Of a stretch of DNA of 64,000 nt, positions 1 through 64,000 are shown one piece after another. This stretch comes from Aggregatimonas sangjinii. Its GTDB lineage: Bacteria > Bacteroidota > Bacteroidia > Flavobacteriales > Flavobacteriaceae. Where the stretch lies: positions 3,951,501 to 4,015,500 of the forward strand of contig NZ_CP040710.1 in assembly GCF_005943945.1 (NCBI RefSeq). Direction: 5' to 3'. The notes below the pieces were generated by a model. It saw only the letters and a program-made list of their open reading frames with translations, was not told the origin of the DNA and did no database searches. How positions within the stretch are numbered: position 1 is the stretch's first letter; each line of letters begins with the position of its first letter. Both the position numbers and the translations under genes were made by a program.

Positions 1-672
1 GATGAAAAATTGAAATTTATCATTTACGATTGGCTGGCCCAATCCTATGAGCAGTTTCCTTCTCAAGGCAATAGAGCTTTATACTATTTAAAAATGAAGG
101 ACAGCACCGATGATAAATTGAAAATGCACGCCATTGTTCAAAAGAACAGGGAAATCGAGATAAAACATGAGGTTGCCAAAAAAGACAAAAACATTAAAAA
201 CCTTCAAATGGTAAACCAAGGATTGCAAGATAGATTAGTAACACTCCTGCCCATTTTGGGCATCCTTACCATTTTGGCTATAATTATCTTTTTCCTCTAC
301 AAAAAATACTATAGAAAGACCACGGTACTGGAAACCGAAAAATCCGAAACCCTCCAAAAACTCGATGAGCTCAAAAACATAGTAATCAAGAACCACATCA
401 TTCTAAAAGATAAGACCAAAGTCTATATTTCGGACTTGATGTACATTAAATCGGACGATCACTATCTAAACGTGTATACCTCCGATGATAAAAACCACTT
501 TGTAAGGGGGAAACTAAGCACTATTAGGGAAGAACTGCCTCCCAACTTTATACAATGCCATCGTTCCTATATCGTGAATTCAAACTTTATCAAACGCATC
601 AACAACGACACCATTACACTGGTCGATAAAACCCAAGTTCCCCTTTCGAGATCTTTTAAAAACAAATTTTAG
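1..672 (+). CDS. LytTR-domain regulator, membrane-anchored (5' truncated)
   Basis: The reading frame is open to the left edge of the window, so the N-terminus is missing; a TTG at position 10 is not a convincing start. The visible 223 residues hold a charged, probably coiled-coil stretch, one hydrophobic membrane segment (about residues 76-100), a short coiled linker and a C-terminal LytTR DNA-binding domain (about 130-223, with IKSDDHYLNVY and the late motif FIQCHRSYIVN). LytTR proteins bind direct repeats upstream of target genes. Many Bacteroidota relatives carry TPR repeats N-terminal to the membrane helix, and the start of this fragment (LAQSYEQF, ALYYLKMKD) would fit such a repeat; that part is inference. 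No receiver domain is visible. The target is unknown; the next gene downstream, an exported repeat protein, is one possibility. Confidence 0.8.
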   Translation, partial: DEKLKFIIYDWLAQSYEQFPSQGNRALYYLKMKDSTDDKLKMHAIVQKNREIEIKHEVAKKDKNIKNLQMVNQGLQDRLVTLLPILGILTILAIIIFFLYKKYYRKTTVLETEKSETLQKLDELKNIVIKNHIILKDKTKVYISDLMYIKSDDHYLNVYTSDDKNHFVRGKLSTIREELPPNFIQCHRSYIVNSNFIKRINNDTITLVDKTQVPLSRSFKNKF

Positions 673-1033
673 AACTATATCAATGTGCGTTGACCACAGC
701 TACCTTAGTAGCATCACTAACCCAAAATACCCTCCATAGGGTATTTCATATCCCGTCTTGCACTCTTATATTTGTTTTAGCATGTATGTTTAGGCCTAAA
801 AAGGAGTTGAAATGGCCTTGACTGAACGCTTTAACCAAACCATTATACGAACCAAAATTTGAAACTCTTACTTGGAGACCAAATCACTTGACGCCACCCG
901 TCGCTTCTAAAAGCACCCCGCCCCTTCTGTATTAGAGCTATCCTACGAGACGATAAGCATCGTCGTCGCCTAAATTGCAATTGCCCTTTTTTTGACGATT
1001 TTCATTGATGATAAACCAAACAAACCGATAACT
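673..1033 (+). other. Intergenic region upstream of the LRR protein gene
   Basis: This 361-base gap has no convincing protein gene. A perfect 9-bp inverted repeat with a 4-base loop lies at 725-746 (AAATACCCT / AGGGTATTT), possibly a weak terminator for the LytTR gene. A TATATTTG at 767-774 matches the Bacteroidota -7 element TAnnTTTG, though I see no good -33 TTG at the usual distance. Downstream is AAGGAG at 801-806, an unusually good ribosome-binding sequence, before a 16-codon frame at 812-862. A second small dyad is at 949-964. If the promoter serves the LRR gene, its 5' leader would be about 250 bases. Confidence 0.4.
767..774 (+). promoter_or_regulatory. Candidate Bacteroidota -7 promoter element
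   Basis: TATATTTG matches the TAnnTTTG consensus read by the primary sigma factor of Bacteroidota. No clear TTG lies at the usual -33 distance, so the assignment rests on the -7 element alone. It would transcribe toward the LRR protein gene. Confidence 0.35.
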
Positions 1034-4000
1034 ATGAGAACACAATTACTTTCACTTTTCTTGGTGTTGCACACTTGCTTTTTATCTGCACAGGTTTTTG
1101 AAGGCTTTAAAGAAGTCTACAGTCAATCTGATGTAAACGAACTGGGAGCCGAAGGATACACTGCGATCACTCAGGGGCTGTTCATCAGGAACAGTACCGA
1201 TATCACGGACTTGACGCCATTATCTTCCATTACTTCCGTGGGTGCCCTTTACATTGGTGACAACGAAGCGCTCAGCCAATTGACGGGGCTTCAGAATATC
1301 ACCGAGGTTACGGGTATCGCAGGTGAGGGTGTTTATATTACACGTAATGCCCGCCTTGCTGACCTCTCGGGGCTTCGTGGTATTCGGGAACTACCACAAA
1401 GGCTATACATTGAATTCAATCCGTCGTTAAGAAGTGTGGAAGGGCTAAATATCCGCTCGGTACCGCAACTGGCTATCATTGGAAACAACGCGCTGGAGAA
1501 TCTCAATGGTTTGGAAAACTTGACCGAAGTCACCACACTTGGTCTGAGCATAAATTCGAACCCCTCATTGATCGACATTACAGGGCTTCAATCCTTGTTA
1601 AGAGCCAACAGCATTTCATTCAATGAAAACAATAGTTTAGTAAACCTCAACGGACTACAAAGTTTGACTACTGTGGACCAAGTCGGGATATCCGGCAACC
1701 CACAGCTTACAAATTATTGCGGACTTACCCCTTGGGCCACCGCCAATCCTTCTTTCTCCAATTATTTCGCTACCAACAACGCCTACAATCCCACCGTTTC
1801 GGAAATTATCAGTACTTGCGATGTAAACGCTCCGACCGGGACGACCACTATTCCTGACCCTAATTTCGAACAGGCCTTGATCGATCTAGGGTACGATACA
1901 GGCAATCCTGATGGCACCGTTCCTACCGCCAATATCGAAAGTGCCGTGTTTCTCCCTTTACGATCGAACGGAATCACCGACCTCACCGGAATCGCCGATT
2001 TTAAGGCCCTCGAAAATCTTGACGTGTACGATAATGCCATCGCTAATGTAGACGTGTCCCAAAACACCAATTTGCTCATCTTGGATATGGGCATCAATAT
2101 GCTTACCCAAATTGACCTTTACCAAAATTCAAATCTGAACGAGTTGTATCTCGATGAAAATAGATTGACATCACTCGACATCTCGGCACTTCCCAATCTC
2201 CGTATCCTGTTTGTGAACTCCAATCCCGAATTAAGCTGCATCACGGTTGCCAATGTGGCCGACGCCAATGCCCAAGCCGAATGGTTCAAAGACGCAACGA
2301 CCAGCTATAATGTAAACTGCGATACACCTCCCCCATCAACGGCCACAATCATACCCGATCCGAATTTCGAACAGGCCCTTATCGATTTGGGATACGATGT
2401 AGGACCGATAAACGGTAGCGTACCCACCGCCAATATTCAAAATGTACAAACCCTCGATGTCTTCAACCGGAATATCAGCGATTTGACGGGAATCGAAGAT
2501 TTCACCTCGGTGACCTTCATCAACGCCAATTCCAACAACCTGACCCGATTGGATATCTCCGAAAACCTCAATTTGGAATCGATAGGGCTCAATGAAAACA
2601 ATATCACCGAATTGGATATCTCTGCGAATACCAATCTGATACAATTGGAGATCAACGACAATGACCTGAGCGCATTAGACCTCTCCCAAAGCCCCCAGCT
2701 CGAAACCCTCCTCCTATCGAACAACCCCTTGGCCAACGGTATCGATTTGGGCAACCTGCCCAACCTGAGGTTTCTGTTCCTGACCAATACGGGGCTGAGC
2801 AGCCTTGACCTGAGCAACAACCCGAATCTGGAGTTCATCCGTATTTCCGGAAATCCGCTCCTTAGCTGTGTAAAGGTCGCCGACATCGCCGCAGTGGAAG
2901 CGGCTACAAACCAAAGAGACCCGCAGACCGAGTATCGCCTGGATTGTGACCCACCATCTGCGACCACGACAATTCCGGACCCCAATTTCGAGCAGGCCCT
3001 GATCGATCTGGGGTATGACGCCGGGCCGATAGATGGCTCGGTACCAACAGCCAGTATTGCCGTCGTAACCGACCTGAACGTCGTGCAGAAAGATATCAAC
3101 AGCCTAGAGGGTATTCAGGATTTTACCAGCTTGGAAAATCTGAGCGCTGCGTTGAATCAACTTAGCTCGGTAGACCTCTCGAATAATTCCAGATTGACTT
3201 TCGTAGAATTAGGCAACAATCAGCTTACTCAAGTCAATCTATCCGGAAGCCCCCTGCTGACCAATTTAAATCTCTACAACAACAATTTACAGACCCTTGA
3301 TATTTCAAATCTACCAGCTTTGGTTCGGCTAGCCGCCGAAAATAATGCGCTAACGGAATTGGATATTTCGCAAAATCCGGAAATGTTCGACCTTTTGCTC
3401 ACAGGAAACCCGATTAGGAATCTCAACACCTTTCAAAATCCCAGGCTCTTGGCCCTGCGTATCGGAGACTCACAAATCGAAGCACTAGACCTTTCGCAAA
3501 ATATGGAGTTACGTTTATTGGAAGCGCCTAATGGCAATCTTAACCGCCTCAACCTCAAGAATGGAAACAATACCATTCTAAACGGCCAAGGAATTGTTGG
3601 TAACCCTGTGGATGTGAGCAATAATCCCAACCTCAGCTGTATTCAGGTGGATAATGTGGTTTTTTCCGAAAACAATCCCGGTTGGATCAAAGATGCTACT
3701 GCTTCCTATAGCGAGGACTGCTCCCTTACCCCTGCCTTTACCACGATACCCGATCCGAATTTCGAGCAGGCGCTGATCGATTCGGGATACGACATTGGGC
3801 CTATTGACGGCACCATACCCACGGCCAATATTCAAAATGTACAAACCCTCGATGTCTTCAACCGGAATATCAGTGATTTGGCGGGAATCGAAGATTTCAC
3901 CTCGGTGACCTTCATCAACGCCAATTCCAACAACCTGACCCGATTGGATATCTCCGAAAACCTGAATTTGGAATCGATAGGGCTCAATGAAAACAACATC

Positions 4001-5899
4001 ACCGAATTGAACATCTCTGCGAACACCAATCTGGTACAATTGGAGATCAACGATAATGACCTGAGCGCATTAGACCTCTCCCAGAGCCCACAGCTCGAAA
4101 CCCTACTCCTATCGAACAACCCCTTGGCCAACGGTATCGATTTGGGCAACCTGCCCAACCTGCGATTTCTGTTCCTGACCAATACGGGGCTGAGCAGCCT
4201 TGACCTGAGTAACAACCCGAATCTGGAATTCATCCGTATTTCCGGAAATCCGCTTCTTAGCTGTGTAAAGGTCGGCGACATCGCCGCAGTGGAAGCGGCT
4301 ACAAACCAAAGAGACCCTCAGACCGAGTATCGCCTGGATTGTGACCCACCATCTGCGACCACCGCCATTCCCGATCCAAATTTTGAGCAGGCGCTCATAG
4401 ACTTGGGGTACGACATTGGGCCCATTGACGGCATTATCCCCACGGCTAATATTATTGAGGTAACCCGATTGGTTATTTCGCAAGAAAATATAAATAGCTT
4501 GGAAGGAATTCAGGATTTCGCCAACCTTGAAGAACTCTATAGTAATTTTAACAGTTTGGAGACCTTGGACCTGAGCCAAAATGCAGCATTGAGGATACTT
4601 CAGGTGGGCTCGAACCAATTGACCTCGCTGAACCTTACCCAGAACGTAAATTTAGATTTACTCCTCTGCGACGGCAACGAATTACCAAGCCTGAACGTGA
4701 GCCAAAATACGATGCTACGCATCTTGAATTGCGGCTTCAACCAAATCACTAGCTTGGATGTTTCCAATAACACGCTGCTCACCAGTTTAAATGCAAGATT
4801 CAATCAGCTGGCTGGTTTGGACTTGAGCCAAAACCCGCTATTGGAAGGGATTGTTCTTGATAGAAACCCGCTCTTGGCCAGCCTGAATCTCAGAAATGGC
4901 AACAATTCGATCATTACCGGTTTTGATGCCTCGGTTAATCCCAATTTGTCCTGTATTCAAGTGGATGATGTGGCATTCGCCGAAAACAATCCGGGTTGGA
5001 CTAAAGACGCCACGACAATATATCGCGAGAATTGCGACTTGCCCGTCAACAATGATGCCGACGGTGACGGTGTCTTGGATGCCGATGACCTATGCCCGGA
5101 CACCGCTCCGGGATTACAGGTATCACCCAATGGCTGTGCCTTAGCCCAATTGGCAGATTTGGCCCTTCGAAATATTGCGGTCAGCATCGGTTCAGACCCT
5201 TGCGGAACCGCACCGGATGGTAATAGCGTCAACATTGAAGTATTGGGTAATGCTTCAATAACCCTTTCGATTATCAAGGACGCGACAGAAAACATTTACA
5301 ACGATACACTAAGCACGTCTGATCAGGTGAATCTCGTACAACTTACCGAAGGGGAGTATGAACTTTGCGTCTCCATTCCTTCAATACCCAATTATGCCCA
5401 GTGCTATCAGGTAAATTTTTCTTCCACACAAAACACGGTAAGTACGAATATTATCGTTTTAAACCCGGGTCAGACCTATCCGCTTACGGTTAGTGGTAAT
5501 ACAAGCTACGATATAAATGTTAACGGCTTGGTCACCACCTTCGATTTTAATGATACCGGGGCACAGGTATTGGATATCCCGTTGGTGGTCGGAAACAATG
5601 CCATCACCATTTCAGGGAGTACTGACTGTGGAGGCAATACAACGAGAAATGTAGAATCGGTCAATTTGCTCACCTATCCCAACCCTACGAACGACGTGTT
5701 CACCGTAGACGGACTTGGCAATGCCGATCGCGCACAGATAACCGTTCAAAATGCTTCCGGTACAATCGTTTACAGGGCTATGTCGGTTGTGGAGGACGAA
5801 ACTGTCACGCTAGACATCGGCAATCTCAATACTGGATTGTATTTTATCCTGGCCGAAACCAAGGGAACTTCAAAATCCGGAAAAATCATGAAGCGTTAA
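1034..5899 (+). CDS. Large secreted leucine-rich-repeat protein with T9SS C-terminal sorting domain
   Basis: The ATG at 1034 is preferred over an upstream in-frame ATG at 992 because it directly begins a signal peptide (MRTQLLSLFLVLHTCFLSAQ). The 1621-residue product has an N-terminal repeat domain resembling receptor-L/LRR folds (about 1097-1830), then five modules that each begin with IPDPNFEQALIDLGYD and continue with LRRs of the LDLSxNxxL type. Module starts are near 1841, 2341, 2964, 3739 and 4358. A thrombospondin-type-3-like calcium repeat (DADGDGVLDADD) lies near 5050-5130, then a beta-rich domain, and finally a type A sorting domain (YPNPTNDVF ... GLYFILAE, about 5668-5896) that directs secretion by T9SS. 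Such proteins are usually surface-attached and bind proteins or glycans; the ligand is unknown. Modules 2 and 4 are nearly identical in DNA. Confidence 0.85.
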   Translation: MRTQLLSLFLVLHTCFLSAQVFEGFKEVYSQSDVNELGAEGYTAITQGLFIRNSTDITDLTPLSSITSVGALYIGDNEALSQLTGLQNITEVTGIAGEGVYITRNARLADLSGLRGIRELPQRLYIEFNPSLRSVEGLNIRSVPQLAIIGNNALENLNGLENLTEVTTLGLSINSNPSLIDITGLQSLLRANSISFNENNSLVNLNGLQSLTTVDQVGISGNPQLTNYCGLTPWATANPSFSNYFATNNAYNPTVSEIISTCDVNAPTGTTTIPDPNFEQALIDLGYDTGNPDGTVPTANIESAVFLPLRSNGITDLTGIADFKALENLDVYDNAIANVDVSQNTNLLILDMGINMLTQIDLYQNSNLNELYLDENRLTSLDISALPNLRILFVNSNPELSCITVANVADANAQAEWFKDATTSYNVNCDTPPPSTATIIPDPNFEQALIDLGYDVGPINGSVPTANIQNVQTLDVFNRNISDLTGIEDFTSVTFINANSNNLTRLDISENLNLESIGLNENNITELDISANTNLIQLEINDNDLSALDLSQSPQLETLLLSNNPLANGIDLGNLPNLRFLFLTNTGLSSLDLSNNPNLEFIRISGNPLLSCVKVADIAAVEAATNQRDPQTEYRLDCDPPSATTTIPDPNFEQALIDLGYDAGPIDGSVPTASIAVVTDLNVVQKDINSLEGIQDFTSLENLSAALNQLSSVDLSNNSRLTFVELGNNQLTQVNLSGSPLLTNLNLYNNNLQTLDISNLPALVRLAAENNALTELDISQNPEMFDLLLTGNPIRNLNTFQNPRLLALRIGDSQIEALDLSQNMELRLLEAPNGNLNRLNLKNGNNTILNGQGIVGNPVDVSNNPNLSCIQVDNVVFSENNPGWIKDATASYSEDCSLTPAFTTIPDPNFEQALIDSGYDIGPIDGTIPTANIQNVQTLDVFNRNISDLAGIEDFTSVTFINANSNNLTRLDISENLNLESIGLNENNITELNISANTNLVQLEINDNDLSALDLSQSPQLETLLLSNNPLANGIDLGNLPNLRFLFLTNTGLSSLDLSNNPNLEFIRISGNPLLSCVKVGDIAAVEAATNQRDPQTEYRLDCDPPSATTAIPDPNFEQALIDLGYDIGPIDGIIPTANIIEVTRLVISQENINSLEGIQDFANLEELYSNFNSLETLDLSQNAALRILQVGSNQLTSLNLTQNVNLDLLLCDGNELPSLNVSQNTMLRILNCGFNQITSLDVSNNTLLTSLNARFNQLAGLDLSQNPLLEGIVLDRNPLLASLNLRNGNNSIITGFDASVNPNLSCIQVDDVAFAENNPGWTKDATTIYRENCDLPVNNDADGDGVLDADDLCPDTAPGLQVSPNGCALAQLADLALRNIAVSIGSDPCGTAPDGNSVNIEVLGNASITLSIIKDATENIYNDTLSTSDQVNLVQLTEGEYELCVSIPSIPNYAQCYQVNFSSTQNTVSTNIIVLNPGQTYPLTVSGNTSYDINVNGLVTTFDFNDTGAQVLDIPLVVGNNAITISGSTDCGGNTTRNVESVNLLTYPNPTNDVFTVDGLGNADRAQITVQNASGTIVYRAMSVVEDETVTLDIGNLNTGLYFILAETKGTSKSGKIMKR
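2430..2967 (+). repeat. 538-bp duplication inside the LRR gene, copy 1
   Basis: This stretch recurs at 3825-4362 with a constant offset of 1395 bases and no indels; I count about 19 mismatches by eye (about 96% identity), mostly silent. It corresponds to module 2 of the LRR protein. Confidence 0.9.
3825..4362 (+). repeat. 538-bp duplication inside the LRR gene, copy 2
   Basis: Partner of the copy at 2430-2967. Only four residues differ between the encoded stretches (T/A, D/N, I/V, A/G), whereas modules 1, 3 and 5 are far more diverged. This points to recent duplication or gene conversion. Confidence 0.9.
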
Positions 5900-5905
5900 A
5901 TTGAA

Positions 5906-6058
5906 GCAGTGGTCTTAAATATTCTAGGAAGACCTATTGCCGAGATGGGAAAGTGCCAAGAAGCTGTCGTACGACGGTATTATCATCAGGCTTTCTGAAA
6001 ACTGTGACAACCACAACGACCAAGTATCCGAAGGCCCTTTAAAATCTTCTTTGTAGTA
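5906..6058 (+). pseudogene. Decayed T9SS sorting-domain fragment
   Basis: Directly after the LRR stop codon, one frame reads VVLNILGRPIAEMG (from about 5909), close to the NxLGxxI core of type A sorting domains. A second frame then reads KLSYDGIIIRLSEN (5961-6002), close to the LxxGIYIIRLS end of the same domain. The two are joined only if a frameshift is allowed, and no start codon precedes them. I infer the broken tail of a lost exported protein or of an earlier version of the LRR gene. It is short, so chance similarity is possible. Confidence 0.4.
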
Positions 6059-6085
6059 TATTTTTAACCGATTTACAAAATAGCG

Positions 6086-6116
6086 AAACCCTGAGACGTA
6101 CTTCAGGGTTTTTTTG
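6086..6116 (+). terminator. Rho-independent terminator
   Basis: AAACCCTGA (6086-6094) pairs with TCAGGGTTT (6103-6111) around an 8-base loop and is followed by a T-run to 6115. It ends the LRR transcript and overlaps the upstream in-frame GTG of the next gene at 6116, which argues that translation there starts later, at 6161. Confidence 0.8.
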
Positions 6117-6160
6117 TGACCAAAAAATTATATTTGCTGCTTTACGTTCAAAACCGGCAC

Positions 6161-6610
6161 ATGATTCTCCCTTACGATGATACCTACTTTATGAAAAGAG
6201 CCTTACAGGAGGCCGAGATGGCCTTCGAAAAAGGTGAAGTGCCTATCGGGGCGGTAGTGGTTATTCAAGATCGGATCATTGCACGGGCGCATAACCTTAC
6301 CGAGCAGTTGAACGACGTAACGGCACATGCCGAAATGCAGGCGATTACCGCAGCGGCCAATTTCTTAGGCGGAAAATACCTGAAGGGCTGCACCTTATAT
6401 GTTACCTTAGAACCCTGCCAGATGTGTGCCGGAGCGCTATTTTGGAGCCAAGTCTCCAAAGTGGTTTTTGCGGCTCCTGATCCCCAACGCGGATGTAGTG
6501 CCATGGGAACAAAATTACACCCCAAAACGAAAATTATAGGGGGTATTCTGGAAAACGAGGCAGCCGAACTATTGAAACGATTTTTTATTCAAAAGCGGAA
6601 TCTAAACTAA
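6161..6610 (+). CDS. tadA: tRNA-specific adenosine deaminase (TadA-type)
   Basis: A 149-residue zinc-dependent deaminase. TadA converts adenosine-34 to inosine in tRNA-Arg(ACG), allowing one tRNA to read several arginine codons. The zinc site is intact: HAE at residues 56-58 (His ligand and catalytic Glu) and PCQMC at 85-89 (two Cys ligands). The length is normal for bacterial TadA. The ATG at 6161 is chosen because a longer frame would begin inside the preceding terminator; an ATG at 6191 is also possible but would cut the first helix. It is a single gene between two terminators. A related guanine or cytosine deaminase is less likely given the TadA-like C-terminus. Confidence 0.88.
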   Translation: MILPYDDTYFMKRALQEAEMAFEKGEVPIGAVVVIQDRIIARAHNLTEQLNDVTAHAEMQAITAAANFLGGKYLKGCTLYVTLEPCQMCAGALFWSQVSKVVFAAPDPQRGCSAMGTKLHPKTKIIGGILENEAAELLKRFFIQKRNLN

Positions 6611-6612
6611 AA

Positions 6613-6640
6613 ACCCCCGTTATGAACGGGGGTCGTTTTT
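6613..6640. terminator. Bidirectional terminator between tadA and the cold-shock gene
   Basis: ACCCCCGT (6613-6620) and ACGGGGGT (6626-6633) form an 8-bp stem with a 5-base loop. A T-run follows on the plus strand and an A-run precedes the stem, so it can end both converging genes. Confidence 0.85.
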
Positions 6641-6659
6641 TCATTCAAAGTGCATTCGT

Positions 6660-6854
6660 TTATTCCGCGAGTTGCACTTGTGCGGCCACTATGCCTTTTC
6701 TTCCTTCTTCTTCCTCATAAATGACTTTGTCGCCTTCGTTCAAGGTGAGTCCGTTCAGTGCCGTTGCGTGTACAAAAATGTCCTTTGCAGTCTCGTCGTT
6801 GGTAATGAACCCGTATCCTTTGGATTCATTGAAAAATTTTACAGTTCCAGTCAT
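6660..6854 (-). CDS. Cold-shock domain protein
   Basis: A 64-residue, single-domain CspA-family protein that binds single-stranded RNA or DNA and acts as an RNA chaperone in the cytoplasm. The RNP1 motif KGYGFI is at residues 12-17 and RNP2 DIFVH at 25-29. The acidic C-terminal half (YEEEEGRKG) is typical. The length matches the family (about 65-70 residues). It is transcribed alone and converges on tadA, sharing the hairpin at 6613-6640. Whether it is cold-induced cannot be told from the sequence; most genomes of this group carry several paralogues. Confidence 0.92.
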   Translation of the reverse strand: MTGTVKFFNESKGYGFITNDETAKDIFVHATALNGLTLNEGDKVIYEEEEGRKGIVAAQVQLAE

Positions 6855-6920
6855 GCCATTACAGATTATATTAGAAAAATTGCATCTCTAATTTAAGAAA
6901 AAAATCTTACTTTTTCCTAA

Positions 6921-7187
6921 TCATTTACCTTGACCTTCCTGATTTTCAGGCTTTTCTATAGCTTCTCCTCTCATTCTCCGCACATTTTCCTCGTTGAGCA
7001 TATAATCCTTCATTTTACGATGCTTACTCTCTTTGTAGAGAAAAAGCGGCATAGCCAACAGGAATAGCCCCAAGGTACCCAAGCCGATAAATTTGTCGGC
7101 GAGGGCTTCTTGCGATGCTTCCAACGAAAACCCATAACCGATCAGGCCCAACGATACGATGACTATTGCGGTAATGATGTATTTCAT
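6921..7187 (-). CDS. Small membrane protein of unknown function
   Basis: An 88-residue protein with two predicted membrane helices, about residues 3-21 (ITAIVIVSLGLIGYGF) and 34-51 (GLGTLGLFLLAMPLFLY), followed by a charged, probably cytoplasmic tail rich in Lys, Arg and Glu. I do not recognise a named family. It lies between the CLC gene and the cold-shock gene on the same strand, with 107 bases separating it from the CLC stop. The hydrophobic pattern and a clean ATG make it a likely real gene rather than a shadow. Confidence 0.65.
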   Translation of the reverse strand: MKYIITAIVIVSLGLIGYGFSLEASQEALADKFIGLGTLGLFLLAMPLFLYKESKHRKMKDYMLNEENVRRMRGEAIEKPENQEGQGK

Positions 7188-7294
7188 ATATTCTTTACTT
7201 ATGGATAAAGGCCTTGCTCAATAAGAGCCGACCTTGGCAGCCTCCCCTTGCCGAAGGAAATTAGGTGCTTGGTTCAGAAACTTAGAGCCAACTA

Positions 7295-9079
7295 TTACTG
7301 GGTAAAATTAATCAATTGCCGGCGATAGGCGGTCAACAGCTTCGATTTGGAAATAAAGCCGTAATACTTGCCCTCTTTGATGACGGGCAAGTTCCAAGCC
7401 CCGCTTTCCTGAAACTTTTTCATGATTTGTTGCATACTGTCTTTCTCGTAAAAAATGTACTCGGGGGCGGCACGCATAAAGGTTGCCACAGTGGTTGTCC
7501 TGTACAACGCGGTATCGAACATGAATTCCCGAATATCATCCAACAAGACAATACCTACCAGCGCTCGGCTCTCATCGATTACCGGAAAAATATTCCTAGT
7601 GGATTTCGAGACCGACTCGTGCAGCATTTCACCTAGTGAGGTGGTCGGACGAACGGCTTTAAAATCCTGCTCCAGCACATCTTCAATACGCATTACGGTC
7701 AACACATTTTGGTCCTTGTCGTGGGTGAGCAATTCTCCGCTCTCGGCCAGCTCTCTGGTGTAAATGGTATGATTGATGGTTTTTTTCGCGATCAAGTACG
7801 AGATTGCCGCGGTAATCATTAGCGGAACGAAGAGTTCGTATCCCCCCGTAATTTCCGCAATTAAAAAAATCGCCGTCAATGGCGCATGCAGCACGCCGGC
7901 AATCAGCCCGGCCATGCCGATTAGAGTGAAATTACTCTCCGAAACCGCAAAGCCCAATCCTAAATTATTGATGACCTTGGCCACCACATTACCTAGGGCG
8001 CTGCCCATGACCATGGTAGGGATGAATATACCGCCCGCTCCACCTGCGGCAAATGTGGTCGTCATCGCCACGGCTTTAAATATAGTGATCCCAAACAACA
8101 AAGCGATCACGACCCAAATGTTGCTCAAGTAGCGGTCGAAGGGCGTCGTTCCCAAAGCGGATAAATGATTTCCATCCAATAAATCGTTGATAAAACCGAA
8201 ACCTTCCCCGTACAAGGGCGGAATCATATAAAGCATGCCGCCGATGGCCAGCCCACCGACCAGAAGCCGGTATTTCGGACTTCGTAACGGCTTGAATAGC
8301 TTCAATATGCCAAAATACATTTTGGTAAAATATACCGAGGCATAGGCCGTACCTACCCCCAAAAGCACGTAAAAAAGCGTATCCCTTATCTCAAAACTAT
8401 CGGAAAGTGAGAAGCTGAACAGCACCTCGTTCCCCAGAAAAAAATAGGAGGTCAATACCCCTGAAATCGACGCCAGCAGCAAGGGCATGACCGAGAGCAT
8501 GGTAAAGTCGATACTGAAAATTTCTACCGCAAAGATAATCGCGGCAATGGGTGATTGAAAGATAGAAGCGACCGCACCCGCAGAAGCACAGGCTATGAGC
8601 AGCGATTTTCTTTTGGCACTCATATGCAGTATTCCTCCTAGATTTGAGCTGATTGCAGAACCAGACGCGACCGCCGGGCCGAGCAAACCGACCGATCCAC
8701 CAAAGCCAACGGTTAATGGTGCGGTAATCAAGGGGGTTATGATTTTTTTTAAATCGATATTCCCCTTTTTCTTTGATAACGCGAACAAAATCGAAGATAC
8801 CGCGTGCTCCAATTTTTTCTTATGAATGAATTTTACATAGAGATAGACCAGTGTAAGACCGATAATCGGAAGAATAAAATACAGCCCGTTACTGGAAAAA
8901 ACGATACCCTCTTCAAGCGAGGTCTGGATAAAAAAGGTAAGGTTCTTTAAGACCACCGCGGCCAATCCGGCCAAAAGTCCGACGACCACCCCCATCATAT
9001 GAACGAAGGTTTTGTCGGAAACATTCTTGTACCGCCATTTTAAAAAGCGGGTCAAGAGTGTTTTTAGAAAAGAAGGCAT
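7295..9079 (-). CDS. CLC-family chloride channel/transporter with CBS pair
   Basis: A 594-residue inner-membrane protein with the CLC fold (about residues 25-440) followed by two CBS domains (about 455-585) that usually sense nucleotides. The start at 9079 (MPSFLKTLL) is preferred; an upstream start at 9124 would add 15 polar residues. The selectivity-filter stretch GGIFIP is present in GGAGGIFIPT. In the segment matching GREGP of E. coli ClcA the sequence is GLLGP: the gating glutamate (ClcA Glu148) is Leu133 here. The position of the internal proton glutamate (ClcA Glu203) is Ile187, after a conserved Glu186. Both changes point to channel-like rather than proton-exchange behaviour, which is inference. 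Confidence 0.88.
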   Translation of the reverse strand: MPSFLKTLLTRFLKWRYKNVSDKTFVHMMGVVVGLLAGLAAVVLKNLTFFIQTSLEEGIVFSSNGLYFILPIIGLTLVYLYVKFIHKKKLEHAVSSILFALSKKKGNIDLKKIITPLITAPLTVGFGGSVGLLGPAVASGSAISSNLGGILHMSAKRKSLLIACASAGAVASIFQSPIAAIIFAVEIFSIDFTMLSVMPLLLASISGVLTSYFFLGNEVLFSFSLSDSFEIRDTLFYVLLGVGTAYASVYFTKMYFGILKLFKPLRSPKYRLLVGGLAIGGMLYMIPPLYGEGFGFINDLLDGNHLSALGTTPFDRYLSNIWVVIALLFGITIFKAVAMTTTFAAGGAGGIFIPTMVMGSALGNVVAKVINNLGLGFAVSESNFTLIGMAGLIAGVLHAPLTAIFLIAEITGGYELFVPLMITAAISYLIAKKTINHTIYTRELAESGELLTHDKDQNVLTVMRIEDVLEQDFKAVRPTTSLGEMLHESVSKSTRNIFPVIDESRALVGIVLLDDIREFMFDTALYRTTTVATFMRAAPEYIFYEKDSMQQIMKKFQESGAWNLPVIKEGKYYGFISKSKLLTAYRRQLINFTQ

Positions 9080-9228
9080 GCGTAGTTTTGTTGTTAAATG
9101 TATTAAAAAAGGACGATATTGCACTTCATAAAACGAATTGATATCACCGATAGAATTACGCTTAATCCAATCGATATAGAGAACTAATATGGGGAGTGCT
9201 TTAAAAATCGACTACTGTGCCAACTGAT

Positions 9229-9810
9229 ATGAATACGAACTATTTTGCACATGAAACGGCCATTATCGATAAAGGCGCCCAAATAGGCGATAGTACCAAA
9301 ATCTGGCATTTTGCGCACATTATGAGTGATTGCAGTATTGCCGACAATTGCACGATCGGGCAAAATGTGGTTGTTTTCCCTAAGGTAGTTTTGGGCAAAA
9401 ATTGCAAAGTTCAAAACAATGTTTCTATCTACACTGGAGTTATTTGCGAAGATGATGTTTTTCTTGGCCCCTCAATGGTCTTTACAAATGTGAGTAATCC
9501 AAGAAGTGCGATCAATAGGAAAGATAAATTCGAAAGGACCTTGGTACAAAAAGGGGCGACCATTGGCGCGAACGCAACGATTGTTTGTGGGAACACCATA
9601 GGCTCTTATGCTTTGATAGGTGCTGGCGCCGTGCTTACCGTGAATGTCCTACCATACGCACTTATGGTCGGCAATCCGGCCAAGCAAATTGGCTGGGTAA
9701 GCGAATACGGAAACCGGTTGAATTTTTCACAGGAGGGAACAGCTATATGTTCCGAAAGTGGCGAGGTATATGAACTTTACAATGGTAAAGTAAAAAGAAA
9801 ATTACTATGA
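9229..9810 (+). CDS. wbpD: UDP-2-acetamido-3-amino-2,3-dideoxy-glucuronate N-acetyltransferase (WbpD/WlbB-like)
   Basis: A 193-residue left-handed beta-helix acetyltransferase with hexapeptide repeats. In the WbpD/WlbB family the enzyme acetylates the 3-amino group of UDP-GlcNAc3NA to give UDP-GlcNAc3NAcA. Characteristic stretches are KVQNNVSIYTGV, GPSMVFTNVSNPRS and YALMVGNPAKQIGW, which fit this family closely. The ATG at 9229 is preferred over the GTG at 9217. It overlaps the next gene by four bases (ATGA), so the two are translationally coupled. It opens the plus-strand half of the EPS locus. The assignment is strong because the WbpB-type dehydrogenase of the same pathway follows directly. 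Confidence 0.85.
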   Translation: MNTNYFAHETAIIDKGAQIGDSTKIWHFAHIMSDCSIADNCTIGQNVVVFPKVVLGKNCKVQNNVSIYTGVICEDDVFLGPSMVFTNVSNPRSAINRKDKFERTLVQKGATIGANATIVCGNTIGSYALIGAGAVLTVNVLPYALMVGNPAKQIGWVSEYGNRLNFSQEGTAICSESGEVYELYNGKVKRKLL

Positions 9811-10760
9811 AAAATTTCGGGCTTCTGGGAATCGCCGGATTTGTTGCGCCGCGACATTTGCAGGCAATCAAGGATACCAACAACAGCTTGATAGTCGCTC
9901 TTGATAAATATGATAGCGTGGGCATTATCGACAGCTACTTCCCTAACGCAGACTTTTTCGTAGAGTTCGAGCGGTTCGATAGGCATTTGGAAAAATTGAA
10001 ATATGAGAAAAATCTAATTTTAGACTATATCAGCGTCTGTACGCCAAACTATCTTCACGATTCACATATCCGATTTGCGCTCAGACATGGCGCTGATGCC
10101 ATTTGTGAAAAACCCATCGTATTAAATCCATGGAATGTCGATAAATTGGCGCATATGGAGAATGAATCGGGCAATCGCATTTGGAATATTCTTCAATTAA
10201 GGTTACATCCAAGCATTATTGCGTTACGGAAAAAAATACAAGAGGGACCTGCCGACAAAGTTTATGACATTGATCTTACTTATTTAACAAGTCGCGGGAA
10301 TTGGTATTTTTCGTCTTGGAAAGGTGATGATTCCAAATCCGGAGGAATCGCCACTAACATCGGTGTGCATTTTTTCGATATGCTTACTTGGATTTTTGGA
10401 CCAGTAAAGGATAATATCGTGCATGTTCATGAAAAAGACCGTGCCGCCGGCTTTCTTGAATTAAATCAGGCCAAGGTGCGATGGTTTCTATCTCTTAACG
10501 AAGCATTCCTACCCGAAGATATCAAAGCATTAGGACAAAGAACCTATCGATCCTTGAGAATAGCTGGTGAGGAACTCAATTTTAGTAAAGGATTTACAAA
10601 TCTGCATACCGCATCCTATGAAGATATCATATCAGGAAATGGTTTTGGAATAGAGGAGACCAGACAAGCGATAGAAGTTGTACATGATATTAGAAATGCA
10701 AAGCCTATTGGACTAAAAGGGGATTATCATCCTATTGCGAAAAACTCAAAAGATATTTAA
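9807..10760 (+). CDS. wbpB: UDP-N-acetyl-2-amino-2-deoxy-glucuronate 3-dehydrogenase (WbpB/WlbA-like)
   Basis: A 317-residue Gfo/Idh/MocA-family NAD-dependent oxidoreductase. WbpB/WlbA oxidises C3 of UDP-GlcNAcA before an aminotransferase adds the 3-amino group. The N-terminal Rossmann segment reads FGLLGIAGFVAPRHLQAIK, followed by the catalytic-region motif CEKPIVLNPWNVDKL and TYLTSRGNWYFSSWKGD, which is typical of this subgroup, and the conserved NIGVHFFDML helix. The start overlaps the acetyltransferase stop by four bases. The partner aminotransferase (WbpE/WlbC) and UDP-GlcNAc 6-dehydrogenase (WbpA) are not in this window. Confidence 0.87.
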   Translation: MKNFGLLGIAGFVAPRHLQAIKDTNNSLIVALDKYDSVGIIDSYFPNADFFVEFERFDRHLEKLKYEKNLILDYISVCTPNYLHDSHIRFALRHGADAICEKPIVLNPWNVDKLAHMENESGNRIWNILQLRLHPSIIALRKKIQEGPADKVYDIDLTYLTSRGNWYFSSWKGDDSKSGGIATNIGVHFFDMLTWIFGPVKDNIVHVHEKDRAAGFLELNQAKVRWFLSLNEAFLPEDIKALGQRTYRSLRIAGEELNFSKGFTNLHTASYEDIISGNGFGIEETRQAIEVVHDIRNAKPIGLKGDYHPIAKNSKDI

Positions 10761-10786
10761 TCAGATATAGCACCAAAAGAACGAAA

Positions 10787-11872
10787 TTGAAAATACTGAC
10801 CGTCATCGGAGCCCGCCCACAGTTCATCAAAGCTGCAACTATATCCCACGTTATCATTAAAACTGAAGGTATTCACGAGGTCTTGGTACATACAGGACAG
10901 CATTTCGATGAAACCATGTCGGCCGTTTTTTTTGAAGAATTGGGTATCCCGGAGCCTACTTATAATCTCGGGATATCCGGTGGATATCATGGAGCGCAGA
11001 CAGGTAAGATGCTCATTGGGATAGAAGAAGTGCTCTTAAAGGAGAAGCCCGATATCGTTATCTTATATGGTGATACGAACTCTACCTTGGCCGGCGCTTT
11101 GGCAGCCGTTAAATTACATATTCCTGTTGCACATATAGAGGCCGGTCTTCGATCATTTAACAAAAAAATGCCAGAAGAGGTCAACAGAATCATTACCGAT
11201 CATTCTTCATCTTTTCTTTTTACACCGACGCCCACAGCCACACAAAACCTTTTGCGGGAGGGCTTGGATGAGGATTGTATCGTAGAGGTCGGGGATGTCA
11301 TGTTCGACGCCACCTTAAGATATAGCGCACTAGCAGAAACCCTTTCCTTAGTATTGTCATCATTTAACCTGAAGCCCAAAGGCTACATTTTAACTACGAT
11401 ACACCGCGCAGAGAATACCGACGACCCCGAAAAGCTGCAAAACATTTTTGCGAGCTTGGAAAAAATAGCTCAAAATGAAAAGCTCGTTTTGCCTCTTCAT
11501 CCGCGAACGGCACAAAGTCTAAAAAAAATCGGATATTCCTTTAACAACTCTCCCATAACGTTTATAGATCCGGTCGGTTATCTAGATATGCTGATGCTTG
11601 AAAAACATGCCAGCATTATAATTACCGATTCAGGCGGAGTTCAAAAGGAAGCATACTTCCAGAAGGTTCCCTGTATTACACTCCGGGAAGAAACGGAATG
11701 GACCGAGCTGATAGTAAACGGGAATAACTTTCTTGCCGGTGCGGATGACCTTCAAATTGTTCTGAAAAAGGCGAAAACCGTCATATTTGAAAAAGACCAA
11801 GAACTCTATGGCGATGGGAATGCCGCTACCAGAATAGTGGAGATTCTACTAAGGTCCTTTGAAGAGTCTTAA
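10787..11872 (+). CDS. Non-hydrolysing UDP-N-acetylhexosamine 2-epimerase
   Basis: A 361-residue GT-B-fold epimerase of the WecB/WbpI family, which inverts C2 of UDP-GlcNAc or of a GlcNAc-derived uronate. Conserved parts are the N-terminal GARPQFIK, HTGQHFD, YGDTNSTLAG, HIEAGLRSF and the C-terminal ITDSGGVQKEA uridine-diphosphate site. The start is a TTG at 10787, 26 bases after the preceding stop; no ATG lies near the conserved N-terminus. Next to wbpD and wbpB, the likely substrate is UDP-GlcNAc3NAcA, giving UDP-ManNAc3NAcA, as WbpI does; plain UDP-ManNAc formation is the alternative. The sequence is closer to the general WecB type than to WbpI, so the substrate call is inference. Confidence 0.82.
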   Translation: MKILTVIGARPQFIKAATISHVIIKTEGIHEVLVHTGQHFDETMSAVFFEELGIPEPTYNLGISGGYHGAQTGKMLIGIEEVLLKEKPDIVILYGDTNSTLAGALAAVKLHIPVAHIEAGLRSFNKKMPEEVNRIITDHSSSFLFTPTPTATQNLLREGLDEDCIVEVGDVMFDATLRYSALAETLSLVLSSFNLKPKGYILTTIHRAENTDDPEKLQNIFASLEKIAQNEKLVLPLHPRTAQSLKKIGYSFNNSPITFIDPVGYLDMLMLEKHASIIITDSGGVQKEAYFQKVPCITLREETEWTELIVNGNNFLAGADDLQIVLKKAKTVIFEKDQELYGDGNAATRIVEILLRSFEES

Positions 11873-12056
11873 ACACACCTTTTGAAAAAAGAGCCACATC
11901 TTTACCGAAAAATCTCCTTAAAATACCGAAAGTACATTTTAGTAGTGCGGATTTTTTTGTAAATACCCATTCTGCAAATCCGATTAGGTAGCATTCTTTC
12001 CAAAACAATGCCGTTAATCGATAACCTACCTTGTTTACTCTACGAACGGCAACTTC

Positions 12057-12071
12057 ACAATTTTAAATTGT
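12057..12071. promoter_or_regulatory. AT-rich dyad upstream of the SDR epimerase gene
   Basis: ACAATTT and AAATTGT flank a single T, a perfect 7-bp dyad 56 bases before the epimerase start. It lies in a 254-base gap that separates two gene groups on the same strand and could be an operator, or part of a promoter for the second group. No recognisable -7/-33 pair is seen. Confidence 0.25.
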
Positions 12072-12126
12072 TCTGTAATTAAACTAAATTGCGCCTTCCA
12101 TTAACTAACACCATTTACCAAACCAA

Positions 12127-13134
12127 ATGACGACAACACCAAAGAAAATACTTGTAACAGGAGTAGCTGGATTCCTAGGTTCCAATTTACTCGAAAAATT
12201 ATTAAAGGAAGGGCATTATGTAGTAGGTATCGACAACCTTTCAATGGGAAGAATCGAAAATATTCAAAGCTGCATTGGCCACAAGAACTTTCTTTTTCTC
12301 GAAGAGGATATCTTAGACAATTTTATCATTCGGGACATGGATGATGATTTTGATATTATCGTACATTTGGCCGCCTTTAAAATTCCCAGATATGGCAATG
12401 CAGTGGATACGCTTAAAATCAATTCGAAAGGTACAGAGAACATGTTGAATCTAGCTCGCGCGCAAAAATGTAAATTTGTACTTGCCTCTACTTCGGATGT
12501 TTACGGAATGAGTCCCGATCTGCCCTTTGTAGAAGATGGCAACTGTGTCATTGGCGACTCAAAGGTTTCGCGCTGGTCCTATGCCGTTTCAAAGCTTTTT
12601 GATGAGCATTTGGCCCTCGCCTACATGGAAGATTACGATTTTCCAGTGGTCTTATTACGATTTTTCGGTTCCTACGGGCCAAATCAACATTTATCTTGGT
12701 GGGGAGGACCGCAATCCGTTTTTATCGATTGCATCCTCAATGACAAAAAGATACCTATTCACGGAGATGGGCAACAGACCAGAACCTTCACCTATGTTGC
12801 CGACACCATCGAGGGTATGTATGCTGCCGCTATGAAACCGGAGGCGAATGGCGAAATATTCAATATCGGTGCCAATGAAGAAATAACCATTTTAGAGCTA
12901 GCTCATATGCTAAAGGAGATTTCCGATGAACCATCCGATTGTCCTATAGAGCTTATTCCGTATAACGACATTTCTTCCGGTAGAAAATATCAGGATGTCA
13001 TGCGACGAGTACCGGATACGACGAAAGCCGAAAAGATTTTAGGGGTTAAAGCGAAGACCCCATTAAGAGAGGGGCTACGACTTACTTTTGAATGGCAAAA
13101 AAGAAATACTCTTAAAAAAATAAGTACTGTATGA
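12127..13134 (+). CDS. NAD-dependent nucleotide-sugar epimerase/dehydratase (SDR)
   Basis: A 335-residue extended short-chain dehydrogenase. The nucleotide-binding motif GVAGFLGS follows the first beta strand, the active-site pair is in SYAVSK, and the substrate loop reads RFFGSYGPNQHLSWWGGPQ, followed by HGDGQQTRTFTYVAD. These are hallmarks of UDP-glucose/UDP-uronate 4-epimerases and related dehydratases. The exact reaction cannot be read from the sequence. It overlaps the next gene by four bases (ATGA at 13131-13134), which suggests that the epimerase and the FAD oxidoreductase act together. A 254-base gap upstream suggests a separate promoter for this group. Confidence 0.82.
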   Translation: MTTTPKKILVTGVAGFLGSNLLEKLLKEGHYVVGIDNLSMGRIENIQSCIGHKNFLFLEEDILDNFIIRDMDDDFDIIVHLAAFKIPRYGNAVDTLKINSKGTENMLNLARAQKCKFVLASTSDVYGMSPDLPFVEDGNCVIGDSKVSRWSYAVSKLFDEHLALAYMEDYDFPVVLLRFFGSYGPNQHLSWWGGPQSVFIDCILNDKKIPIHGDGQQTRTFTYVADTIEGMYAAAMKPEANGEIFNIGANEEITILELAHMLKEISDEPSDCPIELIPYNDISSGRKYQDVMRRVPDTTKAEKILGVKAKTPLREGLRLTFEWQKRNTLKKISTV

Positions 13135-14450
13135 GAATAGCGATTATAGGGGGTGGTTTTATGGGTGTAGTTTTAGCACATGAAATTTCAAAAAACGATG
13201 CCAAAGCAACCATATTCGAACGAGATTCACAACTCGGCGGCTTGACCACTTACCAAGATTATGGCGATTTCGTATGGGACAAATTCTATCATGTTATTAC
13301 CCCGACCGATCAAGAACTGGTCGAATTATTGCAAGAGGTAGGTCTCGATAAAAAATTACATTGGAGACGTTCGCTAACAGGGTACTATACGGACAAAAAA
13401 TTCTACTCGCTCAGTAGTTCTAAAGAGTTTTTGATGTTTCCCGTTCTTGGGCTTATCGATAAAATCCGGTTGGGTTACACGCTTTTCAGAGGGGCTCAGA
13501 TAAATGACTGGAAATCCCTAGAGAAAATACCGGTAAACGATTGGCTCATAAAACTTGGAGGAAAGCGCACCTATGAGAAATTTTGGGCACCTATGCTGCA
13601 GGCCAAATTGGGCGAAAATCACAAAAAGGTATCCGCAGTATTTATCTGGACCTATATAAAAAGACTCTTTCGCTCGCGCAGCTCTGCTGCACAAAAAGAA
13701 CATATGGGGTACGTTACCGGAGGCTATAAGACCATTTTTGACCGGTTTGAAAACCTACTTGTCGAAGCTGGGTCGGAAGTACTTAAGGGGAGGACCGTTA
13801 CAGAAATCAAGGCAGCGCAAAAAAACGGCCTTCTTGTTGGTCATGATGGAAATTTCGAACATTTTGACAAAGTTATTTTCACCGGACCTTTGAATGCCTT
13901 GGAAAAAATCGTGTCTCCCGAACTATTCGAAATCTCAAATGTTGAACGCCCCATATCCTATCTTGGTGCTATTTGTTTAGTATTGGTCACAAAACAATCG
14001 CTTACCCCGTATTACGTGCTAAACATTGGTGACAATGACACTCCGTTTACTGGTGTAATCGGTATGAGTTCTTTGGTCGACCTCAAGGAGACGGGAGGCA
14101 AACATCTTACGTACTTTCCTAAATATATAGACGAAAACGACCCACTTTGGTCAAAATCGGATGAAGAGCTGGAAGCCTACTTTCTTAAAGGTGTATATTA
14201 CCTATATCCTGACCTCAAAGAGACCGATATTTTATCGGCACATATACACCGGGCCTTTAAAGTACAGCCCTTACAAGAGCTCAACTTCTCTGAAATGGTC
14301 CCCAGGCTCAATACGAAGCATCCCGATTTTTATGTTCTCAATACTGCACAATTCGTTAACGACTCTGTGAATAATAACACCGTTGTCAAACATGTTGATC
14401 GCTTTATGACCGCTTTCAACAAAGAACTAGTAGGGGAATCGAGCACATAG
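13131..14450 (+). CDS. FAD-dependent oxidoreductase of the amine oxidase/protoporphyrinogen oxidase-like group
   Basis: A 439-residue flavoprotein. The N-terminus has the dinucleotide motif GGGFMG followed by the FERDSQLGGLTTYQDYG segment that contacts FAD in amine-oxidase-type enzymes. A conserved FWAPMLQAKLGE stretch and a C-terminal FAD-contacting segment (YVLNTAQFVNDSVNNNT) follow. Homologues are widespread in EPS and lipid-linked glycan loci, where they are thought to act on lipid- or nucleotide-linked sugars, but the reaction is not established. It is distinct from UDP-galactopyranose mutase although it shares the fold. It is coupled to the epimerase upstream and is followed after 13 bases by the deacetylase. 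Confidence 0.75.
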   Translation: MRIAIIGGGFMGVVLAHEISKNDAKATIFERDSQLGGLTTYQDYGDFVWDKFYHVITPTDQELVELLQEVGLDKKLHWRRSLTGYYTDKKFYSLSSSKEFLMFPVLGLIDKIRLGYTLFRGAQINDWKSLEKIPVNDWLIKLGGKRTYEKFWAPMLQAKLGENHKKVSAVFIWTYIKRLFRSRSSAAQKEHMGYVTGGYKTIFDRFENLLVEAGSEVLKGRTVTEIKAAQKNGLLVGHDGNFEHFDKVIFTGPLNALEKIVSPELFEISNVERPISYLGAICLVLVTKQSLTPYYVLNIGDNDTPFTGVIGMSSLVDLKETGGKHLTYFPKYIDENDPLWSKSDEELEAYFLKGVYYLYPDLKETDILSAHIHRAFKVQPLQELNFSEMVPRLNTKHPDFYVLNTAQFVNDSVNNNTVVKHVDRFMTAFNKELVGESST

Positions 14451-14463
14451 CAATGCATTGAAG

Positions 14464-15435
14464 ATGAGCAAACCACTTTTGAGCCTTTCTTTAGACCTGG
14501 ATAATCAATGGTCTTATATGAAGATACACGGTGAGGCAGGTTGGGAAAAATTCCCTTCCTATCTTGATATATTCGTGCCTCATATTCTAAAGGTTCTAGA
14601 TGAATTGAATCTTAAAATCACCTTCTTTATTGTAGGTCAGGACGCGGCCTTTGAGCAGAATCATGCCTATCTAAGGGCTCTCGCCGATGCCGGACACGAG
14701 ATTGCCAATCATTCGTTCAAACATGAGACATGGCTTCACCTTTATTCGAAAGAAGAAATGAAGAATGAAATCGATTCGGCACATACGATTATAGAAAAAG
14801 TTACGGGAAAAACCCCTACGGGTTTTCGTGGACCCGGATTTAGTTGGAGCAGTACCCTACTCGAGGTATTATCCGAAAAAGGGTATGCTTACGATGCCTC
14901 AACACTGCCTACGATAATCGGTCCATTGGCGCGTTTGTACTACTTTAGCACTTCTAGCCTTTCCAAAGAAGAGAAAGAAGACAGAAAGGAGATTTTTGGT
15001 AAATTCTCGGACGGCTTTCGTCGGTTAAAACCGTATTATTGGAAATTTACCAAACAACATAAATTACTTGAACTCCCGGTTACCACCATGCCTGTTTTTA
15101 GAATACCTTTTCACCTGAGCTACTTACTATTTATAAGTAACATCTCTATTCATTTAATGATGTTATACCTGAATATCGCCATTTTCCTGTGCAAGCTCAC
15201 TAAAACCGAACCCAGCTTTTTATTGCACCCTTTGGATTTGATCGGCGGCGATCAAATTACAAGTCTGGCATTCTTTCCGGGGATGAATATTTCCAGTGAT
15301 CGAAAAATTTTCATATTCAAAAAGGTAATGAAAAAATTAGGTAAGCACTTTACTTTAACGAATATGAACGACCATGTAACGGCCATAAAGGAAAGAACCG
15401 TTTTAACATCGATAGCAGTCCCGACCGCTTCCTAA
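14464..15435 (+). CDS. Polysaccharide deacetylase (NodB homology)
   Basis: A 323-residue carbohydrate esterase family 4-like enzyme. Motif 1 (LSLDLDNQW) supplies the catalytic and metal-binding Asp, motif 2 (NHSFKHE) the two metal His, motif 3 is GFRGPGFSWS, and LHPLDL near the C-terminus supplies the late His. Enzymes of this family remove N- or O-acetyl groups from sugars. No signal peptide is visible, so it may act on a cytoplasmic lipid- or nucleotide-linked intermediate, which fits its place beside the GT2 and GT-C genes. The ATG at 14464 is preferred to a TTG at 14458. A hydrophobic segment near residues 215-245 (LSYLLFISNISIHLMMLYL) may attach it to the membrane. Confidence 0.8.
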   Translation: MSKPLLSLSLDLDNQWSYMKIHGEAGWEKFPSYLDIFVPHILKVLDELNLKITFFIVGQDAAFEQNHAYLRALADAGHEIANHSFKHETWLHLYSKEEMKNEIDSAHTIIEKVTGKTPTGFRGPGFSWSSTLLEVLSEKGYAYDASTLPTIIGPLARLYYFSTSSLSKEEKEDRKEIFGKFSDGFRRLKPYYWKFTKQHKLLELPVTTMPVFRIPFHLSYLLFISNISIHLMMLYLNIAIFLCKLTKTEPSFLLHPLDLIGGDQITSLAFFPGMNISSDRKIFIFKKVMKKLGKHFTLTNMNDHVTAIKERTVLTSIAVPTAS

Positions 15436-15494
15436 ATAAACAGTGGAAAAGAACATTGAAGGCCACCGAATCCTATACGTAATATCGGCAAAAT

Positions 15495-15559
15495 CCGTCA
15501 GTTATCATCTAAAAGATCCTGTTCAACGGTACAGGGAGGGATTGGACGGTTTTTTTTTT
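15495..15559 (+). terminator. Candidate terminator after the deacetylase gene
   Basis: CCGTC (15495-15499) can pair with GACGG (15545-15549), enclosing a smaller CCTGT/ACAGG stem, followed by ten T residues (15550-15559). The long closing loop makes it weaker than a standard terminator, but the T-run is strong. It could partly separate the GT2 gene from the genes before it. Confidence 0.45.
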
Positions 15560-15623
15560 AAATTTATGACTATTAAAGTGCTGTGCTACGCCATAGGCCT
15601 ATTTGCTTGACCAAACAACCAAA

Positions 15624-16697
15624 ATGACGATCGTACCGAATCAGGAAAATAATGAAAAACCACTTGTCAGCGTTATTCTACCTGCTTTCAATGAAGAAAT
15701 ACTTATCGAGCGAAATATTGCCCGGTTGTATAATTATTTAAATGGCCTAGACACACTATATCGTTGGGAGGTTATACTCATCAACGACGGCAGTACGGAT
15801 AGAACGGGGCCTTTGGCCGATGCTATTGCCAAAGACTATACTAATCTTACCGTTTATCATCATAAAATCAATCGAAATTTAGGCACTGCACTTCGTACGG
15901 GATTCAATAACAGCAACGGGGACTTCGTAATCGTTATGGATATTGATTTAAGCTACGCTCCCGACCATATTGAAAAATTATTGCTTAAAATACGGCAATG
16001 CGAGGCCGATATGGTCATTGCCTCACCCTATATGAAAGGTGGCAAAAACACCGCAGTGCCCAGGATAAGGTTACTATTGAGTAAGACCATAAACTTTATG
16101 ATGCGCAAAGCGTCGAGGCTCGATATTTACACCTTTACCGGTATGGTAAGGGCCTATAAAGGCGATTTTATACGATCCCTAAATACCAAGTCCAGCACAT
16201 TCGATATCAATTCGGAAATTCTTTTAAAGGCGTATATCTTACGTGCCACGGTTACTGAAATCCCGGCACATCTCGACTGGTCTGAGCAAAAAGCAATGGG
16301 CAAGACCCGAACCTCGAGTTTGCGTATCATTACAGGTATTTTCAACGGGCTTGTCAACAGTTTTATATTTAGGCCGTATATGTTCTTTTGGCTAATCGGT
16401 ATCACTATTTTCCTGATTTCCCTCTATATTATTGTTTGGATATTCATCAACACCTATCTTGAGTACGATGCGACCGCATTATTGACCACCGGATTCGAAA
16501 ACAGATTCTCTCTAGCGGTATCTGAGGTTTTTAGGCAAAGGCCCTACTCCTTTATCGTTGGAAGCACCACGCTGATCATTTCGCTTCAATTAATGGGACA
16601 AGGGTTTATATCGCTTCAAAAAAAGCGGTACTTTGACGAACTTTTTCACCTGAATTCGGCGATTTTAAGGGAAACTAAAAAAATCAATCAGAACTGA
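15624..16697 (+). CDS. GT2 glycosyltransferase, polyprenyl-phosphate sugar synthase type, with C-terminal membrane helices
   Basis: A 357-residue enzyme. The N-terminal GT-A domain shows LVSVILPAFNEE, the nucleotide-binding INDGSTD and a DXD-like VIVMDIDLSY, the pattern of dolichol/undecaprenyl-phosphate mannosyl- or glucosyltransferases. Two hydrophobic stretches near the C-terminus (around WLIGITIFLISLYIIVWIF and SFIVGSTTLIISLQLMG) anchor it in the inner membrane. Such enzymes load a sugar from a nucleotide donor onto polyprenyl phosphate, which GT-C transferases then use outside the membrane. The next gene is a GT-C-like protein, so the two probably form a donor/acceptor pair. The ATG at 15624 is preferred to the TTG at 15603. 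Confidence 0.82.
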   Translation: MTIVPNQENNEKPLVSVILPAFNEEILIERNIARLYNYLNGLDTLYRWEVILINDGSTDRTGPLADAIAKDYTNLTVYHHKINRNLGTALRTGFNNSNGDFVIVMDIDLSYAPDHIEKLLLKIRQCEADMVIASPYMKGGKNTAVPRIRLLLSKTINFMMRKASRLDIYTFTGMVRAYKGDFIRSLNTKSSTFDINSEILLKAYILRATVTEIPAHLDWSEQKAMGKTRTSSLRIITGIFNGLVNSFIFRPYMFFWLIGITIFLISLYIIVWIFINTYLEYDATALLTTGFENRFSLAVSEVFRQRPYSFIVGSTTLIISLQLMGQGFISLQKKRYFDELFHLNSAILRETKKINQN

Positions 16698-16749
16698 TAG
16701 TTCACAAACAAACCTCTTAAAAAATTGCCCTACAACTAGACTAGCCCGA

Positions 16750-18069
16750 ATGACAAAGCATACGTTCCCCAAAGAAGCATTACTATACCTGCCCTTGCTT
16801 TTGATATATATCATTATCGTCTTGGTCTTTTCTTCAGATATCCTGATGGGGGATGAAAGCCGGCACTTCAACTACGCTCTGAACCTGACCAATGGGTATT
16901 ATGTTGAGGCTGAGAATCCGAATTTCAGGAATGGACCCGGTTACCCTTTGGTTTTGGCTCCTTTTATCGCTGTCGGCTGCTCATTGCTTACTTTGAAGTT
17001 TTTAAATATCGCTTTTGTTGCCATGGCGGTATTTTATTTTAAAAAAACCATTGATTTATTTGCAGAGGGGAAATTCGCGCTTATCGCTGTATACATGATT
17101 GGGCTGTATCCTCCCGTGCTACGGTGGTTACCCTTTTTGTATTCCGAACCGATGGCCTACTTTTTAATGTGTGGTCTGATTTTTTACGTTTGTCAAATTT
17201 ATAGGCAAAAAGTAATTCGCCTAAAACAACTTTGTACCGCCTCGATATTTCTTGGGCTTCTGATACTTACTAAAATCATATACCTACAAGTGATTATGGT
17301 AAGTGCGCTCTGTCTGATTTTGCTCTTACTGTGGAAAAAAAACAGGACGCCCATACGAGCTTTGCTGATTTTAGCGGGAAGCTTTCTTATATTGCTTCCT
17401 TATTTAGTTTATGCCTATACCATAACCGGTAAGTTATTTTATGTTGGTAGCGGCGGCGGTGAAATTCTGTACCATCGCTCCACCCCGTACCCAAATGAAT
17501 GGGGCAATTGGTTTTCAAAAGAGGATGTTTTGTTTGGAGGGGATACTGATTACACGCCTACTACCCCCTATAAAAATTTAAACGAGTTATCTAAAAATCA
17601 CAAGGAGTTTTACCTCACCTTAGAACCCTTGTCGTATATCGAAAGAGATAGTGTTTTTAAAGCCGCAGCTATTGCGAACATGAAGGCACATCCTAAAAAA
17701 TATCTAAAGAATACAGTGGCAAGTCTGAGCAGACTTGTTTTTCATTTTCCATTTTCTTATAGGAATCAGAGCCTGAATGCTTATGGGTATATGATACCCA
17801 ATGTGCTTATTCTCTTTTTATGGGTCCTAAGTATCTACCCATTTTTGAGGAACAGAAAAAAATCCTGCTTCGAAATAAATGCACTTCTGCTGTTCAGTCT
17901 TATTTATACCGGTGGAATTGTTCTCTTAGATGGCCGAGGGCGGAATTTTATTACCGTAGTGCCTGCATTAGTGTTATTCTTTACATTCGTTTATTCAAAC
18001 TTTTTGAACATTAAATTGACCGCGTTAAGAGAAAATAGTACAAAACAATCTTTAAGTGATTTGCACTAA
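16750..18069 (+). CDS. Multi-pass membrane protein, GT-C glycosyltransferase-like
   Basis: A 439-residue protein with about ten hydrophobic segments. The first external loop contains GDESRHFNYA, matching the acidic DE motif found after the first helix of GT-C enzymes such as PMT and ArnT, and a large loop near residues 230-310 resembles their periplasmic region. GT-C enzymes move a sugar from polyprenyl phosphate to a lipid, glycan or protein on the outer side of the membrane. It follows the GT2 gene by 52 bases. It ends the plus-strand half of the locus; the acetyltransferase stop on the other strand is only nine bases away. The acceptor is unknown. Confidence 0.68.
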   Translation: MTKHTFPKEALLYLPLLLIYIIIVLVFSSDILMGDESRHFNYALNLTNGYYVEAENPNFRNGPGYPLVLAPFIAVGCSLLTLKFLNIAFVAMAVFYFKKTIDLFAEGKFALIAVYMIGLYPPVLRWLPFLYSEPMAYFLMCGLIFYVCQIYRQKVIRLKQLCTASIFLGLLILTKIIYLQVIMVSALCLILLLLWKKNRTPIRALLILAGSFLILLPYLVYAYTITGKLFYVGSGGGEILYHRSTPYPNEWGNWFSKEDVLFGGDTDYTPTTPYKNLNELSKNHKEFYLTLEPLSYIERDSVFKAAAIANMKAHPKKYLKNTVASLSRLVFHFPFSYRNQSLNAYGYMIPNVLILFLWVLSIYPFLRNRKKSCFEINALLLFSLIYTGGIVLLDGRGRNFITVVPALVLFFTFVYSNFLNIKLTALRENSTKQSLSDLH

Positions 18070-18078
18070 GTTTGTGCG

Positions 18079-18705
18079 CTATGAGGGGCCACTATATTTA
18101 TGAAGTAAAGTTTCTACGGCCTTAACTCTTTGTGCGTAGACCTCCCCGTCCCTATCATACCATGCCGATGTTTTCTTCTTTATGGTCGCAGGCGAACCCG
18201 TTAGTAGTACGTTGGACGCTTCAAATGACTTGTTCACCATAGAATTAGAACCAATGGAAATGTTCTCGCCCAGTGTTAGCTCGGCACCCATAATTTGAGC
18301 TCCGGACGCCAAGTAGAGGCCATGTCCTATAACTTTCCCAGATCCACCGATGCAGGTTGAGGTGTGCAATACGCAGTAATTGCCCGCTTTTGTATCTGAA
18401 TTGATTACAATGGTACCATAGTGTGGGATAAGTAAGCCATAACCGAAACTATTCGGGTCTATACTGAAACCTAATCTTATACCTAATCTAGTATAGGCTC
18501 TTTGGTAATAATAATAATTTAGGCTTCCTTTTTTTTTTGTGTTTTTATAATAGGCAACCTTGCGCATAGCCTTTAAGTAATTGAGGATATGGTCTGGGTT
18601 GAGCAGGTTGCGAAGCCGTTCCTTAAAACGAATTCTTTCCGTTTTACCCGCCATTAACCTATCTGCCGCAATATAAAAACGAAGCTCTTTTTTGGTTAAA
18701 ATCAT
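18079..18705 (-). CDS. Hexapeptide-repeat acetyltransferase, serine acetyltransferase-like
   Basis: A 208-residue protein with a helical N-terminus and a C-terminal left-handed beta-helix (about residues 85-185: GTIVINSDTKAGNYCVLH, IGHGLYLASGAQIMG, LGENISIGSNSMVN). Database labels for such proteins are often serine acetyltransferase, but in EPS loci they O-acetylate sugars, as colanic-acid WcaB/WcaF proteins do. The final VLLTGSPATIKKKTSAW is the typical end of the helix. It is the last gene of the minus-strand half of the locus, 162 bases after the PKD-lyase gene. O-acetylation of the EPS or its precursor is inferred from position; a role in cysteine synthesis is less likely here. Confidence 0.75.
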   Translation of the reverse strand: MILTKKELRFYIAADRLMAGKTERIRFKERLRNLLNPDHILNYLKAMRKVAYYKNTKKKGSLNYYYYQRAYTRLGIRLGFSIDPNSFGYGLLIPHYGTIVINSDTKAGNYCVLHTSTCIGGSGKVIGHGLYLASGAQIMGAELTLGENISIGSNSMVNKSFEASNVLLTGSPATIKKKTSAWYDRDGEVYAQRVKAVETLLHKYSGPS

Positions 18706-18867
18706 TCCTTAAATATAGGCAATACCCATTATAGTGAATGAACTCATTTAAACATTGACTAAAAAAATACTAGTAGACCGGCTGGTTTAAGAATTATGAA
18801 CACAAATCAAAATTGGGAGGCCATAGCAAAGCAGTGCAGTTTGCTCTTTAATTCCCCGAAATACGAA

Positions 18868-21800
18868 TCAATCCGGTTCTACCAGCGAATACGCATCTTT
18901 GCCATAGTCCGAATCACCCGGTCTTCTGGTCACCATTCTGAGAGTGCCCAGATATGTTTCAATAAAAGACACACCTTGTTCCCTAGATTCTATTATAGCT
19001 TCTTCGTTTTCCCATTTCCATTTGTAGATTCCCCATTTTGCATTACCACCGTAGGGCGCTTCGGTTTGCACATTTCTCATTTGCGTATCGTGTACTTTTA
19101 CATCGTCGATCCACATACGAAGTTTGCCTGTATTATTGTCTCCCCAGACCACATGAACGACTATCTTTAATTTTTGTCCCGCCCTTGGATAAACTCCGGT
19201 AGGATGGTATTGGTTGGATATGCTGGTATCAGCGGAATTGACCAGTGAAATCTCTCCTGCATTGAATTGTCCCTCCTCGCTATTGACCCATAACGCAAGA
19301 AGTGGTTTGGTACCTACAATACCATTGTGAAACTGAAACATTATAAAGGGGTGGATTGGATCAACCTTGTAGTTCGAACCAAATTCATATGTCCAGCCCA
19401 ACCATTCTTCCGTGCCTACCGGGTGCTGTACCCGAAATGGCCAAGTAGTTATTTCGGCTCGATAATTGAAATCTTTTTCGCACCAACTTTCAGCAATGGG
19501 ATTGACCGGATCAACCCTAAATTTTAGTCGGTCCCCTTCTACTGTAACCTGCCTTTCGTAACAGTGCGTATCTGTTTTCATTTGGCCATCGCTAAATAGA
19601 ACGCCTTTTCTTTCGGAATACTCTGGAATGGTATGAGAACTCCAGCACCAGATTTTCTTACCGCTTTCATTTGAAAAACCTCCTCCAGTACTACAGTCGA
19701 TATTGCCCCTTGGCGCTTCAGCAACATTGATGGTAAGTAGCTCGGTATCGCTTAGTCCTTCATTGTCAAAGACCGTAAGGCTAACGTCATAGATTCCTGG
19801 GTTTTCAAAGGTATAAGTAGTATTGGCGTTTGACGATGTGCTCTCGGAGAAATCCCAGACATAGCTCGCAATGCCCTTATCGTCGGACGAATCGCTGCCC
19901 GTAAAACTAACTGTCAAAGGTGCATTTCCACTTAACGTGTTCGCATTGGCCACTGCGTCGGGCGCCGCATTTTCAACTTCGGTTGCCGTAATCGACACTG
20001 TATCTTCACTAGTTAAGCCATCCGCATCCGTAACGATTAAGGTTATCTCGTAAGTGCCGGCCGCCGCGAATGTATGCTCGGGATTTTCGGTGGTCGCCGT
20101 ATTCCCATCCTTAAAATCCCAGAGATAGGAGGTGATGCCATTATCATCGGTTGAATTATTTCCCGTAAAGCTGACTTGTAGAGGAACCGTACCGGAGAGG
20201 GTATTGGCACTTGCCCTTGCTACTGGTGCCGCATTAGCGTTGCTAACGGTAATCGATAGTTCCTCGGTTGCGGATAGTCCTTCGGCATCGGTAACGGTCA
20301 AGGCCACTTCATAGGTGCCCGCAGCTACAAAAGTATGTTCGGCGTTTGCGGTCGTTGCCGTATTCCCGTCCCTAAAATCCCAGAGATAGGAAGTGATGCC
20401 ATTATCATCGCTTGAACTATTTCCAGAAAAGCTGACCTGCAAAGGAGCAGTACCGGATAAGGTACTTGCGCTTGCGGTGGCCATCGGGGCCGTATTCGGG
20501 TTGGTAACTACAACTGAAATCGCCGCGGTCGCGGTTAGACCCTCTGCGTCGGTCACCTCTAAAACTACTTCATAAGTACCGGCCTCGGTAAACGTATTTT
20601 CAGGGTTTGCGGTCGTTGCCGTATTCCCGTCCTTAAAATCCCATGCATAGGATACGACTTCCTTATCATCGGAGGATTCACTGCCGATAAAATTTACTTT
20701 GAAAGGTACTGCTCCTGATACCGAACTGGCACTTGCCCGGGCCACTGGCTCCTCATTGGGGGCAGTCACAGTAATGGTGAGCGTCTGTGTTGCAGAGAGG
20801 TCATCCGCATCGGTCACCTTCAAAACTACATCATAAATACCCGCTTCTGTAAACGTATTCTTGGCATTGGCCGTTGAAGCTGTATTGCCATCCTTAAAAT
20901 CCCATGTATGCGATATAATTCCATTGTCGTCGGAAGATTCGCTTCCCGTAAAAGCTACTTCTAAGGGCGCGATACCGGAAAGTACACCGGCACTGGCCTT
21001 TGCAACCGGCGCCTGATTGACCCCTGTTACAACAATCGGTAGTATTTGCGATGCGGAGAGACCATCGGCATCGGTTACCGTAAAAACTACCTCAAAAGTA
21101 CCGGCTCCGGCAAAGGTATTCTCGGCGTTCGCGGTCGTGGCGGTATTGCCGTCCTTGAAATCCCATAAATAGGAAGTAATCCCGGTATCGTCTGAAGACC
21201 CTTCCCCTGAAAAAACTATTTTTAAGGGCGCGGTACCCGTGGTTACGCTAGCACTTGCCTCGGCCAAAGGCGCCTCGTTGGGAGCGGTGACGGTAATGGA
21301 AACTGCTGCTGCATTGGACATACCTTCTTCATCGGTAACCGTAAGGGCGACCTCATAGGTGCCTGGCGTTGTGAACGTATGTTCGGCATTCGCCGTCGTC
21401 GCAGAACTTCCATCCTTAAAATCCCAAGAATAACTGGATATACCTTTGTCGTCAGTAGAACTACTGCCTATAAAATTTACCGTTAGAGGCGCAACTCCAC
21501 TGGTTTCGGAGGCGCTTAAAACCGCTACTGGTGCAGCATTTGTAGTCTCGGAATTTTCGGGGTCTTCTTCCTCCGTAGTCTCCTCTTCGGTTGTATCTTC
21601 CTCGGACTCTTCGATGACGGGGTCTTCGATTACGGGGTCTTCGATTACGATAAGGTCAGCGGTGACCGGCGCCTGATATGCAACGACCAATTCGCTACCG
21701 GCAACGGTTTCATTTTCCTTGGAAGCGAAAGCAAAAGCTTCACCATCTTCGAGCTTTAATATTAATGTTGCAACTTCAGGAAACAGGTTTGCCTCATCCA

Positions 21801-22350
21801 AACCGATGGTTATTTGTTCCTCAATGTCATATACTTGTTGCGTGACACCCAATAAGGTATCTGCTTCGGGCGCGGTAGTTTCGGAAAGGGTATCTTCCGT
21901 CCATTGGTTCGAACTTCCTTTGAAAACCTCGATTTTACCACTACCGTTGTCTTGGTCGACTATAAAACGTAGACTAGCACTTGTAATATAGCCCTCTATG
22001 GAATCGATTTCACTTAAATCGAACATGAGGTAACTTGTTCTGCTATCTTCCGCTAAGCGAACAAGTTCTCGATCAAAGCCTTGACCATCTTGAATATAGG
22101 CATCATGAATAGGTCGGAAAGCGGTGGTCCTACTTTCCATTTCGACCATCCCGAAATCACTATCCTCAATTTCAGGTGGTTCTTCCGAGGCCCCATCTCC
22201 ACCCACAGAAGTAGAATCGTTGGGTTGTTCGCTTGTGGGCTCGGGCTCCTTTACCACATATTCACTAAGCACACCCTCGTCTAAACTGCAGGAAAGTAGT
22301 ATAAGAAAGGCTATAAAACCATATAGCAGTATGGTAAATCGTAATTTCAT
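18868..22350 (-). CDS. Surface lipoprotein: DNRLRE/CBM96-like module, seven PKD domains, C-terminal polysaccharide-lyase-like domain
   Basis: A 1160-residue protein, counted from the ATG at 22350; a longer frame to 22392 would place 14 residues before the lipoprotein signal. The signal ends in LSC, giving a lipid-anchored Cys. Then come an acidic spacer, a DNRLRE/CBM96-like beta domain (about 71-226; SYLMFDLSEIDSIEGYI), a Glu/Asp-rich linker, seven PKD domains of about 87 residues (about 271-879) and a lyase-like jelly roll (about 883-1160). The last domain shows WCW, RAEI, GTEEWLGW, FQFH and NAKWGIYKWKW, the pattern of the Polysacc_lyase family that holds heparin lyase I and glucuronan lyase. 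Two paralogues of this domain lie directly upstream. I infer cleavage of a uronic-acid polymer at the cell surface, possibly the EPS made by this locus. Confidence 0.82.
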   Translation of the reverse strand: MKLRFTILLYGFIAFLILLSCSLDEGVLSEYVVKEPEPTSEQPNDSTSVGGDGASEEPPEIEDSDFGMVEMESRTTAFRPIHDAYIQDGQGFDRELVRLAEDSRTSYLMFDLSEIDSIEGYITSASLRFIVDQDNGSGKIEVFKGSSNQWTEDTLSETTAPEADTLLGVTQQVYDIEEQITIGLDEANLFPEVATLILKLEDGEAFAFASKENETVAGSELVVAYQAPVTADLIVIEDPVIEDPVIEESEEDTTEEETTEEEDPENSETTNAAPVAVLSASETSGVAPLTVNFIGSSSTDDKGISSYSWDFKDGSSATTANAEHTFTTPGTYEVALTVTDEEGMSNAAAVSITVTAPNEAPLAEASASVTTGTAPLKIVFSGEGSSDDTGITSYLWDFKDGNTATTANAENTFAGAGTFEVVFTVTDADGLSASQILPIVVTGVNQAPVAKASAGVLSGIAPLEVAFTGSESSDDNGIISHTWDFKDGNTASTANAKNTFTEAGIYDVVLKVTDADDLSATQTLTITVTAPNEEPVARASASSVSGAVPFKVNFIGSESSDDKEVVSYAWDFKDGNTATTANPENTFTEAGTYEVVLEVTDAEGLTATAAISVVVTNPNTAPMATASASTLSGTAPLQVSFSGNSSSDDNGITSYLWDFRDGNTATTANAEHTFVAAGTYEVALTVTDAEGLSATEELSITVSNANAAPVARASANTLSGTVPLQVSFTGNNSTDDNGITSYLWDFKDGNTATTENPEHTFAAAGTYEITLIVTDADGLTSEDTVSITATEVENAAPDAVANANTLSGNAPLTVSFTGSDSSDDKGIASYVWDFSESTSSNANTTYTFENPGIYDVSLTVFDNEGLSDTELLTINVAEAPRGNIDCSTGGGFSNESGKKIWCWSSHTIPEYSERKGVLFSDGQMKTDTHCYERQVTVEGDRLKFRVDPVNPIAESWCEKDFNYRAEITTWPFRVQHPVGTEEWLGWTYEFGSNYKVDPIHPFIMFQFHNGIVGTKPLLALWVNSEEGQFNAGEISLVNSADTSISNQYHPTGVYPRAGQKLKIVVHVVWGDNNTGKLRMWIDDVKVHDTQMRNVQTEAPYGGNAKWGIYKWKWENEEAIIESREQGVSFIETYLGTLRMVTRRPGDSDYGKDAYSLVEPD
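19714..21540 (-). repeat. Seven tandem PKD-domain repeats (about 261 bp each)
   Basis: Seven consecutive units of 87-89 residues start with N-x-x-P and share SDD, SYxWDF, a DGN-like loop and TYEVxLTVTDxxGL. Units 1-6 are in exact 87- or 88-residue register and close in sequence; unit 7 is the most diverged, with an altered loop (SESTSSNAN). PKD domains act as stiff spacers or bind glycans; here they would hold the lyase domain away from the membrane. Confidence 0.9.
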
Positions 22351-22816
22351 TGGATGGCTATGTAGGGCAGGTGAAAATTTTAAAAAACCCACAAAAGAAG
22401 TACGAGCAAAATTAAGAAATAGCCGACAAAAGACACAAATAATCGATGAAATACCTTTTTTCCTAAATTTTACATCGATTTTGGGGTAAATAAGGGAGTT
22501 AATCCAACCGTACTATTGTCCTGAATTACGGCTTAAGGTTCGAAAAACCAGTTTGACCGGTTATCAGTAAAATGTAAAAAGCTTTATGATAATATGGCTA
22601 TATCATCAGGAAAGGTGCATTGAAATTCCAAAACAAGCAGCCTTTCAGGCGTTTAAGCCTACACTTTCATTATCGGACGAAAATGTGATTGGTGTATTTC
22701 TACATATAACTTGAAATAGTTCGCGGCCCCAATTCACTATTTATGAAAATTTTAAAACTAACCCATGCTTAGCACCTCAACCCTAATGCTATCTTAGATA
22801 GAATAGGCCCAATTCT
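22351..22816. other. Intergenic region between two lyase-like genes
   Basis: This 466-base gap separates the stop of the 335-residue lyase-like gene from the start of the PKD-lyase gene, both on the minus strand. I see no coding sequence or clear terminator. A 6-bp dyad (CTATCT/AGATAG, 22789-22801) lies just after the upstream gene's stop but lacks a T-run. The size suggests that the PKD-lyase gene has its own promoter, though I could not place a TAnnTTTG element. Confidence 0.4.
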
Positions 22817-23824
22817 TCAATCCGGTTCTACGAGGGTATATGCATTTGCTCCATATTGCGAGTCGCTGGGTTTCCTAGTAACTATTCGCAATGTCCCCAT
22901 GTACGTCTCTAACACGGAAATACCCTGTTCCTGTGAATCTACAACACTACTTTCATTTGCCCATTTCCATTTATAGATTCCCCATTTTGCATTGCCTCCG
23001 TATGGGGCACTCGCTTGAATGGTTCTTGACTGTACGTCGTGCACTTTTACATCATCAATCCAGATTTGCACTAGACCGTTAGTATCATCTCCCCAAACCA
23101 CATGAGCTACAATTTTAAGTTTTTGACCGGCTATCGGATAAACACCCGTGGGATAGTATTGATTCGAACTAGAACTGTTCGCAGCATTGACCAGAGTAAT
23201 CTCCCCTGTATTGAATTGTCCATCGCCACTGGTTACCCAAAGTGAAATCAAGGGCTTCTCGCCTACGAGACCATTATGGCATTGAAACATTATCCATGGG
23301 GTTCTAGCATCTGCTATGTAAGCAGGCCCAAATTCATAGGTCCATCCGAACCACTCCTCAGTTCCTTGAGGATGCTGTATTCGAAAAGGTGCGGTACTAA
23401 CCTCCGCTCGCATATTATAACTTCTCCCACACCAACTCTCCGGAGTTGGTGTGGTCGGATTTACGGTAAATTTCAATCGGTCACCAGCTATACTCACCTG
23501 TTTTTCGTAGCATTCCGAATTGGTCTTGAGCTCATCATTACTGAATAAAACACCTTTGGCTTCAGTATATTCGGGAATTGTAATCGTATCCCAACACCAG
23601 ATTTTGGCTTTGGCTTCATCCGCTTTTCCTCCACCAGAACCACAATCGATGTTCCCGACTTCCGCAACGGGAGGTTTTTCTTCCCCTACTTGCGATTTTT
23701 TTTCCGTTTCAATTTGCTCAGCAGCGATTTGTGCATCTTTACTGCAGGAAAGAACCATTATAAGAGAGATGCCTATTAAACATAGAAGATTGATTTGCCA
23801 TCTGGCAGGTCGTAGGTCGATCAT
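22817..23824 (-). CDS. Secreted lipoprotein, polysaccharide-lyase-like (Polysacc_lyase fold)
   Basis: A 335-residue lipoprotein: the signal segment ends in LSCS, giving Cys27 as the lipid-anchored residue. A short Glu/Lys-rich linker leads to a single lyase-like domain (about 57-335). It shares with the PKD-lyase the order WCW, Cys pairs, RAEV, GTEEWFGWTYEF, FQCH, VVWGD and NAKWGIYKWKW, and the C-terminal LVEPD. The Gln-x-His and Gly-Ile-Tyr-Lys positions are candidates for the catalytic residues by analogy with heparin lyase I. The catalytic domains of the two proteins are alike along their whole length, suggesting a duplication in place. It probably acts on the same uronate-containing polymer. 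Confidence 0.82.
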   Translation of the reverse strand: MIDLRPARWQINLLCLIGISLIMVLSCSKDAQIAAEQIETEKKSQVGEEKPPVAEVGNIDCGSGGGKADEAKAKIWCWDTITIPEYTEAKGVLFSNDELKTNSECYEKQVSIAGDRLKFTVNPTTPTPESWCGRSYNMRAEVSTAPFRIQHPQGTEEWFGWTYEFGPAYIADARTPWIMFQCHNGLVGEKPLISLWVTSGDGQFNTGEITLVNAANSSSSNQYYPTGVYPIAGQKLKIVAHVVWGDDTNGLVQIWIDDVKVHDVQSRTIQASAPYGGNAKWGIYKWKWANESSVVDSQEQGISVLETYMGTLRIVTRKPSDSQYGANAYTLVEPD

Positions 23825-24012
23825 AAGCTGACTATTGAATTTGGGACTTCAATTTTAATCGGCAACTAATTATGCCACCGTCTTAAAATGAAGAGTGGGA
23901 ATACTACCACTGATTAAGACACATGATACCGCATACATTTCAACATGTTACCAGGATAGCGACTTTTTACATGTTGGTAAAACAGTCTTAAAAAAACAGT
24001 AAAAAAATGATT

Positions 24013-24981
24013 TTATTGTGGCATTACGGTAGAATAAGCGTTTTTACCGTATGCGGGATGGTCGGGTGTTCTTGTAATCATACGCAAAGGTCCCATTGAA
24101 GTTTGAAGCTTGGTAACCCCTTTTTGCCGGGATTTTTTCACGTCATCGGCGTTGGCCCATCGCCATTTGTAGATACCCCATTTTGCATTACCACCCCAAG
24201 GATACTTGTCAAAGACAGTAGCGACTTGTCGATCATAGACCGAAACACCGTTCAACCAAATCTGAAGCAGGCCGTTCGCCGCATCGTCCCATACGGCATG
24301 AATAACAATATTTAGGGTTTCGCCTGCCTCGGGAATAATTCCGGTAGGTTGGTATTCCGTATTGTTTGCTGTATTGACCACATAGATTTCCCCTGCCTCA
24401 TGACCATTGAACTGATTTTTTTTTATGACCCAAAGTGCCATTTGTGGAGCTACATTTTGTATGCCGGGATGTACCTGAAAGAATAGCCAAGGGGTCTCTT
24501 TATCTATGATATAGTCGCTTCCGAACGTATAGCTCCAACCAAACCACTCTTCAGTCCCTTTTTTGTGATTTACATGCCAAGGGACGGTCCTTATCTCGGC
24601 GCGCATATTAAAATTCTTAGCACACCATTTTCCTGGTGGTGGGCTTGAGGGATCAAGACTGAATACCAACTGACCATTTACGATTGTAACTTGTCTTTCG
24701 TCGCATTCCGAATCAACTTTTAATTGTCCGTCACTAAATGCTACCCCCTGTTGCCCCGTATATTCAGGTATGTTGACATCACTCCAACACCAAACCTTCA
24801 ATCCACTATCGTTTGCAAGGCCACCAGAGGTTCTGCAGCCAACACTGTCTACGATTCCAGAAGTATACGCAATTTCCCCGTGGGGAAGAGGTGTACCTAC
24901 AACCCCATAGATCAGTACTATTAAGAGCATACTTAAAATAATGCCAATACTATTTTTAGCAATGGATTTTGGTAGCTTCAT
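24013..24981 (-). CDS. Secreted polysaccharide-lyase-like protein (third paralogue)
   Basis: A 322-residue protein from the ATG at 24981 (MKLPKSIAKN); an in-frame start at 25005 is also possible. The N-terminus has one long hydrophobic stretch (SIGIILSMLLIVLIYGVVG) without a lipobox, so it is either cleaved or membrane-anchored. The single domain has the same landmarks as its neighbours: WCW, RAEI, GTEEWFGWSY, FQVH and NAKWGIYKWRW, ending in TVMPQ. It is the most diverged of the three. It follows the last GT4 gene by only 37 bases, so it is probably co-transcribed with the polymer-assembly genes. That coupling is the best evidence that these lyases belong to the EPS machinery. Confidence 0.8.
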   Translation of the reverse strand: MKLPKSIAKNSIGIILSMLLIVLIYGVVGTPLPHGEIAYTSGIVDSVGCRTSGGLANDSGLKVWCWSDVNIPEYTGQQGVAFSDGQLKVDSECDERQVTIVNGQLVFSLDPSSPPPGKWCAKNFNMRAEIRTVPWHVNHKKGTEEWFGWSYTFGSDYIIDKETPWLFFQVHPGIQNVAPQMALWVIKKNQFNGHEAGEIYVVNTANNTEYQPTGIIPEAGETLNIVIHAVWDDAANGLLQIWLNGVSVYDRQVATVFDKYPWGGNAKWGIYKWRWANADDVKKSRQKGVTKLQTSMGPLRMITRTPDHPAYGKNAYSTVMPQ

Positions 24982-25018
24982 TTTGACAAATTGTACCGAA
25001 AGCATCGGGAAGCGCTAC

Positions 25019-26128
25019 TTAGAGGCGGTCATAGAGAGATTTATATTCTAGTATAATTTTATCCCAAGTATAGTGGGCGAAAACTTTATCTCTTGCCAGT
25101 CCTCCTAATCTTTCGAATTCCTTTTTATTATTTTCAAGCCAAATTAGCTTGTCAGCCAAATCACGAACATTCTTATTTTCAAAAAACAGCATTTCTTTAT
25201 CGCAGAATACCTGCTTATTCTCAGGAATGTCACTTGCTAATACTGCTTTTCCGGTGCTTGCCACCTCAAGTAACATTATCGACATACCTTCAATTTCAGA
25301 TGGAAATACGAAATATTCACATCTTCTGACCAACTGCAATAAGGCTGATAGCGGACTCACATATCCCAAATAACTAACATTCAATCCTTTCCCTAACTTT
25401 CGTACATTTTTCATATACGGTGGATCAAAATCAAGTTCTCCTGCAACAAAGATATTCCCCTTATAATTAATTTTCTTGTAGGCTGATAACAAGGTGTGTA
25501 ATCCTTTCGTACTCATAATCCTCCTTGCCGCAAAAAGAACGAACGGCTTATCGGACGGGACATCTTTCGGCCAAAAATTCGCGATAGCGCCATTAGACTC
25601 CTCCAAAAGATTGATACCATTAGGAATAAATACAACATTTACACCATATTTCGACTCATAGGATTCGGCAAGTGGTTTTGATATCGCCGTTTTCACACCA
25701 TTGAACCTAAGAAAACGCTTTTCGTTCATCTTAAAAAACGACTTGGCGATACCACCCCAAACGCCGTCTTTGTAGGGGACTCCATGAACAGTAGCGATTA
25801 CCTTTGCCTTTTTTTGAATTCCTTTTAGAAAAAAGAAGCTATCTATCTTATGAGCATGAACGATATCGTATTTCCCCTTGAACCTGATATGCATGTAACA
25901 AATAAAGTAATATAAAAACACGCCTAAGGCACCTAGTTTAATCCGTGGGAACTCAACAACCTTTACTCCCTCGATATGGTTTTGTGCCAACTTGTTTTTG
26001 TAACAATATATGGTAATATCATATTCATCGACCATGTTCAAGATCAAATTCTCGGCTACACGACTAGTACCTCCCCGAGAAGGAAAGTATTTAATTCCAA
26101 AAAAAGCAATCTTCTTTTTCTTTTTCAT
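25019..26128 (-). CDS. GT4 glycosyltransferase 1
   Basis: A 369-residue GT-B enzyme. The N-terminal acceptor half begins FFGIKYFPSRGGTSRVAENL with the Gly-rich loop of GT4 enzymes. The C-terminal nucleotide-sugar half has LFAARRIMSTKGLHTLL and the E-x7-E region in FPSEIEGMSIMLLEVAS. Such enzymes add one sugar to the lipid-linked repeat unit on the cytoplasmic face of the membrane, keeping the anomeric configuration. It is the last of four consecutive glycosyltransferase genes and lies just before the three lyase-like genes. Donor and acceptor cannot be inferred. Confidence 0.85.
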   Translation of the reverse strand: MKKKKKIAFFGIKYFPSRGGTSRVAENLILNMVDEYDITIYCYKNKLAQNHIEGVKVVEFPRIKLGALGVFLYYFICYMHIRFKGKYDIVHAHKIDSFFFLKGIQKKAKVIATVHGVPYKDGVWGGIAKSFFKMNEKRFLRFNGVKTAISKPLAESYESKYGVNVVFIPNGINLLEESNGAIANFWPKDVPSDKPFVLFAARRIMSTKGLHTLLSAYKKINYKGNIFVAGELDFDPPYMKNVRKLGKGLNVSYLGYVSPLSALLQLVRRCEYFVFPSEIEGMSIMLLEVASTGKAVLASDIPENKQVFCDKEMLFFENKNVRDLADKLIWLENNKKEFERLGGLARDKVFAHYTWDKIILEYKSLYDRL

Positions 26129-26242
26129 TCGAGTTGCTCGTCCGTTTTTCTATTCCTAAGGGCTGCATTGACCATTTTTCTCTTTTCTACACAGTCTATC
26201 CAGACTACCCTTTCACTCAATCGTTTTTAGGAACTATCTTAA

Positions 26243-27343
26243 TTAGGCTAACAGCCTTTTATACAAATTATGATATTCAGTAGTCATTTTCTCCAATCCA
26301 AACACTGACGTAATTCTGTTTTTAGCTTTAACACCCATTTGATCGGCTTCGTTTTTGCTTTCCAATAAATAATTTACTTTATCGGCTAGTGCTCTTGGTG
26401 AATCAGGAGGAATCAAAAATCCAGTCTTCATGTCTTCTACGATTTCATTCGTACCACCTCCGGTAGTGGCTACTGTAGGTTTTCCTAAGGCCATATATTC
26501 AAGTATGGCGTTCGAGATGCCTTCGCCATGAACTTTGGTATTGGTCGCCAACACCCCAATATCAAAAATATTAACAATCGATTCTATATCGTTCTGTACC
26601 CCGGTAAAAATAAAAAGCGGAGTGTACTCAGGTGGTATTAGCTTCTTGCATTTCTCAAGATTAGGCCCCTCACCAATGGCAAGAAAGGTAATATCGTTGC
26701 GCGTTTCAAATAAAATCAACGCGGCATTAATCAAGGTTTCAAAATCCTTTTTGTCGGTAAAGCTCGCCACCATACCAATTACGTATGGAGTTTTTATATG
26801 AAACCTTTTCCTAATCGCTACAGCATCTTTGAGATTGGACAACCTTTCGACTCCAAACCCGTTATAAATACACACTGCTTTCTCCTTCGGAACTTTATAG
26901 GCCTTTAAGCCAGCCCAAGAATTTCCTAAAATAACTTCCGAAAATGGAAAGGTAAGCCTGGCCCTAAAATATTGTTTATTGAAAAAACCCATATTAATCG
27001 GGGCATTTACAATATTCGCATTAATAAGTTTTACACGAAGTAACACCGATGAAGGTATCGCCCAGATAGTAGACATGGTGCCCCAACTGTGCATTAAGTC
27101 GGGTTTCCAATTGCGACAAAATTCAAAAAGTCTATAGAATACAACCGGATTTTTCTTTGGTACTCGTTTTAATATTTTAACGGGAATACCAAAGTCGAAT
27201 ATCTCGGTATAATGAATTTTATCCGAAAAAACCACCACGGCAAGCTCAACATCCTCAAAATCGCTGAAACCCTTGACCAACTCAACCAGTCTCCTCTCCC
27301 TCCCTCCCGAGGTAAGGCTTTCGATAAGCAAGAGTATCTTCAT
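26243..27343 (-). CDS. GT4 glycosyltransferase 2
   Basis: A 366-residue GT-B enzyme from the ATG at 27343; a TTG three codons earlier is less likely. The N-terminal loop reads LIESLTSGGRERRLVELVKG, and the donor half contains GMVASFTDKKDFETLI, FTGVQNDIESIVN and the acidic GEGISNAILEYMALGKPTVA motif. It resembles EPS glycosyltransferases that add neutral or amino sugars to undecaprenyl-diphosphate-linked glycans. A 114-base gap follows before the next glycosyltransferase gene, without a visible terminator. Sugar specificity is unknown. Confidence 0.85.
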   Translation of the reverse strand: MKILLLIESLTSGGRERRLVELVKGFSDFEDVELAVVVFSDKIHYTEIFDFGIPVKILKRVPKKNPVVFYRLFEFCRNWKPDLMHSWGTMSTIWAIPSSVLLRVKLINANIVNAPINMGFFNKQYFRARLTFPFSEVILGNSWAGLKAYKVPKEKAVCIYNGFGVERLSNLKDAVAIRKRFHIKTPYVIGMVASFTDKKDFETLINAALILFETRNDITFLAIGEGPNLEKCKKLIPPEYTPLFIFTGVQNDIESIVNIFDIGVLATNTKVHGEGISNAILEYMALGKPTVATTGGGTNEIVEDMKTGFLIPPDSPRALADKVNYLLESKNEADQMGVKAKNRITSVFGLEKMTTEYHNLYKRLLA

Positions 27344-27446
27344 TTTATTCAATAAGTCTTTATCAGATTAATTTTTTCGGATAAGGAATCAGGATTGCCA
27401 AAAGGCTTTTTGGAATTTCAACTTTTGCAACTGTAGAGAGACTTGA

Positions 27447-28580
27447 CTAAGATACGTTCGTTTCGCCATAGTGGACTTCGCCGTTACGTGTTTGTATTGA
27501 ACTACTATTCTCAATCAACTTCAAGTATTTCTTTTGAAACGTTGCAAAGCTAAAATTTTTGGCAAGATGTGTATGACTGGCGTTACCCATCTGTATTCGT
27601 AGTTCTGGAGATTGAATCAGTTTTTTTAAAAAATTCGCCAAAGCAATTGCATCGTGAATTGGCGTGATAAAACCATTTTTTTGATGAAGTACTAAACGGG
27701 CGTTATCCCCAGCATCAGTAGCCACCAAAGGCAGGGCACAATTCATAGCCTCCATAATGGCATTGGAAACTCCCTCAAAAGACGAAGTACACAAGTATAC
27801 ATCGGAATCATCAAGCATTCCGTATATGTCCGAGGCATCGGTTACAACCTTAACTTGATTTTCAAGTTCACGGGCTTTTATGTCGGTCATAATCTTCTCC
27901 TTTTCGGGCCCTTGACCCACAATGGTGTAGGTGAAGCTATACCCCTCATCTAATATTCCCTTAAGATGGGCAATGCACTTTAGGGCGGTAGCATATTCTT
28001 TTTGGGGAACCAGCCTTCCTAAACTAATTATGTGAACCGGTCCTACCCCTACGTGCTTTCGCTCAACGTATGGCCTGATGTCGATACCATTGGAAATTAC
28101 AAACACCTTTTTCTTAAAACCAAAATCGATAGCGGAACGATAAGCGGCAAAGTTGTTGGCTATGGTATAGTTCAATAAATAATTGTTCACCAACTTTAAA
28201 GCGATAAATTTAGCGTTGGCCATATAACTGTTTCTAATACCCCCGAAAACAAGCGGAACTCCTGCCAACTTGCCACAGATGGAGGAGAGCAAAGTGTCAG
28301 TAGGCAGAAAAGAAAAAATAATATCTATTTGTTGCCGTTTTAAAAAGCGCATCAACCCGAAAGGTCTTTTAAGCGGGTTCTTTGCCAAATACACATGATT
28401 TAGTTGCTCTTCTTCTATAAATGTAAGTCGAGGCCTGTAGAGAGGACCCGGATTTAGAATAACAACTGTTACGGAGTGATAAGGACTTAAGGCCTTCGCC
28501 AATAAAAGGCACTGTTTTTCAGCACCTCCGGGACCGAGGGAATTGATTGTAATACAGATTTTCTTTCGTTTCTTGCTCAT
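27447..28580 (-). CDS. GT4 glycosyltransferase 3
   Basis: A 377-residue GT-B enzyme. It starts with ITINSLGPGGAEKQCLLLAK, the classic GGAE acceptor loop of WbpY/PimA-like GT4 enzymes. The donor half has ISLGRLVPQKEYATAL, a GQGPEK loop, and SSFEGVSNAIMEAMNCALPLVAT with the paired glutamates. The gene lies 18 bases after the stop of the glycosyltransferase gene upstream, so they share a transcript. One linkage of the repeat unit is probably its job. The C-terminal tail (QTRNGEVHYGETNVS) is longer than the fold needs and of unknown use. Confidence 0.86.
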   Translation of the reverse strand: MSKKRKKICITINSLGPGGAEKQCLLLAKALSPYHSVTVVILNPGPLYRPRLTFIEEEQLNHVYLAKNPLKRPFGLMRFLKRQQIDIIFSFLPTDTLLSSICGKLAGVPLVFGGIRNSYMANAKFIALKLVNNYLLNYTIANNFAAYRSAIDFGFKKKVFVISNGIDIRPYVERKHVGVGPVHIISLGRLVPQKEYATALKCIAHLKGILDEGYSFTYTIVGQGPEKEKIMTDIKARELENQVKVVTDASDIYGMLDDSDVYLCTSSFEGVSNAIMEAMNCALPLVATDAGDNARLVLHQKNGFITPIHDAIALANFLKKLIQSPELRIQMGNASHTHLAKNFSFATFQKKYLKLIENSSSIQTRNGEVHYGETNVS

Positions 28581-28598
28581 TCCCTAAATCTCGTTGAT

Positions 28599-29810
28599 TT
28601 ATTGCTGTCGTGATAAGTTCTTGGTAAAAGTCAATAATTTTTGGCCGAGTACTTTGTAATCGAACTCGGCAAGGCCAAGACGGTAGCCGTTTTTTCCTAT
28701 TTCCTTAGCCTTTTCGGGATTTTCCAAAACAAATTTCATTTTTTCAGCAAAGTTCCCAACCTCATAGTCACTGGCCACCAATGCCGTCTTACCGTCTTCG
28801 AAATAGGTCTGTATCTCCCCAAAGTTGGTCGTAACGACCGGATTTCCCGATGCGAGGTATTCCCCGATCTTGTGCGGAAACCTCGAGGCATCTTGTACGG
28901 TATCCCGCAATGGTATCAACAAAGCGATCGCATTGGTATACAATTGAACAAGTTGTTCGTATGGAATATTCGAATAGAGTTTAATGGGCTGCGTCTTAAA
29001 ACGCGTATTGATTTCGTCCTGAAAACGAGCAGTCTCTTCTCGACTCTCCCCGCTTACGATCATATACAATTTCGCATTCTCATCATCTGAGATACTACTA
29101 TAGGCGTCGATGATGAAATCGATTACCTCGCGATACGAAATGCTACCACAGTACAAAAAGTATTCTTCCGATGGGGTTTTCTGAACGTCGAATATATCAA
29201 AATCACAGATTACCGGGATTTTTAAACAGGGCTTATTTGGTGAAGTACCATGATAATAATTTTTAAGTTTATCACTTATGGGCAATGCACCATCAAATAA
29301 CCTAATGACCCATTTTTCATTTATATAATCATTTATCCGCTTTAGGAAACCATTGCGATGTTGCATTGAAGAAGCCATTTCGACAAAATTCAATACAATC
29401 GGAAAATCGAAATAAGCGGCAAATAACAAGTACCTCAAAACATGTAAGATCTTTCTGTTCGAAAGTATCGCCATCGTAATCGGTTGTTGTTTTTTAAGAT
29501 TCCTTAGGTATGTAAATTCCCCATAAACTCCTCGTATTTTTTGAATGTTTCTCTTTACGAAGCCCTTTGGCTTGTGCACAGCTTTTGAGGTATAGATATA
29601 GTCTATCCCTTCAAAATTACCCCTGTAATTGAAATTTGGATGTTCGCCGACGTTCCAAGAGCCTTTCCTGCAGATAATAGTCGTCTTGACATTTTCATGT
29701 AGCAACGATTTCGCCATAAGGGTCATGCGTTGTACTGAAGCCAGACCGTAAGGAAATCTTGCTTCCCCTAAGAAAACAACATGTTTATCGCTATTCGTAT
29801 TTATCTTCAA
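28599..29810 (-). CDS. GT4-like glycosyltransferase 4
   Basis: A 403-residue GT-B enzyme, more diverged than its three neighbours. The N-terminal half opens VFLGEARFPYGLASVQRM, and the donor half reads YFLYCGSISYREVIDF, VSGESREE and ALLIPLRDTVQDASRFPHK with IGEYLASGNPVVTTNFGE, which matches the donor-binding region of GT4 enzymes. The usual first Glu of the E-x7-E motif is not obvious; the second lies in IGEYLAS. Membrane attachment through the N-terminal half is likely but not visible as a helix. It is the first of the four glycosyltransferase genes after the flippase. Confidence 0.78.
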   Translation of the reverse strand: MKINTNSDKHVVFLGEARFPYGLASVQRMTLMAKSLLHENVKTTIICRKGSWNVGEHPNFNYRGNFEGIDYIYTSKAVHKPKGFVKRNIQKIRGVYGEFTYLRNLKKQQPITMAILSNRKILHVLRYLLFAAYFDFPIVLNFVEMASSMQHRNGFLKRINDYINEKWVIRLFDGALPISDKLKNYYHGTSPNKPCLKIPVICDFDIFDVQKTPSEEYFLYCGSISYREVIDFIIDAYSSISDDENAKLYMIVSGESREETARFQDEINTRFKTQPIKLYSNIPYEQLVQLYTNAIALLIPLRDTVQDASRFPHKIGEYLASGNPVVTTNFGEIQTYFEDGKTALVASDYEVGNFAEKMKFVLENPEKAKEIGKNGYRLGLAEFDYKVLGQKLLTFTKNLSRQQ

Positions 29811-29885
29811 ATCGATTAAGGACTTTTAAATAATATTGTGAAATTCCTATCAAATCTTAATTCAATCCGCTACAGTCCAGTATAT

Positions 29886-31247
29886 TTATTTTGCCCAAAT
29901 GCCGTGTTCTTTTTTAGCTAATATCTTATTAACTTGAATAGGAGCTATTACCGCTAAAGGCACCAAGCTGGTAATGGTACCAAGAACAATCCCCACTACT
30001 CCCAGTTCCAATACTCTAACATAAAAGATAGAAGCAGGAATATTGATGCATGCGGCGAAGAGATAGGCGTACATTTGAAGCCTAACCTTACCCGTCCCGT
30101 TCAGGACAATACTATAAATATTGATCCAGGTAACCAAACAAACTGAAATTGCTACAGCTATTGAAACCGTAATAGGTATTTCGAGATTTTCTTGCAACCA
30201 AAATTTATATACAATTGGTGAGATTGAAACCATTATCGTTGCAAGTATTAAAGTAACAAACCAAACTTTTAGCACCACACGTAGTGACTTGCGCATCCAC
30301 ACCACATCGCCTTTTACATAAGCTTCGGTATTGGATGGCCATAATTGATTGTTAATGATTACAAATAACATCATAAAAATGGACAAGTATTTATAAGCAG
30401 CTTCATACTGCGGAACACCCGCCACCGAAACAAAGCTTGCAATTAAAATATTGTTGGTCTGATGAATGATTAACAATGAAATTTTGATAAGGAAAAACTT
30501 GATTCCTAGGGAGAACAAATCCTTGAAATATTCCATGCGCACATACTTGAAATAAGGTCTGTACTTTTTAAATTTGGTCCTAAAAAAATACAATCCAACC
30601 ATCAAAGGAACCAACGCGAAAGTTAATGCCTTCGCAGACCCAAAAAGCAATAAGGAATCCGGTGTTATAAAAGGAATAATGATGATGAGTACGAGAAATG
30701 AAAGCTTGGTAAGGAAGGTAAAGTATTCGACATATGCCATTTTCTGCATGGCATAGAATATCTCGTAAATATTACTGGTAACAAAGCGTACACCAAAGGC
30801 GACGATAATAATGGCGCCAAGAATTTCAACCTCGTCTATCAGTTCCGCAGGAATATTAAGCCAACTTGTCCAAGGCAAAGTAAAATTTAGGATAAGTAAT
30901 ACAACGGTTAAAAGTATCACTATAGATCCCAAGACAAAATAAGCGGTACTTACATATAGTACGGCCTTCTCATCATCTTCGCGAGCAACGGCCTCGCCGA
31001 ACTTATTTCTCAGGCCCAGGCCAATTCCGATATTAAAATTGAGGAACCAGTCTATAATGGAAAGAAGGGTTAAAAATATCCCAAATTTTACAGCTCCTAA
31101 ATAATCTAGTGACAACGGGAAATATATAAACCCTATCAATATCCCAAGACCCTTAATAACAACCGTTAGCAAGATATTCTTCTTGGCCCGCTTTGATCTG
31201 GCGTTCCCTTTTGTTAATACCCCTTTTAACTTTTCAATTATTTTCAT
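29886..31247 (-). CDS. Wzx-type lipid-linked oligosaccharide flippase
   Basis: A 453-residue integral membrane protein with about twelve hydrophobic segments, beginning after a basic N-terminus (KLKGVLTKGNARSKRAKKN). The first helices carry the polysaccharide-biosynthesis/MATE-fold pattern (GLGILIGFIYFPLSLDYLGAVKFGIFL). In EPS loci such proteins flip the undecaprenyl-diphosphate-linked repeat unit from the cytoplasmic to the periplasmic side of the inner membrane. It lies 40 bases after the polymerase gene. Wzx proteins share little sequence, so the family call is firm but substrate details are not available. Confidence 0.85.
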   Translation of the reverse strand: MKIIEKLKGVLTKGNARSKRAKKNILLTVVIKGLGILIGFIYFPLSLDYLGAVKFGIFLTLLSIIDWFLNFNIGIGLGLRNKFGEAVAREDDEKAVLYVSTAYFVLGSIVILLTVVLLILNFTLPWTSWLNIPAELIDEVEILGAIIIVAFGVRFVTSNIYEIFYAMQKMAYVEYFTFLTKLSFLVLIIIIPFITPDSLLLFGSAKALTFALVPLMVGLYFFRTKFKKYRPYFKYVRMEYFKDLFSLGIKFFLIKISLLIIHQTNNILIASFVSVAGVPQYEAAYKYLSIFMMLFVIINNQLWPSNTEAYVKGDVVWMRKSLRVVLKVWFVTLILATIMVSISPIVYKFWLQENLEIPITVSIAVAISVCLVTWINIYSIVLNGTGKVRLQMYAYLFAACINIPASIFYVRVLELGVVGIVLGTITSLVPLAVIAPIQVNKILAKKEHGIWAK

Positions 31248-31287
31248 ATTCTAAACCGGGGATACACTATAAAACATATCGATTGAC

Positions 31288-32655
31288 TCAAGAAATTATT
31301 TTTTTAGACGTGTGATTGATTCCCATGCCCATTCCTATATGAATAGCATATAACAGAGAAATATAGGACAAGAACAAAAATGTGTTGGTCAGGTTACCTA
31401 TCATGAATATGATACCCACCAGAAAAGGAACTACGAAATAAATATTATCCTTTAGACGGGTCGAATAGTACACGACTGATAATATGACAAATAGGCTAAA
31501 GCATGCTAATGCTGGAATACCATATTCAAAAAGAACGGAAAAATATCCACTATGAATACTACCAGTGGTAGCGGTCGCCCTATCCCTATCCCTTGTAATC
31601 CTTAGCAAATTGGTATAATATACTTCATTTGTGAGCCCTCCGTACCCAAATAAAGGTTTTTTTCCAATATTCTCAATAACCATTGTATAATACCCTTGTC
31701 GGCCTCCTGGAGAATCGGCAAGCCGTTCTTTAACCACAGCGCTGTTCATAATATCTTGGTAGTAAAAAATCGATGTCGATAAAAGTATCGCTAGAAAAAA
31801 CAATCCCGCCAAGGCCAGTTTTTGAATTGCAATTTTGTTGATGTACACGACATAAATGAACAGTACCAATGCCAATATAATCCAACTCATCCTCTGAAAA
31901 GAGGATAAAACACCCAGAGAGAATAAACTGACCAAGCTTATCCTAAGAACCTTATTCTTTATTGAAACTAACGCCCAAGAAATTGCGATAATTAAATAAT
32001 AGGCATTGTAATATTCGGTATTGAAGATACCATTTGACCGAACGGCATCTCCAAATGCCGGGCGGAAATCTCCGATTCTCAAGAAATATGAATTGACCCC
32101 CAACTGAATTAAACTTACAGTACTTGAAACAATAGCCCCGATAATCATCGATTTACCAATAACTTTATAGGAAGGAACGTCTGCCATCAAACGAAATGCA
32201 ATGATTATCACTAAAAATGCAAACGATTCCAATATCGTTTTAAGGGCATCGGGTACATCAAGCTCCGAAATGTTCATGCCAATAGAAACTATGAGAAGAA
32301 AAATATAAGCGAAGAGCATTACTTGAAACCATGGAACTCTTCCGTTCGAGAAGTCTGTTGGCCTGTTTTTTTTAAAAAAACTCTTTCTTAGGATAAAAAA
32401 TGACAGTAAAAGGAAAATAAAACGTTCCGGTTGTATTTCGAAAAAACTAATTCCAGGAATTTTTATGGTAAGTAACTGATTGATATTACCCGTCAACAGA
32501 TAAAAACAAATAAAAAACAGCTCCCATTTATACTTAGACTTGCTTTTCCTAATCAAGTATAAAGCAGTAGCAGCAGCGAATATGAAATAAAGATAGAAAT
32601 GGCTTAAGTGCACCTTGCCCATTTCAAACTCAAAATAATCCGCAAAATCGTTCAT
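31288..32655 (-). CDS. Wzy-type polysaccharide polymerase / O-antigen ligase family protein
   Basis: A 455-residue membrane protein with about eleven hydrophobic segments and one large periplasmic loop near residues 315-375. The loop carries GGRQGYYTMVIENIGKKPLFGYG and ends at HSGYFSVLFEYGI, the signature of the O-antigen ligase/polymerase family. In Wzx/Wzy-dependent pathways this protein joins repeat units into a chain in the periplasm. With Wzx next to it and Wzc and Wza upstream, polymerase is much more likely than ligase. The gene lies 71 bases after the Wzc stop. Confidence 0.85.
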   Translation of the reverse strand: MNDFADYFEFEMGKVHLSHFYLYFIFAAATALYLIRKSKSKYKWELFFICFYLLTGNINQLLTIKIPGISFFEIQPERFIFLLLSFFILRKSFFKKNRPTDFSNGRVPWFQVMLFAYIFLLIVSIGMNISELDVPDALKTILESFAFLVIIIAFRLMADVPSYKVIGKSMIIGAIVSSTVSLIQLGVNSYFLRIGDFRPAFGDAVRSNGIFNTEYYNAYYLIIAISWALVSIKNKVLRISLVSLFSLGVLSSFQRMSWIILALVLFIYVVYINKIAIQKLALAGLFFLAILLSTSIFYYQDIMNSAVVKERLADSPGGRQGYYTMVIENIGKKPLFGYGGLTNEVYYTNLLRITRDRDRATATTGSIHSGYFSVLFEYGIPALACFSLFVILSVVYYSTRLKDNIYFVVPFLVGIIFMIGNLTNTFLFLSYISLLYAIHIGMGMGINHTSKKIIS

Positions 32656-32726
32656 GAAAAAAGTGGTCTAATTTCTTAGAAAATATATTTCGGGAAGTTC
32701 ACCCGTATTAATCTAGATAGGCTAGT

Positions 32727-35120
32727 CTATATCGATAACGTGTCATTGACCAATTGCTTCTCTTGGTTAAGACCATATTTATGCCCATACCCGTATTTAT
32801 GGTTTTCTTTTAATGCACCGTTGAAAACGATAAAACTTTTCTTTTCCGTACCATGTGATGCGATTTCCTCTAAGTCCTGCAAGAATTTCATTCTGGCAAT
32901 ATTTCGGCGCACCACAAATAGATTCACATCGATAAAATCAGATAGCGTTAAAAAATCGGAGACCAAGCCTACGGCAGGGGTATCCATGATAATATAATCG
33001 TAGGTACCTTTTAGCGATTCAACGAGTTGTTTTAGTTTCGGCCCTGAGAGCAATTCATGTACATTGCCCTTAGCCACAGAAGTAGGCAAGAATTCCAGAT
33101 TACCGACTTCTTCATGCGCCCGAATGATATCGTTGGGCGATAAAATATCGCCTTGTAAATATTCCGTTAGTCCTTTTCCTTTAACTGCGTGAAAACCCTT
33201 CACCAAACCTGGCTTTCGCATATCGGTATCGATAATCAGCACCTTTTTACCTGCTTCTGCCAAGGTAATCCCTAAATTGATGGAGGTATACGTCTTGCCT
33301 TCTCCCGGCATAATCGAGGTTATACCTAGTACACAGGGTACTTTTGTTCCCAAAAGACTCAATTTCGTACTCAAGTCCCTAAAAGACTCTTTAAGTTTCC
33401 AAAGAGAAATATCGGAATCCTTTGCATCATGCTGTACGATCGCACTTAAGATAGGAATATCGGAGCGCTCCTGAATCTGCTCAACGTCCTCTATGATATC
33501 CTTGGGTGAAAAGATGGCAATCCACCCCATAGGTAGCAAGAGGCCCAAGGTAATCGCCAATACCATTAAAAGTTTCTTTTGTGGGGATACCGGTCCGTTA
33601 CCTACCATTCTGGCAGCGTCCAACACCCTAGTATCCGAAGTGCTTTCCGCACGAGCAATACCCGTTTTCGCCAATTCTTGGTTCAGATAATTGAAAAGGT
33701 CGGCATACAAATTACTTTTTCTTTCAATGGTAAGCAGCTGATTCTCCTGTGTTGGCAACGTATTAATTTGCGTGTTAAAATTGGCCATCTGAGAATTCAC
33801 CCGTTGCAAGGCGAATCTTGACGACTGCACGGCGTTCCGTAGGTTGTTCAACAAAAGATCGGTCGATTCTTTAATTTGATCATCTAAAATGCTCATTACC
33901 TCGCTTTCACTGGTCACGAAAAACTTCTTTTTCGATTTTTCGGCATACAGCCGCTGGAGTTCAATAATATTCTGATTGAGCAAGGGATCATTGATACCGG
34001 TAGCCGAAGGTATCACGAAATCGTCATTATCCCGGTTGTCGATGACATCCTGAATCAGGGTATTGTAATACTTGATATCGAGTCTGATTTTGGCTCCTTC
34101 AACCTGTAGGTCTTGGGTCTGGTTTAAGGCATTGGTCGCGGTAGCGCCTAAATTTATGGCCTGTTCATTTTTTTTAAAGGACTCCATACTGCTCTCGACC
34201 TTAGCTAACGAATCGGAAATTATGCTCAGTTGATTGCGAATAAAGTCTTCTTTGGTAGAAGCGATTTTGTTTCGGGAAGTCAACTTTTCCTGTATATAAT
34301 TATCCGTAAGCTTCGTAAGAAAGTCTTTTTCCTTACCCACTTTCGACCCTGCGGAGACGATTTTTAAAATACTGGCCTGAATGTCGATATTATTGACATC
34401 CAACTCTTCTACGTAGTGCGCAGCGACATCGTCTAGGTTATGCGCCACAAAGCTAAACCCATCACCTCCAAAGTCATCCATATTGACGACGTAGGCGGGT
34501 TTTTCCAGCTCAAAGGTAAAATACTCATGCACAACCTCTTCCCCAAAGTCAAACTCCTCTGAGAATGCAAATGCTCGCTCTACGAGACGTACCGAACCGT
34601 TGGTAGGATTAGACACCGTAAATTCATCGGTATCGATGGTAAGACGGTACCTATCGTCATTTAGAAGTACTATTTCAAAGGGAACTTCATAAATCTGCGG
34701 TTTGTCTCTCTTTAAGTTTACCTTAAAGGGAATAAAATCGTAACGCTCTTCGTCTCTTATTAGCCCATTGGAAAAATAGGATACATCAAAATCAAGATCT
34801 TCTACGGTTTGACGAATGAGACTGAACGATTTTATGATACCGACCTCGTTGTACAGGTTTTTCTCTACTTCAATAAGGCCTACGCCACCTTCTACGTATT
34901 TACTATCGCCCAGGGCACGATTACTCCCTGACGAGTCGATCAATATTGAAGTCGATACCTCATAACGTGGTACGGTAATAGCAATGTATAGCAATGCAAG
35001 TGCTACAAACGTGCAAATGCTCACTAAAAAAAGCCATTTGTATTTGAACATTTTTTTTAAGAACGCCTTCAGATTAACCTCTTGTCGCGCGTTAAAAGTA
35101 CCTGTCTTCTCCTGTCTCAT
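32727..35120 (-). CDS. wzc: Wzc-type polysaccharide co-polymerase and tyrosine autokinase
   Basis: A 797-residue inner-membrane protein. The N-terminal Wzz domain starts with a membrane helix (about residues 30-52), a large periplasmic coiled-coil part follows, and a second helix (about 515-535) leads to the cytoplasmic BY-kinase. The kinase has Walker A in MPGEGKT (about 602-609), Walker A' in VLIIDTDMRKP and Walker B in YIIMDTPAV (about 700-708). The C-terminal tail has a small Tyr cluster (KYGYGHKYG) for autophosphorylation, shorter than that of E. coli Wzc. It controls chain length and couples polymerisation to export through Wza. Fusion of chain-length and kinase domains is the usual form in this phylum. 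No separate Wzb phosphatase is seen in the window. Confidence 0.93.
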   Translation of the reverse strand: MRQEKTGTFNARQEVNLKAFLKKMFKYKWLFLVSICTFVALALLYIAITVPRYEVSTSILIDSSGSNRALGDSKYVEGGVGLIEVEKNLYNEVGIIKSFSLIRQTVEDLDFDVSYFSNGLIRDEERYDFIPFKVNLKRDKPQIYEVPFEIVLLNDDRYRLTIDTDEFTVSNPTNGSVRLVERAFAFSEEFDFGEEVVHEYFTFELEKPAYVVNMDDFGGDGFSFVAHNLDDVAAHYVEELDVNNIDIQASILKIVSAGSKVGKEKDFLTKLTDNYIQEKLTSRNKIASTKEDFIRNQLSIISDSLAKVESSMESFKKNEQAINLGATATNALNQTQDLQVEGAKIRLDIKYYNTLIQDVIDNRDNDDFVIPSATGINDPLLNQNIIELQRLYAEKSKKKFFVTSESEVMSILDDQIKESTDLLLNNLRNAVQSSRFALQRVNSQMANFNTQINTLPTQENQLLTIERKSNLYADLFNYLNQELAKTGIARAESTSDTRVLDAARMVGNGPVSPQKKLLMVLAITLGLLLPMGWIAIFSPKDIIEDVEQIQERSDIPILSAIVQHDAKDSDISLWKLKESFRDLSTKLSLLGTKVPCVLGITSIMPGEGKTYTSINLGITLAEAGKKVLIIDTDMRKPGLVKGFHAVKGKGLTEYLQGDILSPNDIIRAHEEVGNLEFLPTSVAKGNVHELLSGPKLKQLVESLKGTYDYIIMDTPAVGLVSDFLTLSDFIDVNLFVVRRNIARMKFLQDLEEIASHGTEKKSFIVFNGALKENHKYGYGHKYGLNQEKQLVNDTLSI

Positions 35121-35291
35121 TCTGCTCTAATTAGTTTGTTTTAGTACGCTAAGCGCACAAAACCGCTATTTCTTATTTTAGATGATATACAATCGTTCTT
35201 ACGTTGGGCAACCCCGTTTAACCATTGGTGCTACATCGAGCAATTTTGGCCAACATTGATAAGTCGCATTTACTTAATAGGTAATTCAGGT

Positions 35292-36116
35292 TTAATTCGA
35301 AGTGAAATTTAAAATCAATACCGTTGTCGATATGGCAGATAACACCAAAGTCAATATCCCAAGATTGTTATTTGCCAAATTGGGCTTTGAGGTTTCTACA
35401 TAGATTACATCGTTCGGATGTAAAAAATAATAAGGCGAGTTGATAATGTCCGGGCCGGTCAAATCGAGATTCACGACTCGAGATACATCACCCTCTTGGC
35501 GAATCAATTTTACATCTTTACGCTTGGCGGATAAATTCATATCCCCGGCCGCGCTGAGCGCCTCAAAAACGGTAACTTGCGCATTGTAGATGTAATTCGT
35601 GCCCGGATTCTTTACGTCTCCCAGTACCGATACTTTGAAACTGGTAAGCTTTACCGAGACAACAGCATTCAACAGGTATTTATCTATCTCGCGCTGCACA
35701 AGGTCTTTTATTTCCTCTACGGTAAGATCGCTGACTTTAAGTGCCCCGACAATAGCCAGATTGATCATTCCCTCCGAGTTGACGGTATAACCTGTGAGGA
35801 AAAAGGAAGCAGGATTTGCCTGTAAATTTCTGTTTTCCTGGGTGGTTGTATTAAAGAAAACGGCTTGTTCCGGGTCTCTACTTTGAACCTGAATATTTAA
35901 AATGTCGTTAGGCTGTACCGCATATTTGGTCATCTGAAGCGGTATGGTCGTTTCAGCATCCATATTTTGCAAATAATTAACTCCCTTTGTTGTATAACAA
36001 GAGGATAGCATCAGCATTAACAAAACAGGGAACACTTTTCCTACTATTCCTAGGAATTGACATACTTTGAAATTTTTTGATTTCCCATATATTTTCAGAG
36101 TAGGGTTATTTTTCAT
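35292..36116 (-). CDS. wza: Wza-type outer-membrane polysaccharide export lipoprotein
   Basis: A 274-residue lipoprotein. The signal segment ends in MLSSC, giving Cys40 as the lipid anchor. The polysaccharide-export domain follows (KYAVQPNDILNIQVQSRDP), then an SLBB-like repeat (VSVLGDVKNPGTNYIYN) and FLHPNDVIYVE. A hydrophobic stretch at the C-terminus (GILTLVLSAISTTVLILNF) probably spans a membrane, an arrangement seen in Bacteroidota rather than in E. coli Wza. It forms the outer-membrane channel for the polymer and pairs with the Wzc gene 171 bases downstream. It is shorter than E. coli Wza (about 380 residues) because it has fewer SLBB domains. Confidence 0.9.
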   Translation of the reverse strand: MKNNPTLKIYGKSKNFKVCQFLGIVGKVFPVLLMLMLSSCYTTKGVNYLQNMDAETTIPLQMTKYAVQPNDILNIQVQSRDPEQAVFFNTTTQENRNLQANPASFFLTGYTVNSEGMINLAIVGALKVSDLTVEEIKDLVQREIDKYLLNAVVSVKLTSFKVSVLGDVKNPGTNYIYNAQVTVFEALSAAGDMNLSAKRKDVKLIRQEGDVSRVVNLDLTGPDIINSPYYFLHPNDVIYVETSKPNLANNNLGILTLVLSAISTTVLILNFTSN

Positions 36117-36299
36117 ATTAAAGCTTTTTTATATTCCAGTTATTTTTGATCCTAGCAACCTTAAGTAGCCAGTTGGTCTTGATGTATACTTCATATGCCC
36201 GATTGGTTTTACCAAAAAATTATGGCCTTTAAATCTTATTTTTATGTCGTTTTCTTTCAAAATGTAAAAGCGACGAATAACAATTTTTAATCGCATCCA

Positions 36300-37691
36300 T
36301 TAAAATGCTTTCTTATGGTGATTCCCGAACACCGTGAGAAAAATAATCTTAATATCCAGCCAAAAATTCCAATTTTCAATATACCATAGGTCGTGGCGTA
36401 CCCTTTCATTTTTCTGCTCCTTGGTTACGGTCGGCCCTCGCCACCCATTAACCTGTGCCCATCCAGAAATTCCCGGCTTAACGTAGCTACGTACCATATA
36501 GTCATTTACGGATTTCCTAAACGTATCTTGTAATTTAATCCGATGCGGTCTTGGCCCTACAACGCTCATCTCACCTTTCAGAACATTCCAGAATTGTGGA
36601 AGTTCATCGAAGTCGATTTTTCGTAAAACCTTACCTACACGGGTAATCCTAGGGTCATTGACGACCGTTGATTTTGTACCGTTTACAGGGTCCTCGCATA
36701 CACGCATGGTCCTAAACTTATAACACCTGAAGGTTCGTCCCGCTTCGCCCTTTCGCAAAGGGGTATAAAATATGGGACCCCCCGATTCGAGGTAGATCAA
36801 CACGGCTACCAATAGAAAAATAGGGAAACCAAGCACCAATGCGGAAAATGAGAAACAGACGTCGAAAATACGTTTTAAGAGGTTTTGACTATAGGAGTCC
36901 AGTTTGGATTGACGCAACCTATACAGGGCCATATCACCAATAACGAAGGCTTTGCAGTTTTTTGACATTAACAGAGGGTTCGACGGCATTAATTTAACGC
37001 GTACCCCAAAGCTATCGCAGATGCCTATCGTCTCTTCTATATTGTCTTGTTTCAATCCGGCTGAAGCAATAAAAACTTCATCAATATCATTTTCACTCAA
37101 AACAAAGGAGAGCGTGTTTAAATTACCGACAATACTCAGATTCGATTCATTCTCGATTTCGTCTTTATCCGCATCGAGATAGCCCATGGTATTGTATCCA
37201 TATTGCGCCACTACGTCCGAGAATTTTCGCAATCGACTAGGATTATAATTTAAACCTACAATCAGCACGTTCGAGAAAAAATGGGCGCCTTTTTTTTTGA
37301 GATACTTCAAGATATACTTTCGACTAACCAGATTTACATAACTGAAAATAAAGATCGGGGCTATAAAAGTCGAACGGTTCAAAAAGTCGATCCTCAACAA
37401 TATAATCAAGGTGATTACAAATCCCACAAAGAAAAAAAGGCAATTGATAAGGCTTTTAAGAGAGTTATAGCCTGTATTAAAATAGAAATCATTATCCCTT
37501 ATAAAAGATATTATCAACAACCAGCTTACATTATAAATAATAACCAGGAATCCAATATTTAATAATGAAGTAGAATTATACAATGACAATTCGGGATGTC
37601 TAATGAGTACATACACTATCAAAACCAAGTTCAATAGCACGAACTCATAAGCCAGTAAATTGATTAGAATAAATCTATTTTTCGAATTCAT
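36300..37691 (-). CDS. Undecaprenyl-phosphate sugar phosphotransferase (WcaJ/WbaP-type initiating enzyme)
   Basis: A 463-residue membrane enzyme from the ATG at 37691. Four hydrophobic segments and a CoA-binding-like domain (about 120-240) precede a fifth helix and the catalytic bacterial sugar-transferase domain (about 265-463). That domain holds the RCYKFRTM motif with its catalytic Asp/Glu surroundings, RKIDFDELPQFWNVLKGEMS, VGPRPHR and GISGWAQVNGWRG. It transfers a sugar-1-phosphate from a nucleotide donor to undecaprenyl phosphate, starting each repeat unit. It is the first gene of the minus-strand half of the locus, so the promoter for assembly and export should lie just upstream. Glucose or an amino sugar is possible as the first sugar. 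Confidence 0.9.
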   Translation of the reverse strand: MNSKNRFILINLLAYEFVLLNLVLIVYVLIRHPELSLYNSTSLLNIGFLVIIYNVSWLLIISFIRDNDFYFNTGYNSLKSLINCLFFFVGFVITLIILLRIDFLNRSTFIAPIFIFSYVNLVSRKYILKYLKKKGAHFFSNVLIVGLNYNPSRLRKFSDVVAQYGYNTMGYLDADKDEIENESNLSIVGNLNTLSFVLSENDIDEVFIASAGLKQDNIEETIGICDSFGVRVKLMPSNPLLMSKNCKAFVIGDMALYRLRQSKLDSYSQNLLKRIFDVCFSFSALVLGFPIFLLVAVLIYLESGGPIFYTPLRKGEAGRTFRCYKFRTMRVCEDPVNGTKSTVVNDPRITRVGKVLRKIDFDELPQFWNVLKGEMSVVGPRPHRIKLQDTFRKSVNDYMVRSYVKPGISGWAQVNGWRGPTVTKEQKNERVRHDLWYIENWNFWLDIKIIFLTVFGNHHKKAF

Positions 37692-38386
37692 ATAGCGCAA
37701 TTAGCAAACAATCAACTATGGCGTTCTCGAACCATAATTGAAACAAAATATCAACGGGTTGTCATTGACAATTCAAATCATTTAGCACAGCTCCCAGTTT
37801 AAGGAAGAGCGCTAGCACAAGTCATTAGAAGGTTGCAGTTTGTGAAGATTCAGGGGAACGAATAAATTTAAGTAAAATGTGCAATATTCATATTTATGAA
37901 ACATTAGGGTTCATACTCCCAAAAATGAATGGCGAAAATATTCTTTTTAACACTGAAAAACAACGATTTTTATTACTAAACATTCAATTATTGTTATGAT
38001 TTCCCCTTTATCTTGAGCACTCTAAAAACCTACATATTTCCGATGCGCTACTACCTTTTTTTGACATATTCGTAAGATTAAAAGGATTTTATGAGGTATA
38101 CGCTAGCAGCCTTTAAAGTCAACCGCCTATTCTTCAAAACCAATCTTTACTTCGTGCGAAATTATGCTAACAATATGGTGAACACGGGCGAATTTAGGTT
38201 TTAAACCAAGCTATGCCTTACTTAATTAGATTAAGTACCAAAAAATAAGGTATGCAACAAAGAACTCGGGAAAGTGTGTAAAAGCGACCGGCTCTTTAGC
38301 ATATTATAGCTACGAATTCTCGGCAAACTCTCCCTTTTAATTTTGCTATCGCCCGTAAGAGACAAAACTAGATGAGCTAGTCTTGC
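37692..38386. other. Long AT-rich intergenic region upstream of the EPS assembly operon
   Basis: About 695 bases without a convincing gene. It should hold the promoter for the minus-strand EPS operon. A dyad of TTGTCA and TGACAA around one T lies at 37759-37771, 68 bases before the start of the initiating transferase. I could not place a TAnnTTTG element on the minus strand. A 38-codon frame at 38091-38204 on the plus strand has no supporting features. A 5-bp hairpin at 38367-38381, followed on the minus strand by TTTT, may end the neighbouring frameshifted gene. Confidence 0.4.
37759..37771. promoter_or_regulatory. Candidate operator upstream of the EPS assembly operon
   Basis: TTGTCA-T-TGACAA is a perfect 6-bp dyad with a one-base centre. 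It lies where a repressor or activator of the EPS operon would bind. It is short, so chance occurrence is possible. Confidence 0.25.
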
Positions 38387-39039
38387 TCAATCTTTTGAAA
38401 TGACCACCTTTTTACCTAAAAGATTGTTTTTTGTTAAAGCATCCACCATATATTGGGCCACTGCGCTTCTGTTGATCAACAATCCGGCTTGGGAAAATTT
38501 TGAATACTTTCGATTATTTTTTGGTCTTTTCTGCCGTTGGTCAAACCCACGGGTCGGACAATTGTCCATTCCATAGCAGATTTTTCCAATAGTGCTTCCT
38601 GTCTTTCGTGGTCTCGATAGGCATATTTGATATTACTGAAATCAATCATCCATCGAAACCAAAAAGGAATGTCTTTTCGCGTATCGGCCACACCCCAGGC
38701 AGAGCAGGAAACGATTCTTTTAATCCCATTTTTATTGGCAACCGAGATTACATTGGCCATTGTTTTGGAAAGAAATTCTTTTGGAGTTCTTAAAGGTGCG
38801 AAGGGGAAATCGGAGGTGCGCGAAATATTGAGAGCGCTTACTATTGCCGAACAACCCTGAAGGGCATGTTGCACGTCTGTCGTAATAGTGGTTGAACCTT
38901 CTATTCTATTCAGATTTGGCTTGGCCGCAATCCTATCCACATCACGCACCAAACAATTCACTTGGTAACCCTGGGCAAGGGCATACGCGACAATTCGCTT
39001 TCCTGTCCTGCCCGTTGCTCCCAAAACAAGAATTCTCAT
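38387..39039 (-). pseudogene. NAD(P)H-binding SDR-like protein with a frameshift near the C-terminus
   Basis: The first part (39039 down to 38476) encodes 187 residues of an atypical SDR/NmrA-like protein with the nucleotide motif GATGRTGKRI at the N-terminus and EWTIVRPVGLTNG, which is typical before the C-terminus. The frame then stops in FPKPDC. A shifted frame continues the family's normal end, GLLINRSAVAQYMVDALTKN ... KKVVISKD, to the stop at 38387. The two join if one G is restored near 38484-38485, giving KPGLLINRS. Either the gene is freshly broken or the assembly has an error there; nothing else in the gene is damaged. If real, the shortened protein lacks part of its substrate-side fold. 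Function of the intact family is poorly defined. Confidence 0.8.
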
Positions 39040-39095
39040 ACCCTCAAATTGGTCTTATTTCTTACGTCTTTCAGCGCTACGCGCTTCTAGCTTTT

Positions 39096-40844
39096 TCAAA
39101 TATCCAACTTCAACTTCAACTCCTTCAGCTGCTCGGGATCAATAGGCGCCGGCGCATCGATCATGACATCGCGACCACTATTGTTTTTTGGGAAGGCGAT
39201 AAAATCGCGTATGGTTTCCTGTCCACCGAGAATGGCGACCAAACGATCGAGACCAAAGGCGATACCGCCGTGTGGGGGAGCACCGTATTGAAAAGCATCC
39301 ATCAAAAAGCCGAATTGCGCTTTGGCTTCCTCGGGAGTAAAGCCCAAGTGTTTGAACATCGTACTTTGTATCTCCCTATCATGAATACGAATGGAACCGC
39401 CACCAATCTCGTTTCCGTTCAACACCAAGTCGTAAGCATTGGCGCGAACGGCTCCTGGATTCGAATCCAATAGTTCGAGTTGTCCCGGTTTAGGGGAAGT
39501 AAACGGGTGGTGCATGGCGTGATAATGGCCTGTCTCTTCATCCAATTCCAATAATGGAAAATCGATAACCCACAAGGGCGCGAATTCTTTAGGATTTCTT
39601 AAACCAAGGCGCGTTGCCATTTCCATACGCAAGGCGCTCAATTGTGCTCTTACTTTATTGGTATCTCCCGAAAGCACGCAAATCAAATCACCCGCTTTGG
39701 CACCGGTAACTTCGGCCCATTTGGATAAATCTTCTTGGTCGTAGAATTTGTCGACCGATGATTTAAAGCTTCCGTCTTCGTTACATCTGCAATATACCAT
39801 TCCCAAGGCTCCAACTTGTGGGCGTTTGACCCAGTCGGTCAACTTGTCGATTTCCTTTCGAGTATAGCTATTTCCGCCAGGGATGGCAATACCAACCACC
39901 AATTCCGCTTTATTGAACACATTGAAATCTTTGTGCTGTGCCACCGCGTTCAGCTCGCCGAATTCCATTCCAAAACGAATGTCGGGTTTGTCGTTACCGT
40001 AGCGCTCCATCGCTTCGTCAAAGGTCATTCTCGGAAAATTATCGACCTCAACGCCTTTAATTTCCTTCAACAAATGCGTGGTCAACCCTTCGAAAGCATT
40101 CAGGATATCTTCTTGCTCTACAAAGGCCAATTCACAATCGATCTGTGTAAATTCCGGTTGTCTGTCCGCGCGCAGGTCTTCGTCACGAAAACATTTAACG
40201 ATTTGAAAATATTTGTCCAACCCCCCGACCATTAGCAATTGCTTAAAGGTCTGCGGAGATTGGGGCAAAGCATAGAACTGCCCTTCGTTCATACGGCTCG
40301 GCACGACAAAATCGCGAGCGCCTTCAGGGGTCGATTTGATCAAATACGGTGTTTCAACCTCAATAAAGCCCTTATTGGAAAGGTACTTTCGCACTTCCAT
40401 AGTTACCTTGCTCCTAAAAATCAAGCTATCTTTAACTGGGTTTCTACGAATGTCGAGGTATCTATATTTCATACGAATATCTTCGCCGCCGTCCGTCTCA
40501 TCCTCAATGGTAAAAGGTGGGGTTCTCGATTCATTCAATACCCTGAGTTCTTCGACCAAAACCTCTACATTTCCTGTGGGCATGTTCGGGTTCTTCGATG
40601 CCCTTTCGATGACAACACCCTTGATCTGCACTACGAATTCGCGGCCCAAACGTCTAGCTTGCTCGATAAGTTCGGGTGAGGTGCGGTCTTCATCAAAAAC
40701 GAGCTGTGTAATGCCATAGCGGTCTCGAAGATCGACCCAAGTCACAAAACCCTTATCGCGGGTTTTGTGCACCCATCCCGAAAGGGTGACTTTTTGATTG
40801 ATGTGTATTTCGCGTAATTCTCCGCAGGTATGGCTTCTGTACAT
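39096..40844 (-). CDS. aspS: Aspartyl-tRNA synthetase
   Basis: A 582-residue class II aminoacyl-tRNA synthetase that charges tRNA-Asp in the cytoplasm. The order is an N-terminal OB-fold anticodon-binding domain (about 1-110, including [11 protein letters not shown]), the catalytic core with motif 2 in [18 protein letters not shown] and motif 3 in [15 protein letters not shown], and the inserted GAD domain that marks the bacterial form. The length is normal (about 580-590). The start [14 protein letters not shown] is the family's usual N-terminus. It is transcribed alone, with a bidirectional terminator between it and the RND gene upstream. Confidence 0.97.
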
Positions 40845-40904
40845 GATGTGGCTACAATTTTAAGGGGCAAATTTAAGAAGTATTCAGCAGTAATCGGGAT
40901 AAAA

Positions 40905-40936
40905 AAAAGAATCCCCGAAATTTCGGGGATTCTTTT
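40905..40936. terminator. Perfect palindromic terminator
   Basis: Sixteen bases (40905-40920, AAAAGAATCCCCGAAA) are followed by their exact reverse complement (40921-40936). The stem has T-runs in both directions. On the minus strand it ends the efflux operon 18 bases after the RND stop codon. Confidence 0.9.
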
Positions 40937-40953
40937 AATAAGTGCGTTACCTA

Positions 40954-43900
40954 TTAATCCGCAGTTCCCGTTTTCGGGAGTAGATCATATTCGGGATTTT
41001 CTATCAAAGTTTCTTTTTTATCTTTGGTATCCGATTTTCGCCAGCTTCTTACCCTTGTTTTAATACGGTAGGTAATATTGAATAGTACCGGTACGATAAT
41101 CAGTGTTAAGAAGGTCGCCACGATCAATCCGAAAATCACCGTCCATGCCAAGGGACCCCAAAACACCACGTTGTCCCCTCCGAAATATATTTTCGGATCA
41201 AACTCGGTAAAGAGAGAGAAGAAATCGATGTTCAACCCGATGGCCAAGGGAATCAGCCCCAACACCGTGGTGATTGCCGTAAGAATCACGGGACGCAACC
41301 TGGCCTTTCCACTTTGGGTAATCACTTTGGTCACTTCGGGCATCGTCAACAGGTCTTTGTCATCCATATTCAGTTCTAACTTTTTACGGTCGATGAGGAT
41401 TTGGGTGTAATCTAAAAGTACAACCCCATTATTTACAACGATTCCCGCAAGGGAAATAATCCCCATCATGGTCATCATAATGACAAAAGACCAACCGGTA
41501 ATCATCAATCCGCCAAAAACGCCTATAAAGCTCAGGAAGATGGCAATCATGATGATTAAGGGTTTTGAAATGCTTCCGAATTGAAAAATCAAAATCAGCA
41601 TAATCAAGGCCAAGCCGCCGAAAAAGGCACCGACCAAAAAGGCCATCTGTTTATTCTGCTCTTCGATTTCTCCGGTGTAATCCACTTTAACGGATTCGGG
41701 AATGCCTTTGAAATTCTCCATTTCCTTCCGAACGTTATCCACAACTTGGGCCGGGTTTCCGCCCGCCGTTAGTCCTGAATAAACGGTAACCACACGATTC
41801 CCGTTGCGGTGTTTTATCGAGCTAAAACCAGAGGAATTACGTCGAGAGGCTACCGCGGATACCGGTATTTCCTTTATCTGTCCCGATGCCTGGTCCCTAA
41901 AGATGATGTTTTGGTTGAACAGCGCATTTTGATCGAATCGCAAATCGTTATTAAAACGTACGTTGATGTCGTAATCCTCGCCATCTTGCTTGAAAACCCC
42001 TGCTTTTTCCCCGAACAACGAACGCCTCAATTGATTCCCTACCTGGCCCACGGCAACACCTAATTCCCCCGCCTTTTCGCGATCAACGACCACCTGCATT
42101 GACGGTTTGCTCTTGTTCACATTGATTTTCAATTCTTCGATAAAAGAGATATTCTTGCTATTGAGGTAGTTGCGAATATTTTCAGCCGTATTGATGAGCT
42201 CGTCATAATCCTTGCCTTGCAACTCGATATTAACGGGATATCCGGCCGGTGGTCCTTCGGCGAGCTTTTCCACGGAAATGGAAACCCCGGGATAGATTCC
42301 TGTGAGATCGGCCTGAATCGCCCCTCTCAGTTCTTCGGTGTCTAGTCCGTTTCGGTACTTGAATTCCCGCATGGAAACCGTAACTTTACCTCTATGGGGC
42401 ATTTCGGATGCCGAACCACCATCGGTTTGGGGGTTCCCGGCACCTTCGCCGACTTGGGAAACCGCCGATTCTACCAAATAATTGTAATCAGCATTCTTTT
42501 TATACTTGTCACGTGCTATAACAGCATACACCCGCTCTTCAATAGCTTTGGTAATTTTATTGGTCTTTTCAATGGAAGTGCCCTCGGGATACTCGATGTA
42601 CACATACACCTCATTCGGACTATTCTCAGGAAAGAACTCGATTTTGGTTCTTCCAGCGCCGATAGACATACCGAACAATACGAAGGTCACGACCAATAGT
42701 AAAACAGTGACCCCAAAATACCAATAGACATTCCCTCCCCGCAGGGCATGCCTGATACGGCGTTCGTACCAATTCTCAAAACGCGGCATTACCTTGTTCT
42801 GAAAACGATTGGCCGCTCCTTTAATAGCATATTTATAGGCCCAGAACATCAGGGCCGTAAATATCATCACGGTTCCCAGCCCTCGTACCGCTCCCCCAAC
42901 GAACAGAATCAACAATCCAAGTCCGCCTAAAATAGCCGTAGTCCTAATCAGTCCTTTTTTACTAATTTCCTTATCTCCGATTTCCATATACTGGGAGACC
43001 AGCATCGAATTCATAAAGAGCGCCACAAATAAGGATGAGCCCAATACCACCGATAACGTTACTGGAAAATATATCATAAACTGCCCGAAAAGCCCCGGCC
43101 AAAGCCCAAGGGGAACGAAGGCAGCGACGGTAGTCACGGTCGAAATGATAATCGGGTAGGCAATTTCACCGATGCCTTTTTTAGCGGCCTCGGTACGTGA
43201 CATGCCCTCACTCATGAGCCGATAGACATTTTCTACTACCACGATACCATTATCGACCAACATCCCCAGTCCCATGATCATTCCGAAAAGTACCATGGTA
43301 TTTAGCGTGAAGCTGAGACTATCGATTACAACGCCAAGCGTATTCAACACAAAGAACGAAATGAACATAGACATCGGAATCGCAAAGCCCACAAAGAGTG
43401 CGTTGCGAAACCCGAGAAAGAACATTAAAACGGTAACTACCAAAATGATTCCGAAAATGATACTGTTCACCAAGTCATCAACTTGGTTCAAGGTACGATC
43501 TGAAGAATCGTTCGCGATGGAAATATTCAAGTCCGCAGGATAATATTCACTTTGGGCTTTCTTGACCAACTCTCTAATTTGTTGTGTAGCTTCAATGGTA
43601 TTGGTACCGGAACGTTTCTTGATGTCTAACATAACCACGCTTTCCCCGAATTCCCGTGCAAAGGTGGTTTTTTCCTCTTCGTCGAATGTAACGGTAGCAA
43701 TATCTTTAAGATATACCGCACCGTTCTCCGATTTCACTACAAAATTTTGAAGTTCCTTAGGGTTCTCAATCTCCCCCAGAACGCGAATCGTTCTTCGCTG
43801 TTCGCTTGTTTTGATATTTCCGGCAGACATGGTCATGTTACCATTGCCGATCGCGCTAATGACATCCTGAAAGCTGACTTTCGCCGCCATCATTTTATAA

Positions 43901-44514
43901 ACATCTACGGCGACCTCAACCTCTTTCTTTTGAGCACCACGAATATCTACTTCCTTGATTTGCGGTAAATTTTCGATTTCATCCTCTAAATACTCTGCAT
44001 ATTCCTTCAGTTTTTCCACTGGATAATCCCCCGTAAAATTCACGTTCATTATCGGGAATGATTCCGCTAGATTCAAATCGAAAATATTCGGTTCTACCTT
44101 GGCCCCATTGAACGTAGGCCAATCTTCACTTGCCTTTTCACTATCGACCTCATCCTTTACTTTTTGCTTTGCCTGCTCTACGGTAATATCTTCGTCGAAT
44201 TCCACCGTTATAATGGAGTAATCTTCTTGCGAGGTAGACGTAGTCTCGACAACATTGCTCACGTTTTTCAAGCGATCTTCCAAAGGATCGGTGATCAATC
44301 GTTCAATATCTTCCGCGGTGTTTCCGGGATAGGGCGTACTTACATAAACCTTGGTCTCGACGATTTCGGGATAATCCTCCCTAGGCATGGACTGATAGGC
44401 TTGAAAACCTACCCACAACAAAATAGCTATCATCACAAAAATCACAGACGGATTGTCTATGGCCCATGATGCTATTTTAAATTCCTTATCCGCGTTCTTT
44501 TTTTGTTTGCTCAT
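40954..44514 (-). CDS. RND-family efflux transporter, inner-membrane subunit
   Basis: An 1186-residue proton-driven pump of the AcrB/MdtF-like superfamily, longer than AcrB (about 1050) because of insertions and a polar C-terminal tail. Twelve membrane helices are visible in the usual 1+5+1+5 layout with two large periplasmic loops. The relay helix 4 shows the Asp in GMLVDNGIVVVENVYR, and the N-terminus has SMPREDYPEI. It exports drugs, bile-like compounds or lipids with a membrane-fusion protein and a TolC channel, both encoded directly upstream. A hydrophobic insertion (about residues 510-565, GGLGLLILFVGGAVRG) between the halves is typical of Bacteroidota RND proteins. The substrate cannot be inferred. 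Confidence 0.92.
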   Translation of the reverse strand: MSKQKKNADKEFKIASWAIDNPSVIFVMIAILLWVGFQAYQSMPREDYPEIVETKVYVSTPYPGNTAEDIERLITDPLEDRLKNVSNVVETTSTSQEDYSIITVEFDEDITVEQAKQKVKDEVDSEKASEDWPTFNGAKVEPNIFDLNLAESFPIMNVNFTGDYPVEKLKEYAEYLEDEIENLPQIKEVDIRGAQKKEVEVAVDVYKMMAAKVSFQDVISAIGNGNMTMSAGNIKTSEQRRTIRVLGEIENPKELQNFVVKSENGAVYLKDIATVTFDEEEKTTFAREFGESVVMLDIKKRSGTNTIEATQQIRELVKKAQSEYYPADLNISIANDSSDRTLNQVDDLVNSIIFGIILVVTVLMFFLGFRNALFVGFAIPMSMFISFFVLNTLGVVIDSLSFTLNTMVLFGMIMGLGMLVDNGIVVVENVYRLMSEGMSRTEAAKKGIGEIAYPIIISTVTTVAAFVPLGLWPGLFGQFMIYFPVTLSVVLGSSLFVALFMNSMLVSQYMEIGDKEISKKGLIRTTAILGGLGLLILFVGGAVRGLGTVMIFTALMFWAYKYAIKGAANRFQNKVMPRFENWYERRIRHALRGGNVYWYFGVTVLLLVVTFVLFGMSIGAGRTKIEFFPENSPNEVYVYIEYPEGTSIEKTNKITKAIEERVYAVIARDKYKKNADYNYLVESAVSQVGEGAGNPQTDGGSASEMPHRGKVTVSMREFKYRNGLDTEELRGAIQADLTGIYPGVSISVEKLAEGPPAGYPVNIELQGKDYDELINTAENIRNYLNSKNISFIEELKINVNKSKPSMQVVVDREKAGELGVAVGQVGNQLRRSLFGEKAGVFKQDGEDYDINVRFNNDLRFDQNALFNQNIIFRDQASGQIKEIPVSAVASRRNSSGFSSIKHRNGNRVVTVYSGLTAGGNPAQVVDNVRKEMENFKGIPESVKVDYTGEIEEQNKQMAFLVGAFFGGLALIMLILIFQFGSISKPLIIMIAIFLSFIGVFGGLMITGWSFVIMMTMMGIISLAGIVVNNGVVLLDYTQILIDRKKLELNMDDKDLLTMPEVTKVITQSGKARLRPVILTAITTVLGLIPLAIGLNIDFFSLFTEFDPKIYFGGDNVVFWGPLAWTVIFGLIVATFLTLIIVPVLFNITYRIKTRVRSWRKSDTKDKKETLIENPEYDLLPKTGTAD

Positions 44515-44591
44515 GATAGTTTGTAGTTTTTAGAATTAGCTGTTCGTGATTGCCAGCCCTTGCAGATTTTACGCTGCAGTATACGCCCTAT

Positions 44592-45758
44592 TTATTGATT
44601 TAGTATTTGCACTTTTTGACCCTCTTTTACCGTTCTTGCGCCTTCTTTAATAAGGAGGTCGCCGTCGCTGATTCCGGTAAGCGCCTCAACCATACTGCCT
44701 TGCGTTTTTCCCGTTTTAATGATGCGTCTTTTGGCCACTGCCTTGTCACCATCCGGTTCAACGGCCACATAAACGTATTGTTCCCCTTCCGCGTTTTCAG
44801 ATATGATTCCTTGCGGAATCAAAATAGCGCTGTCACTACTGTAATCATTTAGACTCACACGTGCCGTAAGGTTCGGCTTGATGTTCCCTTTTTTATTGGG
44901 AACGGGTATCTCGACACTAAAAGCACGATTGCTCGGATTTATAAAGTTTCCGGTCTGCCGTATTTCGGAAATGACAGTATCTCCCAAGACAGGAAAATAG
45001 ACTTTAGCCTCTTTCCCTTTGGAGATGTTACCCAGATTATTTTCGGGTACATCTACGGTAATATACATGTCGGAAAGATTAACGATCCTGAACACCTCGG
45101 CACCCGGACCAGGGGCCACTACCGTTCCTTGGTCTTTGATCACATCATCTATAATTCCCGAGAAGGGCGCCCTGATATTCGACTTGCCCAATTGGCTTTG
45201 TGCTTGCTGTACCGCATTCTGAGTAGCCTCGTAGTTCGATTTTGCCTGTAAAAATTGTATCTCAGATCCGATTTTTTGGTCCCATAAACGCTTTTGACGC
45301 TCAAACGTGGTCTTTGCCAGTGCAGCTTGTGTTTTCAATTGGGATACTTGACTTCCCATACCGCCATCATCTATCGAGGCTAACAACTGCCCCTTGGTAA
45401 CCCGCTGGCCCTCCTTCACATAAACCCGCTGCAGCGTACCGGCCATTTCAGGATAAATCAATACGTTTTGCTTGGTTTTCACATCACCTTGCAACTCCAA
45501 AAAGTGGTCGAATTTTTCACTTTTGGCCGCTAGGGTGGTGACCAATGGTAGTTTCTCCTCACCCGACTTTGCCGCAATTACGGAGTCTAGTAATTTAAGA
45601 TCATTCTCGTAAGCCTTTTGCTGATCGGCAATTTCAGTTTTCTTGGCACGAATGGCCTCTAAATCTCCAGAAGCGATCAAATCGGAAACCGATTGCTCTC
45701 CTCCGCCACAGGCGGAAAATAGAATACCAGCAGTTAAAATGTATAGGTTTTTTTTCAT
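44592..45758 (-). CDS. RND efflux membrane-fusion protein (periplasmic adaptor)
   Basis: A 388-residue lipoprotein whose signal ends in FSAC, giving a lipidated Cys17. An unusual N-terminal coiled-coil stretch (about 25-65, ASGDLEAIRAKKTEIADQQK) precedes the adaptor fold: lipoyl half (VYPEMAGTLQ-like, EGQRVTKGQLLASIDDG), alpha-helical hairpin (about 135-190), second lipoyl half (NIRAPFSGIIDDVI), beta-barrel and membrane-proximal domains. It bridges the RND pump and the TolC channel. It lies between both partner genes in one operon. Confidence 0.92.
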   Translation of the reverse strand: MKKNLYILTAGILFSACGGGEQSVSDLIASGDLEAIRAKKTEIADQQKAYENDLKLLDSVIAAKSGEEKLPLVTTLAAKSEKFDHFLELQGDVKTKQNVLIYPEMAGTLQRVYVKEGQRVTKGQLLASIDDGGMGSQVSQLKTQAALAKTTFERQKRLWDQKIGSEIQFLQAKSNYEATQNAVQQAQSQLGKSNIRAPFSGIIDDVIKDQGTVVAPGPGAEVFRIVNLSDMYITVDVPENNLGNISKGKEAKVYFPVLGDTVISEIRQTGNFINPSNRAFSVEIPVPNKKGNIKPNLTARVSLNDYSSDSAILIPQGIISENAEGEQYVYVAVEPDGDKAVAKRRIIKTGKTQGSMVEALTGISDGDLLIKEGARTVKEGQKVQILNQ

Positions 45759-45786
45759 GATGAAAAAAGTTTATAGATTGATGTAA

Positions 45787-47130
45787 TTAATTATTTAAAA
45801 TAGTTTCCAATTCTGTTTTCTTATTGATGACTTCTACCATCGATTGCAGGTAGCCTTGTTGTGCATCATACAATTGCGTTTGGGCCTGGCGCAGCTCAAA
45901 ACTGCTTGCGAGCCCCTCGGAATACTTAATCTGATTCTTATTCTCGATACGCTCAGCAAGGCTCAGGTTATCCTTTGCGGTCTCATACTGTTCTATGGCC
46001 AAGGTATAATCGCTTTTCGCCCTTTTCGTCTGTAGCCGTATTTGCTGTTCTGCTTCGGAAAGCTGGGTTTTTGCTTTTTCCAGCGCCAATTTGGCCCGTT
46101 TGGTGCCCGCGCCGCGAAGGCCCGAACTAAAAATGGGAATGGTCAAATCAACCCCCCAAATCGAAGAATCGAACCACTGCTGGTCGCCGTTGAAAAAATT
46201 GAAATTATCAGCAAAGGCCGAAGTGCCGTAATTGATAAAGGTATTCAATGAGGGCAAGGCCTTGCTCTTGGCCAATTTCCATTCGAAAAAACGTTGCTCA
46301 TTCAAATTTAAGGCCAATTTGTAATCGACATTATTTTCGATATTCAACTCCGCATCAAGCAAGTCTAAATCTGTCTGGAGTAGGACCAGTTGATCAAGGT
46401 TCTGCTCTAGCTTTGTGGGCGCGTCAATATCGATACCCATAACCAAGTTCAACAGCCTGCGCGTTATGTCGCTTAATCGAATGGCGTTTTTTAACTGATT
46501 GTCGATATTCGAAGTGGTGATTTGCAATTGTTCTACACTTTCCTCATCGCCGAGACCATTTTCGAACAATTTTCGGGTCTCGAAGAGGTTCTTTTCTAGA
46601 TTGATTTTGTTTTTTTCCAGAATAGCAATACTTTCTTCCGCCAACAAAACGTTACCATAGGCTTCGGTGACCGCTTTTCGGACTTCCAAATCGGTCTTTT
46701 CCTGATTGTTGGCGCTGTAGCTTAAGAATGACTTGGTCGCCTGAACCCCCACGATATAGGAACCGTCGAAAATTTGCTGTCTTAAGGTGGCCGTCGCGGT
46801 CATTTGCTGTGGTTGGCCAAAAACTACCTCCTCAAAAGTACCCGGCTCACCCCCAAAGATTTCAGCGGGGATTACGGAAACAGGTTGTTTCAATTGGTTC
46901 TGATACCCTACCGCACCACTAACTTGGGGTAGTCCGCTTGCGATAACCTCCCATTTCTGCTTTCGCGCGTCGATCACATCCCGGTCAGCGTTAATCGCGC
47001 TATAGTTATTTTCGAGTGCAAAAGCTATCGCCTCCTCTAGCGTAAAACTATTGGTTCCTTCGACTACTTCTTGCGAATGACCGAAATGACCTAATACCAG
47101 TATGGCAAGAATGAATAAAAAATGTCGCAT
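45787..47130 (-). CDS. TolC-family outer-membrane efflux channel
   Basis: A 447-residue protein with a signal peptide (MRHFLFILAILVLGHFGHSQ) and the two long helical repeats of the outer-membrane efflux protein family (FTLEEAIAFALENNY; later KAKTQLSEAEQQIRLQTKRA). It forms the trimeric outer-membrane duct of the tripartite pump. It starts directly after the TetR stop codon (47131), with no gap, so translation is probably coupled. The adaptor gene follows after 28 bases. Confidence 0.93.
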   Translation of the reverse strand: MRHFLFILAILVLGHFGHSQEVVEGTNSFTLEEAIAFALENNYSAINADRDVIDARKQKWEVIASGLPQVSGAVGYQNQLKQPVSVIPAEIFGGEPGTFEEVVFGQPQQMTATATLRQQIFDGSYIVGVQATKSFLSYSANNQEKTDLEVRKAVTEAYGNVLLAEESIAILEKNKINLEKNLFETRKLFENGLGDEESVEQLQITTSNIDNQLKNAIRLSDITRRLLNLVMGIDIDAPTKLEQNLDQLVLLQTDLDLLDAELNIENNVDYKLALNLNEQRFFEWKLAKSKALPSLNTFINYGTSAFADNFNFFNGDQQWFDSSIWGVDLTIPIFSSGLRGAGTKRAKLALEKAKTQLSEAEQQIRLQTKRAKSDYTLAIEQYETAKDNLSLAERIENKNQIKYSEGLASSFELRQAQTQLYDAQQGYLQSMVEVINKKTELETILNN

Positions 47131-47736
47131 TTATTCTTGATTTGAATTGATGATTGTATTTAAAATTTTTCTTCCCTCCGGGGTAACGATTCCGCGGAGA
47201 TGATATTCTAGATAATCGTCCATTAGTTTGCTTATCGGAAACTGCTCCAATGGAAAAAATTGTTGATCCTTAATGCTATTCACTCCTGAAAAATAAATCC
47301 GGGAAACAAATTCGGCGTTTAAGTTCTCCCTATAAATTCCCAAGGCGATACCCTTTTTTACATTTTCCAAAACACAGTCCTGCATGACCTCATACTGTTT
47401 ATGACGAAGCACATCGTGCACTTTTGGATAATATTTTTGCAATTGATATTGGGGAGAGGATTTTTCGTCTTTCAAATGCCTCATGACGAACTTCTTGATT
47501 TCATATAATTCCTCGATCGGGTTCTTTTGAAGCTCGCGAATATGATCGATTCCGTTCGAAATGATATCGAACACATACATGGTACTGTCCTCTACCAGAT
47601 GCGTTTTGTTTTCGTAATGTGCATAAATGGTTTTTTTAGAAATTCCCATTTTATTGGCGATATCATCCATAGTAACGCTCTTGAAACCATAGTTCAAAAA
47701 CATATCCGTCGCCTTTTCCAGTATTTTTTCCTTCAT
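47131..47736 (-). CDS. TetR-family repressor of the efflux operon
   Basis: A 201-residue regulator. The N-terminal helix-turn-helix is clear (ATDMFLNYGFKSVTMDDIANKMGISKKTIYAHYENK); the C-terminal ligand domain is variable, as usual. It is the first gene of the TetR-TolC-adaptor-RND operon, and a strong dyad lies 22 bases upstream of its start, so autoregulation of the whole operon is likely. Release by a pump substrate is the usual logic for such repressors but is not shown here. Confidence 0.92.
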   Translation of the reverse strand: MKEKILEKATDMFLNYGFKSVTMDDIANKMGISKKTIYAHYENKTHLVEDSTMYVFDIISNGIDHIRELQKNPIEELYEIKKFVMRHLKDEKSSPQYQLQKYYPKVHDVLRHKQYEVMQDCVLENVKKGIALGIYRENLNAEFVSRIYFSGVNSIKDQQFFPLEQFPISKLMDDYLEYHLRGIVTPEGRKILNTIINSNQE

Positions 47737-47757
47737 AATCAGGCGACAAATATAGAC

Positions 47758-47789
47758 TAGGAAACTTTAAAAACATTAAAAGTTTCCTA
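47758..47789. promoter_or_regulatory. Candidate TetR operator upstream of the efflux operon
   Basis: TAGGAAACTTT (47758-47768) and AAAGTTTCCTA (47779-47789) form a perfect 11-bp dyad with a 10-base AT-rich spacer. It lies just before the TetR start. No T-run follows on either side, so it fits an operator better than a terminator. Confidence 0.7.
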
Positions 47790-47826
47790 AGTTTAATATT
47801 TTCTTAACATTTATTTGTGACGGCCA

Positions 47827-48234
47827 TTACTCCTTTTCAACGGCCTTTCTTTCCAGAAAATCCTTGAAGGCCTCTTCGCCTTCTTCTTTCCAGAACTCAT
47901 CATAGAATTGCCATTTCGAAAAATCGTTTTTGCAATAATCGTTCTTTCTATCCCTGAACCGGGGCGAAGATTTTTTCCTGTGCTTTTTTCGACCTTTGCC
48001 TTCAAAATTGCCGAATAATAATTTGGCCATGACCAATATGCCCACTCCCTGCCAATAAGAAAGTACCGGCAAGCCAAAAATATCCGGCATGAGCCAGTTC
48101 CACAATAACATGAAGCCATAGCCGAACAACAGTAGAAATACGATTGCTGCTATAATCATGAAAAATACTTTGAAAGCACTTCGAAAAAAGCGTTCCGCTT
48201 TGCTTTTCACTTGATGTTCTACATACTCTTTCAT
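47827..48234 (-). CDS. Membrane protein of unknown function paired with the ECF sigma factor
   Basis: A 135-residue protein with two hydrophobic segments (about residues 20-45, SAFKVFFMIIAAIVFLLLFGYGFMLL, and 52-75) and a long cytoplasmic-looking tail that is first very basic (KGRKKHRKKSSPRFRDRK) and then acidic (EEGEEAFKDF). It starts ten bases after the sigma factor stop and is surely co-transcribed with it. Membrane proteins in this position often act as anti-sigma factors, but I do not recognise a known anti-sigma domain, so that role is only a guess from position. Confidence 0.7.
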   Translation of the reverse strand: MKEYVEHQVKSKAERFFRSAFKVFFMIIAAIVFLLLFGYGFMLLWNWLMPDIFGLPVLSYWQGVGILVMAKLLFGNFEGKGRKKHRKKSSPRFRDRKNDYCKNDFSKWQFYDEFWKEEGEEAFKDFLERKAVEKE

Positions 48235-48244
48235 AGGTTTGATT

Positions 48245-48787
48245 TTAATTTGTAGTTTCTTTTTTTGTTTTTAATTCTTTGAACAGCAACGCTATTGCCC
48301 TGTGCCGCTGCGACATTAAAGTGCCCTCGGGAATGCCTATTTCCGATGACAACTCGCTATAGGTAAATCCCTCGAAATCGATTGCCGTGATGATATTTCT
48401 GTAAATCGGTTTTAAATTGACAATTGCTTTTTTGAGTTCTTTTCCCATATCTTCCGAATATCCGTTGTCCGATTTTCCATAGAGCAACTCGGTAAATTCC
48501 AACAGTCTTGTTTCCATGCTATCCTCAATGGGTATGCGGGTCTTTTTTGTGCGCATGATGTCCGTAATCCTATTTCGGATGGAATGGTATACAAACCCGG
48601 CAATATTATGTATCGGTGATGCCGTAACCGGTCTTGAAAACAACTTTAACGCCACATCTTGAATGATATCTTCGGCATCGCTATCGGCTGTATCATCGAT
48701 ACGTGATTTCGTATACGATCTCAGGGAGTGATACTCCTCCTTGAAAAACGTTCCGAGCTTATTATGATTTTCGTTGTCCGAAGTCAT
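48245..48787 (-). CDS. ECF-type RNA polymerase sigma factor
   Basis: A 180-residue sigma-70-family factor. Region 2 (about 15-80) includes DAEDIIQDVALKLFSR and NRITDIMRTKKTRI; region 4 (about 120-172) reads YRNIITAIDFEGFTYSELSS with the helix-turn-helix IGIPEGTLMSQRHRAIALL. It lacks regions 1 and 3, as extracytoplasmic-function factors do. The gene starts a two-gene operon with a small membrane protein and is divergent from the polyprenyl synthase gene. The stimulus and regulon are unknown. Confidence 0.88.
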   Translation of the reverse strand: MTSDNENHNKLGTFFKEEYHSLRSYTKSRIDDTADSDAEDIIQDVALKLFSRPVTASPIHNIAGFVYHSIRNRITDIMRTKKTRIPIEDSMETRLLEFTELLYGKSDNGYSEDMGKELKKAIVNLKPIYRNIITAIDFEGFTYSELSSEIGIPEGTLMSQRHRAIALLFKELKTKKETTN

Positions 48788-48942
48788 TCAAGATTACTTT
48801 TAATCGGTTTTCAATTATAAAGACGATGCTTTTCAAAGCTATTGCAATTTTTCGCAGGTTTTTTTAGCCAAAGTTCCTACACTGCGGAATCAACACCTTT
48901 TGATTTGGTATTTTGGCCGTATTTTTGACGAAAATCTGCTGC

Positions 48943-49917
48943 ATGCATTCAATCGAATTTTATCGAAATGAATTCATTTCGTACCTAACGTCTAAAACGG
49001 TATCCAAAGAACCTCTTAATCTATATACACCCATTACCTATATTTTGGGTTTAGGAGGTAAGCGTCTACGTCCCACACTGGTGCTAATGGCCACTGAAGT
49101 GTTTGGAACGGACTATAGAAAAGCACTGGATGCGGCCTTGGCCATCGAGGTTTTTCACAATTTTTCACTAGTGCATGACGATATTATGGACGACGCTCCC
49201 CTGCGAAGGGGAAAGGAGACGGTGCATGAAAAGTGGGACATCAATACCGGTATTCTTTCCGGAGACGCCATGTTGATCAATGCCTATCAATTGTTCGAAA
49301 ATTATGATGGCCAAATGTTTCGGAATCTTGCCCAACTCTTTAGCAAAACCGCTATCGAGGTTTGTGAAGGCCAACAATACGATGTAGATTTCGAGACCCG
49401 GGACGATGTTACCCAACTCGAATACCTAAAAATGATCGAATATAAAACCGCCGTTCTGGTCGCTGCGGCGCTAAAAATGGGGGCGATCATCGCGGAAGCG
49501 CCTGAAGAACAACAGCAGAGTATTTATGATTTCGGACGGTATCTCGGTATCGCTTTTCAGTTGCAGGATGATTATTTGGATGCTTTCGGAGACCCGGAGA
49601 CTTTTGGAAAACAGGTCGGGGGCGATATTATCGAGAACAAGAAGACGTACCTGTATTTGAAAGCAATGGAATTAGGGTCGGACGAGGAAAAGAAAGCACT
49701 TTCAGACATGTTTTCCATTCATCCCGACGATCCTTCGGGGAAAATAGAACAAATCAAGAAAATTTTCCGGCAAACGGGAGCAGCCGGTGAGACGACCATG
49801 GCCATCGAAACCTATACCCAAAAAGCCTTTGAAGTTTTGGAGAAATTAGCCGTTTCCGACGAGAAGAAAGGAATTTTGGAAAAATTCGGCAAGGGACTCA
49901 TGGTAAGAAGAGTGTAA
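48943..49917 (+). CDS. Polyprenyl (geranylgeranyl-type) diphosphate synthase
   Basis: A 324-residue trans-isoprenyl diphosphate synthase from the ATG at 48943; a longer frame to 48913 adds an unlikely hydrophobic start. The first Asp-rich motif DDIMD is at residues 79-83 and the second is in QLQDDYLDAFGD; GGKRLRPTLVLMATE is the IPP-binding segment. It condenses isopentenyl diphosphate with an allylic diphosphate to give C15-C40 chains. Chain length cannot be read with certainty. It converges on lycopene cyclase with 28 bases between the stops, so a geranylgeranyl product feeding carotenoids is plausible, although quinone side chains remain possible. Confidence 0.88.
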   Translation: MHSIEFYRNEFISYLTSKTVSKEPLNLYTPITYILGLGGKRLRPTLVLMATEVFGTDYRKALDAALAIEVFHNFSLVHDDIMDDAPLRRGKETVHEKWDINTGILSGDAMLINAYQLFENYDGQMFRNLAQLFSKTAIEVCEGQQYDVDFETRDDVTQLEYLKMIEYKTAVLVAAALKMGAIIAEAPEEQQQSIYDFGRYLGIAFQLQDDYLDAFGDPETFGKQVGGDIIENKKTYLYLKAMELGSDEEKKALSDMFSIHPDDPSGKIEQIKKIFRQTGAAGETTMAIETYTQKAFEVLEKLAVSDEKKGILEKFGKGLMVRRV

Positions 49918-49945
49918 ATTCAACACTCGTTAGCTACATACTACA

Positions 49946-51085
49946 CTACAGCAACCTTCTAAGAAACGCCTTAAGAAAAATCCATTTAGGACAACCTAAA
50001 ATATATTTCAAATCTTCCCAGAGATTGGTATCCTCATCTAAAAATTTAAAAATCAGTTGTGGCTTTCGGTTTTTGAAAAGTGTCTCGAATATGACGCCTC
50101 CCAGTTCATTGTTGCGATGCAGAATATCCAACAGCAACAAATCGTAATACCAGAATTTATTCTTAAAATTCAGTCGATGCAAGGGTTTGCCGGATTTAAT
50201 ATGTTTAATAACGATTGGTATCTTTTTTGCCGTACTCATAAATGTGTATCCTGTGCTCGCCTTTGACCAACCCCCTGCCGTTCCGATATACCTGACATTG
50301 GCGGAATGGTGTTCCTTAAAATCATAGCAAGTCATCGGAATACTGCCCTGTTCTTTTTCGATTATTTTGTACTTCTCGCACCCTAGATCGTTTTGAAGAT
50401 AGGCTTGAATAGCACTTTCATACTCCTCTTCGGGAAGCAATTTTTCCGAAAAAAGCGTGTACTCTACCAAGCCCTCGTATTCCGAAAACGGAAGCACATA
50501 CATGAAGCGGGTGTTTCCGTTTTGTGGTATCGAGAAGTCCATGAAGGTCGCCTGGTCTTTTTTGAAAATAGGTTTGTCGGCCTTGATAAACCAACCTATA
50601 AAATGTTGCTGCAGTACGGGGTATTTAGTTTGTCCCACGGCCATTTTATAATCGAAGATGCTATTGAAGACCTTTTTGGCAAAAAACGTATGCGTCGCCG
50701 TTGTAACGACCACCTGTTTCCCATCGTCCTCGACCGAGGTGACTTCTCCCAACTGAAAGGTAATTCCGGGATGATCTTCGATACGCTTTAAAATCGCCTC
50801 ATAGAAATCAATACCCCTGATCATTTTATAGGAATAGGGCGCAATGTTATATTGCTTTCTGAGTTCCTTTCCAGCGAAGTAGATATAATTCCACTTTTGG
50901 AAAACAATATCATCGAACAGGCCTTCGTCCTCTTCCCAATAGCACCAGGTACGGTCGTTGTTCTGTTTACGCTCTTTGTCCAGCAACAAAATGGACTTCC
51001 CCTTAAAAAAATCATCCGAACACATGGCATCGGCAAGCATTAGGCCTGCGGCACCTGCTCCTAAGATGATATAATCGTATTCCAT
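49946..51085 (-). CDS. crtY: Lycopene beta-cyclase (CrtY type)
   Basis: A 379-residue flavoprotein-like cyclase. It starts EYDYIILGAGAAGLMLADAM (dinucleotide fold), followed by the NDRTWCYWEEDEG region, YVLPFSEYEGLVEYTLFS, and IGTAGGWSKASTGYTF, all typical of the CrtY/CrtL family. It forms the beta-ionone rings of carotenes from lycopene. Marine flavobacteria use it for zeaxanthin-type yellow pigments. No other carotenoid gene lies nearby apart from the converging polyprenyl synthase. The gene may be read together with the TonB receptor gene 79 bases upstream on the same strand. Confidence 0.93.
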   Translation of the reverse strand: MEYDYIILGAGAAGLMLADAMCSDDFFKGKSILLLDKERKQNNDRTWCYWEEDEGLFDDIVFQKWNYIYFAGKELRKQYNIAPYSYKMIRGIDFYEAILKRIEDHPGITFQLGEVTSVEDDGKQVVVTTATHTFFAKKVFNSIFDYKMAVGQTKYPVLQQHFIGWFIKADKPIFKKDQATFMDFSIPQNGNTRFMYVLPFSEYEGLVEYTLFSEKLLPEEEYESAIQAYLQNDLGCEKYKIIEKEQGSIPMTCYDFKEHHSANVRYIGTAGGWSKASTGYTFMSTAKKIPIVIKHIKSGKPLHRLNFKNKFWYYDLLLLDILHRNNELGGVIFETLFKNRKPQLIFKFLDEDTNLWEDLKYILGCPKWIFLKAFLRRLL

Positions 51086-51164
51086 TTTAACGTATTGCAG
51101 GGCAAACTTACCCAGGGCTATTTAAGATTGTCCAAAAATAAGGTTTTGAAATGAGTCATATGCT

Positions 51165-53465
51165 TCAATTCAAGCGGTAACGCACTCCGAAAAAGGCCCG
51201 GATACCCTGATTGGGACCGTAGACATACGAAGGGTCGAAAGTTAGTGCGTTCGGATTATCGGCCGTTGCCACAGCATTTCCATCCGCATCGAATACCACA
51301 TTTTTATCAAAAGGATCGTTAGAGCGTGCGATTATAAAAGGATTTCCCCGGTTGGGTGTCCAGTTCAGAAGATTTTTTATACCTCCGTAGAACTCGAAAT
51401 CATCGAGCGCCGAATAACTGAATTGAATATTTTGTATACTCCAAGTAGGGGAATACTCCCGTCGTGGATCATTCTCCCCTAAAGTAGGCAAACGCATGGG
51501 GCCATAGAGATTGCCCGTGTAGTCGATGTTTAAATCCCAAGCCTTAATTTTATAAGAGACATTCCATGTGCCGGTTAGGCTTTCCGTTAAAATCTGCCGT
51601 TTGGAAATACCGTTCTCGGTTTGGCTTACGTCTTGGTATGTACCACCCACCATAAACTTAAAGCCATCAGGGAAAACGACATCCAAATTGGCACTTACCC
51701 CTTGCGAAACCGATTTTCCGTCCAGATTATCATAAATTATCCGATTGGGATCGGTATCGTAATCCGGTAGGATTGCATTGCTAAAACGTGTGTAAAATAA
51801 CGAGGCATCCAAACCAATGAAGGTTCCATTATCGGCATAAATTTTTTTCAAATAGTTCAAATTCACATTGAAGGAGCGTTCCGGTTTCAATTCCTCTGTA
51901 ACCACTACCTCGCGCGCGCCGGTTAGCGCGGCATGTTCTTCGGTAAACAAGTTCACTACGCGAAAACCGGTTCCAGCATTGAACCGAACGATATCGGTAT
52001 CGGTAATCTTGAACCGATAGGCTGTTCTAGGTGTAATAATCGATCCGTGTCTCTTGTCATAGTCATAGCGAAGGCCCATCAGCAACGAATGTTTTTCTGC
52101 CAGTTTCATTTCATCTTGAACAAAGAGACTCGGGATGATCACCTCATCTGCCGTAACCGTAGCCGTGGTGTTATCATTATAATAATTGTATCGAAGGGAA
52201 CTCCCGAACAAGAAGTCGTGCTTCCCGAGTTTCTTGTCCCATGTAAGTTGCGTAAATCCGATTCGTTGGTCGGCGATATACGGAATATCGCCGTAAACCG
52301 AGTTCTGGCTATGGTCGTTATAAGAAAAAGACAGCAGCAGCTTTTCGGTTGTCGGCAGCTGGTATTTACCCAACACCTCCCATCGGCGCGTATAAATACT
52401 TTCCCCGTATACCTCATTACCGCCTCGAAACTCCGGCGTCCATTGCAGTTCACCTCCCCAACGGTCTTCATAAAAGAAACGTCCCGCAAGTGATAGAATA
52501 CGGTTGTCCTTGCGCTCAAAGTTCCATTTTTGAAAGACCGAAATACGGTCCTGCAGCGTTAAATCGGTAAAGTTGTCCCCATTATTGTCTATTACTTCAT
52601 CGAAGTTGAAGTAGTTGATACCCAACAATACATCGGTCTTTTTACCCAAGTCGATTTTGGCGCCGATATCCAGATTGTATTCTCCCCAACCGGTAAGGAA
52701 GGCATCGGCCGCGAAATCTGGTGCCTCTAAACTGTTTTTGGTAATGATATTGATAAGCCCTCCCACGGCCTCACTACCGTAAAGACTGGATGCAGGACCT
52801 TTTACGATTTCTATCTGTTCGATTAAGGAATTTGGGATACCGGATAGGCCATAAACCGTTCCCAAACCGCTAACAATGGGCATGCCATCAATCAAAACCA
52901 AAGTATACGGGCCTTCTAGACCATTGATATGAATATCCCCGGTATTGCAAACATTACAATTTATTTGTGGGCGTACCCCATTTACATTCTGCAGCGCCTC
53001 GAAAATACTGGCCGTGGGATTCTTTTTTAAGAAAGTTGGACTATAAACCTCAACAGGTACCGGACTTTCAGAACGACTCACCGCCTTTAGGGTTCCAGTA
53101 ACCACCGTTTCATCCAACTGTTCAGTGCTAGCCGTCAAGTTAATAGCTATTGTTTGCTTTTCGGTATCGCGTATCGTAACATTCTCAGAAAAGGGACGGT
53201 ATCCGATTGCCGTAACCTGAAGCTGATAACTCCCCACGGGAATTTTGTCTAAACTATAGTTGCCGCTTTGATCGGATGATGTACCATAGGGGGTTCCCTT
53301 TAGATAAATATTCGCAAAAGGTACCGGTTGACCGGCATCGGAGACCGACCCCATAAGTGTCCCATCTTGTGCATTCCCGATGTAGCATACCAAAAGCATT
53401 GGCAGCCATAGGCAATAGAATATCTTGAATTTGATTTTTATAAGCACAAAATTAATTTTAGACAA
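51165..53465 (-). CDS. TonB-dependent outer-membrane receptor, probably for metal uptake
   Basis: A 766-residue receptor. The N-terminal signal (through about residue 32) is followed by a carboxypeptidase-D-regulatory-like domain (about 34-120), a plug domain (about 120-245, ending GSEAVGGLINIITKN) and a 22-strand barrel ending in FGVRYRLN. The plug carries CNVC (Cys170 and Cys173) within NCNVCNTGDIHINGLEGPY. It is divergent from a DtxR/MntR-type regulator and a ZIP transporter across a 57-base region, which suggests uptake of Fe, Mn or Zn, or a chelate. It is not a SusC-type receptor: no SusD partner lies beside it. Confidence 0.9.
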   Translation of the reverse strand: MSKINFVLIKIKFKIFYCLWLPMLLVCYIGNAQDGTLMGSVSDAGQPVPFANIYLKGTPYGTSSDQSGNYSLDKIPVGSYQLQVTAIGYRPFSENVTIRDTEKQTIAINLTASTEQLDETVVTGTLKAVSRSESPVPVEVYSPTFLKKNPTASIFEALQNVNGVRPQINCNVCNTGDIHINGLEGPYTLVLIDGMPIVSGLGTVYGLSGIPNSLIEQIEIVKGPASSLYGSEAVGGLINIITKNSLEAPDFAADAFLTGWGEYNLDIGAKIDLGKKTDVLLGINYFNFDEVIDNNGDNFTDLTLQDRISVFQKWNFERKDNRILSLAGRFFYEDRWGGELQWTPEFRGGNEVYGESIYTRRWEVLGKYQLPTTEKLLLSFSYNDHSQNSVYGDIPYIADQRIGFTQLTWDKKLGKHDFLFGSSLRYNYYNDNTTATVTADEVIIPSLFVQDEMKLAEKHSLLMGLRYDYDKRHGSIITPRTAYRFKITDTDIVRFNAGTGFRVVNLFTEEHAALTGAREVVVTEELKPERSFNVNLNYLKKIYADNGTFIGLDASLFYTRFSNAILPDYDTDPNRIIYDNLDGKSVSQGVSANLDVVFPDGFKFMVGGTYQDVSQTENGISKRQILTESLTGTWNVSYKIKAWDLNIDYTGNLYGPMRLPTLGENDPRREYSPTWSIQNIQFSYSALDDFEFYGGIKNLLNWTPNRGNPFIIARSNDPFDKNVVFDADGNAVATADNPNALTFDPSYVYGPNQGIRAFFGVRYRLN

Positions 53466-53478
53466 AGCTAAAAATATG

Positions 53479-53494
53479 TTTTTATATATAAAAA
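53479..53494. promoter_or_regulatory. AT-rich perfect palindrome between the TonB receptor and the DtxR/MntR gene
   Basis: TTTTTATATATAAAAA is its own reverse complement and lies in the 57-base divergent region, close to both starts. It is the obvious candidate for the regulator's binding site, but very AT-rich palindromes also arise by chance in promoter regions. Confidence 0.45.
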
Positions 53495-53521
53495 TGTATT
53501 TTTACATAATTTAAAAACGAA

Positions 53522-54178
53522 ATGACCCTATCTGAGGAAGATTACATCAAGGCTATCTATCACCTGCAAAAAGGTGAGCATACCACTGTTTCGACCAATG
53601 CAGTGGCGGAGCAGATGGATACGAAACCTTCATCGGTGACCGACATGATCAAAAAGCTATCTGAAAAGGGTGTCGTTCACTATAAGAAATATAAGGGAGT
53701 GAGCCTTACCGAATACGGTCAGAAAATTGCCTTAACGCTAGTACGCAAGCACCGCCTCTGGGAAGTCTTTTTGGTCAATACCCTTGCATTTTCCTGGGAT
53801 GAAGTTCATGAAGTCGCCGAACAGTTGGAACACATTAAAAGTGAGAAGTTAATTGATGAACTCGACAAATTTCTCGGGTATCCCCAAGTAGATCCCCATG
53901 GTGACCCCATACCTTCGAAAAAAGGGGAATTTAAAAAAGCCATCAAAAAATTATTGAATGACGTACCGATAGGCACGAGTGGTATTTGCGTGGGTGTAAA
54001 GGACTCCTCTGCACCCTTTTTAAAATTCCTTGATAAGAATGATATTGCCTTGGGCGATACGATTCTCGTTCATGACAAGGAAGAATTCGACGGTTCTCTT
54101 TACATAAAGATCAAAGGAAAGACAATACATATTTCAAGTCAAATCGCTAACAATTTATATTTAACAATAACGGAATAA
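53522..54178 (+). CDS. DtxR/MntR-family metal-dependent repressor
   Basis: A 218-residue regulator: winged-helix domain (about 1-60, SEEDYIKAIYHL ... TKPSSVTDMIKKL), metal-binding dimerisation domain (about 60-140) and an SH3/FeoA-like C-terminal domain (about 145-218). Metal ligands can be matched to B. subtilis MntR: Asp7, the His in RKHRLWE, and the Glu and Glu-His of AEQLEH. The residue matching MntR Glu11 is Lys10. The C-terminal domain makes it closer in layout to DtxR/IdeR than to MntR. It controls metal uptake, probably both neighbouring transcripts. Whether it senses Fe or Mn is open. Confidence 0.88.
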   Translation: MTLSEEDYIKAIYHLQKGEHTTVSTNAVAEQMDTKPSSVTDMIKKLSEKGVVHYKKYKGVSLTEYGQKIALTLVRKHRLWEVFLVNTLAFSWDEVHEVAEQLEHIKSEKLIDELDKFLGYPQVDPHGDPIPSKKGEFKKAIKKLLNDVPIGTSGICVGVKDSSAPFLKFLDKNDIALGDTILVHDKEEFDGSLYIKIKGKTIHISSQIANNLYLTITE

Positions 54179-54179
54179 C

Positions 54180-55001
54180 ATGCAACAAGTGATCGATTAT
54201 TTTGAGTCTATAAATCCCATTTTAGCGGCCTTTTATGCGACGCTTTTCACTTGGGGGCTTACTGCTGCAGGTGCGGCTTTGGTTTTCCTCTTTAAAAACC
54301 CTAAAAGAGCGGTCATGGACGGTATGCTAGGTTTTACCGGCGGTGTTATGGTAGCGGCGAGTTTCTGGAGCCTATTGGCACCCGGAATTGAAATGAGCCC
54401 AGGCGAAGGCTTTGTTAAAGTTATTCCTGCCGCCGTCGGATTTTTTCTAGGAGCGCTCTTCCTCTTTGGACTCGATAAAATTTTACCACATTTACATCTG
54501 AACTTTAAAATGGATGAAGCCGAGGGTATAAAATCACCATGGCACAAGACTACGCTTCTAACTTTGGCCATCACGCTACATAATATTCCTGAAGGTCTGG
54601 CGGTAGGCGTATTGTTCGGTGGTGTTGCAGCAGGATTCGAAGGGGCGACTATTGGCGGCGCCGTCGCTTTGGCTTTAGGCATTGGCTTGCAAAATTTCCC
54701 AGAGGGTTTTGCGGTCTCTATGCCCTTGCGACGACAAGGTTTTACCAGAAGAAGAAGTTTTATGTACGGCCAGGCGTCGGCCATCGTTGAACCGATCGCC
54801 GCTGTCATCGGTGCGTGGGCGGTCATTACGTTTCAGCCTATTCTGCCCTATGCGTTGGCTTTTGCAGCCGGAGCCATGATATTTGTGGTAGTGGAAGAGG
54901 TGATTCCGGAGACACAGCAAGACAAGCACTCCGATGTAGCGGTTATGGGCTTTATCGGTGGTTTTATCGTCATGATGACATTGGATGTCGGGCTTGGGTA
55001 A
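54180..55001 (+). CDS. ZIP-family metal transporter
   Basis: A 273-residue inner-membrane protein with eight hydrophobic segments. The metal-site motifs HNIPEG (in ITLHNIPEGLAVGV) and QNFPEG (in GLQNFPEGFAVSM) are intact, as is the Glu in SAIVEPIAAVIG. A small His-containing loop (LPHLHLNF) lies between helices 3 and 4. ZIP proteins move Zn, Fe or Mn into the cytoplasm. The start is one base after the regulator's stop, so both are one transcript. Its stop lies 28 bases from the converging DUF3570 gene. Confidence 0.9.
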   Translation: MQQVIDYFESINPILAAFYATLFTWGLTAAGAALVFLFKNPKRAVMDGMLGFTGGVMVAASFWSLLAPGIEMSPGEGFVKVIPAAVGFFLGALFLFGLDKILPHLHLNFKMDEAEGIKSPWHKTTLLTLAITLHNIPEGLAVGVLFGGVAAGFEGATIGGAVALALGIGLQNFPEGFAVSMPLRRQGFTRRRSFMYGQASAIVEPIAAVIGAWAVITFQPILPYALAFAAGAMIFVVVEEVIPETQQDKHSDVAVMGFIGGFIVMMTLDVGLG

Positions 55002-55029
55002 TAGTTTGTGGCGATAAACCTTAAAAAAA

Positions 55030-56343
55030 TCAATAGCTAACGAACTTGAAACCGGCGGTCAGGATACTGGAATTGAACCTCGTATTTCGATCATAACGGT
55101 AGAACTTCAAATCGATGCTTTTCAATCCAAATTTCCAGAGGTGCATTTTGGTGAAGATGTCGGTGTACGAAGCACCCAACCCGAATTGGTTGGCCGCATA
55201 TTCCGAAAGGTCATAATCCGAGGTGTAGAATTCTTCGGTAGATAAAGCGGTTTCATAAGCGTAAAAATAGTCCGCCGCCGTCTGTTGGTAAAAACGATAC
55301 GAAGGATATATCGTAAAGGTATCCGAAAGTTTCACGGGCAACTCTATACTTGCCGTATGGGATTTTATCCCCCAATCGTCAAAATAATACCGATAGAAAG
55401 TCCGTGCAGAGACCCGCTCGTTCAAATACCAGTTCAACCTCCCTCCCAAGGCTACTTTAAAACGGGAATCCGGCAAACGCTCTACATCATCGGCCAGCTG
55501 AAAGTTTTCTACGAAAGCATCTTCGATATCGCTAAAATAGACCCGTTGAAAGGGTGTGGACAATAATCCTTGTTGTTGCACAACATCCAATGCCAGCGAA
55601 CCTTGTATTTTTCGATGTAAAATCTGAGAAAATCCCAGCCCAATTGCATAAGAGTTGCGGTTCTCGTTGTCAAATTCGGTAAAATTCGGATTGTAATCGG
55701 TATTTCCCATAATCTCACTGGCCCTGAACGATCCTATACCACCTGTTCCAAAGGGACGCAATTCACTCGGATAAATGGCCTTCCAACGATCTAAAAAGAT
55801 ATTCGCATAAAGGCTGAGTTCGGTATTTTTCTCATTGAACAGCTTGGTATAACTTCCACCGAATCCTAATGAAAAGTAATCGTATTCCGAAGACACGGAA
55901 GCATTGGCCGACCACATATCATTCCGATTGTCGGAACTATGACTGTAGGCACCTTTTAAATTCACCCAGGTATCGGCCTGCGAAGCGCCGGAACTGGCCA
56001 CAAAAGAGTCGGCGGGCCCACTACCATCGAACGGATTTACATTGCTGGAAGAGGCAGAGGTATAGGCTGAAACCCCGGCATCGATAGTCAACACATCATC
56101 GTCGGTCAACGGTACCGATACTACAATGGTTCCGGTAATGTCGGTAAGTTCTTCGGTACCGATTCCCCCGGTTACCGCCGCATTATCCCCATCTTGGGCG
56201 TAGTAACTGCTCAAAAAATCTATCTCGGTGGTTTCAAGTACCCTTTTTTTATAGTCGTTGGTCGTATCCGGGGTTTGTTGCCCGCACACCGATAGCGCTA
56301 CTAAAAAAAAAATCGCCGCTAAAAAGGATTGGAATGAATTCAT
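55030..56343 (-). CDS. DUF3570 outer-membrane beta-barrel protein
   Basis: A 437-residue protein with a signal peptide (MNSFQSFLAAIFFLVALSVCGQ) and many alternating amphipathic strands ending in an aromatic strand (SILTAGFKFVSY), typical of outer-membrane barrels. Recognisable DUF3570 parts are DFLSSYYAQDGDNAAVTGGIGTE near the N-terminus and SSEYDYFSLGFGGSYT. It is the last gene of an operon with apbE and DUF4266. SSGAS at residues 117-121 resembles the Ser/Thr-Gly-Ala-Ser/Thr core flavinylated by ApbE; the usual spacing of the upstream Asp is not kept. The function of the family is unknown. Confidence 0.8.
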   Translation of the reverse strand: MNSFQSFLAAIFFLVALSVCGQQTPDTTNDYKKRVLETTEIDFLSSYYAQDGDNAAVTGGIGTEELTDITGTIVVSVPLTDDDVLTIDAGVSAYTSASSSNVNPFDGSGPADSFVASSGASQADTWVNLKGAYSHSSDNRNDMWSANASVSSEYDYFSLGFGGSYTKLFNEKNTELSLYANIFLDRWKAIYPSELRPFGTGGIGSFRASEIMGNTDYNPNFTEFDNENRNSYAIGLGFSQILHRKIQGSLALDVVQQQGLLSTPFQRVYFSDIEDAFVENFQLADDVERLPDSRFKVALGGRLNWYLNERVSARTFYRYYFDDWGIKSHTASIELPVKLSDTFTIYPSYRFYQQTAADYFYAYETALSTEEFYTSDYDLSEYAANQFGLGASYTDIFTKMHLWKFGLKSIDLKFYRYDRNTRFNSSILTAGFKFVSY

Positions 56344-56372
56344 AAATAGTAAGGATGCTTAATCCCTTTTTC

Positions 56373-56585
56373 CTAATTACAGCCGCAGCCTCCGCCGGTT
56401 TTACCTCCATTTGCGCCAACCGCAGCCTCCCTGTAGGAGTGCATGGTCGTGACGTTTCGGTCGCACGGCTTTTCGCCGAGAATCATATCGCGGTCGTTGA
56501 TCGCTACCTTCTCGTATTCCTTGACGACCATACAACTACACATCAGGCAAGTGACCATGGCAAAAAGTAAAATTTTATTTCTCAT
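56373..56585 (-). CDS. DUF4266 small lipoprotein
   Basis: A 70-residue lipoprotein. The signal ends in LMCSC, giving a lipid-anchored Cys, and the mature part is only about 53 residues. It holds YEKVAINDRDMILGEKPCDRN, the DUF4266 core, and ends in a Gly/Cys-rich tail (GGKTGGGCGCN). The tail could bind metal or be bridged to another protein, which is inference. The start overlaps the apbE stop by four bases (ATGA), so they are translationally coupled; the DUF3570 gene follows after 29 bases. Confidence 0.82.
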   Translation of the reverse strand: MRNKILLFAMVTCLMCSCMVVKEYEKVAINDRDMILGEKPCDRNVTTMHSYREAAVGANGGKTGGGCGCN

Positions 56586-57577
56586 AATTTGTCCAATTTG
56601 ATATGCTTTGATTTTGTGATATTTCCTTGGTCATCAATGATGATACATTCCACTTTAGGCAACTGCTCGATACGATTTATGCCCGTTTCCTTCCCCATTA
56701 CGAATATAGAAGTGGCCAAGGCGTCGGCCAATTCGGCCTTCGGTGCAAAAACGGTAACACTAACGATACCGCTCGAGGGATATCCCGTTCTCGGATCGAT
56801 AATATGGGAGTATCGTTTAGAATTAAACGTCACGAACTTCTCATAATTGCCCGAGGTGACGACTGCACCATCGGTTATGGGTAGCAATCCAAACGCCTTA
56901 GTCTTGTCGAGGGGGTTGGTGATCGCGACTTTCCAAGCCTCGCCATTCGGTTGTTTGCCCCAAACATTCATATCGCCAGAAGCATTTATGATACCGGAAA
57001 TCACGCCTTTCTCCATCAGCAGCGCTTTGGCTTTATCGGCGGCATACCCTTTGCCTATAGCACCAAAACCGATTTTCATACCTGCCTTTTTTAAAAATAC
57101 CGATAAGTTTTTTTCATCAAGAATAATATTTTGATACCCGACCTTCGCCACCGATTTTTTAATTTGTTCCTTACTTGGCATTTCGGTCATCGAGCCATCA
57201 AACTTCCAAATGTTGTCCATAGCGGCATAGGTTATGTCGAAAGCCCCGTCGGTTAATTTCGAGATACCGATAGCCCGTTCGACCAATCGGTATAATTCTT
57301 CGTCGACCGCTACCGGTTTTTTCCCTGAATTTCTGTTGATTTCGGAGGTCTGCGATTCGGGGTCCCATGAAGATATCAGTTGCTCTATACGGTTCATCTC
57401 CTTTACGGCGTCATCAATGTAACCAATCGCAGCAACCGAATCTTTGGCAACCACGGTTATGTCAAAACGGTTGCCCATAAGTTTGAGCGTGTGTTTATAG
57501 GGCTGTTGTGCAAAACAACCGACGGTTAGAAAGAGCAAGAAAATGGTAGTAAGGTGTTTCACTTTGATAGTCAACAT
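56582..57577 (-). CDS. apbE: FAD:protein FMN transferase (ApbE)
   Basis: A 331-residue exported enzyme. A signal segment (about residues 8-24, HLTTIFLLFLTVGCFAQ) precedes the ApbE domain, which shows IGFGAIGKGYAADKA, ASGDMNVWG, SHIIDPRTGYPSS and the metal-binding ELADALATSIFVMG. ApbE attaches FMN to a Ser/Thr of periplasmic or membrane target proteins. A lipobox is possible (TVGC). It heads the operon with the DUF4266 lipoprotein and the DUF3570 barrel, which are the natural candidates for flavin-linked partners. Confidence 0.93.
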   Translation of the reverse strand: MLTIKVKHLTTIFLLFLTVGCFAQQPYKHTLKLMGNRFDITVVAKDSVAAIGYIDDAVKEMNRIEQLISSWDPESQTSEINRNSGKKPVAVDEELYRLVERAIGISKLTDGAFDITYAAMDNIWKFDGSMTEMPSKEQIKKSVAKVGYQNIILDEKNLSVFLKKAGMKIGFGAIGKGYAADKAKALLMEKGVISGIINASGDMNVWGKQPNGEAWKVAITNPLDKTKAFGLLPITDGAVVTSGNYEKFVTFNSKRYSHIIDPRTGYPSSGIVSVTVFAPKAELADALATSIFVMGKETGINRIEQLPKVECIIIDDQGNITKSKHIKLDKL

Positions 57578-57864
57578 GGAATTATCCCTTTAAAACGAAA
57601 AATAAACGGTCATTAGTATGACAGTTCATGTAATAGCTAATCGACAATTTTTCATACTATGGTCAAAATAGCTGTTTTTATCTAATAGTGGTGAAATGTC
57701 GGTTTGGGCAATCACCTATAAAATATACGGCATACCGCACGATACTAATGGACTGCCGGATATTCTTGGCGAAATTTCCCCAGCGTACATTAAATGGCAC
57801 CGCTGAATATGCATTGTATAACTGTATGCTATTGCTTAAGTTTAACCGATTAATATATCGTACC

Positions 57865-59901
57865 ATGAAATACCTTAAAAATGCATTGCTTCTTCTCGTT
57901 TGTGCATTTAGCCTAACGATAAACGCCCAAAAAACGGATTTCTCCTATCTAGACGTCTTTGATCTGCAATATGTAAACGACCCACAGATTTCCCCCGATG
58001 GCAGCTGGATTGTTTACCAGCGAATGGGTTTTGATATTTTGGAAGATAAGGCCGTAGGGCAGTTGTGGCTGATCCGCCCGGACGGTTCGCAACATCAAAA
58101 ATTGACCTCAAGGGAAACTCCTGAATCGCAAGGAAGATGGTCACCCAACACTGACCGTATCGCCTTTGTCAGCGGAACGGATGAAGGGGCGGAAATTTAT
58201 ATGTACTGGGTACGAACCGGCAAAATTGCCAAAATTACCCAGCTACCCTTTACTCCCAGTTCCCTAAGTTGGTCGCCCTCAGGGAATGAACTGGCCTTTA
58301 CCATGAACGTACCACAATCGGCCCCGACCTTGGCGAAAATGCCTCAAAAACCCAAAGGGGCGAAGTGGGCCGATGCTCCCAGGATTACCGATAGGGTATA
58401 CCACGAAGCCGATGGTCGTGGCTACATAGAACCGGGATTCCATCATATTTTTACCATTCCTGCCGAGGGAGGTGCACCAAGACAAATCACTTCAGGCGAT
58501 TTTCAACATCGTGGAAACCTCAGTTGGGCACCCGACGGGAAACATATTTACTTTTCGGCCAATCGTAACACGGATTGGGAGTATGACTTCAGAAATAGCG
58601 AGGTGTACGCCGTGAACACAGTCGATGGTCAAATAAGCGCCCTTACCGAACGCAACGGTCCCGACCAGAATCCGCTTATTTCTCCCGACGGAAAACACAT
58701 CGCCTATCTGGGCTACGAAGACAAGAAACAAGCGTACCAGACCAGAAAGTTACATCTTATGAACAGTGACGGTACCAATAAGAAAATGATTTCAGGAAAT
58801 TTGGACAGAACCATTTCCAGCGTTGTTTGGGATGCCAAAAGCAATGGACTCTATTTCGCCTATGACGATAAGGGCAATGGAAAAATCGGGTATATCACCT
58901 TGGATGGAAAAATAAGCGAGTTGGCGGATAACAGAGGGGGCACTTCGCTCGGAAGACCCTATGGTGGTGGTACCTTTAGCGTATCCAATTCGGGAATCAT
59001 CGCATACAATCAAAGCCGACCGGACTACCCTGCGGAATTAGCCGTTGTGCAGCCCAAAGCGAAAAGCCCAAAAAAAATCACGACACTGAACAGAGCCCTG
59101 TTAGATTTTAAGGAATTGGGGAAAGTTGAGGAAGTTTGGTATACTTCTTCCTTTGATCAGCGCGATTTGCAAGGTTGGATCGTATATCCGCCCAACTATG
59201 ATGCGACAAAAACATATCCTTTTTTAATGGAGAACCACGGTGGACCCATTCTCAATTATGGCGACCGATTTTCCGCTGAAATGCAGCTCTATGCCGCTGC
59301 TGGCTATATCGTCTTCTACCCGAATGCTCGGGGAAGCACTAGCTATGGAGAGGAATTTGGTAATCTTTTGTACCGAAACTACCCAGGGGAAGATTATAAC
59401 GATACGATGGACGGAATTGACTTTTGTATCTCAAAAGGCATCGCGCACGAGGACCAACTGTATGTAACCGGTGGAAGCGCAGGGGGTATCATGACGGCCT
59501 GGATGATAGGCAAGAACAGTCGTTTCGAGGCAGCCGTAGTCGCCAAACCGGTCATGAATTGGATCAGCAAGACCTTGGTCGCCGATAACTATTTTGGCTA
59601 TGCCAACTCACGGTATGAAGGGCAACCTTGGGAAAATTTTGAGCACTATTGGAAATTTTCCCCGCTTTCACTCGTTGGTAATATTGAGACCCCTACCATG
59701 GTCATGGTGGGTATGAACGATTTGAGAACTCCGCCGAGTGAAGCAAAGCAGCTGTACCATGCGCTAAAGCTGCGGAAAATACCAACGGTTTTGGTCGAAA
59801 TTCCGGGAGCGAGCCATGGCATTGCGAACAGACCGAGTAATTTAATCACCAAAATCGCGCATACCTTGGCATGGTTCGAGAAATACCGCGAAAAAGAGTA
59901 G
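57865..59901 (+). CDS. Exported S9-family prolyl oligopeptidase-like serine peptidase
   Basis: A 678-residue protein from the ATG at 57865, which begins a signal peptide (MKYLKNALLLLVCAFSLTINAQ); the longer frame to 57688 has no signal character. A beta-propeller with WD40-like TolB repeats (about 30-400) precedes an alpha/beta-hydrolase domain with the Ser in GGSAGG (about 537), Asp in MVGMNDLRTPP (about 617) and His in GASHGI (about 650). Such peptidases cleave short peptides, in the periplasm when exported. It is divergent from apbE across 287 bases. Confidence 0.9.
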   Translation: MKYLKNALLLLVCAFSLTINAQKTDFSYLDVFDLQYVNDPQISPDGSWIVYQRMGFDILEDKAVGQLWLIRPDGSQHQKLTSRETPESQGRWSPNTDRIAFVSGTDEGAEIYMYWVRTGKIAKITQLPFTPSSLSWSPSGNELAFTMNVPQSAPTLAKMPQKPKGAKWADAPRITDRVYHEADGRGYIEPGFHHIFTIPAEGGAPRQITSGDFQHRGNLSWAPDGKHIYFSANRNTDWEYDFRNSEVYAVNTVDGQISALTERNGPDQNPLISPDGKHIAYLGYEDKKQAYQTRKLHLMNSDGTNKKMISGNLDRTISSVVWDAKSNGLYFAYDDKGNGKIGYITLDGKISELADNRGGTSLGRPYGGGTFSVSNSGIIAYNQSRPDYPAELAVVQPKAKSPKKITTLNRALLDFKELGKVEEVWYTSSFDQRDLQGWIVYPPNYDATKTYPFLMENHGGPILNYGDRFSAEMQLYAAAGYIVFYPNARGSTSYGEEFGNLLYRNYPGEDYNDTMDGIDFCISKGIAHEDQLYVTGGSAGGIMTAWMIGKNSRFEAAVVAKPVMNWISKTLVADNYFGYANSRYEGQPWENFEHYWKFSPLSLVGNIETPTMVMVGMNDLRTPPSEAKQLYHALKLRKIPTVLVEIPGASHGIANRPSNLITKIAHTLAWFEKYREKE

Positions 59902-60011
59902 GCAGTTGGCCGTAGCAGTGGCCAGGTCAAGCTAAACTAGGTCAATAGATTCAGAAATCTTTTGAATTTAGGGTCTAAGCTTTGAGTTTGGAAATTATTT
60001 TTTATAGAATT

Positions 60012-60035
60012 CCCCTTTTGGGGGATTAAAGGGGG
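60012..60035 (+). other. G/C-tract hairpin overlapping a ribosome-binding site
   Basis: CCCC (60012-60015), TTTT, GGGGG (60020-60024) and a second GGGGG (60031-60035) lie just before the ATG at 60039. CCCC can pair with either G-tract. The second one also serves as a strong ribosome-binding sequence (AAAGGGGG), so pairing could hide it. Similar C/G-tract sequences recur between genes in flavobacteria, which may be all this is. Confidence 0.3.
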
Positions 60036-60038
60036 CAT

Positions 60039-60473
60039 ATGGCAACAAAAAAAAGGCATTGGTTTTGGAATCTGTTGATCGTATTAACGTTGGTTATCTG
60101 CGGACTTGCATTTGCCGCGCATTCGAAAAATTGGACGAAAGTAACGCCGGACAAGCTACAGCTGCTTTCGGGATTTTATTATAAAGAACTCCCTTTTGTA
60201 GCATTGGATAGTGTAGAATGGGTAGAACGAATTCCTCCGATGCAGCGTCTGAACGGTTTTTCGGCCTTTGATCGTGGTAAAGGAATCTACCAAGAATTTC
60301 AGGATTCGCTCACCGATAAGAAGGTGCATGTTTTCGTAGATAATTTTTCACATCGAAAAATTGCGCTTACGTATCAAGATTCCATGAAACTATATTTTAA
60401 CTTTAAGGATTCAATAGCAACCGAAGACATGTACGAGCTGTTGTTGGCCAAAATACCTGTAGCGCCCAATTGA
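60039..60473 (+). CDS. Membrane-anchored protein of unknown function, PH-domain-like
   Basis: A 144-residue protein with one N-terminal membrane helix (FWNLLIVLTLVICGLAFAAH) and an extracytoplasmic domain of about 110 residues with alternating strands and a final helix (MYELLLAKIP). The pattern resembles small bacterial PH-like domains, with KVHVFVDNFSHRKIALTY as a central strand pair. I do not recognise a named family. The start is supported by a strong AAAGGGGG three bases upstream. The DUF2141 gene follows after 30 bases on the same strand, probably in one transcript. Confidence 0.65.
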   Translation: MATKKRHWFWNLLIVLTLVICGLAFAAHSKNWTKVTPDKLQLLSGFYYKELPFVALDSVEWVERIPPMQRLNGFSAFDRGKGIYQEFQDSLTDKKVHVFVDNFSHRKIALTYQDSMKLYFNFKDSIATEDMYELLLAKIPVAPN

Positions 60474-60527
60474 AAATGGTACGGTATTTGGCCTAGAAAG
60501 TACATGGATTTCAAATATCCCCTACCA

Positions 60528-60938
60528 ATGCGACTATTTTCTTATCTTTTATTATTCCCAATACTAAGTATGGCACAATTCGATCTTACCGTTACCATTA
60601 CCAATATAAAATCGACTGATGGAAAAATCAGCGTAGCCGTGTATGACAATTCCAAAGATTTTCTGAAGTTTGATAAAGTTTTTAAGGCCGTCAGTGCTCC
60701 CGCTGAAAAAGGAAGTGCCAGCATCGTTATTGAAGACCTCCCCAAAGGTACTTATGCCCTCGCTGCCTTTCATGACCAGAACAATAACGATAAACTCGAT
60801 ACAAATTTTTTAGGTATTCCCAAGGAACCACTTGGATTCTCCATCGGTAAATTAAAGACCTTTGGACCGCCCAGTTTCAGTGAATGTTCGTTTTCAGTTA
60901 CTTCGGATAAGGAAATCAGCATTCCACTTTCCAACTAG
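60528..60938 (+). CDS. Secreted DUF2141 protein
   Basis: A 136-residue protein from the second ATG at 60528, which begins a signal peptide (MRLFSYLLLFPILSMAQ); an ATG at 60504 adds eight residues and is possible. The mature part is a beta-sandwich with the DUF2141 landmarks KISVAVYDNSKDFLK, LPKGTYALAAFHDQNNNDKLDTN (calcium-like loop) and GIPKEPLGFS. Function is unknown, though the domain recurs in exported proteins of this phylum. Its stop codon overlaps that of the converging S41 protease within CTAG at 60935-60938. Confidence 0.85.
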   Translation: MRLFSYLLLFPILSMAQFDLTVTITNIKSTDGKISVAVYDNSKDFLKFDKVFKAVSAPAEKGSASIVIEDLPKGTYALAAFHDQNNNDKLDTNFLGIPKEPLGFSIGKLKTFGPPSFSECSFSVTSDKEISIPLSN

Positions 60939-63900
60939 TCTTTTTCATAGCCGACGGGACGCTTCCATTTTATTGGAGCCGCTGGTTCAGGCTTCATTTC
61001 AAATTCGTCGGTCTCCAACAGCCGTAAGGCTTCCTGAACCCCTCTTTCCAATTGTGGGTCCTTACCTTGCAATACCGCCTTTGGTTCTTGAATCACCTCA
61101 ATATCCGGAGACACGCCTACACCTTCTACGGCCCACTTCCCATCGATGTCGTAAAAGCCCCCTCGAGGTGCGACCATTCTCCCTCCATCGATAAAATTGG
61201 GCGTATCCCAAGTACCTACGAGTCCGCCCCAAGTACGGGTGCCCACCAAGGGTCCGATTTTTTTGGCATGGAACATATACGGCAGCAAATCGCCGCCAGA
61301 ACCGGCATTTGCATTGATCAACATTACTTTTGGTCCCCAAATTCCTGCGATCGGGGTCGTCCAAGGTCTATTTGTTTCGGTTCTACTATTAAAATAGCCG
61401 AAGAGTTCGCGAGACATCACATCGATCATGTAGTCGGCAGCCGAACCGCCACCATTATTGCGCTCATCAACGATGACGCCCTTCTTGTCCTGTTGGGCAA
61501 AATAGTATCGGTTAAAAGAAGTGAAGCCGCCCCCTCCGGTATTGGGCACATACACATAGGCTAATTTCCCATTCGACAGTTCATCTACCTTTCTTCGGTT
61601 GCCTTCCATCCAATCGTACGTTCTTAATCCCCGCTCGCTTGCAATCGGTTTGATGAGTACATCCGTACCTCCTTCCAAACTTGGGGCCGCATTCACGGTA
61701 ATCGTGATTTCCCTACCCGCGGTTTGCGCCAATACATCATAAGGATTTGTACTTTCCGAAAGTTCTTTTCCGTTGATGGCAATAATATAATCGCCTTCCT
61801 TTATATTGATTCCCGGTTGTGCCAAAGGAGCATACAGGTCGGGGTTCCAGTTTTCGCCATTGTATATCTTATCGATTTTGTAATAACCGTTTTCAAGGGA
61901 TAAATCCGCCCCTAAAAGTCCGATAGGTACTTCTTCGATATCGGGAAAATCACCTCCGTAAACAAATGAATGCCCGATGGAAACCTCTCCACTAAGAATA
62001 TCGACCAGATAATTTAAATCGGAGCGATGTCGCACATGCGCTACCCAAGGGGCATACCATTCATAAATGGTATCCCATGGCGCACCATGTACATTGTCTA
62101 CATAAAGGAAATCACGCATAAAGCGCCAGCCTTCCTTGAATATTTGCCGATATTCCTGTGTTGGGTCTATCTCTACTTTAATGGCTATGGGCAAGTTGTC
62201 TTTGCTGGCATCGGGCTTAGCATCGGTAGCTGAAAGTAGCCAAGCGCCTTTTTGGTTCAATAGGATGTTCTTTCTGTCGAAAGAAACGACCATTTCCGAA
62301 ACTTCGGCAGCATACTCCTCGGCCTTCATTTTTTCGATGTCGTACTTGTGTACCTTGAATCCTTTTTCATTGGGAACAGACTCTGCAACGAAAATGGTGT
62401 TTTTAGGTCCTTTGGCAAGTGACACGTAATTACGTTCGTCCAATTTCATGGCTACGGTACGGTTGAAAATGTTCTCGGCATCCAATTTTACCGTAACGGG
62501 TTCTGATTCGGTATCTTCCGCTTTTTTATTCTTTTTGCCCTTCTTTTTATCCTTGTCCGACGATTCTTCTTTCTTCAATTCTTCCTCATCGGTTTTTGGT
62601 AGGTTCGGAGCGCTATCTGTCTTGGACATTACAATTGCATATAGACTGCGCGTAAGATTGGTATCGTACGAACTCATATCTAACCAGCCCGACTGTAAGC
62701 CATAATTAGTACTGGCCAAAAAATACAGGTATTTGCCGTTCTCATCCCAAACAGGGCTGATCGCATCGGCCATACCATCGGTTAGTTGAACGGTTTGATT
62801 TGTTTTGATGTTGTATCCGAAAATAGCTTTAAAATGGCTTTTCAATTGTTTCGGGTAGGCAATCCATTTGCTATCCGGCGACCAAACGGGATTCATCGTA
62901 CGATTCGGGTGTGCATAGTTATCCGTTGCTATTTTTTCCGTATTCCCGGACCGCAAATCGATAACCCAAATTGAATAATCGGTATCGGAATAAGCAATGT
63001 AATTGCCATCGGGGGACCAATCAGGTTGAAAATAAAATGTAGGATCGGGCAGGGTGTAATATTTATGATTGCCTCCATCCTGATCGGAGACAGCCAATTC
63101 GTATTCCCCATTTTTATCGGAAAACCAAGCGATTTTATCTCCTTTGGGGGACCAGACCGGGGCTCTATCGGCAACTCCGGAAGAATTCGTTAGATTTCGC
63201 CAGGTACCGTTCTCTTTGGGTACGGTAAAAATCTCTCCACGATGCTCGAAAATGGCGCGTTTCCCGGTCGGTGATATATTGGCATTGGATAATTGACCGG
63301 CATTGACGGCCTCCCATCGTGGGCGGGCAAAATTCATGTCACCGTTTACGGTAATGCTCAATTGTTTTGCTTCACCCGTTTGCGGATTCAATAGGTGCAG
63401 ATAGCCCCCTTGTTCATAAACCATATGATTCCCACCGGCATCCAAACTTTTCACATCGAACTTTTTGTGAAACGTAATCTGATCTTCCTTTCCGGTCTCG
63501 GTATCGAACGACCAAATGTTACTTGCAAAATCCCTTTCCGAGAGATAATAAACAACCTTATTGTTCAACCACACGGGGTCTAAATGACGTTCTTTGGTTG
63601 TTTGGGGTATGGTCGTCAATTCCTTCGTCTCCCTATTTAATATCCAAATCGGTACGGCCTGCCCTCCTCGATAATTGCGCCATTCTGCATCCCACGCTCG
63701 CAATGGCACATAGGCAATATGCTTCCCATCGGGTGAAATTTCACCGAATGCGGCGTTGGGCAAATCGATGGCCGTTGGCAAACCACCTTTCACAGGCACA
63801 CTGTAAAATCTATCGGTAAGTGTAGGTTTTGCTTCTCTTCCGGAACGGAATAAAACGTCACCTTCGGGCGTCCACCCTTGTACGAAATCGCCACTTGGGT

Positions 63901-64000
63901 GAAAGGTAAGTCTTTTAGGCTCACCACCTTCAGAAGGAATAACATAGACGTCTATATTACCATCGTATTCGGCGGTAAAGGCAATCTGCTTGCCATCCGG
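60935..64000 (-). CDS. Tricorn-like S41-family protease (5' truncated by the window)
   Basis: The frame is open to position 64000, so the N-terminus, including any signal peptide, is beyond the window; at least 1021 residues are present. TolB/WD40-like propeller repeats (SPDGKHIAY, WSPKGDKIAWFSD, WSPDGNYIAYSD) fill the first two thirds. A linker rich in Lys and Glu, a PDZ domain (GINIKEGDYIIAINGKELS) and an S41 tail-specific-protease domain follow. The catalytic region shows GVIVDERNNGGGSAADYMID and INANAGSGGD with the nucleophilic Ser. Tricorn-like proteases degrade peptides; the bacterial ones are often periplasmic. It forms an apparent peptidase pair with the S9 enzyme nearby. Confidence 0.9.
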   Translation of the reverse strand, partial: PDGKQIAFTAEYDGNIDVYVIPSEGGEPKRLTFHPSGDFVQGWTPEGDVLFRSGREAKPTLTDRFYSVPVKGGLPTAIDLPNAAFGEISPDGKHIAYVPLRAWDAEWRNYRGGQAVPIWILNRETKELTTIPQTTKERHLDPVWLNNKVVYYLSERDFASNIWSFDTETGKEDQITFHKKFDVKSLDAGGNHMVYEQGGYLHLLNPQTGEAKQLSITVNGDMNFARPRWEAVNAGQLSNANISPTGKRAIFEHRGEIFTVPKENGTWRNLTNSSGVADRAPVWSPKGDKIAWFSDKNGEYELAVSDQDGGNHKYYTLPDPTFYFQPDWSPDGNYIAYSDTDYSIWVIDLRSGNTEKIATDNYAHPNRTMNPVWSPDSKWIAYPKQLKSHFKAIFGYNIKTNQTVQLTDGMADAISPVWDENGKYLYFLASTNYGLQSGWLDMSSYDTNLTRSLYAIVMSKTDSAPNLPKTDEEELKKEESSDKDKKKGKKNKKAEDTESEPVTVKLDAENIFNRTVAMKLDERNYVSLAKGPKNTIFVAESVPNEKGFKVHKYDIEKMKAEEYAAEVSEMVVSFDRKNILLNQKGAWLLSATDAKPDASKDNLPIAIKVEIDPTQEYRQIFKEGWRFMRDFLYVDNVHGAPWDTIYEWYAPWVAHVRHRSDLNYLVDILSGEVSIGHSFVYGGDFPDIEEVPIGLLGADLSLENGYYKIDKIYNGENWNPDLYAPLAQPGINIKEGDYIIAINGKELSESTNPYDVLAQTAGREITITVNAAPSLEGGTDVLIKPIASERGLRTYDWMEGNRRKVDELSNGKLAYVYVPNTGGGGFTSFNRYYFAQQDKKGVIVDERNNGGGSAADYMIDVMSRELFGYFNSRTETNRPWTTPIAGIWGPKVMLINANAGSGGDLLPYMFHAKKIGPLVGTRTWGGLVGTWDTPNFIDGGRMVAPRGGFYDIDGKWAVEGVGVSPDIEVIQEPKAVLQGKDPQLERGVQEALRLLETDEFEMKPEPAAPIKWKRPVGYEKD

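Follow-up and report, generated by a model that had tools for sequence, protein, structure and literature searches.

The predicted lyase genes and their exopolysaccharide cluster

Three neighbouring genes on the minus strand, PL1, PL2 and PL3, are situated in the 3′-terminal part of a Wzx/Wzy exopolysaccharide (EPS) operon of Aggregatimonas sangjinii, within the window that was analysed, i.e., a whole stretch of 64,000 nucleotides of contig NZ_CP040710.1. As the preliminary description of this DNA had it, the three predicted lyases share one domain, and all three copies carry every motif then listed (WCW, RAE[IV], GTEEW[LF]GW, Q-x-H and AKWGIYKW). Their features are the following:

24013–25005, minus strand: PL1, predicted lyase with an N-terminal membrane anchor or uncleaved signal (PF14099, 48.1 bits)
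24016–24858, minus strand: PL1 lyase domain
22817–23824, minus strand: PL2, short lipoprotein-like predicted lyase whose signal ends in SCSKD (PF14099, 55.4 bits; lipobox-like Cys)
22820–23665, minus strand: PL2 lyase domain
18868–22392, minus strand: PL3, long lipoprotein-like predicted lyase (PF14099, 60.3 bits; Cys after the signal)
21682–22125, minus strand: CBM96 domain of PL3 (PF24517, E 5e-10, 39.9 bits; coordinates hand-computed from residue numbers)
18871–19713, minus strand: PL3 lyase domain (Pfam)

The common domain spans about 280 amino acids with 47–65% pairwise identity, PL2 and PL3 being the closest pair (65%) and PL1 sharing 47–49% with either of them. The gap of 37 bases initially reported between PL1 and the glycosyltransferase gene, whose stop is at 25019, is correct with a PL1 start at 24981, an in-frame ATG located 8 codons inside the PL1 open reading frame. 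For PL3, an alternative ATG start is present at 22350. All three proteins have hydrophobic, export-type N-termini as judged by a simple script rather than a trained predictor, with a lipobox-like Cys in PL2 and PL3 and, in PL1, no lipobox Cys after the hydrophobic stretch. Behind its lipobox, PL3 consists of the CBM96 domain, seven PKD repeats (seven PKD_4 stretches) and the C-terminal lyase domain.

The rest of the operon and its convergent partner comprise:

25019–29810, minus strand: four GT4-type glycosyltransferases (GT4a 25019, GT4b 26243, GT4c 27447, GT4d 28599; Pfam Glycos_transf_1)
29886–31247, minus strand: Wzx-like flippase (Polysacc_synt, PF01943)
31288–32655, minus strand: Wzy-like polymerase (Wzy_C, PF04932)
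32727–35120, minus strand: Wzc (Wzz/GNVR/AAA_31)
35292–36116, minus strand: Wza (Poly_export/SLBB)
36300–37700, minus strand: initiating polyprenyl glycosylphosphotransferase, EPS_sugtrans (PF02397; TIGR03025 above cut-off)
18079–18705, minus strand: hexapeptide-type acetyltransferase-like protein, located downstream of PL3 (no Pfam match; CysE/EpsC models of NCBIfam score below cut-off)
12127–18069, plus strand: convergent partner operon with an SDR epimerase/decarboxylase-like protein, an FAD oxidoreductase, a polysaccharide deacetylase, a GT2 and a membrane GT-like protein (Pfam)
9217–11872, plus strand: WbpD/WbpB/WecB-type trio, in the convergent operon (PDB matches, wecB model)

The acetyltransferase-like gene has orthologs (60–64%) in four of 16 other clusters. 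Of the other clusters, 15 have a stretch long enough to include the last four genes of the convergent operon, and all 15 contain them; in five of these 15, the SDR gene is missing or represented by a 28% paralogue only. The membrane GT-like protein is without a family match and was named by comparison. Within the lyase region, promoter-like (18 vs 13.6 expected from shuffles) and terminator-like sites (8 vs 7.4) are in no clear excess, and Rfam and tRNA scans gave no matches.

Family membership, fold and motif residues

The family placement put forward in the preliminary description was borne out by a profile search, in which the three proteins exceed the PF14099 (Polysacc_lyase) gathering cut-off of 29.9 bits with the scores listed above. 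These scores and the similarity among the three domains are far beyond chance; in the whole genome (4.72 Mb, single contig), no PF14099 copy other than PL1–PL3 was found at E 0.001.

The anticipated lyase fold was likewise recovered by structure prediction, the AlphaFold models of PL2 and PL1 (pLDDT 89.5 and 89.6) matching glucuronan, alginate and ulvan lyases. For PL2, the top PDB structural match is the glucuronan lyase 2zzj from Trichoderma reesei (E 2e-11), followed by alginate and ulvan lyases; PL1 has the same structural neighbours, 2zzj being again the closest. Foldseek matches of both models also include lectins, glucanases and other glycoside hydrolases of the same fold. The fungal enzyme 2zzj, a member of CAZy family PL20, differs from the present lyases in that identity is 15–16% in the structural match and no Q-x-H histidine is seen in the aligned stretch, while its Tyr200 (numbering hand-counted from the alignment) aligns with Y231. 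It is also the sole credible sequence match of the PDB profile search (E 1e-6 over 145 positions), which up to an E-value of 10 returned one chance match besides and no solved heparin lyase I. The latter enzyme, which is catabolic and belongs to PL13 and to PF14099, matches the PL2 model at the fold level only (3ilr, E 1.3e-7) and is absent from the best 50 matches listed for the PL1 model. The spacing of K227 and Y231 is that of the Lys-x3-Tyr pair Lys358/Tyr362 reported for the Bacteroides xylanisolvens heparin lyase I (PMC10097318).

With PL7, PL18 and PL36 alginate lyases, PL1–PL3 have in common the jelly-roll and the motif order R-x-E, Q-x-H, K-x-G-x-Y. Unlike PL7 enzymes, they have no PF08787 match among the Pfam hits at E 0.001, and an hhalign comparison with 20 PL7 domains taken from relatives gave no significant result (probability 0.5%), only the R-x-E stretch being aligned. 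PDB entry titles among the PL2-model matches name H191N/Y284F mutants of alginate lyase A1-II′.

In PL2-domain numbering, N84, R86, E88, Q128, H188, K227 and Y231 are present in 37 of 37 domains and H130 in 36, the complete set of eight positions being found in 36. These are probably the catalytic positions, an assignment that draws on motif order, fold match, the Tyr200 alignment and what is known of such enzymes, because proof at the sequence level was sought and failed, the PL7 comparison being not significant and 2zzj alone credible in the PDB profile searches. The chemistry would be a beta-elimination adjacent to a uronic acid, in which Tyr231 and His130 would serve as acid/base and the carboxylate would be held by Arg86 and Gln128, possibly assisted by Lys227.

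The jelly-roll domains might instead be non-catalytic matrix lectins that attach the polymer to the cell by binding it, while cutting it little or not at all. Such tethering would be consistent with the lipoprotein anchors and with the CBM96 and PKD stalks, and lectins of the same fold are among the Foldseek matches; moreover, the fold neighbour Cip1 reportedly has no convincing lyase activity (PMC3764139) and the EPS-cluster hydrolase WceF has been described to cause lectin-like autoagglutination (PMC7949094). Eight motif positions intact in nearly every copy exceed the needs of binding alone, however, and we regard this explanation as unlikely. Much less probable still is a polymer-modifying enzyme other than a lyase, performing a transglycosylase-like step or attaching polymer to a surface anchor: differently anchored tandem copies could link chains to the surface, and glucanases and other glycoside hydrolases share the fold, but the motif set is that of lyases and PF14099 is not known to include a transferase.

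Distribution, covariation and uronate supply

Among 397 genomes of the family, 14 contain close relatives of the lyases, 13 of them as strong matches and G220 as fragments, and the cluster deacetylase gene (14458–15435), searched at E 1e-80, is present in the same 14 genomes and in no others. The gene-neighbourhood survey suggested in the preliminary description finds that ten genera have retained the EPS cluster with its lyases, in a similar layout as far as contigs reach. The five distant relatives from profile searches whose surroundings were inspected (G287, G264, G111, G537 and G682) also have their lyases in or beside EPS-type genes, the link in G682 being a sugar-phosphate transferase alone, with one further copy in that genome devoid of such a neighbour.

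That PF14099 is always EPS-linked was rejected as a rule by a sample of 282 Bacteroidota genomes. Eleven of them contain the family: four EPS-linked (the window's genome, G010, G537 and G682), two near SusC/SusD (a second locus of G662, and G485) and five neither, a class that may hide misses because the markers were HMMs built from few seeds and sought within ~10 kb, and because the G689 contig measures only 6.7 kb. As an alternative, PL1–PL3 might be catabolic lyases that degrade acidic glycans from algae or other foreign sources, and lie beside an EPS operon by chance. Catabolic enzymes are common among relatives of the fold, some PF14099 genes do neighbour SusC/SusD, and the genome has five PL7 matches, four of which sit around a SusC/SusD pair. 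We nevertheless consider this quite unlikely: no SusC/SusD pair was found by Pfam scan beside the lyases among the 30 open reading frames of 7295–48787, close lyases and the cluster deacetylase occur in the same 14 of the 397 genomes, and the catalytic domain follows the polymer cassette.

Indeed, lyase similarity correlates with that of the glycosyltransferase region (r 0.81) and Wzy (0.67), and not with that of the deacetylase (0.05) or GT2 (0.10). The stalk tracks Wza (0.91) and the catalytic domain the glycosyltransferase region (0.89; 0.85 given the stalk, p 0.003). Wzc also correlates with the catalytic domain (0.75; 0.57 given the stalk, p 0.02), as does the deacetylase given the stalk with G412 left out (0.38, p 0.04), and in a partial Mantel test the value for Wzy given Wzc drops to r 0.35 (p 0.26) without G412, G418 and G020. 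This covariation may be hitch-hiking, because linked genes move together. In one genome, G418, the polymer cassette is swapped and the lyase domain accompanies it, with 72% identity to G020, from another genus, vs 41–47% to four genomes of what is probably its own genus. The G418 stalk displays no such shift (49% vs 53–54%, or 46% vs 48–49% in a second alignment), stalk and catalytic part being joined as one gene by inference because this long lyase is split across two contig ends. Swap and covariation, mainly the former, support a probable action on the cluster's own polymer.

Regarding the diacetamido-uronic acid sugar, the WbpD/WbpB/2-epimerase set named in the preliminary description stands, with best PDB matches of 2e-61 (WbpD) and 6e-109 (WbpB) and a third gene that encodes a non-hydrolysing UDP-GlcNAc 2-epimerase. 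In the Pfam scan of the same 30 open reading frames, neither a WbpA-type nucleotide-sugar 6-dehydrogenase family nor a WbpE-type aminotransferase family was matched. The tie then drawn between the lyases and a diacetamido-uronic acid pathway is not supported. WbpB adjoins the lyase cluster in two of the 11 genomes checked, that of the window and G319 (Pricia; WbpD-WbpB-WbpI). Whole-genome searches of nine relatives found it in seven, never beside the cluster (>200 kb away in four, on a different contig in three), and did not find it at E 1e-40 in two that retain the lyases; in G007, G335, G409, G220 and two Zobellia records, WbpB was judged within the extracted stretches. Because of this two-in-11 count, the link is weak, possible in two genomes and not general. 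The window's cluster contains no uronate-forming dehydrogenase, an absence counted against lyases acting on their own polymer; three candidates are located elsewhere in the genome, and the clusters of G020 and G418 include one.

Proposed role and relation to known systems

With a probability of roughly three in four, we propose that PL1–PL3 are exported polysaccharide lyases cutting the acidic EPS of their own Wzx/Wzy cluster, on the strength of sequence comparisons and models. The original claim that they act on the polymer of their own operon is thus partly supported, by the fold, the motif residues, the export-type N-termini, the conserved cluster and the covariation; its diacetamido-uronic acid component is not supported. 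The conserved arrangement and the covarying cutting part suggest trimming of the own coat, rather than feeding on algae. PL1, at the inner membrane and facing the periplasm, would trim or clear chains during Wzy-dependent assembly; the lipoproteins PL2 and PL3, probably at the cell surface, would edit or release the finished coat, PL3 possibly reaching outward on its CBM96/PKD stalk.

More tentatively, and at slightly less than even odds, these enzymes may constitute a multi-compartment, polymer-matched EPS-editing set, in which a membrane-anchored lyase and at least one surface lipoprotein lyase of the same clade are fixed in a marine-flavobacterial Wzx/Wzy cluster family. Catalytic domains would be swapped like cartridges with glycosyltransferases and polymerase, the stalk staying with the host, and lyase sequence would predict polymer type.

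Built-in depolymerases are already known. RbmB of Vibrio cholerae is a lyase encoded in a matrix gene cluster and acting on the organism's own matrix polysaccharide (PMC11637428); unlike the present lyases, it is predicted to be a parallel beta-helix and has a different polymer, and the accessible part of that account mentions no tandem copies. WceF of Pantoea stewartii, encoded in an EPS cluster, is described to cut its own EPS (PMC7949094), and differs in being a hydrolase with a tailspike-like beta-helix. In Maribacter dokdonensis 62-1, from the same bacterial family as A. sangjinii, a PL12 lies within an EPS cluster, from which the authors proposed that making and degrading EPS may be connected (PMC8072126); this protein has no predicted signal peptide and is described as occurring in a single one of the strains compared. 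The novelty initially claimed thus narrows, RbmB and this PL12 being published precedents for built-in EPS lyases, and what looks new is the lyase clade with its tandem anchoring types and polymer matching; a literature search covering titles and abstract openings retrieved no description of PF14099 lyases in EPS clusters.

If the proposed role is right, it would be a mistake to annotate such genes as degraders of algal polysaccharides, and each such cluster would come with an enzyme for cutting its polymer. The lyases would then be a direct handle for solving the structure of that polymer, by digesting the polymer and sequencing the fragments, and a source of enzymes for acidic glycans, probably sulfated in some relatives. 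Moreover, they would offer a way to test trimming, release and dispersal of Wzy-made coats in algae-associated bacteria.

Lyase genes at the end of an exopolysaccharide operon

The adjacent minus-strand genes PL1, PL2 and PL3 of the window have one domain in common, which Pfam assigns to Polysacc_lyase (PF14099; scores of 48-60 bits, cut-off 29.9), thus bearing out the preliminary description, which had claimed neighbouring genes with a shared lyase-fold domain. Operons were called from gene order and spacing, and the three genes form the downstream end of an exopolysaccharide (EPS) operon.

Lyase genes and operons in the window
24013-25005, minus strand: PL1
22817-23824, minus strand: PL2
18868-22392, minus strand: PL3
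37700 downwards, minus strand: EPS operon with, in order, initiating glycosylphosphotransferase, Wza, Wzc, Wzy, Wzx, four GT4-type glycosyltransferases, PL1, PL2, PL3 and an acetyltransferase-like gene
9217-18069, plus strand: convergent operon with WbpD, WbpB, 2-epimerase, SDR epimerase/decarboxylase-like gene, FAD oxidoreductase, polysaccharide deacetylase, GT2 and a membrane protein without family match

A search of the whole genome (4.72 Mb, one contig) gave no further PF14099 match at E 0.001. Five PL7 matches lie elsewhere in this genome, four of them no more than about 7 kb from a SusC/SusD pair (identified by the Pfam families Plug/TonB-receptor and SusD_RagB), a neighbourhood that has the appearance of a catabolic locus. 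That PL1-PL3, at the end of an EPS operon, would themselves be catabolic lyases seems to us quite unlikely.

A match to the Bacteroidota-type promoter consensus lies at 22407-22439 (minus strand), 57 bases before the PL3 ATG; it is weak, with two matches in the window vs 2.3 expected by chance. In the convergent operon, the deacetylase and GT2 (14458-16697, plus strand) resemble ArnD/ArnC-type lipid-linked sugar steps, the likeness to ArnD being weak; they are 60-85% and 48-79% identical, respectively, in relatives, and are perhaps concerned with a side-branch added in the periplasm.

Fold and putative active site

For the models of PL2 and PL1 (mean pLDDT 89.5 and 89.6), the best PDB match is in each case glucuronan lyase 2zzj (E 2.0e-11 and 4.3e-11, TM 0.52/0.60, rmsd 6.7 and 7.4, respectively), followed by alginate lyases of several families and, lower, ulvan lyase; heparin lyase I is among the best 50 structural matches listed for PL2 only, not PL1. 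Lectins and other jelly-roll enzymes are also found among the matches and share the fold, which alone is therefore no proof of catalysis. The lectin matches of both models speak for matrix lectins devoid of activity, an explanation that we nevertheless regard as unlikely.

Regarding the putative active site, N84, R86, E88, Q128, H188, K227 and Y231 (PL2-domain numbering) are invariant in 37/37 lyase domains from 17 genomes or MAGs, and H130 is present in 36, the exception being the sole lyase of genome G262 (L058:16465-17310), where Tyr replaces the motif histidine. These domains were picked by a motif script, which possibly biases the conservation count; in the 13 of these genomes covered by the profile search, however, it picked 28 copies, a number equal to that of the strong profile matches at E < 1e-80 (28). 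The fragments of G220, a decayed copy of G319 (Pricia) and a cut-off third copy of Zobellia barbeyronii were left out. Q-x-H and K-x-G-x-Y are the catalytic motifs of PL7, and H191N/Y284F mutants of A1-II' are named in PDB entry titles among the structural matches. Moreover, Tyr200 of 2zzj aligns with Y231 when counted by hand, and the K227/Y231 spacing equals that of the Lys358/Tyr362 pair in a heparinase I (PMC10097318). It is very improbable that the domains catalyze another modifying reaction.

Conservation of the cluster and chemistry of its polymers

Among 397 same-family genomes, 17 gave lyase profile matches at E 0.001: 13 strong, G220 as fragments (two of three at contig ends), and G111, G264 and G287 weak. 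Deacetylase orthologs (E 1e-80) occur in 14/397 genomes, exactly the 13 strong carriers and G220, and orthologs of GT4a, the glycosyltransferase gene adjoining PL1, in 11/397 at E 1e-80, all inside these 14. Identical lyase and deacetylase sets have a chance of 4.6e-26 under random drawing; as the genes are physically linked and the genomes related, this identity is evidence of a conserved unit rather than of function. The 14 carriers cover ten genera. Carriers that have a name are Pricia antarctica, Zobellia amurskyensis, Z. barbeyronii and an uncultured Flavobacteriaceae MAG, and G319 is taken to be Pricia on the agreement of its proteins. The window's own genus includes non-carriers, only G007 having matched among 9 other genomes in a single-sequence search. 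Genus g2 is probably Zobellia, as a gene flanking the G418 cluster has 95-97% identity to Z. amurskyensis and to the other g2 genomes. The gene-neighbourhood survey for lyase plus Wzx/Wzy clusters suggested in the preliminary description was run on gene tables, and a similar layout recurs in 16 other clusters as far as contigs reach (G335, G220, G007 and two Zobellia records being incomplete), with order changes and extra genes.

Features in relatives
L065:8264-9286: sulfotransferase-family gene inside the EPS cluster
L140:12938-15589: WbpD-WbpB-WbpI trio of G319
C17:385229-385708: decayed third lyase copy of G319, interrupted by three stops and located between GT4a and its intact lyases
L121, L123, L124-L127, L122/L129: distant PF14099 genes of other Bacteroidota (G287, G264, G537, G682, G111), in or beside EPS-type genes; G682 has four tandem copies adjoining a sugar-phosphate transferase

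Modification genes vary across the 16 clusters. Sulfotransferase-family genes occur in five (G319, G262, G258, G412, G220), the other four being 34-67% identical to that of G319 (Pfam was run on G319 and G220), APS kinase in three (G258, G412, G220), CysD/CysN-type genes additionally in one, MBOAT acyltransferases in five and nucleotide-sugar dehydrogenase in two (G020, G418). This variety points to polymers of variable make-up that are probably acidic, with sulfation probable in some strains. The genome to which the window belongs encodes three full-length nucleotide-sugar dehydrogenases, all outside the window, and has one Sulfotransfer_3 match, far from the EPS cluster.

In the window, the WbpD/WbpB/WbpI trio lies next to the cluster, as it does in G319, there at the opposite cluster end (66-74% identity). 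WbpB is present in 7/9 further genomes, never adjoining the lyases, and was not found in the other two, which keep the lyases. The proposed tie between the lyases and the diacetamido-uronic acid pathway was hence not upheld (0/9), and in general the lyases do not depend on that sugar.

Covariation, domain exchange and proposed role

Across 12 genomes, the strongest correlation of lyase similarity is with the GT region (r 0.81), by which we mean the ORFs lying from Wzx to the lyases, glycosyltransferases for the most part; next come Wzy (0.67) and Wzx (0.64). Correlations are lower for Wzc (0.52), initiating transferase (0.38), FAD enzyme (0.30), membrane GT (0.27), Wza (0.26), GT2 (0.10) and deacetylase (0.05). 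For the GT region, a partial Mantel test controlling for Wzc gives 0.73 (p 0.0005, 2000 permutations). As no GT region was defined for G409, pairs with this genome were scored on the genes of the other member alone. In G258, G412, G020 and G418, the alternative Wzy owes its name to its position; its Pfam match to Wzy_C is weak and below cut-off in G258 and absent in G418. Without the near-copy G412 the correlation holds, with 0.70 for both GT region (p 0.006) and Wzy (p 0.0015); without G412 and G418, p is 0.03 and 0.02. When G020 is dropped as well, the signal is lost (p 0.25 and 0.26; Wzy given deacetylase still p 0.023), so it reflects mainly one exchange.

This exchange is seen in G418, a member of the genus that includes G267 and G010. 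Identity to these congeners is 86-97% in the flanking genes (apart from one gene, at 94% to G010 but just 27% to G267) and 88-91% in the SDR gene. By contrast, the Wzx, Wzy, glycosyltransferases and membrane GT of G418 are 47-87% identical to those of G020, of another genus, but within its own genus reach no more than 61% or lack a match; for Wzx and Wzy, G258 is as near as G020 or nearer. The FAD gene sides with G020 (78% vs 61-62%), and deacetylase and GT2 show no clear siding with it. The catalytic domain of its long lyase, split across two contig ends, is 72% identical to G020 vs 41-47% in its own genus, and the short lyase 65% vs 36-41%, whereas the non-catalytic stalk shows no such shift (49% vs 53-54% over 239-260 residues; 46% vs 48-49% in a second alignment). 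The lyase tree places the four domains of G020 and G418 in a single, deep, fully supported clade. For the eight long lyases compared, stalk similarity follows that of Wza (0.91), Wzc (0.84) and deacetylase (0.83), and catalytic-domain similarity that of the GT region (0.89; given stalk 0.85, p 0.003; without G412 0.76, p 0.016) and, given stalk, of Wzy (0.58, p 0.0015); however, correlation with the catalytic domain is seen for Wzc, too (0.75; given stalk 0.57, p 0.02), and, given stalk, for deacetylase (0.38, p 0.04 without G412).

PL1 has a hydrophobic N-terminal stretch and then no cysteine; in PL2 and PL3, SKD or SLDE comes after a lipobox-like cysteine, and PL3 adds a CBM96 domain (39.9 bits) and seven PKD repeats. 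This pattern recurs in relatives: among the clusters listed, eight, counting that of the window, have one cysteine-less copy, and every copy of at least 400 residues with a visible N-terminus has the lipobox-like cysteine. In other Bacteroidota, an acidic signal after the cysteine directs surface export, and the lipobox-bearing lyases may be exported likewise.

There are precedents for EPS enzymes encoded within the synthesis or matrix cluster itself: the alginate lyase AlgL, RbmB (PMC11637428), WceF (PMC7949094) and a PL12 within a Maribacter EPS cluster (PMC8072126). Among the papers listed by the literature searches, we found no account of the present PF14099 clade as part of EPS clusters, of its tandem anchoring types or of the domain exchange. 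The best reading of these sequences is that PL1-PL3 are cognate EPS lyases which, at the inner membrane and at the surface, would trim, clear or release the cluster's own polymer.
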